DNA from: Tubulanus polymorphus
Taxonomy: Eukaryota > Nemertea > Palaeonemertea > Tubulaniformes > Tubulanidae
Assembly: GCF_964204645.1 (NCBI RefSeq)
Contig: NC_134029.1
Span: 12,822,850 to 12,886,849, forward strand
Direction: 5' to 3'
DNA length: 64,000 nt
Shown: in pieces, positions 1-64,000 of the stretch
How positions within the stretch are numbered: position 1 is the stretch's first letter
Layout: each line of letters begins with the position of its first letter
The notes under the pieces: model-generated
The model's database searches: none
The model's input: only the letters and a program-made list of their open reading frames with translations
What the model was told of the DNA's origin: nothing
Position numbers and translations under genes: made by a program

Positions 1-324
1 AAATCTTTTATGTAATAATTCATCTCGATTTTTATATCAGTTGGTTTTATTTCATCACCATTTCGTTTAATTAACCTGTGATCTTCAGTAACATCTACAA
101 ACCCTAATTTGATTCAAACTATAAATCTTCTTATTCGTTTTATGTCTAATAATATTCTTTAATTTTTTCCATCCATTTCTTGTCCAAACATCCATTAATC
201 CATTTATTTGTATTCTTTTTCACCATATGAAATATAACGTTCATTTTGACATTATTTTTGAAATTCTTCTGATTAATATTTGATTATTGTATTTTAATAA
301 TATTGGAGTATCAGCTGTTACAGA
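1..324 (-). other. Decayed intein (N-terminal part) at the motif C site of the DNA polymerase
   Basis: Reading leftwards, the polymerase is conserved up to the residues before the YxDTDS catalytic motif. After YFD it switches to SVTADTPILLKY, which fits intein block A: nucleophile Ser1, then V-T-A-D-T-P. About 70 codons on, at about 70-105, one frame reads VDVTEDHRLI, which fits block B (T-E-D-H). Between them RHKTNKKIY is still legible. Stops and frame changes, including a TGA at 241-243, show it no longer splices. The insertion point equals the pol-c site used by known PolB inteins of large DNA viruses. The endonuclease and C-terminal blocks would lie left of the window. Blocks A and B in the right order and spacing make chance unlikely. 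Confidence 0.72.
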
Positions 325-1890
325 ATCAAAATATAATAATTCACTATGTTTTTCCCCGAAAAGTTGTTGTAAAACATTATAATAAAAATCATACATTAAT
401 AATTTTGATATTTCTAAAACAGTTGAACCAACGAATATAGGTTTATTAAATTTCATTGACGTTCTTTTTAATTTACTGCTGTTAAATAATCTTCAAATCT
501 TTTATTTCCTAAGTGTCTAGGACTTGATTGTAAATGTCTCAATCGTTCAGAATTATTTACAAATTCTATATCATTTCTATTTCTAATATTTTCACATGTT
601 TTTCCATAAAAACGATTATTCATTAATTTAAAAAAATCTTTTTCAAAATCAGTTTTAGATATTGTTTTCTGTTGAGTATTGAAATCTATATATTTTTCTA
701 ACCACTTCGATTGATTAAATTCAATATATCTATGTACTTTCTTTAATTTCATTCCTTGTCTTAGATAAAATTTTAACATTCTATAATGAACAATATACTT
801 ATATTTATTATTTTGTGTTAATATTAATTTTTCTGTAAAAACATGGTCTTTCGGTTTTATTTTTTTCTGGTATTTACTTAGATAACTATCATCTACGGCT
901 AAATGTTCTGGGCAATAAGGTAAGTTTCTTGTTTTAAACTTTATATTTTCAGGATATTCTAAATCAACTACAAAGAAATAACCAATTGGAACATCATCTT
1001 CTAAACTCATAATTGCGCTTTCCCAATTAGTTTTATCATCATTTTCAACTTCTGTTAATGCCGCGTTATTATAAAATCATTATCAACTAAACTTTTTGCT
1101 AAATAATCTAATGAACTTGCTAGAAATCTATAAGAATCTAAAAATCTAATGCAACCAAATTGAAATGAAATATAATTTTCAGATGTTTTAGCTAATAGTT
1201 TAAAATCCTATTTTCTTACATTTAAATCATTTATAGCATTATATTCTTCTATTTATTGATTAATGGCGCCTAATTTTTCTGATAATTGTTTTATAAATAA
1301 GTGGGTATCATACCCTGATAAATTATGAAATAATATTGGTACGAAATTAACTTTTTTAGCTTGTAAATTACAATCTTCATGAGCAGCTCGGCGATATTTT
1401 GAATTTAAATGATCATGATCTCTAACTTTTTTATCAAATGAATAAAATCGTTGTTCACATAATTCTTTATGTTTTAGTAATGCATTTTCTGTCATAGATT
1501 TAGATAAACATTTTCTACAAAGATAAATCTTAAGAAATGTTTTGTAATATCATCAATCTATAACATTTTCATCATCATAATATTCTGTTAAATATAAAGC
1601 TTCTAATGTATAATCTTTAATATTTTTACCTTTTGTCTCTGGTAATAGCATTAATTCATTAATACATTTATTTTTAAATTATTAACTTTTTCTAATTTAG
1701 GAATCATTTTAATAGTTACTGGATATTGATCAATCTTATATAATGTTACATATTTCCGGTACTCTGTTATTCTATAAACATGTTCTTCTGTTGGATGTTA
1801 ACAACTAATAATTGACCATAGAAAACATTTATTATCTTCATTTTGAACATTTATTACTGCTTTTGTTGTAAATGGTAATTTAATACAAGA
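325..1890 (-). pseudogene. Protein-primed family B DNA polymerase (Polinton/adintovirus-like), decayed
   Basis: This is a fossil DNA polymerase of the protein-primed B family carried by Polinton/Maverick elements and related viruses. From N to C terminus (right to left) I read an N-terminal block with KAVINVQNEDNKCFLWSI (about 1790-1880), then YPVTIKMIPKLEK (about 1690-1740), an HNH-like zinc segment VRDHDHLNSKYRRAAH followed by FHNLSGYDTHLFI (1253-1495, exonuclease II region), then FGCIRFLDSYRFL (about 1090-1180), then a palm block with MNNRFYGKTCENIRNR (motif B, 468-1010), then KPIFVGSTVLEISKLLMYDF before motif C (about 400-456). The blocks sit in different frames with stops between them, so it is dead. 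The right border near 1890 marks truncation. No capsid, ATPase, integrase or protease gene of a Polinton is in the window. Confidence 0.85.
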
Positions 1891-3590
1891 GCCCCAAGGG
1901 GCACAATGGCCAGCCTGTCAGATTTGCTTTTTATAAATGATGTAATCTGTGGGTTATATTTATCAATATACACTCCCTGCTCAATATCATTTACATAGTA
2001 AAATCGTGTGTTAACACAGACAGCAGGAACGAATGTAATATAGAAATACTAAGTTATTGTATTGTTCAACGCCCCCTGGTGGCCATAAAAAAAACCAATG
2101 AGCTTGAAACTCACCTCGATCATAGAACATGTCATGAGCTACAACTTTCCAATTGATTATAGTAGCAAAATATGCTCAAGTATCAATTATGATGTGGAAA
2201 AACTTTTTTTCCACCTACGAATGAGTACTGATAACCCCAAGATGGCTGCCAAGTGCGTCATAATTGCCTGGTCAAAAATACCCTCTCGGATATAAAAGAT
2301 CCCTTTCCAAAGAATACCCATTACAAATTGCAATGAAACATGGCGCACCATTAGAAAGCTACAGTACTCAGAATTCAGGCCAAAATTGACATTTTTGGGA
2401 ACAAAAAAGGTCACAGTACGGCCATCTTGAGTCCGATCGACTCAATTTTTCTCATGCCGATGGGCCCTCGGGGGAGACAAATATATACGAATGATCAAGG
2501 TTATTGATAAAAGTGTCTTCAAAATTTCCCTCGAAAACTTCAAAAATGTGTAAAAAGTGCTGATTTTGGCGAACAACAATGGCTGCCAGTCGGCCATCTT
2601 GAATCTGACAGGGCCAGTTTTGGCCTGAAGATGTGTCTAGGGTAGATACACGTATAAAACAAATATCAAGACATTACCTTGAAGCGTCTTCAAAACTTTG
2701 GAACTCTCATGAACTATCTAGATGGTTATCTCTCGACCTCAATAGCTTCAAGACCCATCTCAAAACAACTTTGTTCCATGCAGCATACCATTAACTCTCG
2801 GAAAGCGAATTGTATTTAACATTTTTTGGCAGAATAAAATTTGATTGAATTTGCAATTCGGGCACATGGCTAATTAGCATATCAAGGTCATACACCCGAT
2901 TTGGTAAAACCTTTTTTTCGCGAACCTTGCGCAATTGTCAAGGATGAATTTTCTGTAGAGCAAATAAAAATTCCTCCCAAACACCAAATCAACTAAAGAC
3001 TTCATAGAAATCAATCTTGAAATACAATTTTAAATCTCAAAAAAAAACCCGGAAGTAAAACAGTACAGTAGACGATACCGCGGATTCACGTGAACACCTG
3101 ATTTCTGTAAACGAAATGTTGGTTGTGACAAAATTGTTCAGACGGTTTTAGGTGGTAATAAGTACGGAAACGTAACGACCATGGTCGACTTAACCGATGA
3201 AATCAGGCCTATGTGATATCCAAATTTTGACTTTTTTATTCTCCAGACCTCCCTGATATAGAAATAAAAAATTTTGGTGGTACGAAAGTGCAATCACAGC
3301 GCCGACGGGGACAGAGCCGTGTCAGAGATCGGCGGAGTGAAAATTGAGGTGGACGAACACGAAGAAGTAGGCTATTGCGCTACTTGAATCACGAAAACTC
3401 CTGGCGCGGCCCCGACGCTTTTCGTTGATTAAGTAATACAAATATCATGCAATGGGTTTTCACAATCTACCGCTGCCGTATTTACCGGATTTCTATATCA
3501 CTCCAAAATTCAAAGAAACCTCGAAATATCGAACCGGAACACTTCCAGTAGATATCCGCGGCTGCCCAACCGGGAAACTTATTTGTTTCA
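1891..3590. other. Intergenic, no gene recognised
   Basis: There is no supportable coding region on either strand. Short phrases such as 'aagatggctgcc' and 'cggccatcttg' recur here as in many other non-coding parts of the window, which suggests old dispersed repeats. No inverted termini were found. Confidence 0.6.
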
Positions 3591-3594
3591 ATAG

Positions 3595-3835
3595 ATATTG
3601 ATAGGATCCATCATCTTCACCCGTCAAGGGATTCGAACCCACTAAGCTAAAGCCATGCCAGAATCGGGTCGGGCCAATCACAGCGCTTGTAACAAACCAC
3701 ATTAGGCTTCTGTGGAATTTCCCAGTAAATGGGCCAATCAGCGAACACGTAGCGAACGCGGAAGTATTGTCGCGTGTTGATACATGACGTCATGCGCAAA
3801 AGCGCCAGTAATGAAATCGCGATAATTCACGTGAA
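3595..3835 (-). repeat. Dispersed promoter-like repeat, copy 1 (tRNA T-arm motif, CCAAT, CRE)
   Basis: This block matches 45405-45670. Shared parts are the T-arm/B-box word at 3628-3640 (GGGTTCGAATCCC on the minus strand), CCAATCACAGCGCTTGTAAC, a second CCAATCAGCGAAC, GGAAGTATT, and TGACGTCATGCGCAA followed by AGCGCCAGTAATGAAATC. The second copy has about 45 bp extra in the middle. It may be a tRNA-derived SINE fragment or a mobilised promoter. There is no coding evidence. Confidence 0.6.
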
Positions 3836-4344
3836 CAGCTGCTGATATTTTCAGATAAACCAATCACAGGGAAGACACAACTTCCTGATTGGCTGATAAA
3901 AATTGAAATTTTCCCGATTTAACTTTCGTGAAAAATGCAGAAAACATTTTTATGAGACCCTATTTCAAAATTCTGCTCGCTACGATTCCAAGAATGGATT
4001 ACGCTTAAATACGTGATTTGTTCGAATATGCCCTCACTTGGCAAGCAAAAGAGCCTTTTGTGTGGAAACCATGTCATTTAAATTCGCTCCATTTGTATAG
4101 TAATAGGCTCAGCCTACGGCTGGCCTAATAAGATGATGCTTTAATATCCTTTAATTCCATTCAATGTTTAACCAGACCCCTCAAAATATCTTTCTTCAAT
4201 ATGACGTTTGAATTCATTAAATTTCCTTCTTTTCATGGCGATGTAATTGAATAAAGAACTCAATTTGAACAAATGCAGCTATTTTCAAGCATAGGTCTGC
4301 ATTTATTTTTGATTTAAATTCTTAGATTAATGATGTCTTTGCAT
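3836..4344. other. Intergenic, nothing recognised
   Basis: AT-rich sequence without an ORF, inverted termini or tandem structure that I can support. Confidence 0.5.
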
Positions 4345-4571
4345 CTTAGGCTAAACAAAAATGATACCTTGTTTCTCCGCAGCAGCCGGGTCATTTTTGT
4401 AAAATATGATAAAATTTGTAAACAGTTCATTTCTATAGCGGCCGCGTCTGTTATGGTAAAATTGATCACGATTTTAAAAAAAGTAATGTATAGGGTAGAT
4501 AGGCGGCCAGCCAGTTCAACATTTAAGCTCAGCAGAGCGGAGAAACAAGGTATCAATTTTTTTTAGCCTTA
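4345..4571. mobile_element. MITE with about 36-bp terminal inverted repeats
   Basis: The left end (4345-4380) contains TGATACCTTGTTTCTCCGC and the right end (4537-4571) its exact reverse complement. The pairing extends outwards through 'ggctaaa' with few mismatches. The 155-bp interior has no coding potential. A related interrupted version of the end lies near 22537-22580. Confidence 0.7.
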
Positions 4572-4796
4572 AATTAAGATGTGCATTTCGGAGTGTTCGA
4601 ATTTCCCTGAATTCTAATTTCGCGAATTGATTTTTTTCAAACAAAATATGCTATATCCATGTGGATTTTTAACATTGTAAAGAAATCATCTAAATTGTGC
4701 CCATATTTGATCGAATTTAATAGAAGAAACTTTGTATGGTATTCAAGATTTCATTTGGATTACGGTAACGGCCTTTGGTGATCGTCCCTGGGGTCA

Positions 4797-5020
4797 TGAA
4801 TGAAGAAATCCCGTAATAGAATTTTAAATATGATAAAATTTGTTAAGGTGAAACCGCAACGTTTTGACTGTAGACTAACAGCCATCATCAGGTGGAATGT
4901 AGACATTCGTAGTGATAAGGGCTTTTAGTAAGATGGCTGTCAATCAACAGCTGAAACGTTGTGGTTTAACTATAATAAATTTCATGATACAAAATTCTAT
5001 TGTGGAATTTCTTCATTTAT
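4797..5020. mobile_element. MITE/foldback element with about 68-bp inverted arms
   Basis: Left arm 4797-4865 (ATGAAGAAAT...ATAGAATTTT...ACCGCAACGTTT) pairs with right arm 4950-5020 (AACGTTGTGGTTTAAC...AAAATTCTAT...TTTCTTCAT). The middle carries 'agccatcatcaggtgg'. It has no ORF. This is a typical non-autonomous foldback element. Confidence 0.7.
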
Positions 5021-6240
5021 CGACAGTTAACACGCTTTAGAGTATTTTATTCGACTTCTTCGGGTCCTGTAGTCGTTTAGATCGAAAATTATTTACTAAT
5101 CGGCGAAGAAGGGATATAAAACCGTGTTGGTCGCTATGAGAGGGATTCCCTGTATATCTGCACCTTAAACCGGTACCTTTGTTAGTTCTAGCCCACATTC
5201 ACTTCCAAATTCAAGTATTGGTAACGTTGGTTTACGATAATTTGAGAAAAAGAGTTTAGTTGGAGAAAACTGATAATTCAGTTAATGAGTTAACTGATAA
5301 TCTTATAATTCAGCGATATTGGTTCAACGATTCAGCGAAGTTCAAACACCGTACATTTTGGCATGTTATTATATTGGCACCTTGAAATAAAGTTTCATAG
5401 AGATATTGCGGTGCTAAGTTTATCAATATTAAGAGGTAATTACTTTTGGTTTGTGGTCTTTTGGTGGCCAATGCAGTTTGTTCATTCGTTCATCAATCAC
5501 TGTCTAGTTAGCCAGTGTAATTGACCTGCTGACCGATAGCTGCTGCTGGGTTTTTGATAACCTATATAAACAATTTACTCAACAAAGTGGGAAAGTATGT
5601 GAAACTAGAATTACAGCATATTGCATTTCTTTCACATCTTAGGCCAAAAGAAGTTTTCTCTATCAAATGAAATTGCTGACTTCAAAATTACGTGAACATC
5701 TCAACACTGCACTTTTATACGCTAATCGTTTGATCATTTATAAGTTGGTAATTTCATTTCAACCAAACTGTATAACTACGAAATAAGATTTTGATTATGG
5801 TATCATTTCTAGCAAGCGATAAAATGATTCAATATTCATTAACGAACAAGCAGAGAACAGCGTGACAAAGTGAACATCACATGGATTATTTAAAAATCGT
5901 TTGTATCGAAATAAACAATTAATTCAAGGTTAATTCTAAGTATTTTTTTCGCAATTCATTTTTTGAACATATGATTTTATTTGTATATTCCTCTCTCATA
6001 TACCCTTAAAATCAAATTAAGCCTAAAAGACAAATTTATTTTTTTGTCTTGTCTTTCTTTTCTACAAAATCAAAGATTTATGAACGCACCAGAATGTTTT
6101 ATAATCGCAAATGTAAAGAATTCTAGGAATGGCACTATATTTTAGTATTAATGGATTTAATCCATGATGATGTTATATGAATGAATAGTTTTCCATTTTG
6201 TTGAGCGTAATATTATTTAGGGGATTCTTAGCATCTCAAA
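5021..6240. other. Intergenic, no gene recognised
   Basis: AT-rich. No reading frame, splice-bounded exon or repeat structure can be supported on either strand. Confidence 0.5.
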
Positions 6241-6720
6241 AACTTTGATTTTCTATTCACAGAACTGTATTCAAAGCATACAGAGTTCTGTATACAAAGC
6301 ATATAGGGTTTAACAGTACCTTTGAACCAGTCACGTATCACTGCAAATCTTTAACAGATGCTGCTATTTTGAACAGGAAATAACCATGCCATCTCAAAAT
6401 GGTCACTTTTCAATAGTTGACTTTTAGAAACGATGTGTTTTGAGAGTAGCTGCTATGGTAGGAGTTACTATCAATAAGTCACTGTTAACAGGCGGGTGGT
6501 TTAACAGTCACCTCTACTGCTAGTGTGCACTATCGAAACCAGATGTTTCAAAATGGTCACTTTTCAATAGTAGACTCTTCGAAACAGCCACTATAGAAAA
6601 CCAACTGAATTGAAAGGAATACTATTTCAGAGTGACTGTTTTGAAATGTATACTACTGGAAAAGTAGCTGATATCCTTAATTGCTTATTGTTCTCAAGTA
6701 GCTACTAAGTAAAAGTAGAC
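6241..6720. repeat. Cluster of short direct and inverted repeat words
   Basis: A 22-bp near-duplicate of 'ttctgtatacaaagcata' occurs at 6262-6306. The word CAAAATGGTCACTTTTCAAT occurs near 6398 and again near 6550, and a partly inverted form (AGTGACTGTTTTGAAA) near 6632. This looks like a decayed foldback or rearranged repeat and has no coding potential. Confidence 0.45.
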
Positions 6721-6781
6721 GTTTGGGCTCAAAAGTATGATAGACATGTTCTTGGATTCAGCCTTTCAATTACTCTCACCT

Positions 6782-6882
6782 TACCCTAACCCTATCCCAA
6801 ATTGTGAAACGGAACCCTCTGGACCCTCTTCTCACCCTCTTGACACTAACCCTATCGAAACCCTAACCCTAAACCCAATAAA
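6782..6882. repeat. Degenerate telomere-like CCCTAA block, copy 1
   Basis: There are repeated CCCTAACCCTA units interrupted by 'ggaccctcttctcaccctc', ending in 'acccaataaaatgat'. A second copy at 28848-28965 shares the interrupters and the ending, so this is a dispersed repeat with telomere-like units and not a chromosome end. Confidence 0.6.
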
Positions 6883-6957
6883 ATGATTCTATTGTAACAT
6901 GATATATGGATCCGGCAAAAAGAAATAATCACTTCCTAATATTAACAAACAAACCCC

Positions 6958-7015
6958 ATTAACGAAAATTCGGACCAAAACGTTGCACAGAGAGCAGGTG
7001 TGACAGAGAGCGGAT
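6958..7015. repeat. Single end of the inverted-repeat family seen at 31389-32697
   Basis: The text 'taacgaaaattcgga..aaaacgttgcac' and 'gagcaggtgtgacag' matches the right arm at 32643-32697 in the same orientation. No partner arm lies nearby, so this is a truncated copy. Confidence 0.5.
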
Positions 7016-7269
7016 ATTGACATACATATCATAATGAGCTATGTTTTTCGTTCTACGATGAATATGCGCAACGAAATCGTCGTTTTCCGCCAGAAAATTG
7101 GCCAAAATAACCCAGCACGGCAAATAATGACGAATAATGATTCGAGGGTGCACCTTTACTATCCGTTACACAGCATATGATATGATATAAGTGTGTAAGG
7201 TATTCCGACTGTCTTTCTCACCTGAGGAACTACTTTTTAGTTTCTAGTGAATGCGCCCTCTGGTGCATG

Positions 7270-7362
7270 GAACATCGGGGACAGTGACATAGTGACATGG
7301 GGGACATAGTGTGACATTGGGGACAGTGGCATAGAGTGACATCGGGGACGGTGACATCTCCA
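7270..7362. repeat. Short minisatellite, GGGGACAGTGACAT units
   Basis: About four imperfect units of 22-25 bp built from 'acatcggggacagtgacatag'. Both strands show open frames here only because of the repeat. Confidence 0.6.
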
Positions 7363-7627
7363 GGATACATCTCCGGGGATATTTTTCCAGCTCTGCATCC
7401 CTCCCGCGCGCCCCTCCCCCCCAAACCGTTGACTTCTGCATCCAAGAAAACCATGCAGAAATGTCTAGAACACATAGCCAGGCATATGAGTTTTCAAAAG
7501 TGAAAATGTGATAACTATCAATCGCTATTCAAATCAATTATCTATTCCAATCGAATATATTTACATCCAAAAAGTTTACTTAGCATAATAGTCAATCATT
7601 TCTTTCAATTGAATATATCGGACATAT

Positions 7628-8238
7628 ACCATATTTTCCGGCCAATAAGCCGAGGGCAGTTTTTTAGCCTAAAATACATGGATTTCATAAAGCTTCACCC
7701 AATAAGCCGAGGCCCTTCATCAGAGATTTTAATTCACTGATTTGTCAATTAGTTCGTCTTAATTAACGATTTAAGAGGCTGACAGTAGCGCCCGCCGATG
7801 TGTGAGAGTGCTGTGTATACTATCATCGCCGAGTGACTGTGCTATATATAGACTCACTCAGCTGATTACTATACACACAGCCATACACGCAGTACGCAGC
7901 TCACTGCTGATTTGCATATATACTTATGTATGAACTGACACGTGGTAGTACGATAAACTCGCGCGTTATATAAATGTATACCATTGCCGCTGTGCGGTGA
8001 TGGAACAATCAAAGTAAAAATAAAATAGTTCAAAATAGATTATAATTGGTAGTAAATAATGACCTCAAATAAATATCGACCACTTTTCTTGATTTTGACG
8101 ATCATTGAGAGCATTAGAGTGGCATAGATCGGGAAGTGATTTTTTATGTCAGATCGTATCCGCCCAATTAGCCGATCACGATATTTTGGGTAAAAATCTG
8201 AGGCTAGAAAATTGGCTTATTGGCCGGAAAATACGGTA
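7628..8238. mobile_element. Non-autonomous DNA transposon with ATATTTTCCGG/CCGGAAAATAC ends, copy 1
   Basis: The left end reads ATATTTTCCGGCCAATAAGC and the right end GCTTATTGGCCGGAAAATAC, inverted over more than 20 bp. It is flanked by TA-rich sequence. The interior has no ORF. A related element with the same outermost 12 bp but different subterminal sequence lies at 23400-24057. The superfamily is not resolved. Confidence 0.65.
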
Positions 8239-8361
8239 TAGCATTTTTAGAAAAAGTATGCGGGCTAAAAAGTGTCATATTTAGATACGAGAATGTATAC
8301 AATAATAAATTTCATATAGCCTTAGTAAATTTCATATGGTATTAATCATGTATAATATTAT

Positions 8362-10270
8362 TCAGAGTGTATAGGATAAATGTAGTAATAATAATTCATG
8401 CTGGTAATGTTTTGGTAAACGCGTAATAAATTCAAATAAACAATCCTTCGAGAAATTTTCGCTGTAAAGCTGAATGTCGATTCCGGACTTGGAAATATCG
8501 TCATAGGGAAGTTGTACAGAGTCCGGATGCGATTTCATAAAGAACACTGATCTTCCCAGAATGTAAATTCGCCTGAATCCTCGTTCGGTCAACTGCTGTA
8601 ATTCCTAAAATAAAGTATCAGTAATCAGTAACTGATAGTTAAAGAGGATTATGGCAGCGTCAAATAAAATGACGGCCCAAAATAACAGCACAACGAAGGT
8701 ATAAAACATCTGACTAGTATTAATGATAATAATTACCTTTAACTCTGTGAATGTTGCGTACAGATTTGACAGGTCCTTGTGATGAAAGCAACGCCTTCGA
8801 TATCTTTTGCGGAAATGATGACACTCGAGGCGAGTGTATCGAATCTACAGCTTTGTGCTGTTCCACTGCCTGTAAATCAAAATGACAAATCTATTTTAGT
8901 TTAGTTAATATACATGTATTGTCGTAAATGTTTTGCGTGGGCTATGAACTTTTTGTTCATTGTTACATATAGCCTAAACTAATAGGGAAAAAATGGATTT
9001 TGTTTTCAGCCCCACGGTCTACATTGACAATAATACGTGATACATTGTACGAGATGAATCTGATTTTGGGAAATACATACCTCGAGAAATATAGCTTTCT
9101 GGTGCTGCATTGTTCTAAACACCGTTTTCGCAGCTTGCATTTGTTGTATTGGAATGATTTCTGAAATGGTTAATGCATTGGATCCCCTTATGGTGTGTAT
9201 CATCGCCTCAACAAATATATGCAGTAAAGCAGTGAGGCGATAAATGTGTGACGCATCCTTTGACGATGCCATGTGTATATCGCCGTTCTGTTCTTGGTTT
9301 TCTTCTGAAATTTGAAAATAAACGGAATTGGTGATATGAATGCATAGCCTTACTACAAAAGACCTTCAATTAAACCATTTAGCAACTTACCGATATTTTC
9401 GTGGTATCTGCGTTGAAGGTAATCGATGTTCTTTCCTGATTTCGTTGAACAAATTTTCACTTTCGTCCGATAATGTGTAAGTCACTGCATTGTTTAGGTG
9501 TGCATCATACACGGACTGAAGAATGCTTTTGAACCCGTTTTTCAAGGGGGAGTTCATCACTTCGCGATGCGCTCTAACGTTTTCTTCGGGTTGATGCAAT
9601 TCAGGTTTGCATACAGAATATAAATCTGTCCACAAAACCGTCCCCACCACACAATTGTACTAGTTCCACTAGAAGTGGTTCAGCCTGAACCATGACGATC
9701 ATCGACATTGATGTCTTACTGAATCCTCTTAGTCCGTTCGATAAAGTTTTAAGTATCTCCTCGACTTCCCCACATTTTGCAAAGCAACGCACGTTCAGTT
9801 TCGCCCTTTTTTTTGTTTCACGTTGATAGCTTTGAGGAGTCTACCTCCTTCTTCCGATGTGATTAGTCCGTAACCAGAATTTAAAGGCTGGTGTTTCTGC
9901 ACCCCAGCTACAGAATAAGTCTCCAAAATGAAGTTATTTCCTCCATTTGTATCGCTATAGTGATCCGAAAACAGTTCGATAATCCGCTTGAAACAATTCG
10001 ATTTGCCACATCCAGGATCGCCAACTATCATCATGTACCAGTTCAAAGGATCGATGAACCCAGCAGCTGCTGTACTGACAGTACTGACTGACTGTACTGA
10101 CGAGTGTTTGGTCCAGCAACCGATGCAATACACGATCCAATATCCCATTGGAATTTAATCGTATATGCACTCTGATAGAGTTTGAAGATACTACTTTTAG
10201 AATAACGTTTACTAGCCATGGCATGGAGAGTAAGTTTACTGTGAACTTTGAGCAAATTATGACCATTTTA
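8362..10270 (-). pseudogene. DUF3987-type P-loop ATPase, multi-exon and frameshifted
   Basis: The upstream part has NWYMMIVGDPGCGKSNCFK (Walker A, about 9985-10045), then LITSEEGGRLLKAINVKQ, KGETERALLCKMW, GFSKTSMSMIV and GGDGFVDRF, an order I know from eukaryotic DUF3987 proteins of unknown role. Introns are legible: donor GTAAGT at 9388, acceptor TTTCAG at 9305, exon about 9080-9304 ending at GTATGT, exon 8737-8869, and exon 8362-8604 after TTTTAG. At least three frame changes occur, one at an 8-A run near 9808-9820, one near 9735, one near 9625. A small tandem duplication ('actgactgact' near 10085) lies upstream of Walker A. Function is unknown. The family also includes primase/helicase-linked proteins in phages. 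It is a host paralogue or element cargo, now dead. Confidence 0.6.
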
Positions 10271-10385
10271 TATGGTCAGTTAGCTATTCAATATTTCATT
10301 AACCAATGAAAATGGGTAGGCCTATTTAAGTGCGTCAATGAAATTTGACTGAGTTTGAAACTTGCCCATTTCTTTCATGACAAAG

Positions 10386-10432
10386 CATGGATTAATATAG
10401 CTGCCAAGCAGCGATGACGGGTTTTCTGCAAA
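10386..10432. repeat. Short dispersed repeat, copy 1 (pair at 19871-19916)
   Basis: 'atagctgc.aagcagcgat..cgggttttctgca' is shared with the sequence just upstream of the LINE fossil near 19871. Length is about 45 bp. Its nature is unknown. Confidence 0.45.
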
Positions 10433-10589
10433 GCCATTCAGAATGACGGAAATTGTAGTAAATTGAAATACCGATACATAGAATAAAATGTATTGACAGA
10501 TTCGAACCTAATATGCAACTGTCACAGGACGTTATTTTTTTGGGAGCATTCCTGTTCCTGTTCATTTGTAGTGTGGTGCCCTCTACTTT

Positions 10590-10980
10590 GGGTAATAAAT
10601 GTTAATATCAGTATTTTTAAATTGATCGTTCGTTTATTTAGGTGAGTTGTCTTCTATATTGTTTGTATATTATTATGTATATCCATGTATTGTTTATTGT
10701 AATGCATTGATTTAGGCCTGGCCTGGCCTGGCCCGGTTTATTTCCTAAGTTAACTAGATTCCCGCCATTTCTTGTTCCCGCCTTTTTTTTCCTTTATGAT
10801 TTGAATATTGGATCAGAGTATTATCATGTGACATGTAATGTAGCTGGCAATTAGTTATGTTAGGATATATAAATGTTTATTATATATATATTGAGTCGGT
10901 AGTGCTGAATTATTGGAGGCATTCATCTGGGTAATAAATGTTAATATCAGTATTTTTAAATTGATCGTTCGTTTATTTAG
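10590..10980 (+). repeat. Gypsy element 1: 5' LTR with a duplicated 52-bp 3' segment
   Basis: A perfect 52-bp direct repeat starting GGGTAATAAATGTTAATATC and ending CGTTTATTTAG occupies 10590-10641 and 10929-10980. A TATA-like TATAAATG is at about 10868 and an AATAAA signal sits in each repeat. The sequence after 10980, TTGGAGTCAGAATCAG, looks like a primer-binding site. I read 10642-10980 as the 5' LTR, preceded by the tail of another LTR copy. No 3' LTR was found after the pol gene, so LTR limits cannot be confirmed. Confidence 0.5.
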
Positions 10981-10981
10981 T

Positions 10982-10999
10982 TGGAGTCAGAATCAGCTG
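10982..10999 (+). other. Candidate primer-binding site of gypsy element 1
   Basis: TGGAGTCAGAATCAGCTG lies two bases after the repeated LTR end. It has the TGG start required to pair with a tRNA CCA end. The tRNA species is not assigned. Confidence 0.4.
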
Positions 11000-11329
11000 A
11001 TCGGTGCTGCATTGAGTGCGGTACTGCAAGTGGCAGCAGAACAGACGGGACTCGGGCAGTTGGAAATCCGCTCCGTGACATTTTGGGGCTCGTCCAGGAA
11101 ACTAAGAAGATTATCGAAGAGCGGAATCAATTGAAACTCAACCGTCCACTACGGACGCCAGTCAGCGATTACAAATTGGAATTTCGATCACCCAACAGTG
11201 TTGTGTAAACCCGGTACCGGTGTACAAGTCGACGTGAAAGGCTGCCTGGAGTATCGTGAGTATTAACACGGGTTTTACTCCCGAGTAGGAGCCTTGGATT
11301 TGGTGATTTAGCATTGTGGTGGTCAGTGT

Positions 11330-11530
11330 AATGCAGGTGTGCTGCTCGTATTGCATGTTGCCGTCCGACTAATACCTGTTGCGTGTTACTGTCCGAACAC
11401 TACGTGTTGCATGATACCGTCCGATTTAATACGTGTTGCGTGTTACCGTCCGATTAATATGGTTTGCATGCTATTGTGCGTCGAATTCGTGTTGCATGTT
11501 GTTATTTGTGTTGTGACGTGTTGCACAGAA
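11330..11530 (+). repeat. Leader minisatellite of gypsy element 1
   Basis: About five imperfect units of 30-36 bp built on 'cgtgttgcgtgttaccgtccgattaata'-type words lie in the untranslated leader between primer site and gag. They open spurious short frames on the plus strand. Confidence 0.55.
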
Positions 11531-12098
11531 GTCTTGTGCGATACAGATTTTGTTTAGTTGCTTTGCAAGGAATCCAAACTGGATTTAAGTGCACATTTAT
11601 TTGTTTACATTGTTTGCATGTGTAGCTCAGATTGGGTTTGCATTGAGATTGTGGTTGACTTACCTGTGGATCCGAGCGTGTGAGTTCTGTTCTACAGGGG
11701 TTGTGATAGAGAACGGTCTGTTAATTGGTTTGTGTAGCTGAGCTGAGCGGAGAACATTTTATTTGCGGTGCTTGATGCGATCATTTCTTTTTGCGTTGTT
11801 TTAGTTAAATGTAAATTTACTGCATGTTGTGATTGCTTTATTTTCTTTTTGTGTTTGCCTATTCTTAATTTGTCCATTAAAGCACACAATTAATTGTACT
11901 ACGAAATACCTTGTGAGATGGGTTAAGCTGTTAAGGTAGTTGAGAGTGGGACATATTATTGGTTTGTACAATTAACTGAGTGCGTATTAATTAGTTTTAA
12001 ACAAGTGTTAGAGTGCATTTGTTTAACCCTCTGTTTCTGTTCTATTGAGACTTGGTGAAACTAAATATCTGTGTTTTTGTGCTAATATATAGGAGAGA

Positions 12099-13472
12099 AT
12101 GCCCTCCTTGTGGGAACAAGCGGTTTTTGTTGGGGGTATTCAAGGGTTAACTAATCCGGTTGGATTTTGTCTGGAATACTTTCAGCCTTGTGGGGAAATT
12201 AGAACCTCTAGCCAGAACTCGGATGGGGTTTTTCTTATCTTTGATTCTCCAGATGCATGTTCTCAAGCGAGTTTAGCTGATAACAGGAGGATTCAGGCAG
12301 ATGGTAAGTCCATAACCCTACGGGTGCAGAATATTGATTCGTCCCAAGAGCGATTCTTGCGTCAAATATATCAGGCGGAAGAGGATCTGGACCAAATGGT
12401 AAGATCATTCTCAAACCTACCACCAGGGACTCAGAGTAAACTGGTTGACAAGTTGACGGCTTCGGTGATGAAACCCAAAAAAGAAACAAGCCTCGGTGAA
12501 TCGTATTCCGGTCCGACATTGAGGCCACCAGCACTCTCACAACCCCAATTTGAACCGAGGGTGAATGTGTCGGTGCAAGCACCAAGGGTCGGAATGTTTA
12601 GTGGAACGGAGAGCAAAGGAGAGATATCCTACGCCCAATGGCGCCAGGAAGTGAAGGCACTTGTTCGTGATGAAGCACTCGGTGATGCCACCCGGATGAG
12701 GATAATTCGTGCATCATTAAGGGGAACTGCATTACGGGTGTTAACCAATCTATATGATGAGGAAAATGAAGTTACGGCAGCGGATGTTCTTGATCAGATG
12801 GAACTCAAATACAGGGAGGTGCAAACGGCGGAGGAGTTGATGATAAGATTTCACTCAGCGAGTCAAGGAGACAAGGAAACGATAGCGGATTGGTCCACAA
12901 CAATCGAGGAGATAGCTGCGCAAGTGAAAGCTGCGGGACATGGACCTACCTATATAAATGACGAGACACTAAAGGTACAGTTTTGGCCAGGGTTACAAAA
13001 TATGCAAGTTAAGATGTCGACGAGAACATATAAAGAGCCAGGTTATTTGTTTCGTCAACTAGTCAGGCAGGCTCGGAAGGTGGAGAGTGAAATGGGTAGC
13101 GAGATAGGCCGCACTTCTATCAACTCTTACCGGAGAAAGAAGCCGTTCATTCAGCAAGTTCAGGGGGTTGCCGTGGAAAAGACGGAATCGAACGAACTAG
13201 CTGAACAATTAAGGAAATTGACTGAGCACTTAAAGCGAATTGAACGTGAGCTGGAAGCCGTCAAGGAAGGGCGGCTGGAACAACGGAATTGGCGCGGGAG
13301 GCGATGGCAGACTGGCCCAAGACCGCCTAATCCGATTGTGCCCATGGAGGAAAGTGTTGGCAATGCGGTGATAAAGGTCATATGCGACGTAGCTGTCCGT
13401 CATTGCCGGGAAACGAGGAACCGCTCGGATCAGGAGGCAGGAGACGGGCGGAAAAGGAGGACAGCGCCTTAA
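12099..13472 (+). CDS. Gag of gypsy element 1, PNMA-like
   Basis: This is the structural Gag of a Ty3/gypsy retrotransposon. An N-terminal domain (residues about 7-85, with AVFVGGIQGL and GVFLIFDSP) resembles the RRM-like N terminus of vertebrate PNMA proteins. The capsid region (about 175-345, with YAQWRQEVKALVRDEALGD, MRIIRASLRGTALRVL, then a long helical part) is also PNMA/Arc-like. A charged helix follows (about 365-405). The CCHC knuckle is intact but in the -1 frame at 13355-13396 (C-x2-C-x4-H-x4-C), so an indel between about 13260 and 13345 moves it out of this frame, and the last 40 residues here are spurious. The protease then lies in yet another frame (-1 again). The start is ATG after a 1.1-kb leader. 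Confidence 0.85.
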   Translation: MPSLWEQAVFVGGIQGLTNPVGFCLEYFQPCGEIRTSSQNSDGVFLIFDSPDACSQASLADNRRIQADGKSITLRVQNIDSSQERFLRQIYQAEEDLDQMVRSFSNLPPGTQSKLVDKLTASVMKPKKETSLGESYSGPTLRPPALSQPQFEPRVNVSVQAPRVGMFSGTESKGEISYAQWRQEVKALVRDEALGDATRMRIIRASLRGTALRVLTNLYDEENEVTAADVLDQMELKYREVQTAEELMIRFHSASQGDKETIADWSTTIEEIAAQVKAAGHGPTYINDETLKVQFWPGLQNMQVKMSTRTYKEPGYLFRQLVRQARKVESEMGSEIGRTSINSYRRKKPFIQQVQGVAVEKTESNELAEQLRKLTEHLKRIERELEAVKEGRLEQRNWRGRRWQTGPRPPNPIVPMEESVGNAVIKVICDVAVRHCRETRNRSDQEAGDGRKRRTAP

Positions 13473-13489
13473 CCTATCAGAGTTAATTG

Positions 13490-14997
13490 GAGGGCCTAAC
13501 GAGATTAGCGCTCAAATAAATGGTCGTGAATGTAGAGTCCTGATCGACACAGGTTCGATGGTCTCAACCATCTCGGAAGACTTTCTACAAACTCTCCAAG
13601 ATGGTGAGGTGTATCCTTTGTCCGACATCGAACCCAAGTTTCAGGTGCACATGGTAAGTTGAAAGGTGTTACCGTTTAAGGGTAAATTTACTTGGGTAAA
13701 TTTAAAATGTGAAGGTGATGATTTGGATATTTTGGCTCTAGTTGTACCGTCAACAATTTATCACCGAGAAGTACCCGTTTTGGTTGGAACCAATGTCTTA
13801 CGTCGGCTCAAAACTCCATCGTTTGTTACCCAGCTAGCAATGGAAGCCCCTCTCGTCCGAACGACGCAAACTTTATGCGTCCACGCTAATTCGGAGGTTA
13901 CCGTGCATGGGCAAGTCCGAACTGCTTGTCGTGGTGGACTGATGATGGTAGATGGAAGCGTAGTTAACGTTCCTGGCAGTTTAAGTGTCATACCGACTGT
14001 TACCGAAGTACCGTCAGTCAAATGTTGCAGGATTTCGGTGCGACTTAGGAACAGTAGCGAGCGGGATATCACTATTCCTCATAGAGCAGTGATTTGTGGA
14101 GTGGTTCCGGTGACTGAAGTGGAGACCTCGGACTCTGAAGAGGATGTGAAAGTCGAAGTGGAGTCTGGAAAACATTCGTGGGTGTCTGACGAAGAGTTTA
14201 TAGCGGGTGTCAACTTGGCGGGAGCAAAAACAGAGGAAGAAAAGGAAATGCTCCGGGAATTGCTTGTAAAATGGAAGCATGTTTTCGCCGCAAATGACCT
14301 GGACTTGGGTACGGCGAGACTGGCCGAGCACACCATCCATCTTACAGATGAAGAACCAGTAAACCTTCGGTACCGTCGTGTTCCTCCTGGGATGGTGGAG
14401 GAAGTACGCCAGCACCTACGAATGATGTTGGATGCCGGAATAATCCGTTCATCCAGCAGTCCCTATTCCAGTCCGGTCGTGTTAGTACGGAAGAAGAACG
14501 GGGAATTAAGGTTCTGCGTTGACTACCGGGATTTGAATCGAAAAACCGTTCCCGACCGTTATAGTCTGCCCAGGATTGACGAGGTTTTGAATAATTTGGC
14601 CGAATGTGATCGTTTTAGTGTGATCGATCTTAAGTCTGGATACTGGCAGTTGAAGATGGCGGTTTCTTCGAATTCAACAAGATGCCTTTTGGCTTAACAG
14701 GGGCCCCGGCATCTTTTCAGCGACTGATGGAAAGGACCCTCGGAGATTTAAACTTGAAAACCTGTTTAGTATACATTGATGATGTAATTGTATTTTCCAA
14801 AGGTGCTAAACAGCATATGGAACGTCTGGAGGAAGTATTCGAGCGTCTAGAGAAGGCCGGGCTGAAAGCTAAACTGAGTAAGTGTGTTTTTTTACAGGAC
14901 GAGGTATCTTATCTTGGGCACCGCATATCCAAGCGAGGCATTGAGGCCTACCCCGCCAAGATAGCAACCGTCCGGGATTGGAAGCCACCTGAGACCG
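13490..14997 (+). pseudogene. Protease and reverse transcriptase of gypsy element 1, broken
   Basis: The aspartic protease active site VLIDTGS is at 13540-13560, followed by an in-frame TGA at 13660-13662 where the family normally has a sense codon. The frame then runs on through VLVGTNVLRRL and a linker to the reverse transcriptase: FCVDYRDLNRKT, then FSVIDLKSGYWQLKMA at 14613-14660. There a deletion of about 16 codons joins directly to FFEFNKMPFGLTGAPASF in another frame. The catalytic YIDD is intact at 14772-14783. The RT ends near AYPAKIATVRDWKPPETV, where a second deletion removes the connection and most of RNase H. It is related to the Pol of animal gypsy elements. Not functional. Confidence 0.9.
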
Positions 14998-15420
14998 TAT
15001 GACTATCTGTATGGGCAGCGTTGCGTAGTTGAAACAGACAACAACCCACTCACCTACGTCTTGAGAACCGCAAAGTTAGACACAGTAGGGCATCGTTGGT
15101 TACAGGCGTTATCGGTGTATGATTTGGAGCAAAATTATACGCCTGGGAAATCCATGGGAGATGCAGATGCTTTGAGTAGGAAGATAAACCGCGAGGTAAT
15201 TGTAGCCATGGCTTCATCTACGCATACAGCCACAGTTCCTTTGAACGTCACCGAAGGAAGTGTTACGGACGTTTTCAGTGAGCTCCCTAAACTCAGGCTA
15301 GCTGAACTACAGGACCAGGATCCGGTGATCACGAGACTCAAGCGACTCATCGTCGGAAAAAACCATTCCGTCCAATGGATCGCGCCGAACAAAGATACCG
15401 GAAATATTTTCCGTCGCTCA
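14998..15420 (+). pseudogene. RNase H C-terminal remnant of gypsy element 1
   Basis: After the deletion the sequence resumes at YDYLYGQRCVVETDNNPLTY and ends with YTPGKSMGDADALSRK, the end of the RNase H fold with its DALSR signature. The first two catalytic acidic segments are missing. The frame changes again near 15400, where the integrase frame begins. Confidence 0.85.
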
Positions 15421-16925
15421 TAATTGAGGAAGGTTTGCTTGTGAGAAAGAAAACTGTGGATGGTTTCGGAGTTACTCAAGTGCTGGTACCGGTGGAGGAG
15501 AGCGGGAATATTCTTCATTGGACCCACGATGCACTTGGACACGTTGCTCGAGATAAGACATGGAAGGCGGTAAGTTCACGTTTTCTTTGGCCAGGAATGT
15601 TTACGGATGTGGAAAGATATCTGGGGAGTTGTAGAAGATGTGTTGTGCAGAAGGCCAGAGATCCCCGTGCACCTCTCGAGTCAATCCTCTCAAGTGAACC
15701 TCTTGAGTTACTATGTATGGACTACCTGAAAATCGACCCATCTCAAGGGTATGAAAATCTCCTCATTCTCACTGATCATTTCTCGAAATACTCCGTTGTA
15801 ATACCTACGAAGAATCAGTTAGCTCAGACAGCAGCGCGGGCGATATACGACAACTTCATTGTGCGGTATGGGATTCCAAAAACCCTCCATAGCGATCAGG
15901 GACGGAATTTTGAAGGAAAAGTGGTGAGCGAACTATGTGAAATTCTTGGAATCGTGAAAAGTCGTACGACGCCATATCATCCGCAAGGGAATGGTTGTGT
16001 GGAACGTATGAATGGAGTACTTTTGTCACGATTGAGGCTATTAGATCCTACTCACAGAGCAAAATGGAAGAACCATCTCAATACAGTAGTCTGGCAGTAT
16101 AACTGCACTCCTCATTCCACGACTCAATATTCTCCTTATACTTTGATTTTCGGTAGGGAACCTGTCCTGCCGGTTGATCACGTGTACGGTTTGGATGTTT
16201 TGACCTGTCGAACAAAATTTGGGGAAGATCTTCAAAGGGAAATTCAAGAGACATGGCAGACTGCTTGTGGACACATAGAAAAGCATGGGGAAAGAACCGG
16301 GTGGTATTACGACAAGAAGGTCACCGGAAGACCAGTCTCCGTTGGAGATTTAGTGCTAGTTCGGAATATGGGACCTCAGGCGATGGGTAAGCTGGCTGAC
16401 AAATGGCGCGACGAAGAGTATTGCGTGGAGGCCCAACCTAACGAAGATTTCCCGGTGTACATTGTGAAAAGTCTGTTGACCGGAAAGCGCAGGACGCTTC
16501 ATCGAAACCTATTGCATCCGCTGGCTTATCCATTACGGGATGAAGCTCAACAGGAACCAACTGTAAGGCGACAGGAAAAAGAAAAAACAAACCGTTTTAT
16601 TGGAGACGTCGACGATACATTAAAAGATGTGGAGGTAGAGGTATCTGTTCCCATTCACACTTCAGAGAAGATTTCTGTCGGTGATGGGGAAGTTGAAGTT
16701 TTACTGACGGCATCCGTGGCAACGGAACAAAATCGCACTTCAGTCACCCTCGGATCTGAGGAGCACGATGAAGGGGAGATCGTCCCGGAATCCGATGGCG
16801 AGGTAAGTATAGACGTCGAGGACAATCGGGAAGTTGAAATGGACGCAGAGGAATCAGAATCTAAACCGCCTACTCCTCCTCGCCGTTCTGGAAGAGAGCG
16901 CCGGATGCCCGCTACGGTTTACTAG
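15375..16925 (+). CDS. Integrase of gypsy element 1
   Basis: This 516-residue frame has the whole integrase. An HHCC zinc-binding part (HWTHDALGHVARDK...CRRC, residues about 53-95) is followed by the DDE core: D in LLCMDYLKID, D in TLHSDQGRNF, E in GNGCVERMNG, with the last two spaced as in D,D35E enzymes. A GPY/F-like module follows (VSVGDLVLVRNMG...LLHPL, about 310-380), then an acidic tail ending RRSGRERRMPATVY. It would cut and join element DNA in the nucleus. The upstream protease-RT-RNase H part is broken, so it cannot be made as a normal polyprotein. The listed ATG is inside the old pol frame and is not a true start. Confidence 0.85.
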   Translation: MDRAEQRYRKYFPSLIIEEGLLVRKKTVDGFGVTQVLVPVEESGNILHWTHDALGHVARDKTWKAVSSRFLWPGMFTDVERYLGSCRRCVVQKARDPRAPLESILSSEPLELLCMDYLKIDPSQGYENLLILTDHFSKYSVVIPTKNQLAQTAARAIYDNFIVRYGIPKTLHSDQGRNFEGKVVSELCEILGIVKSRTTPYHPQGNGCVERMNGVLLSRLRLLDPTHRAKWKNHLNTVVWQYNCTPHSTTQYSPYTLIFGREPVLPVDHVYGLDVLTCRTKFGEDLQREIQETWQTACGHIEKHGERTGWYYDKKVTGRPVSVGDLVLVRNMGPQAMGKLADKWRDEEYCVEAQPNEDFPVYIVKSLLTGKRRTLHRNLLHPLAYPLRDEAQQEPTVRRQEKEKTNRFIGDVDDTLKDVEVEVSVPIHTSEKISVGDGEVEVLLTASVATEQNRTSVTLGSEEHDEGEIVPESDGEVSIDVEDNREVEMDAEESESKPPTPPRRSGRERRMPATVY

Positions 16926-16933
16926 CAGTGATT

Positions 16934-17098
16934 ATGTGGTATGCGGGGGTACAGAATAAGGAACCTCAACTTGAGATCATGCAAGATTGGGAGGAACGTG
17001 CTGAATTATTGATGCGGGTCGCAAAGGACGAATCGATCGCTGCAAATCCCTTAATACTCGCGTCTTTGATAAGTCTGATAAATAAGTCGCCTGATTAA
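16934..17098 (+). CDS. Small ORF after pol of gypsy element 1 (54 residues)
   Basis: An ATG nine bases after the pol stop opens a 54-residue frame with an acidic amphipathic middle (QDWEERAELLMRVAKDES) and a hydrophobic end (NPLILASLISLI). No family is recognised. It could be the C-terminal end of a longer ancestral pol or a chance frame. Position in the env slot is the only argument for it. Confidence 0.25.
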   Translation: MWYAGVQNKEPQLEIMQDWEERAELLMRVAKDESIAANPLILASLISLINKSPD

Positions 17099-18640
17099 TA
17101 CATTCAGTTTTGCTTTGTTTTAACCAACATGTGCTTGTATTTTTACGGTACGCGGACGTACAATCAACAAATATGAATTTATTTGACCAGGCATTTATTT
17201 TGGCATTCAAACATCATGATACTGTATTATCACCATGCTTAAAAATGGTTCTGTCCTGTAAAGAACTCATCTTAAGCACCTGCTGAGTCAATAGATTGAG
17301 TGAATTTACAGATAAGAACGTATTATGATTTGGAATAGATTTAAGAAGTTAAATCTTTTTATTGAAATATTTGAATAAATACATATATTGTAGTGTAGAT
17401 TCAATCAATAAATTATGAATTGATTAGGTCTGGGTTTCCGGCTGATGTTGATTTTGGCTTTTATGGATTACAAATTCTATAGTGACAAACAATTTATACC
17501 TGCAACATGTGTGTAAATCAAACCTATTCCACTAGTTGCGTGTGTTTCCTAATAAACGGGAGAGTCACTCTTGATCTGAGTTATTAGAAAAATGTTCATT
17601 TAGTTATAGAAATTCATTGCCTTTTTGAAAATTCTATAATAATATTTGTTCTTTCCTAATTTTTATTACTGTATGAACCAATGATACGCTTTGTAAATAT
17701 GATGTAATAAAATAAATTCGAATTTGAATTAAATTTGAATATGAGAATCGCGCATAACTTGTGTTTTTTCAACTTGTCTCTTGTTAACAGTTCCAGAGTT
17801 TCAATTACAATCAAATCCAAATTGGCTGAAAAGTACATAGGACTAAATGAAATGAACTGTTAGTCACTGCAAACCTTTTCCAGTGTTATGTCGATCGTGT
17901 TGAATCACTTTGCTTGAGTTGAAAGAATCAGATCTTCTATGGTGCAACATAGGTCGAAGAGAGATATCTTGGTGTTGACTGTCCTTGACCAATTACCTTC
18001 ATGTGTTTATTTGTACATTGGAATCAGCATCATAACCATTTGAACTGCAAAATGTTCATACAACATGAAAACTTACAATACATGCATACAGTAATCAAAC
18101 TTTCACCGATGTTGGATATTTGAATGAACATTAGGCTTATTACAGTATTCTAAAGCAGGAAATAATAAGCCCAGTCAATAGGCCCTATTCCCATTAGTAC
18201 AACTGTATAATGCGCACAGCTGTACCGTACACTTATCAGTCAAGATTGGAGAAATCGGTATACCAAACCTTCGTACAGCAAAATGTACAGGCCTACAATA
18301 ATTTCTGGTATACAAGCCGTGACCACATGAACGTTTTGGATCTAGGTTTGACTATTAATGTCAGCAGGTCAGAGAAGGCCTGAGTAAAATTTAATCGCAT
18401 GGCTCAAATCAATTAGCCTTTCTGCGTGTGAATACTTCACTGTATTGTTTTAAAAATAGGCCTATCGAGTGAATTAGTGCATAGACTGAATTAGACTTTA
18501 GGCTAGTCCTGACCAAATCCTATCCATGTTATAATGGCACCAGTTATAGTAACATCACTGTAGGGCCGACGAGAGGGAAAAAGTTGTGTTTGTAGTACAC
18601 TGTAGGCTTATTGTGCATGGTAGGCTTATCGTACTCACTT
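17099..18640. other. Intergenic, no 3' LTR and no gene seen
   Basis: I searched for the 52-bp LTR segment and for the start of the 5' LTR and did not find them, so gypsy element 1 is truncated at its 3' end. The rest is AT-rich with no supported feature. Confidence 0.5.
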
Positions 18641-19118
18641 AATACTTAAAACGCTGTTGGTACCTGTACGTGACTGTACGGTGATTTCTACAGGTTAGCC
18701 GTATGTGAGTACGTTGACGCTCAGACTTGCAATATTGGGATTCGAAACCAAACGAAAATGAAATCCAGTAGTAGTCCAGTGATTTACCCACTGTGCCACA
18801 GAACGTAACTGCAGGGTGGATGAAATTTGATTTACAAATAGCCTAGCCTCACTTAACCCAAACTCTATTCTTTCACGCATGCGCGTTTGCAGATTATAGG
18901 AACTCACGTATGGCGTTTGTAGGGAACTCACGTACGGTTAACCTGTGGATATCACCGTACAGTCACGTACAGGTAACATCTTTGTACTTAAAATGGTATT
19001 GGCTACTAGGAACTCACGTACAGCGTTAGTAGGGAACTCACGTGCGGTTAACCTGTGAAGATCACTGTACAGTCACGTACGGGTAAAAACTACGTACTTA
19101 AAATGGTATTGGCTACTA
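18641..19118. repeat. Inverted-repeat element whose right arm is tandemly duplicated (110-bp period)
   Basis: Left arm 18641-18712 (ACTTAAAACGCTGTTGGTAC...GACTGTACGGTGAT...) pairs in reverse complement with 18905-19000. The right arm itself is repeated: 'aggaactcacgta' starts at 18899 and again at 19009, giving two about 90% identical copies (18898-19007 and 19008-19117), each ending 'cttaaaatggtattggctact'. Confidence 0.65.
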
Positions 19119-19385
19119 TATAATAGGCCTGTAGACAAATAAATATCGGTAGGCATTCTTAGCTTCCACACTTCATAACCGAACCAACTGACCAACCAGT
19201 ATATTTTAGTCCCAGTCGAACCTACCAGCACAGGCCTAACACTGTTTGTCAACTGTGTGTACCGTAGTAGGCTATCGATAATCACCTGATACTTTTCTGT
19301 CGTTGGTTTTCTCTCTGAGACGTAATTCTAGTAGCTACCTGCGACTCAACGACCTTGATTTAAACTTGATCAATTCAAAATTTAT

Positions 19386-19830
19386 TTATTGAGGCTTTTG
19401 GTTACATGAACTGATAAGCAATATACTTAAATGAAATAACCGGAATAACAAGAAATCAATAATATAAGAGAGGTAACAAACAAATGCCCGTAAACCTGTC
19501 GGACTCGCGAACGCCGGGCTCGTATACTCTTTTACTCGGACCCGCTGAGCAATAAATTCATAGAATTGACTTTGAAATTGATTGTGGAGAAGAGAGGGAA
19601 TAATTCGATAGCTCTTCCTCAAAAAGAAGAGAGAAATGTCAGAAGAAAACACAACACGGCTACTAATTGAACGGGGCCAAATTTCCGATGTTTACAGCTC
19701 GACAGTGCCTTTATAATGTGGATTTATCAAAATTCCCATGCAGTATCTGGAGATTGAAGTGAGCTGTATGATATCATACGGATTGTATCAGTAACAGCGG
19801 TAAGGCAAGGAAGCCTTTGCACTTTTAACA
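19386..19830. repeat. Decayed dispersed repeat, partner at 23030-23205
   Basis: 'gatgttta cagc.cgacagtgc', 'gaagtgagctg', 'atcatacggattgtatc' and 'ggcaa.gaagcct.tg.acttt' at 19690-19830 match 23055-23200 in order and spacing. The minus-strand open frame at 19386-19652 has no recognisable domain. Confidence 0.5.
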
Positions 19831-19927
19831 AAAACTGAGTTGAAAAGGGAAAAAGAAAAATAAATAGCCTATAGCTGCAAAGCAGCGATAATGGGTTTTC
19901 TGCACAAGTCTTAGAATCCTGTTCAAC

Positions 19928-20160
19928 GGTGGATTTCTACGAAGCATTTGATAAGGCACAACATCAGCCATAACTAAAGAGGCTATTAGGAAACAGTATC
20001 GATGATAGGTCGCTCAAATGGCTCAGCAGTTATCTCTGAACGAAAACTTTTAGCCGAAATCAACGGAACGCCTCATCTTGGAATAAGTCAGTCTAACTAG
20101 TGGAGTCACGCAAGGTAGTATCTTAAGTCCTCTGCTGTTTAATGTCCTGACAAATGACAA
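19928..20160 (+). pseudogene. Non-LTR retrotransposon (LINE) reverse-transcriptase fossil
   Basis: Three frames carry, in the correct order, FYEAFDKAQHQP (fingers motif F-x-K-A-F-D), LKWLSSYL, and GVTQGSILSPLLFNVLTND, the B motif of CR1/Jockey/L2-type reverse transcriptases. Stops and frame changes separate them. The fragment ends before the catalytic YxDD. A short piece of unknown repeat precedes it. Confidence 0.8.
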
Positions 20161-20224
20161 ACACAGTAATCCAAAAAATACCAGACCGAGTAAATTTCCA
20201 AAACGACCTTTACACGCTGTTCGA

Positions 20225-20735
20225 CCAAAAAACTTAATGTTCCAACAAGAAAATCTTGTTCGAATGAAAACAATTCTTTTAACCAAAACTTTTCTTCATT
20301 CTGACAAAAAATGTGTTCGAATAAAAAGCAATGTTATTGTTGAAATGAAAAACTTTTTGTCCCGGCAAAAAAATTTGGTTGAGCGAAAACAATTTTTTTC
20401 GAGCGTATGTTTGAATGAAAACAATTCTGTTCGATTGAACGAAATACTTAATACTTTTGGTTCGGAAAAAAAACTTTTTACAATATACTTGTTCGAACGA
20501 AAAACTTAATGTTCTGACAAGAAAATTCGGTTCAAATTAAAACGATTCTGTACTGTTGTTCGAACGAAAAACCTTTCGTTTGGACAAAAAAAAGTTTGTT
20601 CAACTTTGTTCTAACGATTTACTCAAATTGGTTAAATCGAACAAAATATTATTAGTTCGAACGAAATACATTCTATTCCGAAAGAATCTTCAAGCGAAAG
20701 GTCTTTTGAACGAAAAAAAAAGATATTTCTGGGGC
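20225..20735. repeat. Degenerate minisatellite built on TTCGAACGAAAAAC words
   Basis: More than ten imperfect units of about 35-50 bp alternate 'gttcgaacgaaaaact' with 'tgttc(t/c)gacaaaaaa'. The open frame across it is a by-product of the repeat. It begins directly after the LINE fossil and ends at the next minisatellite. Confidence 0.7.
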
Positions 20736-20754
20736 TCTGCAGTAACTTAAAGCC

Positions 20755-21045
20755 GGACGTAGGTCGACCTTGTGACGCGATGCGATCCTCGTGTTGCATC
20801 ACAAGTTTCGGTGCAAGTCGGTTGCCATACGATTGTCAGCGACTGTGTGCGACTAGTTTCTACCAGTCGCAAGAGCGCGTAGGTCGGTTGTGACAGTCGT
20901 GTCGTGTCGCAGAAAGTAGAACACGTGTGACTCCTTGTGACTGGCGTTGCTGACAGTCGCAGCCCATCGCAATGGAGCGTAGGTCGATGAGTCGTGACAA
21001 TCGTTGCTGGCGGTCGCAGTGAGTCAAAAGCCGTCGCATTAGGAA
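20755..21045. repeat. Degenerate minisatellite with GAGCGTAGGTCG and GTGACAGTCGC words
   Basis: Three units start with 'cgtaggtcg' near 20758, 20878 and 20979, each followed by 'tgtgac..tcg' and 'agtcgca' motifs. Period is about 100-120 bp. No coding evidence. Confidence 0.55.
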
Positions 21046-22480
21046 TTAATGAAATACCAGTTTCATTTATGATGAAAAAACTCAAATGAAAAGTATGGCT
21101 TATAAAGCTGTCTGCTCAGAAAAAAATTTAAAAAAAAATCTTCATCTTTGCCAATTAAATTGATAATTGTGATTGATCGTTGCAAGCCAGAACCAGTTAA
21201 TCACTAATTAACATTCATTTTAATAAATCTGATTCCTCCTTTACAGTGAACTTAGCTTTAACCTAGTAGAGGCTACTAGCCTATGTATATGCGTAGGCCT
21301 AACATCCGGACAGATTGGTCGTGGGCCTATTGAATAACAACCCTCCTAAATATCGTAAATTTTGTTTTGAAGTTCAATCCAATGAGTCCGTTAATAAACG
21401 CAAGAACAGACCTGCCAACATTGAATTTTTCAAGATAGTATCATTTTTCAAATTTGCCAGTATTTTTTAGATTTTGCCAGTGACCCACTAGACTTGATAT
21501 GACCTTTGCCAGTAACATTTTCAATATGGCCAGTAACGAATTTTCGGATTAAAATCAGAATATAGAATATTAAAACTACTAGACTAAAGAAATTAATTTT
21601 TAAAAATGCATTTATTTTATTTTCTTTCACAATGACGTGAAATATCATTTAATCCATGTGAGATCACTATATCGATTTGACATATCGTACATCTTGCATG
21701 ATATTTTACTTAATTTCGATGCTATGAAACATGGATATTGTGCGCTGTACGATTTTTTATACTTCTGTTTCCGATATTTCTTAATCATACGTTTTCTACT
21801 GCCTGTTACCGCAGTATCAGTTTCAGATTCCGACTCCGAAGAAGACGGAGAAACCCTCCGAATTTTCCAGATTTGACAAAACGTCGTGAACTTCGTCCGC
21901 CATTTGCAACATTCATGACAATTTGAGCGATGAAAATTACTCGTTGTAACCGAAAATTCGCTAGACTGGTTCCCGGCTGTATGGAAACTTCGTGACAATT
22001 ACTCAAATAAAAACCAAATTTCCCCGTAATAAATGTTAATAAACCATTAAAATACCGATTATGTACTGCAAAATTACCTTTATTGACATAATATAAGGAG
22101 ATTTTTATTGAGGCCGTATTTATTTGCTCATTCCCGTAAAGAACGATATCGGAAAAAAGCGTATTCCATTGCCTGTGCCAGTAACGCCATATTACCGCGG
22201 GTAGCACCGGAACAGAATACGGCAAAAACGTAACGGTTGGCAGGTGTGCAAGAATTATACTGTGTTTGTTTGAGACAGTAGAGCTTAGTACTGGTAGGCC
22301 CAAAGGTTGCGTACAACTCGATAAACACTTCAAGAGACACAGCGAACGATCTCCTGTCCCCCGGCGAACGCCTACTCCGAATATCAAGCGTGAGTCCAAC
22401 TTACGGATAGGAGTGTGTTATACACTTGTATTTAGAAGATACCTTGTGCATTTGACAATGATCGGTATGTACTGTAGGAA
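21046..22480. other. Intergenic, overlapping open frames but no gene recognised
   Basis: Open frames on both strands (for example 21645-21998 and 21806-22399, minus) overlap each other in different frames. They carry only low-complexity stretches such as SSSESESETD and no domain I know. I do not call a gene. Confidence 0.45.
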
Positions 22481-22482
22481 AA

Positions 22483-23110
22483 ATAGAGTATTGATAAATG
22501 GTTGAAGCCCGCAGCCGAATAAAGTAATAATTTCTTTTATTTTGATACCTTGTCGACACAACAGCTTTTCTCCGCTACATCTCTTCGGCGTGTTTAGTTT
22601 AGGCCTACGACTCCCCGGTACACCTATGACTTATCCTAGTACATACACGGTAAATTTGGCAAAGAAAAATAGATATTGTAAAACTAATTGTTTGAAGCCC
22701 GCGAGAAATCACTGGTAGTAATAAATTTATTTGTACTTGATTTGATTCTCATGGCGAGGAAAACTCGCAGCGGATCTGCGGAACGACGATGTATAGACAC
22801 ACGTTGATTCATCGATAGTTACAGCTCGACAGTGCTTGTAATATTGAGAGTAGTAAATATCATGTGGATCAGTTAAGTGTACCTATGAAGAAAAATAGGT
22901 AATTGTTAAAATAACCGTTTGAAGACCGCGACTGAATGTGAAGTCTTGCAGCAATAAATTTGTTTATCTATACTTGAATTGATAATCAGCCTGTGGATGA
23001 TTTCGGGATGACGACTCTAAAATCACATGTCGCCTCATTGAATGGGGCTCGATTTTCGATGTTTACAGCCCGACAGTGCTTTTGTAACGTTGATTCATCA
23101 AAATACGCAC
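22483..23110. repeat. Three diverged tandem units, about 190-230 bp each
   Basis: Each unit contains 'gaaaaatag.. attg.taaa', 'gtttgaagcccgcg', 'gtaataaatttatttgta' and, in two units, 'ttacagc.cgacagtgctt.taa'. Units start near 22483, 22673 and 22903. The last unit runs into the repeat shared with 19690-19830. Confidence 0.5.
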
Positions 23111-23259
23111 GGATTATTTGTAGATCGAAGTGAGCTGAAGGATATCAAACGGATTGTATCGGCAACAACGGTAATGTAAAAAAGCCTATGTACTTTTGAC
23201 AAAAAAAGTGGAAAAAAATAGTAATAATAATAATAAGAAACACACGAATCTGCGATGTA

Positions 23260-23307
23260 ACAGAAAACCCTAATAATAATCACGCGAATTTCAATAGGGT
23301 TTTCTGT
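23260..23307. repeat. Perfect 13-bp inverted repeat (hairpin)
   Basis: ACAGAAAACCCTA at 23260-23272 and TAGGGTTTTCTGT at 23295-23307, spaced by 22 bp, preceded by an AAT trinucleotide run. Confidence 0.6.
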
Positions 23308-23399
23308 GAAGTAACAGAATTAGTTAGAATGAAAACTAGATTTTGATAATTACAGGCCCGTACTAACAGTTGCAGCACACTAACAGACTAGTTAATGTA

Positions 23400-24057
23400 A
23401 CGTATTTTCCGGTGTATTAGTCGAGTTTTTAAGACCAAAAATCATGTCCAAAAAAACGTAGATCGACTTATACACCGGCTACACTTTCGATATCGTTTTA
23501 AACTGAAGATGTTTAGAGTTCAAGGTCGCCATGATGAAATGGAATATCAATTTATGTTAGGCTACACTCATATACCAATTAGAATTTAGGATGCTGATAA
23601 AAATAGTTTCTTATAGTTGGAAATATTTCAAAATTAACTAATGTTAAAAATCAAAAGAGAAAGAAAACCGCGTATATTCATTGTACAGTGTTTATATAAG
23701 CCGCGATGCTGTGGCAGCGTGCCAATGATCAATACACAGTCAGTCTAATAATAGACTACAGGCGCGCGGCATTCAACGTATACACTATACATTCAACACG
23801 TGGATACAAACAATGAGCACTAATCCGGTAATTTAATATAAGAAACAACAGATCCCAATGATTTAATAATGCAGTTAGTGGTAAAGACTCTCAACTACTA
23901 TGAGAATGACATCGGCACTGTTTTCAATGTGACATATGTAAACACATGAAAAATCAACTCGACTTATACACCGACTATAGCCCTAGCACAACTTTTTAAA
24001 CTGAAAATTTGACCTCGACTTATACACCGGGTCGACATGTACACCGGAAAATACGGT
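23400..24057. mobile_element. Non-autonomous DNA transposon with CGTATTTTCCGG ends, copy 2
   Basis: The left end CGTATTTTCCGGTGTATTAG and the right end TACACCGGAAAATACGG are inverted. The subterminal 'gtcgag' and 'ctcgacttatacaccgg' also pair. The interior has no ORF. It shares only the outer dozen bases with the element at 7628-8238. Confidence 0.65.
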
Positions 24058-24339
24058 AGTGAATACTGTACAGAATAATCCATGAGTTCAATGAAGCCAC
24101 GTGCTAGTGGTAATTATATTTCTACATTAGTTTACAGCTAACCTGTTTGTTCATTGCAGGTGTTCCATAACATTTCGTTATCAAAGTTTTGTCAATAGAA
24201 ATGAAGGGGCATGACCGGTTGAATTATAGGCCAAATTATAATTAAGGTTGTATAGAGTTAGGCCTTAGGCTCATTTTTAAATTCAAGATCATTTTGCAAA
24301 ATTGAACATACAACATGAATTGGCCAGAAAGTAAAAGAT

Positions 24340-25265
24340 TGAAAAACGATGATAGTTGGAGTTGCAGTTGTGAGAGATGACAAAAAAATCATCACCTATA
24401 GAGAACTGATTGGAACAATCCTGAGTACAAGATGTGGAACTATTGACTGGTTAATGGATCAAAAGTTGATTGGAGTTTCTCATCAATGTCCAGTTTGCAA
24501 TGGCGAAATGAAATTGTCATTGGTCGTCAGCAGAAAATCTGCGAGTGAAGGATGGCGATGGAGCTGCTGAAAACGTGTTGAGAGTGTGTTGCACCAACGG
24601 TTCAAGTCGCTTCGAGCAAACAATTGGTTTTTGAAATCTAATTGAACGATCGCAGAGATATTAGAAATAACGTATTGGTTATTGCACGGAGTCCAGCAGA
24701 CTGTCATACAGACTGAAATGGGCTTATCAAGCAAAACTATTGTCGACTGGGCTAGCTTTTTCCGTGAAGTTTTGCAAACTTGTTGTTTTTGACAATTGTA
24801 AAGCGATAAGGCGGACTGGGATCAATAGTGGAAATCGATGAAAGCAAGTTCGGAAAACGGAAATTCAACCGAGGCCGATGCGTAGATGGGCAATGGGTTT
24901 TCGGCGGCATTGAGAGAGAAATTTTTAAGAATGTGTTCATGGTCAGTGTCGATAAACTTGATAGCGATACAGATACCGATGATCGAAAAGTGGATACTAC
25001 CAGGAACAAAAATCATGAGCGATTGCTGGAAAGCGTATTCCAGCCTGAATCAACGCGGTTTCAAGCATTTGACCGTTAATCATAGTGTCACGTTTGTAGA
25101 TCTGGATACAAACGACTAATCTCATAGAGAATCAATGGCTAAATGCGAAGAAGAATTTCCCAAAGTATGGCACAGTGAAGATCCATTTCGATTCGTATCT
25201 TGGACATTACTTGTGGCAATGTCGTGTTGGGGATGATGATCCATTTCTTAAATTTACAATCAAAT
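24340..25265 (+). pseudogene. Merlin (ISXO2-like/IS1016) transposase, decayed
   Basis: In order and in shifting frames: IDWLMDQKLI, a CPVCNGEMKL zinc ribbon (about 24488-24520), RWSC, then WASFFREV, the first catalytic Asp in VEIDESKFGKRKFNRG (24826-24870), WVFGGIERE, the second Asp in SDCWKAYSS (about 25018-25045), LTVNHSVTFVD, a degenerate third acidic position (HRESMAKC), and a C-terminal YGTVKIHFDSYLGHYLW. This is the Merlin DDE family, related to bacterial IS1016. Several frameshifts and stops, including one right after RWSC, show it is dead. Terminal inverted repeats were not found. Confidence 0.88.
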
Positions 25266-25730
25266 AAATGTACCATAAAAAGGTTGATTACAATGATGGA
25301 CTAGTAGGCCTATGTGTATGTGTTTTTAATTTGTAATTAAAATTTTCATTGAATTGTCGGTGATTGACTGTTAACCAAGTATTAAGATTATTTGATTTGT
25401 GGATAGTTGAAAATAAATAATGTAATTAATTTCTTTAGTTGTAAATAAATTCTATTTTTCACCTTCATATCTATTTCTGTAATCAAATGAATAATTGTGA
25501 ATAATTGTAAATATAAAAATTGACTTTTTATAGAAATGATTGTTTTTATAGAAATGAATGGTGGATTGTAAATAAAATGCGTCGCAACTTGTATTAGGCC
25601 TATATGTATTCTATTTCTTTTCATTTTTTGGAGGTCATAATTTCCAAAGTGCTGGATGAAGAATGAATTAAATCTAATTTCATTAAACATCCCCTGTTCT
25701 CCTTAGTCAGTCGTGTAGTTTCACTCATTG
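25266..25730. other. AT-rich intergenic, nothing recognised
   Basis: Repeated 'aattgtgaataattgtaaat' words. No gene supported. Confidence 0.5.
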
Positions 25731-27594
25731 TAGGGATTTCAGGTTGAAAATTTCTATGTGTCCTATGTGTCATTCTAATAACTTAAAATGAAGAAGGGGA
25801 TAGTATAAGCATACAGAATCAAAATTGGTCTAGCGGTTCAAAAGTTATAAGCAATCGAAGGGTGGAAATTTTAGGTATCTTTGACATTCGATTGCGCAAT
25901 ACACTTTAGCCTAGTTCATTTCCAATGAAAGTATCGTACAGGAAGTGTTTAGGTTTTGCTGCTTTTTAGCCAGATAAAGGAATTAAATTCAACATTAAAA
26001 CCAATATAACTCCCAGAATTTGTATCCGTTTAAAACCAAACTTGGTCAGTATGTTGTCTATACAAAGTTTGTTTAGAATCATGAAAGTAATTGCACAAAT
26101 ACGCAAATTAGGCTAATTTAGGCCTACTGATTAATTAATTAATACCCACTACAATAACCATTAACACATAATACTATAGTTTATTTCTCAAGATAAATGA
26201 TACTTAAGACATGGAATATCAATTTTGAGATAATATACTGAAGATATCGTGCATCCGGGTGATACCGGTTACCACGGTTACCATAAGGTAAGTATCAAGG
26301 CGGTCATCTTGAATCTAAATAATGTTTAATGTATTTAGTTGATTCGATACGGCCTCATAGACCGTTATTATTTGAAATAACTAATCTTACTGGATAAGTT
26401 CAATGTTTTAAAGCCTTCTGAAATAAAAGATACTAATAATATCATTATATTTCAGATAGGCCTACTCACTTGCCGCAGAAGAATAGGATAAAGCGTTGAA
26501 GAGATCTTCTACATGGTTTTCCGAAATTAAATCAAATTGAAATGAATGGAAATGCCTTTGTTATTCTTTAGACCCTAACAGACTTACCCATGAAATATCT
26601 ATATCATGATATCTCAAATTGAGGCTCGAGGAATGGTGGCCATCTTGTTTTGCGTCGATATTTCACGGAAAGTCAATTTTAACAAAGTATGTCATGTTTG
26701 GTATCTAATTAAAGGTCTCCTTCTAGGCAAATCATTCGAATGAAAAAGAAAATTGATAATATAATCCTCTAGAATCTGTTTGACTAACCATTGGTTGGTG
26801 GGTATTTTTAGGCCTACCAGCAGCAGTTATTTAGCGAAAGGGTCAACTGGAATTGAATAACCATGAACAAATGAATGACAACTAACTGCTTTTCAGAGGG
26901 ATATCCTAGTATTCAAGATGAAATATCAAAATATGAAATGACTACTTTATTACCTAAAGGTGAAACAGATGGGAAAAATAAAATTTCTTTTTAGCAAAAA
27001 ATGAGCTAAAACTTTAGACAAAACTTGGATTCTTGTGCAAAGTTTTTAAATTGGGTAGGCCTTATCATTATTTGTCTTATATATTGCCGATTTCATAATA
27101 AAGTGGTGTTTTACTTGCTAAATTGATATTTAGAGTGGTAAAAATGAACCAGGAAGTGTTTTGATTGATCAGCTGGCAGCCGGTGTGGAGCCGGTAGTGA
27201 CTCAGATGTAAACAATTTGAAGCGCCTTTCTGACTTTAGGTCAAAATCCGCGAAAGACTACTAAATCAATCTTACAAGTAATAATTGAAAACAATATAGG
27301 CCTATATTGATTCGCATGCTTTTTTAACGCGTTTGAAAAATGCATGAACAAACATGGCCGCCATCTTGTTTCCTAGAAATGAGCCGACGCCCGCTGAACT
27401 ACGACTTATTTCACCGTAACTATGCAAGATACACTCATTTAATTTACAACACAACAAATAACCGGTAAATTGAGTATACTGAGCAAGTTTGGCTTTAACC
27501 GAATATAAAATACGGTTTTTATGAGCGATTGAAAATTTGAAGCATGGAAAACGCTAATTATGACACATTTTGATCACGTCACCTGAAATCCCTA
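25731..27594 (+). mobile_element. Transposon A, TAGGGATTTCAGG family, non-autonomous
   Basis: It begins TAGGGATTTCAGGTTG and ends ACCTGAAATCCCTA, a 13-bp terminal inverted repeat. It is 1864 bp with no coding capacity. Long stretches match, in reverse complement, element B (32721-35047 plus 44767-44908), including 'aaaccaaacttggtcagtat', 'ggttaccacggtaacc' and 'cacattttgatcacgt'. No clear target duplication is visible. The TAGGG end would suit a hAT-type element but this is not proven. Confidence 0.65.
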
Positions 27595-28700
27595 TAGGTT
27601 GATTAAAATACGTAGATTTACGTATCTACGTAAATTCACGTACTGTACATTAATTTACGTATTTAGCTATTGAGAAAGTTTGCAAGTTTTCGCCGTTATA
27701 CACGCTCTTTGATTTTGATGTTTTATCCCAACTCCATTGCATTTAAAGTTATTCCTGAGTGATAAGAATTAAGGAAAAAATAAAAGAACATTCAGGGACT
27801 ACACATTCCTGCTGCAACTGGCATTAAAGATCGTTAGATTGGTATGAAAAATGGTGAAATTATAAGGGTGGCAGCACCAGCTGGCTTAAAGTTTTTGCGG
27901 GGAAAACCAGGTTTCAATATCATTTTCGACAACAGGGTGAAGAATATCTTCATTTAGGAGTTCTATTGATAAAAAATTTCACTCAATTTTGAAATTTTTT
28001 GCTTCTTAAGATTTTTCACAGGTTTCAAATTGACAAAAACAAGTGAAATAGGGCAAGTCAACTAATCGGAAGATTCAATGATAAATGTTGTTTTATACAG
28101 GAGTTTTGTTTTTTATTTGTATTTTCAATATTCACTATAAAATCTGAAGCTTTTTTGAGAATAAGTACTTGCTATGCATCAAATTAGTGACCATAGTACT
28201 CCCATTATGTCTTCAAAAATTTGTGCTGACAAAACGCCACGGTAGATCATCAAATGCCACGGCAGAAATCAGCAGAACTTAGCCCTCCACCCCTTTAAAC
28301 ACAAACTGTGTTCCCCGACCGCAAGATCTCTTACGCAACAGCCTCCAAAATATGGCAGTGATGGGTAAAATACAACCACTGTCTTACGTCAACCCGTCAC
28401 CCCTATTAACACAGTTAAGATAGAAATACCAAACTTTTTCTAAAAGAACTTCAACCATTGGTTAATATCATGGAGTGAAAGCCAATCAGATGTGCCGTCT
28501 GATACAGGGTGTACCACTGGCCATAGGGGGTATAGGTTATGCTTTGACCTACGTAAAATTACGTACATTACGTATCTTACATCACTCTGTCACTGTCACT
28601 GATTCCCCCATAATTGTTCTGCTGGCGTATTGATATACGGCGAATCACACGACTTCTCACATATTAGTAAAAATAGTAGACTTGCACGGCTGTTTGGGGT
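27595..28700. other. Intergenic with ACGTA-rich patches
   Basis: 27605-27660 carries several overlapping TACGTA palindromic words ('tacgtagatttacgtatctacgtaa'-type spacing), and a second patch lies at 28545-28582. No gene is supported. Confidence 0.45.
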
Positions 28701-28702
28701 AG

Positions 28703-28832
28703 GCCTAGTCTAGTACCTAGCCGTCGTTCTACAAACAACGTCTAGGGCGAAAGTGCTCATATAAGGTTAATTTTCGTCCCTCATTTTGAAGGACGAGGCT
28801 TTGAGCGTCTATTTCACCCCTTAAAACATTTT
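28703..28832. repeat. 125-bp direct repeat, copy 1 (copy 2 at 29319-29447)
   Basis: Shared text includes 'gtctagtacctagccg', 'acaacgtctagggcgaaag', 'ctcatataaggttaatttt', 'cgtccctcattttga' and 'tttgagcgtctatttcacc'. The first part can form a hairpin around 'ttgttc..aaacaa'. Identity is well over 90%. Confidence 0.7.
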
Positions 28833-28844
28833 CACTACATATAG

Positions 28845-28968
28845 CCTCACCTTACCCTAACCCTAGGGGTAAAACCGACCCTAATCCTCACCCTAACCCT
28901 AAACCTAACCCTCTGGACCCTCTAGACCCTAACCCTATCAAAACCCTAACCCTACACCCAATATAATG
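28845..28968. repeat. Degenerate telomere-like CCCTAA block, copy 2
   Basis: Multiple CCCTAA units with the same interruptions ('ccctctggaccctct', 'tatcaaaaccctaaccct') and end ('acccaatataatgat') as 6782-6882. Confidence 0.6.
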
Positions 28969-28994
28969 ATGTTATTATATTTTATTACTATATA

Positions 28995-29053
28995 GCCATT
29001 GGCAAAATAGCGTTTACTAAAATAATGCCGCATTGGCAAAATATCCACTTCCA
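28995..29053. repeat. Solo MULE end, same as the 43875-43930 terminus
   Basis: CATTGGCAAAATAGCGTTTA and TGCCGCATTGGCAAAATATC followed by CACTTCC match the right terminus of the MULE at 37379-43930 essentially exactly. No opposite end was found nearby, so this is a truncated copy or deletion remnant. Confidence 0.75.
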
Positions 29054-29074
29054 ACCAGGCCTAATTAATCTTTA

Positions 29075-29215
29075 GTACAAAGGTTTGATTTGACACTAAA
29101 ATCAGTTGTTGCATTGCAACTAACAGGAGTTAACCTCTAGGCCTATATGATACTTTAGCGTCAGACGTTGTAGGGAACCGTAACAACGACTGGTATTCAG
29201 AATAATGTCTATTTC
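29075..29215. repeat. About 125-bp direct repeat, copy 1 (copy 2 at 29943-30067)
   Basis: Both copies read 'tttagtacaaaggtttgat', 'cactaaaatcagttgttgc', 'aacaggagttaacctct', 'gatactttagcgtcagacg' and 'ggaaccgtaacaacgactgg'. Copy 1 has an extra 'aggccta'. The end can fold as 'cgttgt...acaacg'. Confidence 0.7.
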
Positions 29216-29318
29216 AACCTGACTTGAGAGCATTCTGGGTGGCCTAGCTCAGTCAGTTTTGGTAGTACATACCTTATAGAAGTCATACTTATAGAAGGAC
29301 CAGAATGCATTAGCAGCT

Positions 29319-29447
29319 GACCTAGTCTAGTACCTAGCCGTTGTTCCTGAAACAACGTCTAGGGCGAAAGTGCTCATATAAGGTTAATTTTCGTCCCTCA
29401 TTTTGAGGGAGGCTTTGAGCGTCTATTTCACCCCTTAAAACACCATC
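29319..29447. repeat. 125-bp direct repeat, copy 2
   Basis: Second copy of the block at 28703-28832, lacking a few bases in the 'gaaggacgagg' part. Confidence 0.7.
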
Positions 29448-29942
29448 AACTTACCTCAAACTGACTGTTCTGTAATCAGATGGAAGTTAAATATTGTTTG
29501 TGCATAAATTTGTAATCCTAAGTAGCTTTTGACAATCGTAGTAGCTCAAAACTTTTGACTAGTCGCCTCAAAAAACAGTTGAAGTGAAGCAACATAACAA
29601 ATATGGCGGCTTTTCGTGGTGCATGATGGGAGTGTTAATTATGGATTCGAACTTAAACTTGGACTGACATTGATGCCAATGCAGATATTATTCTTGTTTT
29701 AAATTATCATGGTTAAAATTTACCAAAATTTATGCGTTTTATCAACAAAAAATAACATTTAGAGTAATTTTAGAGAGACATATTGAATTTTCACATTTCA
29801 TTAATTTAGTCCGTATTGGAAATCCCGATAGTGGCAATCAATTCAAATCAAATCAATAAATTCTCCGGTTCGCGATTTAAATCATCAAAAATTTTGTTAT
29901 AAAACATGTTTTCAAAGTCAACAAGGTAACTAATTTATTTAT

Positions 29943-30067
29943 TTTAGTACAAAGGTTTGATTTGACACTAAAATCAGTTGTTGCATTGCAATTAACAGGA
30001 GTTAACCTCTATATGATACTTTAGCGTCAGACGTTGTAGGGAACCGTAACAACGACTGGTATTCAGA
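29943..30067. repeat. About 125-bp direct repeat, copy 2
   Basis: Second copy of the block at 29075-29215. The alternation of the two repeat types suggests one older segmental duplication of about 870 bp followed by decay. Confidence 0.65.
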
Positions 30068-30379
30068 CTACAGCTGACCTAACATATCACGGTGAGATTT
30101 AAGAATAGGTGACTATAGCGGGTGGTACTCCCGTAAATTGTCTATAGATGGTACCAGGCGATACTTAGCAATCCAAAAGGGACTGGTGGATAGATGGCGG
30201 TGCGACATAGCCTACATGATGATAAAAAGAGAACGTGGCTTTTAGGACTGACAACTCTACAGTTCTACACCTCGACACCTCAACAACTGACAAAGATATA
30301 GAGAGAGCGTGGTTTTTGTACAGACAACTCTACAGCTCTACGACTACACCTCAAAAAATGTTGAACAGATTAAGATAAA

Positions 30380-30800
30380 AGATGAGTGAGTGTACAGTGT
30401 ACCATGTACTTTGTACTGTGAGTGTGAGAGAGTGAGTGTGTACGGTGAGTGAGAGTGGGTGTGTACTGTGAGTGTCAGTGAGTGACAGTGTTTGAGTGTG
30501 AGTGAGACTGTGAGTGAGTGTGAGCGTGCACAGTGAGTGAGAGTGAGTGACAGTGTTTGAGTGAGACTGTGATTGAGCGACTGTGAGCGTGTATGGTGAG
30601 TGAGAATGAGTGTGTACTGTGAGTGTCAGTGAGTGAAAGTGTTTGAGTGAGAGTGTACTGTGAGTGTCAGTGACCGTAAGCGTAAGCTGTACTGTGAGAG
30701 TGAGTGTGTAGTTTGAGTGCGAGTGTCTAATAATTTAGTGTGAATGTAAGTGTGTACTGAGAGTGAGAGTGAGTGTGCGGTACTGGAGTGTGTGTTAAGA
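30380..30800. repeat. GTGAGTGA-rich satellite-like tract
   Basis: About 400 bp of purine/GT-rich sequence is composed of variants of 'gtgagtgagagtgagtgtgtactgtgagtgtca'. The short minus-strand frame over it is a repeat product. Confidence 0.75.
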
Positions 30801-31388
30801 TCGTAGGTTTGATAGCTCATTTAATCTGATGCATTAAATTTGAGGATTGTATTAATTGTGTTTTATGTAGGCCTACCGTACGTAAATAAAATGAGCAGTT
30901 ATGAATTGGTTATCGATGAGTTGTTTGTGGTTGTTTCATGAAAATCGGGGGGGAGGGATATCTTCACCAAGTCCTTGTTCTTTGGGATGTGAATTGTGAA
31001 TATGGAGGTGCCCCCTCATTTGTTGTCTCTTCCTTTTTGTGTGGTGTCTGTTTTTGTTACCGTAATGTTGTTTTCCATTTATTGAAAGAACGGGTGTTAA
31101 ATTACAGGTTGAAATTGTATCATTGGCGGCTTTTCCGTTGCGCCTGCTGGACACCCCGCTTCACATGATAGTAGTCGAACGGTTTTTGGTGGCAATTAGT
31201 GTGACATCATGCCATGGTGGGCCGTGTTCGTTTATTTGTCATTATATTGACGGATTAGTTTGGGTTGTTGTGGTTTCTAAGTAGTCTATTACTTTGACAA
31301 AAAACCGTCGGCTGTTGTAGTAATTAATGCGAATTACAGTGGAGGTAATTATTTAGATGGCGGGTTGATATAAGTTGTGTTAACAACC
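30801..31388. other. Intergenic, no gene recognised
   Basis: Overlapping short frames on both strands at 30936-31168 carry no domain. No repeat structure was seen. Confidence 0.5.
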
Positions 31389-31506
31389 TACTGTCTGTCA
31401 CACCTACTCTCCGTGCGACGTTTTGGTCCTTAATTTCGTTAATAATCGGTTTATCTACCTTTATTACGCATCAATTTGTTCAGTGAGGAATTTGCATTCA
31501 GAAATA

Positions 31507-32327
31507 CAGTCAAACCCGCTTTATTCAGATCACTCGGGACCCCTAAAATTCGTCCGAGTTATGTGAAATCCGAATTAAATAGATAGCCTTTTGTGTAGCA
31601 ATTTACCATGCCTCTACCATTGAAAATGACAACAATGAATGTTGCACTTTAAATCGAAACAAAATATCAATTATTATTCTATGTATAAACTATATGCCAT
31701 CGCAATATAAACAGTCTCAGTCTTTTTTCACAAAGAAGGCAGAAATCAATGTCTGCTTGGCGAGTTTCGGGACGTCCCGTCGAAGAAAGTTCTCATATTT
31801 CAGAGAGAAAACCAATACTCCATCAACGAATTTCTCGTCGGTTGACTTGGCCAGTGCAAATCTGTTTAGAACATCCAAAGCCCCATGAACGTCGGTGACA
31901 CTCGGGTTGGGATTTAATATTACAGCGCACTGTAAGGCCTACTATCGCAACAATCAATACCGTTAGCCTATTCTAATAGACTGTTTGCCCGATCGTATAC
32001 TGTATATATTGCAACGCAGCGACGCGTAATGCAGCACATCACTATGACTATCGAGCGTGGATTGCATCATGTTGCGTCGCACGGCACTGCCGCTGTGCTC
32101 TTTTCGATATCAAAATTTATCATCCGAATAAAGTGGTAAGATTTGAAAGGATATGGACAAATGGGACTTGAAAATTCATCCGGAATAACCGAAAATCCCA
32201 ATAATACGAACCGAATTAAGTGAAATTTTTTTAAATATTATAATAAAAAAAGGAAGGGACTTTTAAAAATCATCCGAGATACGTCAAAATCCGAGTAAAA
32301 CCGATCCGAATAAAGCGGGCTTGACTG
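31507..32327 (-). mobile_element. pogo/Tigger-like element (Tc1/mariner superfamily), 821 bp
   Basis: The left end CAGTCAAACCCGCTTTATTC and the right end GAATAAAGCGGGCTTGACTG form a 20-bp inverted repeat, bounded on both sides by TA (31505-31506 and 32328-32329), the target duplication of this superfamily. The interior holds only the tail of a transposase. Confidence 0.85.
31717..31890 (-). pseudogene. C-terminal fragment of a pogo/Tigger transposase
   Basis: The minus strand reads GALDVLNRFALAKSTDEKF, then a leucine-rich stretch, then AKQTLISAFFVKKD and a stop. This resembles the end of Tigger-type transposases (A-L-x-V-L-x-x-F ... K-Q-x-x-I-x-x-F-F). The DNA-binding and DDE parts are absent, so the element is non-autonomous. 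Confidence 0.65.
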
Positions 32328-32370
32328 TAAACAACAATTTTCACTAAAGTTGTTTTTGTTTTCATTTATG

Positions 32371-32535
32371 AGCGATAGTTTACTTAGCATACGCTCGCGA
32401 AATGCTGAAAAATCAGCTACGCGGACGCTCGGAAACGTTACAGTGACGTCAAAACCTGCTCATTAGCATATCAAAATACAGTAGGTGGCGCCGTTTTTCA
32501 GCATTACGCGAGCATATGCTGGGTAAACTATCGCT
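32371..32535. mobile_element. Foldback MITE with 41-bp arms inside element E
   Basis: Arm 32372-32412 (GCGATAGTTTAC...GCTCGCG...AATGCTGAAAAA) and arm 32494-32534 (reverse complement, about 37 of 41 identical) flank an 81-bp loop containing TGACGTCA-like 'gtgacgtcaaaa'. Confidence 0.7.
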
Positions 32536-35199
32536 GATAGATGAAAACACAAACAAATTTATGCCAGTTCACATGATTTATTTCTGAATGCAAATTCCTC
32601 ACTGAACAAATTGATGCATGATATTTACAGATCAACCGATTGTTAACGAAATTACGGATCAAAACATCGCACGAAGAGCAGGTGTGACAGACAATAGTCC
32701 CCTATTCTTGAATCTTCTTATAGGGATTTCAGGTCACGTGATCAAAATGTGTCATAATTAGCGTTTTCCTCGCTTCAAATTTTTATTCACTTACAAAAAA
32801 CGCATTTTATATCAGATTGAAACCAAACTTGCTCAGTATACTCAATTTACCGGTTATTTGTTGTGGTGTAAATTTCATGAGTGTATCTTGCGTAGTTACA
32901 GAGGAATAAATCGTAGTTCAGCGCGCATCGCCGGATTTCTAGGAAACAAAATGGCGGCCATGTTTGAACATGCATTTTTCAATCACGTGAAAACCGCATG
33001 CAATTTTTTAGGTCAAATCCGCAAGCCCACTGCTGATTAGCTGATTATTTGACCTCAGAACATTTTAAAAACATTTCTCGGCTATAACGTAGTGATGCGT
33101 ACTTTTTTGCCCGGCCGTGTTTTTGCTATTTTCAAGCGATGAACGTATTTCAAAGCTTCAATAAGCGAAAATTATAATAATTGACAAAAAGTACACCCAT
33201 ACGTTTCAAAATTGAATACTTAATTAATCATTTTCTGTAATTACTTTTATGATTGATTTAGTAGTCTTTCGCGGATTTTGACCTAAAGTTGGCGAGGCGC
33301 TTAAAATTGTTTACATCCGGGTCACTTCCGGCTCAACACAGGCTGCCAGCGGATCAATTAAAACACTTCCTGGTTCGTTTTTGCTACTCTAAATGGCAAA
33401 TTAGCAACTAAAACGACAATGTTACTCATTAAATTCATTCTTTATTAAGAAATCGGCCAAGTTTAAGTAAAATAATGGCTATCGAATGGCAAATTTTTTA
33501 GTATTTTCCATCAGAATCCAGGCCTTGTCTTGCTCAAATTTTTTCCCAACCAAAAATTTACTTTTCCCGATCTCCTTTGCCTAATAAGTTGAAATATTCG
33601 TCTTGACTATTAATGGAAATGCTAGGATAGCTCCTGAAATGAATATTTACTTATTTGTCTTTCTTTTTTTGACTCGAGGCCTCCTAGTCCAAGGCCTACC
33701 ACTGCAATGTAACTGCCGCCAGTAGTGCAGTAGGCCTAAAACACCCAATCAATGGTTTTTCGAGCCAAATGATGTTGGTCACCTAAATCTAACCTCTTAT
33801 AGGCCTACGTAGGTCTATCCTCTTGATGTTGTTGAATATATTATTCAAAATCAGAAAAAAACTATGTAACAAAGGCCTTGAGATTTTGCGTTTTAGTAAA
33901 AAAGACTTTCGGCTCCCGAAACCTCCATCAATAGGCAAACCAATACAGCTTTGATGACTATGAGGTATTAATGTTTCATGGGTGGCCATACTGATGAGTG
34001 AAACATTTTATGTTAGGAATATTTTCACGTTGTGAAATGATAGATGTGAATACGGTTGTCCTAATGTTCATGATTGTGCATCTTATCTTCTGGGATCAAT
34101 ATTTACAGACTAATACTTTGTCTCATACATTCACGAGCTAGTTTGTCACCATTCTTATTCATTAGAAGAAACTTCCTGGAAAAAGACCTTTCATTAGATA
34201 CCAAACATGACATACTTTGTTGAAATTGGTCACTTCCGATGAAATATCAACATAAAACAAGATGGCCGCCTTCTTGCGAGCCACAATCTGAGATATCATG
34301 ATATAGATATTTTTTCGAGATGCCTTTTAAGGATCTCTGAAAGAATAACAAGGGTTTACACATTCATTTTAATAGATTCATTTTTTCTGAACTTGATAAA
34401 TCTCTTCAAATGCTTGTCTGATTCTTCTGCGGCAAGTGAGGATCTGAAAATATAATGATTATTATTAGTATCTGAGCATCTCAAAATGCAGGAATATGAT
34501 CTTAGGAACATTGAGATATTCTAGAAGAGGAGTTATTGCTAACAATATAGGTCTAAAGGCCATATCGAATGAGTTATTTACAATTAAGTGGAAGTTAATT
34601 AGATTCAAGATGGCCGCCTCAATACTCACCTTTTGGTTACCACGGTAACCGGTATAACCTAGAAGTTCGATGTCTTCATTGTATTTACCTCAAAATTGAT
34701 ATTGGATGTATTCCAGTATCATTTATCTTGAAAAAGAAACTCTCATATAGTGTATTAATGGTATTGTAGTGTGTATTAATTAACTAATAAGTATGCAAAT
34801 TAGCCTAATTTACATATTTGCATAAATACTTCTAGAATCTCAAAACTCTTTTTACCGACGACATACTGAGCAAGTTTGGTTTCAATCAGATAGAAATTCT
34901 GGGAGATATATTAGTTTTAATGTTGAATTTACTACTTTAATCAGGCTAAAAAGCTGTAAAACCTAGACACTTCCTGTCTGACTCTTTAATTGAAAATGAA
35001 CTAGAGTGTATTGCGCAATACAATGACAAATATACCCCAAATTTCCAGGTAAGCGATTTTTTCTACCGGCCACAGTTAGGTTTCGCTCTGCGCATGTTCT
35101 GAATATACCGGAAGTAAACAAACCGTGACGTACGCGGAAGTAAAGTTCAGCACATGTTAGTCGCAATTGAAATTAATTCTTTTCTCTCTTTCTTCTATT

Positions 35200-36385
35200 C
35201 TATATGAAATACGTGTGCCACAAATGATGTTTTTTCATGTCAAATGTATTTTGGACAAAAAGGAAGATCCAATACTCAGAACAGTAGTTGCCAAATCTGG
35301 TAGTCATCTCTTGACCGATGAGGGATTGCGGTCCTTGAAATTAAATTCCTATGTTACTACTAGTGAGTAAGTAGTGTGTTGTTTCGGAAGATCTTAAAAC
35401 TCATCTCATACAGTTCTAGACAACATGTATTGTTACTGGATAATAAATCATCCCATGTGCATTTTTTCATTGAACTTTATATCAATATCTTTTGCTCTTT
35501 ATTCAGGTGATGAACAATGGCCCTAGCCCTTGAAGCTGAAAAAAGTATGTATGACTGTACGGTTATTGATTCTTATATAGGCTAATAACCCCGATTGTCG
35601 CAGGAAACAAATCACGATACAAAAATAATCTGTTCAAGAAAGTATGTAGGCCTAGTACTTTGATAACTTTTCTCGTTTTTCATTTACTCTTGAGACTCCT
35701 CATAAAATCTATTTGATTACTAGATAAATTTTGAAAACAAAGATATGATCATTGGCGGCTACAACAAGGATGGTAATCATTGGGTTCTGGTTGTAAGTAG
35801 AATTATAATTATTTGATAATTTCGGTATTTATTTGTCAAATATTAAGTATTTAGAAATAATGCATTTTTTTATTCATATTAGATGATCAAGCCCAAAAAC
35901 TATGAAATCGTCTAGGCCCTACCTTGATCCGTTTGGAGCATCTGATTTTAAAAAAGCTCAAGCACTGAAGAATATTAAGTAAGAAATCATTATGAAAACT
36001 GCGTTATTCTCTATCGATGTCAATGTATTATGTATAATTTCCAAACTATTTCTCATCTCACTGTAAGGTCTTACTTGACTTACTGAGCCACAGCCCTTGG
36101 TAGACATGACATTGATGATATTGAATGGTCCATAATCGAACCGCCTCACCAGAAACAACTTGATGGGCATAGTTGTGACGTGCTGACTATTTTGGTAGGA
36201 TTGATTTGTTTAATTTCAATATTATTGATTATTGTTCAACAAATCTCATTCAATTACATATGTGTATTCAACAGTATGCTGGCAGTGTTCTTCAAGGTAC
36301 CGACACAACCCATATTTCAACAGTAAATGCAAATTCACATCGTTGGACATCAGCCGCTGCACTAGTTAATGAATCAGGTAGGCCC
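35200..36385 (+). pseudogene. Ulp1/SENP-like (C48) cysteine protease of element D, decayed, multi-exon
   Basis: Short splice-bounded exons spell a Ulp1 fold. An N-terminal part LLTDEGLRSLKLNSYVTTS (to 35366) is followed by a broken ALALEAEK (about 35520), NKSRYKNNLFKK (about 35605), then IIGGYNKDGNHWVLV with the catalytic His of the HW motif at 35778-35780 and donor GTAAGT at 35793, then YLDPFGASDF with the catalytic Asp at 35926-35928, then PPHQKQLDGHSCDVLTI with oxyanion Gln and nucleophile Cys (36174-36176), then VLQGTDTTHISTVNA. All four active-site residues survive, but stops (for example TAG before YLDP) and frame changes show it is not functional as it stands. Ulp1 domains are carried by several MULE and other DNA transposons. 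Confidence 0.75.
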
Positions 36386-36637
36386 TCGACCTTACAGTTA
36401 TTAAATTCAAAGTTCATTATAATGCAATCCTTTTTTATTTTAATGCCAGTGCTCGCTAAATGCCATTTCAGAGAACCAAATTGCCCAATCTAACTCAAAT
36501 TTGATGAAAGTTCCATTCTTTATAATGCCAATTTTGTTATTATGCCATGTTTTCCATTTGCCGCAACAGTGTTCTAATAGCCTACTGTATAGGCTTACAC
36601 AAACTGATTGGCTATCTTTCTCCTTTTATCCTAGATG

Positions 36638-36925
36638 ATATAAGTAACATATGCCATGTCTGTGGAAATGAAAATGGCAAGTCTTCTGATTGGGTAAGTA
36701 TAACTTGAATAGATTTAGGTGAGATAAATTAAAAAGACCAAAAGAATATACAATGTACCAAGGGAATTATGGCTAGTAATTGCAGGGAGGGTCAAAGTCA
36801 TGTTTTGTGTTTTGATTGTTAAGACAGAAGCACCCACAGATAAATGAACATTAATCAATATCAATATACAGTTCTGTTATTTCTTTTCTAGGAGGAATGT
36901 AGTTAGTTACCTAATCGTTGGTGGT
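36638..36925 (+). pseudogene. Start of a PHD-like zinc finger exon pair, element D
   Basis: After a TATCCTAG acceptor, 36638-36690 reads ISNICHVCGNENGKSSDW and ends at a GTAAGT donor. The next candidate exon (acceptor TTTTCTAG, about 36894) begins EEC and then stops. C-x2-C followed by W is the usual start of a PHD finger. The rest is missing. It probably belonged to the same protein as the Ulp1 domain. Confidence 0.45.
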
Positions 36926-37503
36926 AAGCTTTTTATAATCGGATGGGCTTATACCAACGTTAGGGATGACAAGGACCAAAACACAGTTGAAAAAAGTAAC
37001 ACTTCAAAAATATACTTTCTATTCACTTCAGTCCACAATTAATGGCTTAATTCACAAACTAACACAGGTACCTTTCGAAATAATCCAATTTTATGTATGT
37101 TTCGAGTGATTAATCAACATTATTTTAAAAAAATTAATTAATTTCTCCACAAATTTCGCCATTGGCCGCCATTTCTCTGTATTGCACATGTGGCATGATA
37201 AGACAAGGGGACCTACAAGGATTTATATAAAACTTCCGAGAAGAAACGACAATTTTTATTTTTGATGGTTTTCCAACTTTTATTTCAAGTCTTCGTGTTT
37301 TCCATAATAAATAATGAAATAATAAATTTCTGGTAAAAGAAAAATGTGAATAAGTGTTGATTTTTTAATTTTTTTTAAGGAAGTGGATATTTTGCCAATG
37401 CGGCATTATTTTAGTAAACGCTATTTTGCCAATGGCTCGTTCTGATTGGCTGAAATATATTGTGACGTCATACGGGATTTTCCGACACTAATTCCAACTA
37501 AAA

Positions 37504-38814
37504 ATGGCGCGTTCTTCAACTTCGTCGGGGATTTTCAAAGTTGGAGACAAATTTTCGTCTTTTGACGATGTTTTGGCTGCTATAAAGTTGTTCGAAGATG
37601 AGCAACTTATGTCGTATTGGCGACGTCACACTCGTTTACTGGATGGCGCACCAAAGAGTACACCAAAGACAAATGAGAACGCTATAAAATACTATCAAGT
37701 ATATTATCACTGTTTGAAAGGGGGAAAGAAACACAAGACATGCAGCAAGGGCTTGAGACCAAACCAGAAGTATGTATATATCACTAAGGTCTATCACTAA
37801 ATTGATTTTGTGGTTACTACTTAGAATCTCATGTACAGTGGGATCGGACTTAGAACCAGGATTGGACTTTGAGTAGGCCTACTGAAAATTCTTCATTATT
37901 CCTTCTCTCATTATTTTCCATTTTTACGTTCTAATTATATCCACATAATAAACACATAATGCTAAAAAAAAGTTGGCAAAATCAATATCTAAGATGTAGA
38001 TTGCCATTAGAAGTTTAGATGGCAATATTTATGTCTTGATATTTAGGGATTATTATTGGAATGCGACTGTCTTGTTGTGCAAAGATATTTTGACAGCTGA
38101 GCAACCACTAGCGCCATCTATCGAACATAAATTGAAGCTTTTGTCAGCTTATAGAGCCACCAATATATAAGGACCAATATATAATGATATATAATAGAAC
38201 ATTAAGCTTTTCGGCGTTGGTGACTTAATATAATGAAGGAATAATGGATATGAATAATGAAAAAAAACCTCATCAACTTTTGACATTTGAGGTGACAGTA
38301 AACTGATACCTTAATTCTATAGGCTTTATAGCTGCAGTAAGACCATCACAACATTAATATGTTCGCAACATTATTTCTAGGTATCGTTCTTTCTAAAACA
38401 GCTTTAAACTCTCGTTCTCTGTTTTTTATGGGCCTTTTTAATCATGTTTTCCTTTCCCTGTATTTACAGGACATTCCGTCAAGATTGTGAATCATGTGTT
38501 CACTTCCGCGCTTCAAAGGATGGACAACATCTTGTGGTGACATATCTGAATACTACACATAACCATGAATGCACAGAGGGGGCATATGCTTTTATCCCTA
38601 AGTGTCGGAAATTAGATGAAAAAGAGACAATCGAAGTTAACAATATTCTAAAGACCAGACCGAACAAAAAAATCTTACAAGATCACATCAGGAGCATTTC
38701 TGGCAAGAAGTTAACTTTGCGTGATATTCAAAACCTACAGAAAAGATTAAAGGGGACGCCAGGTGACTTAGAAGAGATTTTAAACAGTCTCATTTCTGAA
38801 AGAGGTAATTATGA
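37504..38814 (+). CDS. MULE protein, exons 1-2: FAR1/GCM-type zinc DNA-binding domain
   Basis: Exon 1 is 37504-37769 (ATG in AAAATGGCGCG, donor GTATGT) and exon 2 is 38470-38814 (acceptor TTTACAG, donor GTAATT). Joined in phase they encode FKVGDKFSSFDDVLAAIKLF, a YYHCLKGG...C segment, RQDCESCVHFRASKDG, then LVVTYLNTTHNHE. The C...C...HNH pattern is the WRKY/GCM1-type finger found in FAR1 and FLYWCH-like transposases and in ZSWIM3-like animal proteins. It should bind the element ends. A linker rich in K/E follows (KLDEKETIEVNNILKTRPNK). The first ATG lies 125 bp inside the left terminus, so the TIR probably holds the promoter. No frameshift is seen in these exons. Confidence 0.82.
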
Positions 38815-39273
38815 TTCATTTCAGATTCATTTCAGTGATTTATATAGCGGCTTTGTTTACCTATCATAATTTTTTCCATTCTATCGGACTGTAAACACCA
38901 TTTTTTCACTTTGAATCTGGCTCATCTTTTTTGGAAAGGATTTTAGTTAGTTATACTGTGAAATCTCCTCTTTCGTTGGCTCCGTCAAGAAAGGGGGATC
39001 GGAATAATCGTTGCCACAGAACCTCTAAAATAACCTAAGATCACGCCGAGATTTACCTAACGTCTTGCTTGCTTTATTCAACACGCCAAAGAGAACACAA
39101 GAATCACTACACAATATGGTGTCACTAAAACGCAGATTTGGACTCGGTAAAAGCCGGATACCGGACTTTACCGGTCCATCACAATACTACGGACCCTATG
39201 AACCAAAGGCCTATAGGCCTACAATATACAGATAGGCGATATTGATAACTAACTTGCCAACTTTTATTTCCAG

Positions 39274-40664
39274 ACGCTACGGTAGAAGTCGTCAGTGATG
39301 ATACCGATATGCTTCGCGCGATATATTATCAGGATAATATCATGAAAAAGAAATTCAAAAAGTATCCAGAACTATTGATAGCAGATGCTACTTACAAGCT
39401 TAATAATCTACGAATGCCAGTTTTTCTACAAATAGTGGTTGACGGAAATGGAGAAAGTGAGATAGTGTCAGTTTTTTTGATCGTCAGCGAAGATCAGGGA
39501 ACGTTAGAGATGTTGCTTGAGATATTTAAGAAACATAACCCTGCCTGGACAAGAACAAAAACTGTTCTTACCGATAAGGACATGACAGAGCGTGCCGTGT
39601 TTAAAAATCTGATGCCTGATGTTAAGTTACAGCTGTGTTTGTTTCATGTCCTCAAATCAATGCGAAGAGAAATACATTGTGAGAAAATGGGCATCCGCAT
39701 CGGAGAGAAAAATGCTTGTCTAGAAATAATTCAAAAAATTGCGTATTCAAAAAATGAAGAAGAATATACGAGCAACGTAGACAAACTCAATAATACTCGA
39801 ATACAGCCCGTTATCGACTATTACAGACATTCTTGGCATGATATCAGATCTGAATGGGTGTTAGGTCTGAAGCAATCCTGTCATTATGGCAATAATACAT
39901 CTAACAGAATTGAAAGCATAAACCAAAAACTGAAGCAGGTTGTGGCGCGATTTTCGAATTTAGAGAATTTCTTTCATGATCTCAAGCTTGTAATTGCTTG
40001 TCTGAGACAGGAACGCGACAGTCGTATTGCAAATGTAATCACCAAGCGTTTGGTTCATTCACATCCCGCCGGTTCACCAGCAGCCATGTACATGGACCTT
40101 CTGACACCTGTTGCGTATCAGCTTGTGATTGATCAAATCAGCTTGGCATCAAAAGTCAGATTCCAAGATGTTGCAGATAATCCCGAATTTGTCGAAATGC
40201 GCACATCACATGGAGTTGCAATGGTATCCTGTGAAACATGTACATGCAAGTATGTGGAATTCAATTCATTACCATGTCGACATATTTTCGCACTTCGCCG
40301 GAAGAGAAATCATCATCTATATACCGATACCAGTGTTGCCGAGCGTTGGAAGATAAGATGTTATATAGATCACAGTCTACAGCAGTATAATTGTACGACG
40401 GAAAATGTCAATGATGCTGAGATACCTATTACACAACTTGGTCAACAACGTCGTAAGACGGCTTTGTCCCAACCACAGAAATATAAAGCTGCATTTGGTG
40501 TTGCTCAACGTCTCGCTACACTCGCAAGTGAAGGTTCGATGACCAAATATAAACAACGCATAAAGGTGCTACGTGATCTTGTTGCACTGTGGGAACAAGA
40601 TAGTCAAGCTGTAGCCATTGAAATTGATCGTGAAGAGGTAATTAATAAGCCAGTTAATAAGTGA
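39274..40664 (+). CDS. MULE transposase exon 3: DDE catalytic domain and SWIM zinc finger
   Basis: The acceptor TTATTTCCAG at 39273 joins in phase 1 with exon 2. The domain has the first Asp in LLIADATYKLNN, the second in TVLTDKDMTERAVF, CLFHVLKSMRREI, and a helical region with SNRIESINQKLKQVVAR that likely supplies the Glu. A SWIM finger VSCETCTCKYVEFNSLPCRH (C-x-C-xn-C-x-H) follows at about 40225-40285, then a basic tail. The chain either stops at TGA 40662-40664 or splices at a GAG|GTAATT donor (40638) to the Ser-rich exon, with matching phase 0. This enzyme would cut and rejoin the element. The coding frame is intact. Confidence 0.9.
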
Positions 40665-40908
40665 AACTAACGATGATTTGCTAGCTAGTTGCAAAAATAA
40701 CCCATGTTGCTTGTGAATTGTTTCGCTTTTTTAGGACTGTTAAAATTGAGTTTTTATGTACATATAGACAGGGGTCATAATCAAGGACCTTGAATCTGCG
40801 GAAACTCATATCTGCAAAAGAAAGATACTTGCCAATTGCATATTTTGTTCATAGCTTTTTTGATGATAATGAGGTAATTATAATGGACCAATTATAATGG
40901 TTCATTCA

Positions 40909-41112
40909 AGCTAAGTCTACACTTGCTTCTTCTACCTGGCTTGTGTATCTATAATACGCTAGAAACAATACAGAGTTTCTGGCAAACCTGAGTCTTAGAA
41001 ACCAGGTGTGGATTCGTACTACCATAGTGAGTAAGTGTAGACGTTACTCGCTGTGGACATAGGTTTTCATCAAACCTGTGTTTACCATTGCAGGTTCAAT
41101 GAGCTAGTGTAG
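40909..41112. mobile_element. Small MITE in an intron of the MULE gene
   Basis: 'agctaagtctacacttgc' at 40909 and 'gctagtgtagacacagct' at about 41093 are imperfect inverted ends (about 14 of 18). The interior repeats 'taagtgtagac'. It lies between exons 3 and 4. Confidence 0.5.
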
Positions 41113-41479
41113 ACACAGCTATATGCTAATTTAAGTTAAATTCCCATTTTTGTTAGTTGAACAATGATTGTTTGTTGCATGAAGTTAATCAACTCCTGTT
41201 AAGTTGCATGTTGTTTCATTTTTTTCACTCCCATAGATGTATGATTGTTATACATTTGTACTTGATAGATGAATCATTTCAAGTAAGTACTTAACATCCT
41301 TCATTTGACCTTCTAAAGAAGAATTGGGATAATATTACACAATTTTGTATACAATTACAGTACTTTGATCCACTTAATGTTGGTAAAAATAAGGAAATCA
41401 AAAATAATAAACGTAGACAATAATTGTGAGATAGGCCCCTACTTGGTGTATGAATGTTGTATATGTTCATCTTTTACAG

Positions 41480-41787
41480 GAAAGCAGCAACGTTCGTTCT
41501 ACAGAAAGATCAGTCGTTTCTGCGTCGTCCGGTAGTAGTTGTAGTATTCAACGACAACAGCCGTCAGTCGTTTCTGCGTCGTCCGGTAGTAGTTGTAGTA
41601 TTCAACGACAACAGCCGTCAGTCGTTTCTGCGTCGTCCGGTAGTAGTTGTAGTATTCAACGACAACAGCCGTCAGTTGTTCCTGCGTCGTCCGGTAGTAG
41701 TAGCTGTAGTATTCAACGACAGATACCACCGTTGATACATCGTCATCAGAAGTTTTCACTTCCACAATCAGTTCACCTCATTGTCAG
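41480..41787 (+). CDS. MULE protein exon 4: Ser-rich linker of four 18-residue repeats
   Basis: The acceptor CTTTTACAG is at 41479 and the donor TGTCAG|GTAATA at 41788. The frame encodes four tandem copies of SVVSASSGSSCSIQRQQP, the last slightly changed with an extra Ser. At DNA level it is a 54-bp minisatellite (41511-41726), nearly identical between copies. It probably forms a flexible linker between catalytic and C-terminal domains. Phase at the exit does not match the next exon, so either a different donor is used or this copy has lost the junction. Confidence 0.55.
41511..41733. repeat. 54-bp coding minisatellite, about four copies
   Basis: Unit starts 'cagtcgtttctgcgtcgtcc' at 41511, 41565, 41619 and, slightly altered, 41673. 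The strict multiple of three keeps the reading frame. Confidence 0.9.
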
Positions 41788-41991
41788 GTAATATATATTA
41801 CTTCTCTTTTTGATAACCCTAAATTTACTTTACTTTAGTTGAAATGATGATTAAACCTGCCCCAATTTGTCCTAAATTACAGTAATTCTTTCTAGGACAG
41901 ATGCAGAGGATCATTCTCCTCAAGTTTGCAAGATTAATGATATGGATTGATGTCATTTCATTTGTATATTCCCATCTATCAACTTTTTCAG

Positions 41992-42151
41992 GTATCAAAG
42001 CTCAAATTACCGCCAGTTAGGAAAGTAAGGGGCAGACCCAAGGGTGCCGAACTAACTGCGGTAGGTATACCAAAAAAGCGATTCAAACCTGCTTCAAAAT
42101 CGATGAAACCAATCCCATATCACAAGAAGTTGCCACAGGAGAAAGACAGAT
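41992..42151 (+). CDS. MULE protein exon 5: AT-hook
   Basis: It lies between acceptor ACTTTTTCAG (41991) and donor GTAAGT (42152). It encodes KLPPVRKVRGRPKGAEL, with the AT-hook core RGRPKG, then a basic proline-containing stretch (KKRFKPASKS). The AT-hook would grip the minor groove of AT-rich DNA. Phase 1 exit fits the following exon exactly. Confidence 0.65.
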
Positions 42152-42232
42152 GTAAGTATTTACCACTCTATTATTTGTTGGGTTCAAGAAATTAGGCCAT
42201 TGTATAATTATGCAGGTCATTTCTATTTTAAG

Positions 42233-42597
42233 GTATGTTAAAATGGTTTGTCAGTGAGTTTGCAGCTAATGCTGCCCTAGAAGGAAAACTTTTGCTGAAA
42301 ACCGATATAAAGAATATTCAACATATTTCTCATGCCTGCAAGGATGATTCAATTTCAATATCCAGGATACGACATTACTTTTGTGAAGAATCGTGGCTGA
42401 TGTTAAAGGCACGAATAACTGAACTGCAAAAGATGGGATGGTTATGTGGATCATGCCATGATGATCTCCATGGAAATCAATTAGCTTGTGATGGCTGCCT
42501 AGAGTGGCATCACCTGAATTGTACCGGCCTTAAAAAGGCTCCTAAACCAAAAAATGGTTTTGTAGCACATGTTATACTAATGCATAGAAAGTTGTGA
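42233..42597 (+). CDS. MULE protein exon 6: C-terminal PHD finger
   Basis: The acceptor TATTTTAAG (42232) joins in phase to give RCMLKWFVSEF. The PHD finger begins WLCGSCHDDLHG, LACDGCLEWHHLNCTGL, matching C4-x-H-C3 ligand order up to the seventh ligand. The last pair (WFCSTC) is present but one frame off, after a run of six A at 42549-42554, with a stop soon after. So this copy, or the assembly at this homopolymer, has a one-base error. PHD fingers read histone tails, which would fit a targeting role (inference). Confidence 0.75.
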
Positions 42598-42610
42598 ATA
42601 CACCCACAAT

Positions 42611-42723
42611 GTAGATTAAAGAAACAATAGCTATTGTTTTTATTCTGACATTTCAATTTGAAATAAATCTCTGAAGATGGGTGGAAGTATTCCACTCGAA
42701 TAGCTATTGTTTTTTTAATCTAC
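42611..42723. repeat. 25-bp inverted repeat in the MULE 3' UTR
   Basis: GTAGATTAAAGAAACAATAG CTATT at 42611-42635 pairs with its reverse complement at 42699-42723 with one mismatch. The loop holds AATAAA (42661-42666), a possible poly(A) signal for the MULE mRNA. Confidence 0.6.
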
Positions 42724-42724
42724 A

Positions 42725-42862
42725 TATGTTCGTTATAACCGATAGTTCGTTATATCAAGTATGAAATTAGTCAACTTGTCTTACTTGGGACGAAATTCTT
42801 TATTTGTTATATCCGATGAATCGTTGTATCCAAGTTCGTTATAACGAGGTTCCACTGTATGT
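42725..42862. repeat. pogo-type MITE fragment
   Basis: The right end reads, on the minus strand, CAGTGGAACCTCGTTATAAC, the usual pogo/Tigger terminus. The left part has 'gttcgttataac' twice but no clear outer end. Confidence 0.5.
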
Positions 42863-43233
42863 ATGTAAAACAAACTTTCAGTTATGACTTAAATAGATTC
42901 TGTTGCCTGAAGTTTGAGATTCCAATGTACAGATAATACAAAACAACCCAACTATAGTCAGTTAAGAGTTTGTTATTGATCATTTATTATTTCATAATCA
43001 TTCATGATATTGTAAGATTGAATGAGAGATCGTTATTAAGAAGGTCCTATTAAGAAAGAAAACCTACGTCTTATTAATTCTAAAAGTATTTATACAGAAT
43101 ATACAACAGTTTTTACGATCCTTACAAATGACTATATATAAACAGAATAACAAAAGTTCTGGTTTCGGCCTTGAGTCAAGTGTATTGTTGATGACCATCG
43201 CTGATTGATACGTACAATCTTACTCATCAATTG

Positions 43234-43414
43234 TACAGCGAACCCCACTTAACTCTGATCATTAGGGACCAATGAGATTAATCTGCTTCATGAGGTATCT
43301 GGATTAAATATAGGCTTAAATATATTTTTCTAAGCATTTTATGAAGTTACTTTGAAAATGATATTCAGATAAACCATAACAATCAAGCTCATCAGATCAA
43401 GTGGAGTGTACTGT
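43234..43414. mobile_element. pogo-type MITE, about 180 bp
   Basis: The left ACAGCGAACCCCACTTAACT and the right AAGTGGAGTGTACTGT are imperfect inverted ends, with TA at the outside. No coding sequence. Confidence 0.5.
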
Positions 43415-43810
43415 TACATAGTCATGTGTTGCATTCTTTTTGATTACTTGGTACTTTATATTTCATTTCTATCTGCTGGTCTGAAATAAATGTATTCAGT
43501 ATGTATCAGAGAAACAGGATATGAGAAATAAATTTTAAAAAATTTTGCGATGCATATATGACATTGTTTTATGTTCTTCCTTTCTCAAGACTTTATTGAG
43601 CTTCTACTCTATGGTGCCAGTATTGTCCATATACAATGATCAACAGTCCAAGCTCGTTGCTTACAGTCTCCCAGGTTTACCTTGGGATGAAAAGTTGCAT
43701 CAATTAGTAGACAAGAATATGATGTAGACTGATGGAAATAGGCCCTTAGAAATACATGGAAAAAAATGCAAAAATAAGTTGTAATGGTTTTATTTTTTAA
43801 TTTGATTATA

Positions 43811-43827
43811 TCGGGATTCGAACCCGA
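43811..43827 (-). promoter_or_regulatory. Isolated tRNA T-arm / Pol III B-box motif at the MULE right end
   Basis: On the minus strand TCGGGTTCGAATCCCGA makes a perfect 5-bp stem with a 7-base TTCGAAT loop. The neighbouring sequence does not fold as a tRNA. It lies 48 bp inside the MULE terminus. Confidence 0.45.
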
Positions 43828-43939
43828 TTACCTAAATCACGTGCTGATGGAATTCCCTTGAAAATGACGTCACACATTGGCAAAATAGCGTTTACTAAAA
43901 TAATGCCGCATTGGCAAAATATCCACTTCCTTTTTTTAA

Positions 43940-44640
43940 ATTTCGTCGTTTCGCTTTGTTAGTTTGTGCTGTTGTCCTGGCCTCAGTCCACAGGTGCCAG
44001 CACCTCCAGTAATTTTCAAAATGGCAGCTGTTGACTCTACGGAAATTTACTCTCACTTTACGGCCGATTTGCACATGGATTAAGATCGTCAGGTGAGGTG
44101 TTATAGGTATCAGACAAACTACGAATCTGTTGTGCGTCGATTACAACAAAAATGAGACAGATATCTTAAGAGACAATGAAATGCCAGGCAAATTACTCGT
44201 CAGTCAAATTGGCTGACAAAGATTTCATACAAAAATGACCTTCCCATTCCTGACTGTGGTTTGTGAAAATATCCGATCGTGAAACTAAACCACAGTCAGG
44301 TTACTGACTAGGAGGAATGCAACTATTACTATCGATGGTACCATGTGGTGTGTCTACCTCATACTTTAAACCGAAAGATAATTCTAAATTTTGATTGGAA
44401 ATGTATTTTCTGCAAGCAGTACTGTACTAAGTAAAGAAATAAACACTTAAATTCATGATAAGAAATAAACACATTAAATTCATTCTATATGCTGAATTCC
44501 ATTTTTTTTTTTGTCTCAATATTTACAACCTGTCATAGAAGGAAACGGATCGGAAATCTTTTCAGATTTTAACTTTAAAATTTCGATTTTATCATCGCAG
44601 AATAACGTATAGGGCCTACCTATTGACACTGTAATTGATT
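43940..44640. other. Right interior of element D, with a 14-bp hairpin
   Basis: CCTGACTGTGGTTT at 44249-44262 and AAACCACAGTCAGG at 44287-44300 are perfectly inverted. An ATG at 44022 opens MAAVDSTEIYSHFTADLHMD and stops. I do not call it a gene. Confidence 0.45.
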
Positions 44641-44983
44641 TTTGACTAGCCATGTGCTTTACTTCCGCGTACGTCACGGTTTGTTTACTTCCGGTATATT
44701 CAGAACATGCGCAGTACGAAACCTAACTGGGGTGGCCGGTAGAAAAAATCGCTTACCAAATTTCCACCCTTTAATTGCTTATAACTTTTGAACCGCTTGA
44801 CCGATTTTGATTCTGTAAAGTGCTATATCCTTATGCTATCCCCTTCTTCATTTTAACCTTTTAAAAAGACACATAAGACACATAGAAATTTTCAACCTGA
44901 AATCCCTACTTCTTACCCAAATGGTGACAAGCCCCTGGTTGTGGAAAGGACACATATAAGTCAGTGGAAATCGGAAGACCTAC

Positions 44984-45109
44984 CTTGAAACTGTTAAGCT
45001 TTTCTTGTTGATCATCGCTCAATGCACCAAGATCTCTAGGACCTCCCAAATCATACGGTTCCATCCCCGTCGGCGGGTCGTGTTTTGGTTTGGCTGCCAT
45101 TTTCGACAT
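44984..45109 (-). CDS. RIIAD1-like host gene, first coding exon
   Basis: An ATG at 45109 opens a 42-codon exon that ends at a consensus donor AAG|GTAGGT (44983). The peptide has MEPYDLGGPRDLGALSDDQQ and EKLNSFK. D-x-G-A-L-S-x-x-Q-x-x-x-L-x-x-FK is the start of RIIAD1 (RIIa domain-containing 1), a small protein with a dimerisation/docking domain like that of PKA regulatory subunits, associated with cilia and sperm in animals. The exon stops just before the conserved docking helix, so the next exon should encode it. I did not find that exon in the window, so the gene must continue left of position 1 or lie in sequence I could not read. The transposon stack 32721-44908 fills intron 1. This is the only likely intact host gene part here. 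Confidence 0.55.
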
Positions 45110-45189
45110 TTTTGTTATGGCGACCGTTCGGGTCTGACTATATCATATTGCTCACAACCACTTTTCATATCGTCGATTCGGAAGGTTAG

Positions 45190-45404
45190 TTAGCCTGGTT
45201 ACCCGTCTCTAGACTGGTTGCCGGTCTCTACCGTCAGTTAGAGACCGGTTGATCCCATCCTCCATTTTACATTAGGCGTTTTTATTTAAGCACCTCGGAT
45301 CAAATCGCTTTGCTCCGTCGATTACTATCGAATCGCCTTAAATAAACGCTGCAGCTAGACTGGTTACCGCCACACCGGTCTCTATCTTCAATTAGAGACC
45401 GGTT
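45190..45404. repeat. Repeated hairpin GGTCTCTA...TAGAGACC
   Basis: 'ccggtctctaccgtcagtta gagaccgg' at about 45220-45250 and 'ccggtctctatcttcaatta gagaccgg' at about 45380-45412 are two copies of a 9-10 bp stem with a short loop. They lie upstream of the RIIAD1-like gene and adjoin the promoter-like repeat. Confidence 0.55.
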
Positions 45405-45670
45405 GTGCCCATCTTCACCCGTCAAGGGATTCGAACCCACTACGCTAAAGCTGTTCCCCGAACCCCTTGACCTCACGAGTCGTTGGCAGTCGTTACTAGC
45501 CGACCAGAATCCGGTCGTACCAATCACAGCGCTTGTAACAAACCGACAGTAGACTTCTGTTTGTTTTCCCGTTAAATGGACCAATCAGCGAACGTTTTAC
45601 CGAACAAGGAAGTATTTCGCAAATCGATATATGACGTCATGCGCAACAGCGCCAGTAATGAAATCACGCT
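45405..45670 (-). repeat. Dispersed promoter-like repeat, copy 2
   Basis: Partner of 3595-3835. It contains the B-box word at 45426-45438, two CCAAT boxes, GGAAGTATT and TGACGTCATGCGCAA. It lies about 300 bp upstream of the RIIAD1-like start codon, so it could act as promoter or enhancer of that gene (inference). Confidence 0.6.
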
Positions 45671-46212
45671 TCGTGAGGCCAGGGGGCTGGTGGAATGGAG
45701 TTCGGGAGTGATACTGGACCCCTGGCAAGCGAGGATGGGTTGTGCCCATCCTCCAATTTACATTTTCGATGCATGTCAAATAAGGTCAAACATGTAAAGT
45801 AGCAAGTTACTTCCTGGTTAAGATGGCGTCTCTTCGAATCTGCTTAGCTTCGAGCGATATCAAAATTGCCCTTTACAATGGACGGAAAGACATTAATTGC
45901 TAAGTATCAGATAAATCCGCTGATAATTTACCTGGTACTCGGAATACAAACTAACAAGCATCGAAATCTAATGCGAGGTGAGCTCTGCCGCGACCGTCAC
46001 TGAATACAGAACATTCTGAAGAAGGAACAGGGGACATCCTTTCTATATCTACCGTTCGTGAGATGTATTTAGTGAATTGATGTTTTAATACAGTGTTGTA
46101 AAATGACTATATTTAGTATCTGAATAAAGTTTACAATTGTTGAACTCCTTAGTGCTTTGTGAGCTCAGATATTTGGATCCACCTCAGCCTACTACTGATT
46201 TCCTGATACAGA

Positions 46213-48197
46213 TGTAGCGAAAATTGATTTTGATTTGATTTGTTGTTTTCTTTCGCTTCGGTGTCCTCCCCTCTCTTCCTTTGCCTTCCTTTCTTATGCG
46301 ATGTCGCGTTGTATTAATTAAGCCATATAGGCGCGGGGTGGATAGATTCACATTTGAGTGATTTATCTACCTTTATTTCTGTCGCGGGACTTCTATTTTC
46401 GCTTCGATTCGCGTAGTTCTCGCGGTTTTCATAATATTTATCCGTGCGGGTTCGATTCCCGTGTTTCAATAATTTATGTGCAGAGCTGAGCCTCGCTGTG
46501 GTTTTTCAACCAACCACAGCCTTTGTTGTTGTGCGCTCGTCGCTGCACGTGTTTTTCTAGCCAATCGCGGCTTTTGTTGTTGCGTGACGTCATGCTTCGC
46601 GTCTCTCGGCCAATTAGAGCCTTTGTTTTTGTTGTGACGTCACGCCGCGCCTCTATATAAGTGTGACAGTTCGGCTGCTCAAAAATATCAACTTGATTGT
46701 CAACTTACGTCAAGTTATAAAGCAAGCAAACTAAAGATATTTATTTGAAGATCGGCTGACTGACTACCTTTATTCGGTGAGCAATTGCATAGAACATGGT
46801 TAGAATTAAATTATATTTCTAACGACAGCGTATTATAAGCTATTTCGTCATGGATGGTGACATATGGGAATCGTTTTCCAGACCCTTACTTTTGAAGCAT
46901 TCAGCTTTGAGATGCTTTGAGATGCTTCAACTAATCGTCATGAGGTATCGCATGTAGATGGAATGAAATCTTATGACTTTATTATGGTGAAGCAATGATG
47001 CTTTGAAGCTTTCACTTTTAAGATGCTTCAGCTATAATCGATGTGAAGTATCGTATGTTTGTAGATAGAATCAAATAACTTTATGGTGAAGCATGTTCCC
47101 GTGAAGCATGAAGGATGCTTTGAAGCTTTCATTTTTTAGATGCTTCAACTACAATTATCATGTAGATAGAGAAGATTCGAATTATCGTGTACATAGACTA
47201 AAGATCTCAGCTTTTGTGATGCGAAGCACGTTTCTTAAAACATCAAGCTTTCCAGCTTTGTGATGCTTCAAACTTCATTACGAATTTTATACAGCCTAGC
47301 TGAATAGTTACTTTATTGGCAGTCGTCTGAAAGCATGATTTGAAGCTTTCTATCTGAGATCCTTATTTCAAAGCATCTGAAGCATTCCTTGCTTCAACTC
47401 TGAAGCTGGGTGAACTTAATCACTTTCTCTCCAGCTTTGATAGCCTATTGAAGCTGATACTGCGATTTCCATCTGTCACCATGATATTTTATTGCGATTT
47501 TCGCAATACATGTATTTATAATAATTGGTTAAACCTCTTAGAGCGAGGTTGAGAGCAGTTTGTATGCATTTTTTCATAGTCCTGTACTATGGAAATGTCC
47601 TATTGATGCTGTATTTATCGACCTAATAAATGGCCTAATGACATGGCTATTGTACATATATTTTCTACATGGCGAGTCTGTTATGTTTTTGAAAGCTGGG
47701 CACGTCTGAAGAAGGAACATGAGGAGAGGAGAGTCGCATCATTCGTGGTTTTGTTTTTATTAGTTCGAGACTGTGAGGTTGAAGATATGTGAGGTCTAGA
47801 CTAGTTGTTGCGAGATATCCTGCGAGATTGTACGGGGGGACGATATTGTGCAACGGAACGCACTTGGAAGGAGTCATGACTGAGCCCTAGATGGATATTT
47901 TTATGGTGAAATCCTCCGAACGCGGTCCATCAAGAGGTGGGGCTGGGGGTGGTTATTCTGGCCAGATAACCTGGAGTCATGGGGAAAGCAGGAGCAACAA
48001 CAGTGGAGTTGACAAACCTTTTTTACAACAGATAATCCTCGACTTTTAGTATTTTTGACGAATGAATCCTTTTCCCGGGAAGCTGCAGTTTAGGGCAGCT
48101 CCTTCTTTACTTCACTCCCCGAAGTAAGGTGACCCGGGACGGACCCCGTAGCGGAAGCCTACGGATTTGGACCACGCTACTACCCAAATCCGCTACA
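46213..48197 (+). repeat. 5' LTR of gypsy element 2 (1985 bp)
   Basis: TGTAGCG...CGCTACA ends. The promoter region at 46490-46665 has three roughly 50-bp modules of CCAA(T) box plus 'gcctttgttgttg', two of them with perfect CRE sites TGACGTCA (46585-46592 and 46635-46642), and a TATATAA box at 46654-46660. A tRNA T-arm word CGGGTTCGATTCCCG lies at 46447-46461. The stretch 46895-47450 is dense in 'gatgcttca' and 'gaagctttc' words. Confidence 0.9.
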
Positions 48198-48200
48198 AAA

Positions 48201-48218
48201 TGGTGGCAGCGGTGGTAT
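48201..48218 (+). other. Primer-binding site of gypsy element 2
   Basis: TGGTGGCAGCGGTGGTAT three bases after the LTR end. It starts with TGG as needed for a tRNA primer. Confidence 0.7.
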
Positions 48219-48416
48219 TATTTATATTCTTCGATGATGCGACGTTCCTCCTATTCAGCTTGTGCCCAGCTTCGGATGAGAAACACTCGTTATTGGGCCT
48301 GGTGTTCAATAGTCATGAACTAGGCCTATCCTGAAACTTGACTCGAAAACGTATATGCACATATAGATGATTTCTTTCCATTATTTTAAGTATACATCAA
48401 CGTCTTAGGTTTGAGA

Positions 48417-49451
48417 ATGGAAACGAGATCTATAGTCAGAAATAAAGATATCTGTGGCTCAAATGGTGACCATCGGAGATCCCGCAGTTTAAATCCATCA
48501 GAGAATCGTGTGATGATGGAACCCGTCGTCATGCGCAGAGAAGCTGCTGGTGATATGCTGCATGATCTACCGTCTGAGGACGAACGCGAGAGATTTCAAC
48601 ATGTTCCAGTTTCCAGTGACGTGCGACCGTATCAACGAGATTCGTTTTTTAGTGTCTGCAAGATGAAGCCCGAATTGTACTCTGGCGAAAATCCCTGGCA
48701 AGACTACAGTCAAGTCTTCGAAACGGTGGCACGAATTAATGGTTGGAACGATGAAACGAAAGCAGACTACTTGTTTGCATCACTTCGTGGTCCTGCTCGA
48801 CAGTTGGCGTGTGCAGTCCCGGCATGTGATCGTTCCAATTATCACGAACTGAATAGAATACTCGACAGTAGATTCGGTTATGGAAATCAGGCAGAGTTAT
48901 TCTTGGCTGAAATTAGAAATAGAAAACGAAGACGAAATGAGACGTTACGTGAGTTAGCCCAAGCTCTTACCACGTTATCAGCGCGAGCGTATCCAGACCT
49001 TGATTCTCGTCAGCGTGATCGAATGATCAGAACCCATTTTATCGACGCATTAGATGACCGCGATTCGCGAATGCAGCTGTACAGAAGCAGGTGCGAGAAT
49101 CTAAATGAGTTGGTTCGATTAGCAGTTGAGCTGGAAGGCTTTACCAAGCTTGAAGACGACCGTGAACGAGGAAGTCGTGGCCATGTTAACTCGGTTAAGC
49201 TCGACGATCACAGTGAACTTCGAGAGTTGAAACATCAAGTGTCAGAACTCAGCAGCATGGTGAAGACCGTAATGATGAACGGAAATGGTCCCCGAGATCA
49301 GTTTAGGCGCGGAGAACAGAAGAAAGACGTCAAATGTTATAACTGCGGCGAGATGGGACACATTGCTCGATTCTGTAGAGTTTCCAATTCAAATCGTCAG
49401 GGAAACGGACAACGGCTGGTCCGAGGAGAGCCAAATCAGCCCAGACAGTAG
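48417..49451 (+). CDS. Gag of gypsy element 2
   Basis: The start is the ATG at 48417 (an in-frame TTG lies 6 bases earlier). The 344-residue protein has a basic N terminus, a capsid domain (about 80-235, with PELYSGENPWQDYSQVFETV, YLFASLRGPARQLACAV and NETLRELAQALTTLSARAYP), a coiled-coil-like stretch (ELRELKHQVSELSSMVKTV), and a CCHC knuckle CYNCGEMGHIARFC near residue 310. It packages the element RNA in cytoplasmic particles. It ends in a short overlap with pol, which is in the -1 frame. Confidence 0.9.
   Translation: METRSIVRNKDICGSNGDHRRSRSLNPSENRVMMEPVVMRREAAGDMLHDLPSEDERERFQHVPVSSDVRPYQRDSFFSVCKMKPELYSGENPWQDYSQVFETVARINGWNDETKADYLFASLRGPARQLACAVPACDRSNYHELNRILDSRFGYGNQAELFLAEIRNRKRRRNETLRELAQALTTLSARAYPDLDSRQRDRMIRTHFIDALDDRDSRMQLYRSRCENLNELVRLAVELEGFTKLEDDRERGSRGHVNSVKLDDHSELRELKHQVSELSSMVKTVMMNGNGPRDQFRRGEQKKDVKCYNCGEMGHIARFCRVSNSNRQGNGQRLVRGEPNQPRQ
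49400..49441 (+). promoter_or_regulatory. Candidate -1 ribosomal frameshift signal (GGGAAAC plus stem)
   Basis: G GGA AAC at 49400-49406 fits X XXY YYZ in the gag frame. A 7-base spacer follows, then GGCTG (49414-49418) pairing with CAGCC (49437-49441). The -1 frame is open from here into protease. GGAC (49407) could pair with GTCC in the loop, giving an alternative or pseudoknotted form. Confidence 0.6.
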
Positions 49452-50869
49452 AGCTCTCATCAAAACCACTTCACCCTGAAATCGTTAAACCAATAGTCAA
49501 ATTAAGTGTTAGGCCTACAGATAAACGATTCGGCAAAGCAGACTCGAACATAATCGTCGAGGGTAGTTTTAAAGGCAGACAGGTCGATTGTTTAATTGAC
49601 ACTGGAGCCTGTATTTCTGTTTTAAGTCACGATGTTTTCAACATGCTCGACGCCATTACTCGCGATTCACTTTCCACGTGCGATTTCAATTTATGCGCAG
49701 CTAATGGAACTTCACTTAAAGTCTTTGGTCAAGTTTGTGCCAATATTAATATTTTCAACAAACCGACACCCTGGGAATTTGTAGTAGCTGAGATTTCAAA
49801 TCAAGTCGTTATAGGGATGGATTTCCTGGAGTACTACGATTGCAAGATTTATGCAGCAAGTCATAGCATCGTATGCGGAGATAGTCAAATTGATTATAAG
49901 AAACACTGCCATCAAGACGATAATGACATCTACGTCAGGAGTCTAGAGAAAACAATCATTCCACCCCGATCTGAGAAAATAGTTCAAGGAGTTGTACCGG
50001 ACGGAACCATTCCCTGCAAGTGGTCAGTTATCGAACGTGCAAGAAATCAGTCGAAGTACAAATATGTGACCGCCAGAACTTTAATAGATACCGGCAAAGA
50101 TTATTTACCTGTTAGGCTGATGAATCCAACTAATGATCCGCTTATTGTGAATCCAGGTTCTACCATAGGCGTCTTGAGATCAGTTACCAAAGTCACCCCC
50201 GATGGCTGCATAAATCATGTAGGACGCGAACAGGCGCCAAGCTCCGAAACCGTTCCTGACCACCTGAGAGAATTAATAGAGCGTAGCAGTGCGAATATCA
50301 ATGCTTCTGAAGCTTCCTGTTTAAAGAAGTTAATCGTAGAATATTCCGATATATTTGTGACATCAAATTCAGATCTCGTCGTAGCTCAAGGTAGTCAACA
50401 CGAAATTGACACAGGTGATGCCCGACCAGTACGACAGAGAGCTCGACGACTAGCACCAGCCAGACAAGCTTTAGCAGATGTATTAGTCAAAGACATGCTT
50501 CAGCGAGAAGTGATTGAACCCTCTACTTCGCCATGGGCAAGCCCTATCGTTTTGGTAAGCAAGAAAGATGGCAGTACTAGATTTTGCGTCGACTATAGAA
50601 GATTAAATGAACTTACCGTCAATGATGCTTATCCGTTGCCCAGAATCGATGATTCTATCCGTTCGTTATCTGGTGCGAAGTATTTCTGTACCATGGACGT
50701 AGCTTCCGGTTATTGGCAGGTGGAACTATCTGAAAAAGCCCGTGAGAAATCAGCATTCGTAGTGAGGAATGGCCTCTATCAATTTAACAAAATGCCGGTT
50801 GGTCTGTGTAACGCTGGAGCTACGTTTGAGAGATTGATGGAGCAAGTTTTGGGTGGTTTGCAAAAATGA
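49400..50869 (+). pseudogene. Protease and first half of reverse transcriptase, gypsy element 2
   Basis: Read in the -1 frame from gag. Protease active site CLIDTGACISVL is at about 49590-49625, with VVIGMDFLEYYD. RT begins near LVKDMLQREVIEPSTSPW and has TRFCVDYRRLNELT, FCTMDVASGYWQVEL and FNKMPVGLCNAGATF. The frame breaks at a run of five A near 50862-50866, where one base is missing, giving a TGA at 50867-50869 right before the catalytic YLDD. Everything upstream of this lesion is intact. Confidence 0.9.
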
Positions 50870-53242
50870 AATCTGTTTGATTTATCTAGACGATATCGTA
50901 GTTTATGGAAAGGATTTTGATTCAACTTTACATAATCTACGACAAGTATTTTCAAGATTGCGACATGCTGGCTTGAAGCTAAAGCCGAAAAAGTCTGACT
51001 TTTTCAAACCTTCAGTATTATTTTTGGGGCATATTGTATCAGAGTCTGGAGTTTCGTGTGACCCAAGCAAGGTGGAGTCCGTAGCCAACTGGCCAGAGCC
51101 GAAGTGCCAGAGCCGAAGTGCCAGACCGATGTCAGGTCATTCCTTGGATTAGCTTCCTACTACAGACATTTCTGCGAAAATTTCGCTACTATCGCAAAAC
51201 CTCTACATAGACTTACCGAGAAGGGACGTCTATTCGTTTGGAGTAATGAATGTCAAACTTCATTCTCTACGTTGAAGAGTATGCTTTCCTCAGCTCCGGT
51301 CTTAGCTTATTTCACCCCGGGTCTGATTATTCTTGACACAGATGCTTCTGGAGTCGGCTTAGGAGGAGTTTTATCTCAAAGTTATGACGGTGTAGAGAGA
51401 GTTGTCGCCTATGGTAGCCGTACTCTATCTAAACGAGAAAGGAATTATTGTGTGACCAGAAGAGAATTATTAGCAGTAGTCACCTTTATAAAGCATTTTC
51501 GACATTACCTTTTAGGATCGAAATTTCTACTTAGAACAGACCACGGATCTTTGAGATGGCTTATGTCGTTTAAAGATCCAGAAGGTCAAGTCGCAAGTTG
51601 GCTCACGGTTTTGGCGGAATACGATTTCGATATACAGCATCGACCAGGCAGACAGCACTTAAACGCCGACGCTTTATCTCGAAGAGAATGTGCACACTGT
51701 CTTTCTGCTTCGAAGAGAGGAGCTTCAGATATATCTCCGTGCAACCTAGCGTCTGATAGCTATTTTCACGATGTCGAAACCTCTCCTGTTCTGGCTAGCG
51801 CAGGTTCAGTCATTATTTCTAGTACCAATTTTGACGAATCTTTTTCTTGTAAGAGTTTGGCTGAAGAACAAGAAAAAGATGTTGAATTTTCTTGGATAGT
51901 AGCGGCGTTGATGAAGGGTGAGAAACCATCGTGGCAGGATGTGTCACATCGCGACGATACAAGTAAATTTTATTGGTCTAGGTGGCTGAATTTGGAAGTT
52001 TCCAACGGAGTTTTATTTATCATAAAGGAGAGAGATGGATTGCCTACATCTAAGTTAATTCTCTTACCTGCGATTTTCAGACGAGATGTGTTTCTCAGTC
52101 TTCATTCCGCCCGCACTGCAGCTCATTTTGGTTTCCGCAAAACTCTCACTGCCATTCATACTCGATATTTTTGGTATGGTATTCGGTCAGACGTTAAGTC
52201 ATGGTGTAGTGTTTGTCAGACGTGTGGTTCCAGGAAAACGTCTCCAAAGAAGATGAGAGCTCCTTTAAACGACTACAGGGTAGGACTACCCTTGGAATGC
52301 GTCGCTCTAGATATACTCGGTCCACTTCCAATCACTGACAGGGGCAACGCTGTGATTTTAGTCATAAGCGACTACTTCACTCGCTGGGTAGAAGCTTATC
52401 CCTTGCCAAATCAAGAAGCTGAGACAGTAGCTCGCACTCTGGTCACAGAGTTTATCTGTCGATTTGGCATACCTCGGATGTTGCACAGTGATCAGGGCGC
52501 TAATTTTCAGTCTAGACTAATGTCAGAATTATGTCAGATTCTCGAGATGAAGAAAACTAGAACCACAGCTTACCACCCTTGTTCTGATGGTTTGGTCGAA
52601 AGATATAATCGAACACTATTAGATGGTCTGGCGATGACAGTGAACAAGAACCAGTCTAACTGGGAAGAACAGATTCCTTTTATCACCATGGCTTACCGTT
52701 CGTCCGTCCAAGACAGTACCGGCTTCAGCCCTAATTATTTAATGTTTGGCAGAGAAGTGAATCTGCCTATCGATATAATCTTTGGCGGCCCTATCACAAA
52801 CGTATCTGTACCTATCAAAACTTATAGCCTGGAGCTACAGGACAGGTTAAGATCAGCGTTTCATCAAACTCGCAAACACCTGGCTCTCAGAGCAAAACGC
52901 AACAAGAGAAACTACGACATGAAGGCCCATGGTCAGAGGTACAGAGTTGGCGATCCGGTCTGGGTACACAAACCTGCAGTCAAGGCAGGCCGATCGTCAA
53001 AATTGTCGTGTCATTGGCATGGGCCGAATGTCATCAAGAGTTTGTTTAATGACGTCGTGTACGAAATCTCTGAACCTGGTGCTCACAGATCGATTAAGGT
53101 CCATTATGATTGGCTAAAGCCATATGTTTCTGAGCCGACTGTCGCTGATGATGTCGAAACGCAGACCATGCAACAGCCGGTCATAACATCCTCAGGCCGA
53201 CAGACGAGATGTCCAGATCGCTTCGGCGAATGGCTTTTATAA
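50853..53242 (+). pseudogene. RT end, RNase H and integrase, gypsy element 2
   Basis: RT continues with ICLIYLDDIVVYGKDF (catalytic YLDD). A 14-bp tandem duplication ('gccagagccgaagt' twice, about 51094-51121) shifts the frame. After that a 712-residue frame is open: LGLASYYRHF, RNase H with LDTDASGVGLGGVL, RTDHGSLRWL and NADALSRR, then integrase HHCC (HSARTAAHFGF...CSVCQTC), DDE core with D in VALDILGPL, D in LHSDQGANF and E in GLVERYNRTL, and a GPY/F-like end (YRVGDPVWVHKP...VHYDWLKPYV). Only two small lesions in this pol separate this copy from coding integrity. Confidence 0.9.
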
Positions 53243-53299
53243 GCCTTAGCAATTCAGGCTGCTAATTAATACTCGCATGTATTATTATTTTCCAGTACT

Positions 53300-53986
53300 A
53301 TGAAGTCGGAAGTTGAAAAATGGTCATGTAAGTACTGCAATGGCAGGTTTTCTATATCGACGAGTCGAAGCAGACATCTACGAGTATGCGATAAAAACCC
53401 TGATCGTGAGAACGAAAGTTTTCGATGCAAGATCTGCAACTACTCGTCCAAAGCATATGAGACCACCCGCACACATATCAAGAAGAAGCATCGTGACAAT
53501 ACTATTGGTAGAAGTATTTCGGAGTTGATCACATCAGATGATTTAGCACCAATTGACGACGTGTCTATTTCGGAGCCAGTGTTTCCATATGTGTCAGGTC
53601 CGCCGCCACCGAAGACCTCATTTTTGAATTTTGTTGCGACCGAGAGAGCCAAGCGAGGCGAACCATCAACTCTGAAGGCAGCCGTCACGCCTGAACGTCG
53701 TGTCGTCACGAAGAATCCAGTGATGGACAATATTTTAGCTACGTCCTCACTGCCGTTTACCACTCCATCATCAGCCGTCAAACCTGCGACCATTTCTCGA
53801 CCTGCTGCCACTCCGTCATCCGAATTACAGAAGCCAGTCATTATTCCTCAACCCTCCGTCATTCCGTCATCAGAACTAACTTATCATCCTCCGAATGCCA
53901 AGAAACATGTACATTCTATGTACATGTCCACTATCGAAATCATGCACCACCCAGACGATTTACCTCAATGTTTATTCTGTTTATGA
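53300..53986 (+). CDS. Extra ORF of gypsy element 2 with two zinc fingers
   Basis: The start is an ATG 57 bp after the pol stop. The 228-residue protein has two N-terminal fingers: CKYCNGRFS...HLRVC (ligands C10, C13, H26, C30) and CKICNYSSKAYETTRTHIKK (C43, C46, H59, H64), then a long Ser/Thr/Pro-rich region with PPPPKTSFLNFVATERAKRG. There is no signal peptide or membrane segment, so it is not an envelope protein. It lies in the position of env, before the polypurine tract. A second frame right behind it (53968-54162) suggests the protein once continued after an indel. A nucleic-acid-binding or regulatory role is inference. Confidence 0.65.
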   Translation: MKSEVEKWSCKYCNGRFSISTSRSRHLRVCDKNPDRENESFRCKICNYSSKAYETTRTHIKKKHRDNTIGRSISELITSDDLAPIDDVSISEPVFPYVSGPPPPKTSFLNFVATERAKRGEPSTLKAAVTPERRVVTKNPVMDNILATSSLPFTTPSSAVKPATISRPAATPSSELQKPVIIPQPSVIPSSELTYHPPNAKKHVHSMYMSTIEIMHHPDDLPQCLFCL

Positions 53987-54162
53987 TGTGCCGAGACATG
54001 GCTGGACTCTCTCAACGACTCGCCGAAAAGACGGGACAGAAGCTACACACTCATGTTATGTTTGGGTCAGAGATAAAGACCGAATTTACGACGACCCACG
54101 ACATCGAGTGCGAACTCTGCAACATCTGCCGGGAGATTCATCAACGTCGCCGTGAAGAGTGA
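53968..54162 (+). pseudogene. Probable C-terminal continuation of the zinc-finger ORF, out of frame
   Basis: The frame overlaps the end of the previous ORF and encodes MAGLSQRLAEKTGQK, then IECELCNICREIH with three Cys and a His, and a basic end RRREE. The cysteine-rich end suggests a further zinc site. It stops 20 bases into the region before the untranslated tail. Confidence 0.4.
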
Positions 54163-54441
54163 TCTTCCAGACCTTCTTTCTATCGCGTTATGTAGTTTAA
54201 TCTCATCTTCTTTATTAGTACGGTTACGTTGTTAGTGAGTATTGTAATATATTAGTATAGTTAGTATATGTATAGGAGTTAGAGTATTAGTAGAGTATTA
54301 GTATGCGTTAGTGTTCAATTAGTGCGTAGATCGGATTCGGACGTTCTCTTGTATTTTTTAGTGTTCTTGGCAATTTTCTTGGGCATTTTCGCCCATTGCC
54401 TTTTATCTTTTATGTACAGGCAAAGGGCTAGAGGGGGGCAT
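54163..54441 (+). other. 3' untranslated part of gypsy element 2 with polypurine tract
   Basis: TTAGTA-rich repeats (54215-54320) precede AGGGCTAGAGGGGGGCAT, which directly adjoins the 3' LTR. Confidence 0.7.
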
Positions 54442-56072
54442 TGTAGCGAAAATTGATTTTGATTTGATTTGTTGTTTCCTTTCGCTTCGGTGTCCTCCCC
54501 TCCCTTCCTTTGCCTTCCTTTCTTATGCGATGTCGCGTTGTATCAATTAAGCCATATAGGCGCGGGGTGGATAGATTCACATTTGAGTGATTTATCTACC
54601 TTTATTTCTGTCGCGGGACTTCTATTTTCGCTTCGATTCGCGTAGTTCTCGCGGTTTTCATAATATTTATCCGTGCGGGTTCGATTCCCGTGTTTCAATA
54701 ATTTATGTGCATAGCTGAGCCTCGCTGTGGTTTTTCAACCAACCACAGCCTTTGTTGTTGTGCGCTCGTCGCTGCACGTGTTTTTCTAGCCAATCGCGGC
54801 TTTTGTTGTTGCGTGACGTCATGCTTCGCGTCTCTCGGCCAATTAGAGCCTTTGTTTTTGTTGTGACGTCACGCCGCGCCTCTATATAAGTGTGACAGTT
54901 CGGCTGCTCAAAAATAACAGCTTGATTGTCAACTTACGTCAAGTTATAAAGCAAGCAAACTGAAGATATTTATTTGAAGATCGGCTGACTGACTACCTTT
55001 ATTCGGTGAGCAATTGCATAGAACATGGTTAGAATTAAATTATATTTCTAACGACAGCGTATTATAAGCTATTTCGTCATGGATGGTGACATATGGGAAT
55101 CGTTTTCCAGACACTTACTTTTGAAGCATTCAGCTTTGAGATGCTTTGAGATGCTTAAACTAATCGTCATGAAGTATCGCATGTAGATGGAATGAAATAA
55201 CTTTATTATGGTGAAGCAATGATGCTTTGAAGCTTTCACTTTTAAGATGCTTCAGCTATAATCGATGTGAAGTATCGTATGTTTGTAGATAGAATCAAAT
55301 AACTTTATGGTGAAGCATGTTCCCGTGAAGCATGAAGGATGCTTTGAAGTTTTCATTTTTTAGATGCTTCAACTACAATTATCATGTAGATAGAGAAGAT
55401 TCGAATTATCGTGTACATAGACTAAAGATCTCAGCTTTTGTGATGCGAAGCACGTTTCTTAAAACGTCAAGCTTTCCAGCTTTGTGATGCTTCAAACTTC
55501 ATTACGAATTTTATACAGCCTAGCTGAATAGTTACTTTGGCAGTCGTCTGAAAGCATGATTTGAAGCTTTCTATCTGAGATCCTTATTTCAAAGCATCTG
55601 AAGCATTCCTTGCTTCAACTCTGAAGCTGGGTGAACTTAATCACTTTCTCTCCAGCTTTGATAGCCTATTGAAGCTGATACTGCGATTTCCATCTGTCAC
55701 CATGATATTTTATTGCGATTTTCGCAATACATGTATTTATAATAATTGGTTAAACCTCTTAGAGCGAGGTTGAGAGCAGTTTGTATGCATTTTTTTATAG
55801 TCCTGTACTATGGAAATGTCCTGTTGATGCTGTATTTATCGACCTAATAAATGGCCTAATGACATGGCTATTGTACATATATTTTCTACATGGCGAGTCT
55901 GTTATGTTTTTGAAAGCTGGGCACGTCTGAAGAAGGAACATGAGGAGAGGAGAGTCGCATCATTCGTGGTTTTGTTTTTATTAGTTCGAGACTGTGAGGT
56001 TGAAGATATGTGAGGTCTAGACTAGTTGTTGCGAGATATCCTGCGAGATTGTACGGGGGGGACGATATTGTG
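54442..56072 (+). repeat. 3' LTR of gypsy element 2, first part
   Basis: Matches 46213-47850 with very few differences, then is cut by gypsy element 3 after CGATATTGTG. It carries the same CRE/CCAAT/TATA block and the T-arm word at 54676-54690. Confidence 0.92.
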
Positions 56073-56570
56073 TGTAACCGGCTGGTTGTTGTATCGGCAG
56101 GCTGGCTGGGGAACTAGCATTTACACCAGCGGTACAGGATTCCAACCATCAGGAACAACAAGGCAGTTAAACCTTATATGTACAATCTTTATTGCATCCC
56201 GGAATGAGAATGATTATCATAGCTTTACATAGTCTTTATATACAGAATCATGAGTATAATGTGAGAACTAGGTGTCAGACAAGTTGTAGACATCAGGACT
56301 CACAAACAAACACCTAGTGACATGTTTGAGAGACATTAATTAATTATCGATGAGCACTGACTATAGCTAATTATTGTGAAAACATGTTGAGTAATGTCAC
56401 ATGTTGATTACGACCTTAATGCACATATTGACACTATAGTCATAAGTTATATTATATTATTATTATTATTATCAACAATATGTAGTAGAGCTATGAAATG
56501 TTATGAACTGTTCGATATGACATTGTAGATCTATATGATTATGAAATATGCAAATTATATCAGGGTGACA
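56073..56570 (-). repeat. 3' LTR of gypsy element 3
   Basis: Begins TGTAACCGGCTGG and ends CAGGGTGACA on the plus strand. Near-identical to 62764-63267. Confidence 0.9.
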
Positions 56571-57412
56571 GATGCCCCCTTGTCCAATTAAATTTGTTCC
56601 TCCAAATTTGCGGAAAACGCTGATGGTATAAGTTCATTAAAACTCCTTCCACTGCGAGAACATGAAAAATTGAGTTTCACCGCGCGAAAATGTGCAAACA
56701 CTGGACAGTAACATCCGGATTATCAGTCATTCACGAAAGAGTCACATCTTGTCGTTATATACGGACGATGCGATGATACGTTAACTGTAATTTTGATTGA
56801 TCTGCAAACGATCCCCGAATTCTGGTTGGTTCTGCGACGAACAGAAGTAGCGACGTGTTGTGTAGTTATAGCGTCCCGAAGATCAGTTGGTGATGCAAGT
56901 TGCAAGTAGTACGTATTTCTCTGTTTTGGAGATCTTTCGATTACTGACTGGAAATAACTTCGTGACACAATGATAGTAACATGCAACATTTGACATCAGA
57001 GCAGAGTTCAAGCAATGACACAACACAAATACAGTTACCCTTGTCAACCAAAAGGAAAAAATTATCATCATCCCAAATAAGTGGTCAGAAGTAAATAAAG
57101 AATAACCATAGTAATTGAGCAAAGATGACACCACCAGCATAATTGAACTGTATTAACACCTATCATCGCAGTCTCAATTAATCCACGTTATATTATATCA
57201 TTGATAAATTCATACCGTACTTTACACTGATCTCAGTTATGTCTCGTATTAGATTTACAATGACGTTATTTGCGTGTTTTCTACGAAAGATTTCATGCAC
57301 TCTACTTAAAATGACTAGTATATATTAATTGAACGTATGAACTATCCGATCTTTGAACCGTTCGTGGCGTAAATAAACTGAAAATATACGTACGAGTAAT
57401 AAGCTGATCAAT
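56571..57412 (-). other. 3' untranslated region of gypsy element 3
   Basis: Polypurine tract near 56571-56582 (minus strand). Two short hydrophobic frames (56723-56989 and 56883-57140, minus) show no env features. I do not call an env gene. Confidence 0.55.
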
Positions 57413-60400
57413 TCATCGCTGATATCCATATGATATTCTGGAAAGCTTACTGTAGCTACTACTGAGTTTCGAAGAAGTAGATTTTAAACGAGTAGCGTAC
57501 TGACTTTGTGTGCCAGGAGGTGTTTCATACCAAGGCCGCCATGCAGGGGGAGCGAACCGCCCAAATAAAACATAGTATTCTAAGACTCCCTGGTCGTTGA
57601 AACGTGTTGATACGGCTCGAGCGGCAGTAGGTATAATGTTTTTGAGCTCGGTTTCGGTGGGAGGCCTTTCATTTTCCAAGATGACATGATATATACCCCA
57701 TACATGTTCAAGACTTTCTCTGTAATCACTTACTTCAAACCAATCTCGTTTTGATGCCCGGTACCATGGACTGTCATGGTAATATTTGACGAATAGCACA
57801 TTATTTTGAAATTTGGTAGCAACAACCGTTTTTCCAGTAGGGCATGGACATAATGCTCGACGATTTCCCGTCCGAATAGCCTCTTCGATAGCGACATTAC
57901 TTGAATCTGAACTACTCTTAACGCTATCCTGATTCGTATGATCTTGGTGAGTTTTCGATCGAGCTGAACAATATACACTATTTACATTCTCATTATTTGA
58001 TGAGTCTTCATTAGACATCTGATTATCAAATTCTTGGAAGCGATCATTAGTAACATATACACCCTGTATTACGGTTCCATTTAATTTTCTTCTAGGTTTT
58101 TCACGTATCTCTACTTCACTATCCTGACACCTATCTCTATTTGTGATTATAATATTTGCTACGTCATTCTCGTTTTCATTTCGATCGTTTTGATGTCCCT
58201 GATTATTATCAGAATTGTCTGTAATGCGATCAAAAAACTTACTTTTGCAAGGTTTCTTACGTTTTTTGCCTGATGCCGCATAGTTTTCGTGAAAGTGTCG
58301 AATTAGTTTATTTGGGATCCATTTTCCTAATTCCCAAGAATTTCCACGATTTAAATCTGACTTCCATTTTACGCGATATTTACATAAACCACTTTCTAGT
58401 TTGTACTGTAGAATTTTCTGAATATCTGATTCATTGAAAGTCTCAGTAACTACCGGTCTATCTTTGTTATCGTCAGCCGAAATTTGAGTGTCAGTTGGAG
58501 TATCAGCTAAATTGCTAGGTTTATATTTTAAGCGCCCATGAATCTCGTCGAATAATTCAGGGTTTTCCTCAGCTGTTGAACCATCCCATGCGACCTCTTC
58601 ATAATTTGGACGCGATGAGGGATCTTTGTATAACTTAAGACGGTTCCCATTGACATGCGATGGGAGTAAAGCGTTATCAGAGATTCTTCGTAATTGATAA
58701 GCCCCTTTACTTGCTATTGACTGAATGAAATAGGGACCTACGTATTTTTTACACAGTTTTGGTGATTTTCCTTTCTTAACTTTCATGACTTTTAGCCAAA
58801 CGCGATCAGTAATCTGAAACTGAGGTTTTGATGCCTTTTTATCGAACTGAGTTTTATACTTATTTTGAGCTCTTTTAATATTCTCGTTAGCGATATTTCG
58901 TGATATGACCAGCTGCCTTAATATATGTGATAAGTATGCCTTATGATCAGTAGCTAACGAATGCCGTGGAATTAAAGCCGTGTCTATTGGTAGACGCATT
59001 TCTTGACCAAATAACATGTGGTAAGGGCTAAAACCTGAACCTTCAGTTGAGGGAACATGCCTATAACTCATCATTACACTTGGCATTAGTGTATCCCAAT
59101 TAGTCTGGTCCTGGTTACAATACGACCTAAGTGACTGCCAAATGTACTGGTTAGTTCTCTCGCAAACTGAGTTGGATTGAGGATGGTACGGAGCGGTGAA
59201 ATGTTGTTTCACGTGAAACAATTCACAGAGAGCTCCAACTAACTTAGACATAAATGTTTTACCGCGATCAGAGACTAAAGAATGAGGCGCACCATACCGC
59301 GAAAATATCTCTTTAAAGAGAACCTTTGCTACCTCTGTTGTTTCCTGAGTATTGAGAGGAAAAGCCTCGGGCCATTTACTCCAGCTATCTACCACGAGTA
59401 GAATATGCTTATTACCATTAGGTGTCTCCGGAAGATTGCAAAGGAAGTCAATGTGCCATCTGGAGAATAAGCCTTCAATTGGTAATGGTTGTAAGGGTGT
59501 TGGATGACTATGATAATTCCGTTTGACCTGTTGGCAATTCTCACAAGTAGAAACATATTTCCCGCAATCTTCATACATGGAATCCCAATGATATTTATTA
59601 CGTAAAACACCATAAAGACGATCTCGACCCTGGTGGCAACCTCCCACTAATGAATCATGGTAAGCTTTCAATATTTCCGACCGTAATGACCTAGGAACTT
59701 CAAGAACTGGGATGACCTTCTCGGCTTTAGGAATACCAGTAACTCTAGGCGTATACAAATAATATAACGTGCCATCGATAATACCATATTGGTCGGCCCT
59801 CCAACTGAGCTTTCGAAACAGTTTTTCATCGTCGACAGCATATGATGGATCTAACTTATGTTCCAACATGTGACAAACTTCAGGGCAATTCCGCTGTAAG
59901 TGAGTTATATTAGCAGGTTTAATCAGTTCAATCTCCTTATAAGTATCAGGAGTTAACTCAGCCCCCACGGGGCTACTATAATCAAACACGACTTCATAAG
60001 ACTGAGATCCATTTGTCATTGCTGTGAAAACAGTTTCTTGTGAAGGATCATCAGGTCTAGGAGGAGGAGGTTTATCATAATCTCGTCTACTTAAACCGTC
60101 GCAATTGCCATTTTTCTTACCCGGTCGGTGTTCAACAGAAAAATTATATGCTTGAAGAGCCAATTCCCAACGTCCTATACGTTTATTTAGTCGGTTTTCA
60201 TGAATATACGTTAAACTTTTGTTATCAGTATACACAGTGAATTCATTTCCAATCAGGTAGGGATGAAAATTCTGAATTCCTTCAATCAAAGCTAATCCTT
60301 CCTTATCACTAATATGCCATTTCTTTTCGTTTACACGTAACGCGCGACCACCATATCCGATAACATGTTCTGAATTATTCTCTTTCTGAGACAAAACGTA

Positions 60401-61738
60401 ACCAATAGCATATTCCGAAGAGTCAACCGAGAGATAGAAACGAGAATTGAAATCAGGGAATATCATAACTGGATCACTAGTTAATTTCTGTTTAAGCGTA
60501 TCAAAAGCTTGCTGACAATCAGGGGTCCATTTGAACTTCACATCTTTACAGTTCAAAGCATTCAAGGAAGAAACTATTGATGCATAATTTTGAATGAATT
60601 TCCTGTAAAAATTTGTCAATCCTAGAAAACTTCGTAATTGTTTGACATTGGACGGAACTGGAAAGCTGTTAACCTTTTCGATGTTCTTTTTACAAGTACG
60701 AAGACCCTCAGCAGATAAGGTATAACCCAGATATTCAATTTCTGGGACTGCAAATTCACACTTAGTCGGTTTCGCAGTTAGACCGGCTTGTTTAAGCTTC
60801 TCAAAAACATTCGATAAATGAATTAAGTGACTGTCAAAATCTTGAGAGAATATGATGAGATCATCAATGAAACACAATACATATTGCCAATTCAAATGAC
60901 CTAAACATTTTGACATAAGCATCTGAAAAGCCATAGGACCATTCTTAATTCCCATCGGCATTCTTTTGAAGCACATTTTGCCTTGCGTCGTTTGAAAAGC
61001 TGTTTTATGACGCGATTCTACATGTAACGGTATCTGGTGAAATCCTGAATTAAGATCTAATTTACTAAATATCATGGGTTTAGCATCGGCTATAGTGTCA
61101 AATACATCATCAAAATGAGGTAGTGGAAATGATTGCGTTACGGTCTTCGAATTCAGTTTTCTAAAATCAATAGTAAACCTATACGTATTGTCTGGTTTTC
61201 TAACCAAAACCACAGGATTATTGAAAACAGAATCAGTTGGTTCTATGAGATCGGCATATAACAGTTCGTTAACCAAGCCGTTTTCTACCTGTCTCAAATG
61301 TGGACTTTTGCGATAAGGTCTTTGAATTATAGGGTCGTCATCAGTTGTTTCTATCTTATGCGTAACTAATGAAGTTTTGCCGATTTCTTGTAAGTTACTA
61401 GCAAATATTGACCTATTACATCCAATTAAATACATTAATCTCTCCTTTTGTTCAAGAGACAATCCTGAATTTGCCGGAATTTTTATGCCTAAATTTTCCG
61501 CTATTTTAATTTTTTCATCATAATCACGTGGTGTTTCAGTATCAATGGAGAAAATGTTTGCACTAGTATTGTCATCTGCGAAATCGAAACAATCATCGTC
61601 AGTTACATTGTATGCAAATCCAAGCACACAATCTTTTGAAATTTGAATCGGTTCATTAGTAGGATTCACAATAGTAGCGAAAATTTTACCGTCCGTGATT
61701 TTACATAATGTTTTACCTCCACCTAAACATTTATTCAA
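57413..61738 (-). CDS. Pol of gypsy element 3: RT, RNase H, integrase, chromodomain, C-terminal tail
   Basis: A 1441-residue open frame without lesions. RT has TYRFTIDFRKLNSKT, SKLDLNSGFHQIPL, FKRMPMGIKNGPMAF and the catalytic FIDD in LCFIDDLIIF (near 60870). RNase H has LSVDSSEYAIGYVLS, YTDNKSLTYI and GNCDGLSRR. Integrase has HHCC (HDSLVGGCHQG...CENCQQ), then D in RWHIDFLCNL, D in LVSDRGKTF, E in SVCERTNQ, then a GPY/F-like segment. A chromodomain follows (58275-58435: DIQKILQYKLESG, YRVKWKSDL, SWELGKWIPN). Then comes a tail of about 290 residues ending in a second conserved-looking block (NQGVLEYYVLFGRF-like spacing, PAWRPWYETPP). The first codon is TTG in an overlap with the protease frame, so it is not an independent start. 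Confidence 0.9.
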   Translation of the reverse strand: MNKCLGGGKTLCKITDGKIFATIVNPTNEPIQISKDCVLGFAYNVTDDDCFDFADDNTSANIFSIDTETPRDYDEKIKIAENLGIKIPANSGLSLEQKERLMYLIGCNRSIFASNLQEIGKTSLVTHKIETTDDDPIIQRPYRKSPHLRQVENGLVNELLYADLIEPTDSVFNNPVVLVRKPDNTYRFTIDFRKLNSKTVTQSFPLPHFDDVFDTIADAKPMIFSKLDLNSGFHQIPLHVESRHKTAFQTTQGKMCFKRMPMGIKNGPMAFQMLMSKCLGHLNWQYVLCFIDDLIIFSQDFDSHLIHLSNVFEKLKQAGLTAKPTKCEFAVPEIEYLGYTLSAEGLRTCKKNIEKVNSFPVPSNVKQLRSFLGLTNFYRKFIQNYASIVSSLNALNCKDVKFKWTPDCQQAFDTLKQKLTSDPVMIFPDFNSRFYLSVDSSEYAIGYVLSQKENNSEHVIGYGGRALRVNEKKWHISDKEGLALIEGIQNFHPYLIGNEFTVYTDNKSLTYIHENRLNKRIGRWELALQAYNFSVEHRPGKKNGNCDGLSRRDYDKPPPPRPDDPSQETVFTAMTNGSQSYEVVFDYSSPVGAELTPDTYKEIELIKPANITHLQRNCPEVCHMLEHKLDPSYAVDDEKLFRKLSWRADQYGIIDGTLYYLYTPRVTGIPKAEKVIPVLEVPRSLRSEILKAYHDSLVGGCHQGRDRLYGVLRNKYHWDSMYEDCGKYVSTCENCQQVKRNYHSHPTPLQPLPIEGLFSRWHIDFLCNLPETPNGNKHILLVVDSWSKWPEAFPLNTQETTEVAKVLFKEIFSRYGAPHSLVSDRGKTFMSKLVGALCELFHVKQHFTAPYHPQSNSVCERTNQYIWQSLRSYCNQDQTNWDTLMPSVMMSYRHVPSTEGSGFSPYHMLFGQEMRLPIDTALIPRHSLATDHKAYLSHILRQLVISRNIANENIKRAQNKYKTQFDKKASKPQFQITDRVWLKVMKVKKGKSPKLCKKYVGPYFIQSIASKGAYQLRRISDNALLPSHVNGNRLKLYKDPSSRPNYEEVAWDGSTAEENPELFDEIHGRLKYKPSNLADTPTDTQISADDNKDRPVVTETFNESDIQKILQYKLESGLCKYRVKWKSDLNRGNSWELGKWIPNKLIRHFHENYAASGKKRKKPCKSKFFDRITDNSDNNQGHQNDRNENENDVANIIITNRDRCQDSEVEIREKPRRKLNGTVIQGVYVTNDRFQEFDNQMSNEDSSNNENVNSVYCSARSKTHQDHTNQDSVKSSSDSSNVAIEEAIRTGNRRALCPCPTGKTVVATKFQNNVLFVKYYHDSPWYRASKRDWFEVSDYRESLEHVWGIYHVILENERPPTETELKNIIPTAARAVSTRFNDQGVLEYYVLFGRFAPPAWRPWYETPPGTQSQYATRLKSTSSKLSSSYSKLSRISYGYQR

Positions 61739-62349
61739 TAACTTGTGGTTGTATGGTCAAAAACAACCAATGAACCTTCCGCCAACGTATCGACACTTAT
61801 TTGAACTATTTGTTTAGTATTTGGTGAAATAACTATCTTGTTAACCGTTTTAGCTTTATTTCTGTACAGCTCTTGTTTATTCCTAAGAATCTTTAATGGA
61901 ATCGAAACATCTTTAAATTCAATTGTGCCTGATGCAAGGTCAATGTTTACATTGTTTTCCTTCAAAAAATCTAGTCCTAGAATGACATCTGTATGTAGCC
62001 TATCGAATACATAAAACTTATGCGTTAATACATGAGATTGAATGCAAATGGGTACATCAATTCTACCAATTACTGAATGTGCTTCCCCACAAACTCCTCT
62101 AATAATGTTTATATCCGATTGACCATATATGGGATTTTTGATACATCCTTCGACCGTTGATCTAGCAATACATGAAATTGATGCACCTGTATCGACTAAT
62201 GCTCGTTGGGAGTGTTTATTAATATCAACGTTTATAATATTCCGATTCAACCCTGAAACTAAGCTCATATCAACCGCATTGATATCAGGTACCCATAATC
62301 GAGATGCTTCTTTGCGACAAACATCCTTACTACAATGTATGCGCTTCAT
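61735..62349 (-). CDS. Protease of gypsy element 3
   Basis: A 204-residue frame with RALVDTGASISCIA (active site D-T-G-A), DVILGLDFLKENNV (ILG flap motif) and a linker ending TTTSY before TGA at 61735-61737. Pol continues in the -1 frame, overlapping by a few bases. The overlap is short and no clear slippery heptamer is visible, so an indel is as likely as programmed frameshifting. The start at ATG 62349 follows only about 410 bp of leader after the LTR, with no gag in between. Confidence 0.85.
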   Translation of the reverse strand: MKRIHCSKDVCRKEASRLWVPDINAVDMSLVSGLNRNIINVDINKHSQRALVDTGASISCIARSTVEGCIKNPIYGQSDINIIRGVCGEAHSVIGRIDVPICIQSHVLTHKFYVFDRLHTDVILGLDFLKENNVNIDLASGTIEFKDVSIPLKILRNKQELYRNKAKTVNKIVISPNTKQIVQISVDTLAEGSLVVFDHTTTSY

Positions 62350-62763
62350 CTTTTTGAAGTGTATACCACGTAAGTGTACAGAACGAAATGAAACTGATTA
62401 TGAATAATGTATAGCTAGAAAAATACTTTGAATTGAACAATCGAAACTTGAGACATATATCAAACTGCTCAACTACACGGTAATGCTCCCAAACTCAAAC
62501 AGCTATAATTTCCTATACTCAATATCCGACCACTAATTCGAGACAAAGATTCAATTATATTACCTATGGCTGACAACAAGTTACCATAATGTGTTTGTAT
62601 CCACCAAAACAGCAGCGATTTCGGCGATCAGCACAGTCATGTCACAAGTGTAGTTGAATGCGATCTTCTATTTTGTGGTATGTTTCAGTCACAATCCGTA
62701 TATCAGCAGCTTCGTCTGTACTTGTGTAAGTCACGAGGACTTAAATTTGGGTTCTCCACCATC
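62350..62763 (-). other. Leader of gypsy element 3, no gag
   Basis: From the primer-binding site to the protease ATG there are about 410 bp and no frame that resembles capsid or a zinc knuckle. Gag is absent or was deleted. Confidence 0.6.
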
Positions 62764-63267
62764 TGTAACCGGCTGGTTGTTGTATCGGCAGGCTGGCTGG
62801 GGAACTAGCATTTACACCAGCGGTACAGGATTCCATCCATCAGGAACAACAAGGCAGTTAAACCTTATATGTACAATCTTTATTGCATCCCGGAATGAGA
62901 ATGATTATCATAGCTTTACATAGTCTTTATATACAGAATCATGAGTATAATGTGAGAACTAGGTGTCAGACAAGTTGTAGACATCAGGACTCACAAACAA
63001 ACACCTAGTGACATGTTTGAGAGACATTAATTAATTATCGATGAGCACTGACTATAGCTAATTATTGTAAAAACATGTTGAGTAATGTCACATGTTGATT
63101 ACGACCATAATGCACATATTGACACTATAGTCATAAGTTATATTATATTATTATTATTATTATTATTATTAATAATATGTAGTAGAGCTATGAAATGTTA
63201 TGAACTGTTCGATATGACATTGTAGACCTATATGATTATGAAATATGCAAATTATATCAGGGTGTCA
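62764..63267 (-). repeat. 5' LTR of gypsy element 3
   Basis: Second LTR copy. It differs from 56073-56570 mainly by the (ATT) run near 63150 and a few substitutions. Confidence 0.9.
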
Positions 63268-63486
63268 TGGGGAAAGCAGGAGCCACAACAGTGGAGTTGA
63301 CAAACCTTTTTTACAACAGATAATCCTCGAGTTTTAGTATTTTTGACGAATGAATCCTTTTCCCGGGGAAGCTGCAGTTTAGGGCAGCTCCTTCTTTACT
63401 TCACTCCCCGAAGTAAGGTGACCCGGGACGGACCCCGTAGCGGACGCCTACGGATTTGGACCACGCTACTACCCAAATCCGCTACA
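63268..63486 (+). repeat. 3' LTR of gypsy element 2, terminal part
   Basis: Resumes with TGGGGAAAGCAGGAGC and matches 47980-48197 to the end CAAATCCGCTACA, followed by the target duplication CAGA. Confidence 0.92.
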
Positions 63487-63490
63487 CAGA

Positions 63491-64000
63491 CAGCAAGTTG
63501 GGACAGTCAAATTAAGAGATTTGGTCAAGACAAGTTACTCAGATCACACTGGAAATTCGCAATATCCTCTCTCCTCATGGACCACTCAATGTCAATGTTG
63601 ACTTTGCTAGAAATCGATAATAGAATTCATCACGACCAATTCTTTTTCACTGAATTCAATATTTATTGTTCCCTTCTGGTACAAAATCTTGTTCAGCCCC
63701 TGACAAGAGAATAAGCAATTGACAAGGGAATAAACAATGACACTACGTATTTCATGACATAGAACAGTAGTTTTTATTTCATCAACAAATTGGGACGATC
63801 CTGATATCCCTGATTTGAATGATAGTGTCTTTAGAATCATAAAGACCATGTCTCGACCAGACAGATAATCCAATCACAATTCAAATTGAAGGCTCGCTAG
63901 TGCAGTTATTCACAGAATCCAGCTCTTTAAACCTCATCAGTTTATCAGATCGTGAGCAGTGGAGAAATACAGTACACAACGGCGCAGCGGCGCTTACTGA
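63491..64000. other. Right flank, no gene recognised
   Basis: Continuation of the sequence interrupted by gypsy element 2 (left partner ends at 46208). Short frames only, no domain seen. Confidence 0.5.

Follow-up and report, generated by a model that had tools for sequence, protein, structure and literature searches.

The left edge of the window (the whole 64-kb stretch analysed here, located at C5:12822850-12886849 in the searched genome of 267.8 Mb and 77 contigs) was occupied by a broken polymerase gene on the minus strand, into which the N-terminal third of a decayed pol-c-type intein was inserted at positions 1..324, as identified from its motifs and by tblastn. The N-extein, at positions 325..1076, represented a family-B DNA polymerase of the PF03175 type as far as motif C, as judged from the reading frames and the identity to sister copies, and was spread over two frames with a frameshift near 470-490. 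Motif C, LLYFD (339-325), was directly followed by block A of the intein, SVTADTP (324-304), such that the minus-strand reading was ...LLYFD/SVTADTP with S1 of the intein at position 324. The segment VWTRNGWKKLKNIIRHKTNKKIY (VWTRNGW...IRHKTNKKIY) was read at 189-121, between blocks A and B, and GFVDVTEDHRLIKRNGDEIKPTD, which contained block B (VDVTEDHRLI, 98-69), was read in a frame other than that of block A. An earlier note on this DNA had placed block A and block B in the same direction, which was borne out, the stretch separating them being interrupted by frameshifts and in-frame stops; its spacing of about 70 codons was roughly right, the actual value being 75.

When the 64 kb window was searched with a sister intein by tblastn, this place gave a match at window 324-1 (E 2e-26; 58% over 115 residues), and the next-best match elsewhere in the window had an E-value of 1.4. 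The inteins of the metagenomic protein P0002 (E 5e-24) and of the PF00136-type PolB P0012 (E 4e-11) matched the same place. Positions 1-1059 showed 92% nucleotide identity to sister copies, from which the window copy is about 8-10% divergent. More pieces of the N-extein were recognised by eye from their frames at 1077..1890 on the minus strand, the right edge being the end of the recognisable frame. These included a weak PF03175 match (E 0.1), an HNH/endonuclease-VII-like stretch, VRDHDHLNSKYR, and a zinc-finger-like piece, and the region contained an internal deletion and was missing its 5' part. The broken pieces in the window gave weak matches only to Pfam.

The remainder of the intein was found to the left of the window, extending on the minus strand down to position 8824 of locus L009 (window position equals L009 position minus 9550). 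Here the earlier note had anticipated LAGLIDADG motifs and a C-terminal His-Asn followed by the rest of the polymerase. Two LAGLIDADG motifs were read on the minus strand, FFMGDGSAG at L009 9453-9424 and an altered GFYAADCSKG at about 9116-9086, as were blocks F/G, YVYDLSIDDGTFNSGFPLIAVD, up to 8824. These were immediately followed by TDAYILKIKT...FSNYPKDHELFSNENKKQLGKFKDE, the polymerase sequence downstream of motif C, with Thr+1 of the C-extein at 8823-8821 directly after the intein end. The sequence thus resumes at the T of motif C, in agreement with the pol-c insertion site that the note had named. The His-Asn ending was not found: the intein of the window copy ended with Val-Asp and then T (a D/T junction), and open sister copies ended with Lys-Asn or Val-Asn. 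Direct continuation of the polymerase across the site, the outcome that the note had set against its own reading, was absent from the window copy and is exactly the form seen in the three empty sister copies described below. Because of the frameshifts, the stops and the alterations of the C-terminal Asn and the second LAGLIDADG motif, the window copy is likely inactive, and both splicing and homing have probably been lost.

The locus was embedded in an A+T-rich block of about 16-27% G+C in 300-base steps (24% in window 1-2000). The A+T-rich fragment stopped about 5.7 kb into L009, where the G+C fraction shifted from about 0.21 to 0.35, and it is therefore about 5.7 kb long. In a search for terminal inverted repeats, the two edges of the window copy, which is truncated, had no 12-base inverted match in common. 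The window as a whole was rich in mobile elements. Inspection by eye revealed 3 long Gypsy-like retrotransposon regions with gag, protease, reverse transcriptase and integrase (12093-16925, 48390-53242 and 57413-62397), two frames resembling a MULE-type transposase with a SWIM-like zinc finger (38408-40664), and a minus-strand frame with a Walker-A-like GDPGCGKS that perhaps encodes a helicase-like protein (9795-10154). As for the host, 10 of the 38 matches to an Antennapedia homeodomain query were located on one strand within C6:5318228-5634747, with 61-95% identity, a cluster that we take to be a bilaterian Hox cluster, and the host is on these grounds an animal. No COX1 was found in the assembly.

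Sister elements in the same genome, for which the earlier note had proposed a search, turned out to be numerous. At least 150 matches were obtained with the LAGLIDADG piece of the intein (the best 150 of 404 candidates, 76-100% identity), with the N-extein piece (the best 150 of 1346) and with the C-extein piece (the best 150 of 1426). Two pairs of the LAGLIDADG matches among those listed were close together, but at least 5 filled N-/C-extein pairs lay outside that list, and the estimate of at least 150 copies therefore stands. To our knowledge, an intein copy number of this size is unusual. Uninterrupted frames of 1686-1690 amino acids were identified in 11 of the 150 C-extein matches listed. 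The A+T-rich block, which is unlike its surroundings, might indicate that a virus or symbiont sequence was misassembled into the animal genome, yet we consider a foreign contig extremely improbable: the window copy was flanked on both sides by ordinary G+C, the copies decay independently, and all of the contigs C1-C12, as well as five others, carried C-extein matches among those listed, with 114 of the 141 matches on contigs of known length located between 0.3 and 0.7 of the contig.

To describe the integrity of the copies, we used a sample of 80 loci (L009, L012-L050 and L054-L093, without L011, which is a duplicate of the window copy). The frame was open through 30 codons, the intein and another 30 codons in 34 of the 80 loci, and the term fossil used in the earlier note is thus apt for the window copy and not for the family. 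The intein was 355 amino acids long in 32 of the open loci, and 350 and 351 amino acids in the other two. In these 32 equal-length copies, position 1 was S in 31 and P in one, and the T and H of the block-B TxxH motif, both LAGLIDADG aspartates, the terminal Asn and Thr+1 were kept in every copy. The third residue past the junction was A in 21 copies and S in 11. The mean pairwise nucleotide difference was 6.7%, with a minimum of 0.7%. The key residues were also unchanged in 6 more copies that had in-frame stops without a frameshift, and in the copies examined the insertion split PolB motif C between YxD and TD.

The penultimate residue was K in 22 and V in 10 of the 32 open copies, and never His. 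By comparison, a pattern requiring S or C at position 1 located the junctions in 69 of 121 proteins, P0001 included; in these, position 1 was S in 69 of 69, and the penultimate residue was most often K (35), followed by H in 19, S in 10 and others in 5. Since V was seen in only 1 of these 69 proteins, splicing of the V copies is less sure. One open sister contained a PF03175 domain (68.5 bits against a cut-off of 25.8; E 7.2e-19). The Intein_splicing model PF14890 reached 27.1 bits, below its curated cut-off of 35.8, and a Hint fold with an inserted LAGLIDADG endonuclease was predicted. We regard it as very unlikely that the insertion is a non-splicing homing endonuclease or Hint domain of a bacterial-intein-like or Hedgehog-like kind.

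We are highly confident that the left edge of the window represents the decayed N-terminal third of a LAGLIDADG intein at the pol-c site (YFD/TD) of a family-B polymerase, carried in a bilaterian genome by a multi-copy element that is likely virus- or transposon-like. The overall reading of the earlier note, an inteinated polymerase in this animal, is thereby supported with three corrections, concerning the fossil state, the His-Asn ending and the Polinton identity of the carrier. Splicing in the open copies would take place post-translationally through Ser1 attack, Asn cyclisation and ligation to Thr+1, and would thereby excise the intein and restore the polymerase active site that it interrupts between YFD and TD. 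The endonuclease may introduce double-strand cuts into empty polymerase genes, and repair would then copy the intein in.

A protein search with the intein identified 309 proteins, the first of which was P0002, with 63% identity. In a midpoint-rooted tree of 97 inteins, the animal copies formed one clade with the inteins of P0002, P0003, P0005, P0006, P0007, P0010 and P0011 (support 1.0), and most of the inteins beyond this clade were from PF00136-type PolBs. The host polymerases of P0002, P0003, P0005, P0007, P0010 and P0011 were related to the animal polymerase. The inteins of P0012-P0014 were 40-42% identical to the animal intein and their exteins had no BLASTP similarity, a pattern that would show that the intein has moved between polymerase subfamilies that no longer align by BLASTP. 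It was also noted that P0006, another PF03175 protein, had an intein of 47% identity and exteins that did not align by BLASTP, which again points to transfer from one polymerase class to another.

The nearest full-length polymerases outside the genome, P0243-P0245 (69-70%), had an uninterrupted YFDTDS. The N-extein tree grouped the animal family with P0243-P0245 (support 1.0), apart from P0002, whose N-extein was 54% identical. The relationships of the inteins and the N-extein tree are discordant, which implies lateral gain or repeated loss. Among the nearest 120 relatives listed for the N-extein, motif C was by pattern empty in 59 and filled in 4 (P0002, P0003, P0261 and P0298), with no call in 57. 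In viral_contigs, searches with the polymerase N-extein and with the 462 amino acid protein described below found no relatives, and the intein matched at 3 loci with segments of 29-44% identity. The PF00136-type hosts and the Mimivirus pol-c intein, as described in passages of PMC549080, point to a giant-virus source. As far as can be judged from these sequences, the intein likely came from a giant-virus-type (PF00136) PolB intein, either directly or via other PF03175-type polymerases.

The 150 N-extein and 150 C-extein matches listed could be combined into 90 pairs, in which the gap was 1040-1090 bases in 80 and 775-1009 bases in 7, and the insert was absent in 3, located on C2, C9 and C10; as the pairs were drawn from the best-scoring matches, 3 of 90 is not a genome-wide rate of empty sites. 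The three empty copies were scarless (YFDTDS, YFDTDA and YFDIDA), and a fourth is suggested at C8:2923798, by coordinates only. The intein is under purifying selection: its dN/dS was 0.209 overall, with the splicing part at 0.165 and the endonuclease part at 0.249. For the polymerase, a filter on motifs and length retained 13 of 20 long loci, and these gave a pN/pS of 0.099 for the N-extein and a synonymous diversity of 0.148 for the intein and of 0.114 and 0.116 for the exteins.

A homing sweep had been considered from pS values of 0.17 in the intein versus 0.45 and 0.27 in the exteins, as obtained from the 32 copies with 30-codon flanks only. When the 13 retained loci were scanned in sliding windows, a patchy mosaic was seen from one end of the gene to the other and synonymous diversity did not dip within the intein, and the claim was therefore dropped. 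Along the polymerase gene in the 13 loci from L031-L050, synonymous diversity ranged from 0 to 0.35 in a blockwise pattern that resembles the outcome of recombination or gene conversion among the copies. No fixed flank differences were found between the 3 empty and the 32 filled copies. Both the diversity and the flank haplotypes count against recent homing.

The undiminished synonymous diversity and the shared flanks agree with the intein being a passive passenger that splices without homing and is inherited with the polymerase, the empty copies being precise losses or an old intein-free sub-lineage, as do the similar identities of inteins and N-exteins (42/40% for P0010, 41/42% for P0011 and 45/47% for P0007). 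This is a serious possibility, albeit a somewhat improbable one, as it is opposed by the dN/dS of 0.249 in the endonuclease part, by the retention of both catalytic Asp in 32 of 32 copies, and by the patchy distribution, in which P0243-P0245 are empty and the closest intein resides in the more distant P0002 polymerase. We give slightly less than an even chance to a bolder reading, in which inteins that are complete, that splice and home, and that descend from a PolB intein of the giant-virus type thrive in a bilaterian genome as parasites of a parasite, inside the polymerase of a multi-copy mobile element, with filled, eroded and empty sites coexisting.

The carrier is likely a multi-copy virus- or transposon-like element. 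Downstream of the polymerase in one sister, we identified a convergent, zinc-finger-like open reading frame of 432 amino acids, followed by open reading frames of 253, 113 and 462 amino acids. No RVE integrase, ATPase, protease or double jelly-roll capsid was recognised in the approximately 5 kb downstream in one sister, which included a gap of 0.45 kb. The 462 amino acid protein, QNQLNFAVYCATTGCGISW..., was seen at L095:295-1599 and G000:C9:6311142-6311570. It had at least 150 matches in the genome and 194 database relatives, with no Pfam domain noted for the 120 relatives listed. An interpretation as a capsid was considered; the AF2 model was mostly helical (pLDDT 76.5), and neither BFVD nor PDB contained a match to it at an E-value of 0.001 or lower, and no capsid claim is therefore made. 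The polymerase is of the PF03175 (protein-primed) type that is one hallmark of Polinton/Maverick elements. Of the eight best-scoring PF03175 loci, seven (L001-L007) encoded a different polymerase, which we take to be of the classical Polinton type and in which Y[ST]DTDS was uninterrupted; the motif was not seen in L008. Because the inteinated polymerase differs from these sampled Polinton-like polymerases, the element is not simply a classical Polinton, and with neither integrase nor capsid recognised in the part examined, the Polinton identity put forward in the earlier note is not established. It was also noted that the elements crowd towards the middle of the contigs; the C-extein matches per contig tenth on C1-C10 and C12 were 0, 4, 6, 23, 34, 39, 18, 13, 2 and 2 (n=141).

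Inteins are stated to be absent from metazoan genomes in passages of two reviews, in which this absence is used to argue for intein inhibitors as antimicrobials (PMC5784728, PMC8529194). The 150 or more inteins of this animal genome, part of them in complete frames, are contrary to that statement. Furthermore, the presence of filled, eroded and empty copies together would make the homing cycle of gain, erosion and loss testable within one germline. No description of inteins in an animal genome was found by title in the open-licence literature; the case described here is a pol-c intein in a PF03175-type polymerase and in an animal genome. Polinton polymerases carry endonuclease insertions, suggested in a passage of PMC11071308 to "result from intein invasions", and the same source cites Jeong 2023 for homing-endonuclease domains in nematode Polinton pPolBs. 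Like the animal copies described here, these are endonuclease insertions in protein-primed polymerases of animal elements; they are the nearest precedent and, known here from one citing sentence, could lessen the novelty.

According to passages of the description of the Mimivirus PolB intein, a pol-c allele (Ogata et al. 2005, PMC549080), it has the same insertion point, given there as YGD/TDS, and likewise an Asn-type C-terminus, a homing endonuclease domain and the T and H of a block-B-like motif. Its host protein is a PolB from a giant virus that infects amoebae, whereas the intein described here resides in a PF03175 polymerase that is present at least 150 times in an animal genome. The PolB P0002, with 1693 amino acids and from a JGI contig of 12,969 bases, has an intein at the same site that is 63% identical over its full length, whereas the N-extein is only 54% identical to the animal copies. 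PI-PkoII (2cw7) and TliVMA (7qsu), two inteins with endonuclease whose hosts are archaeal, share 14-21% identity with the animal intein.
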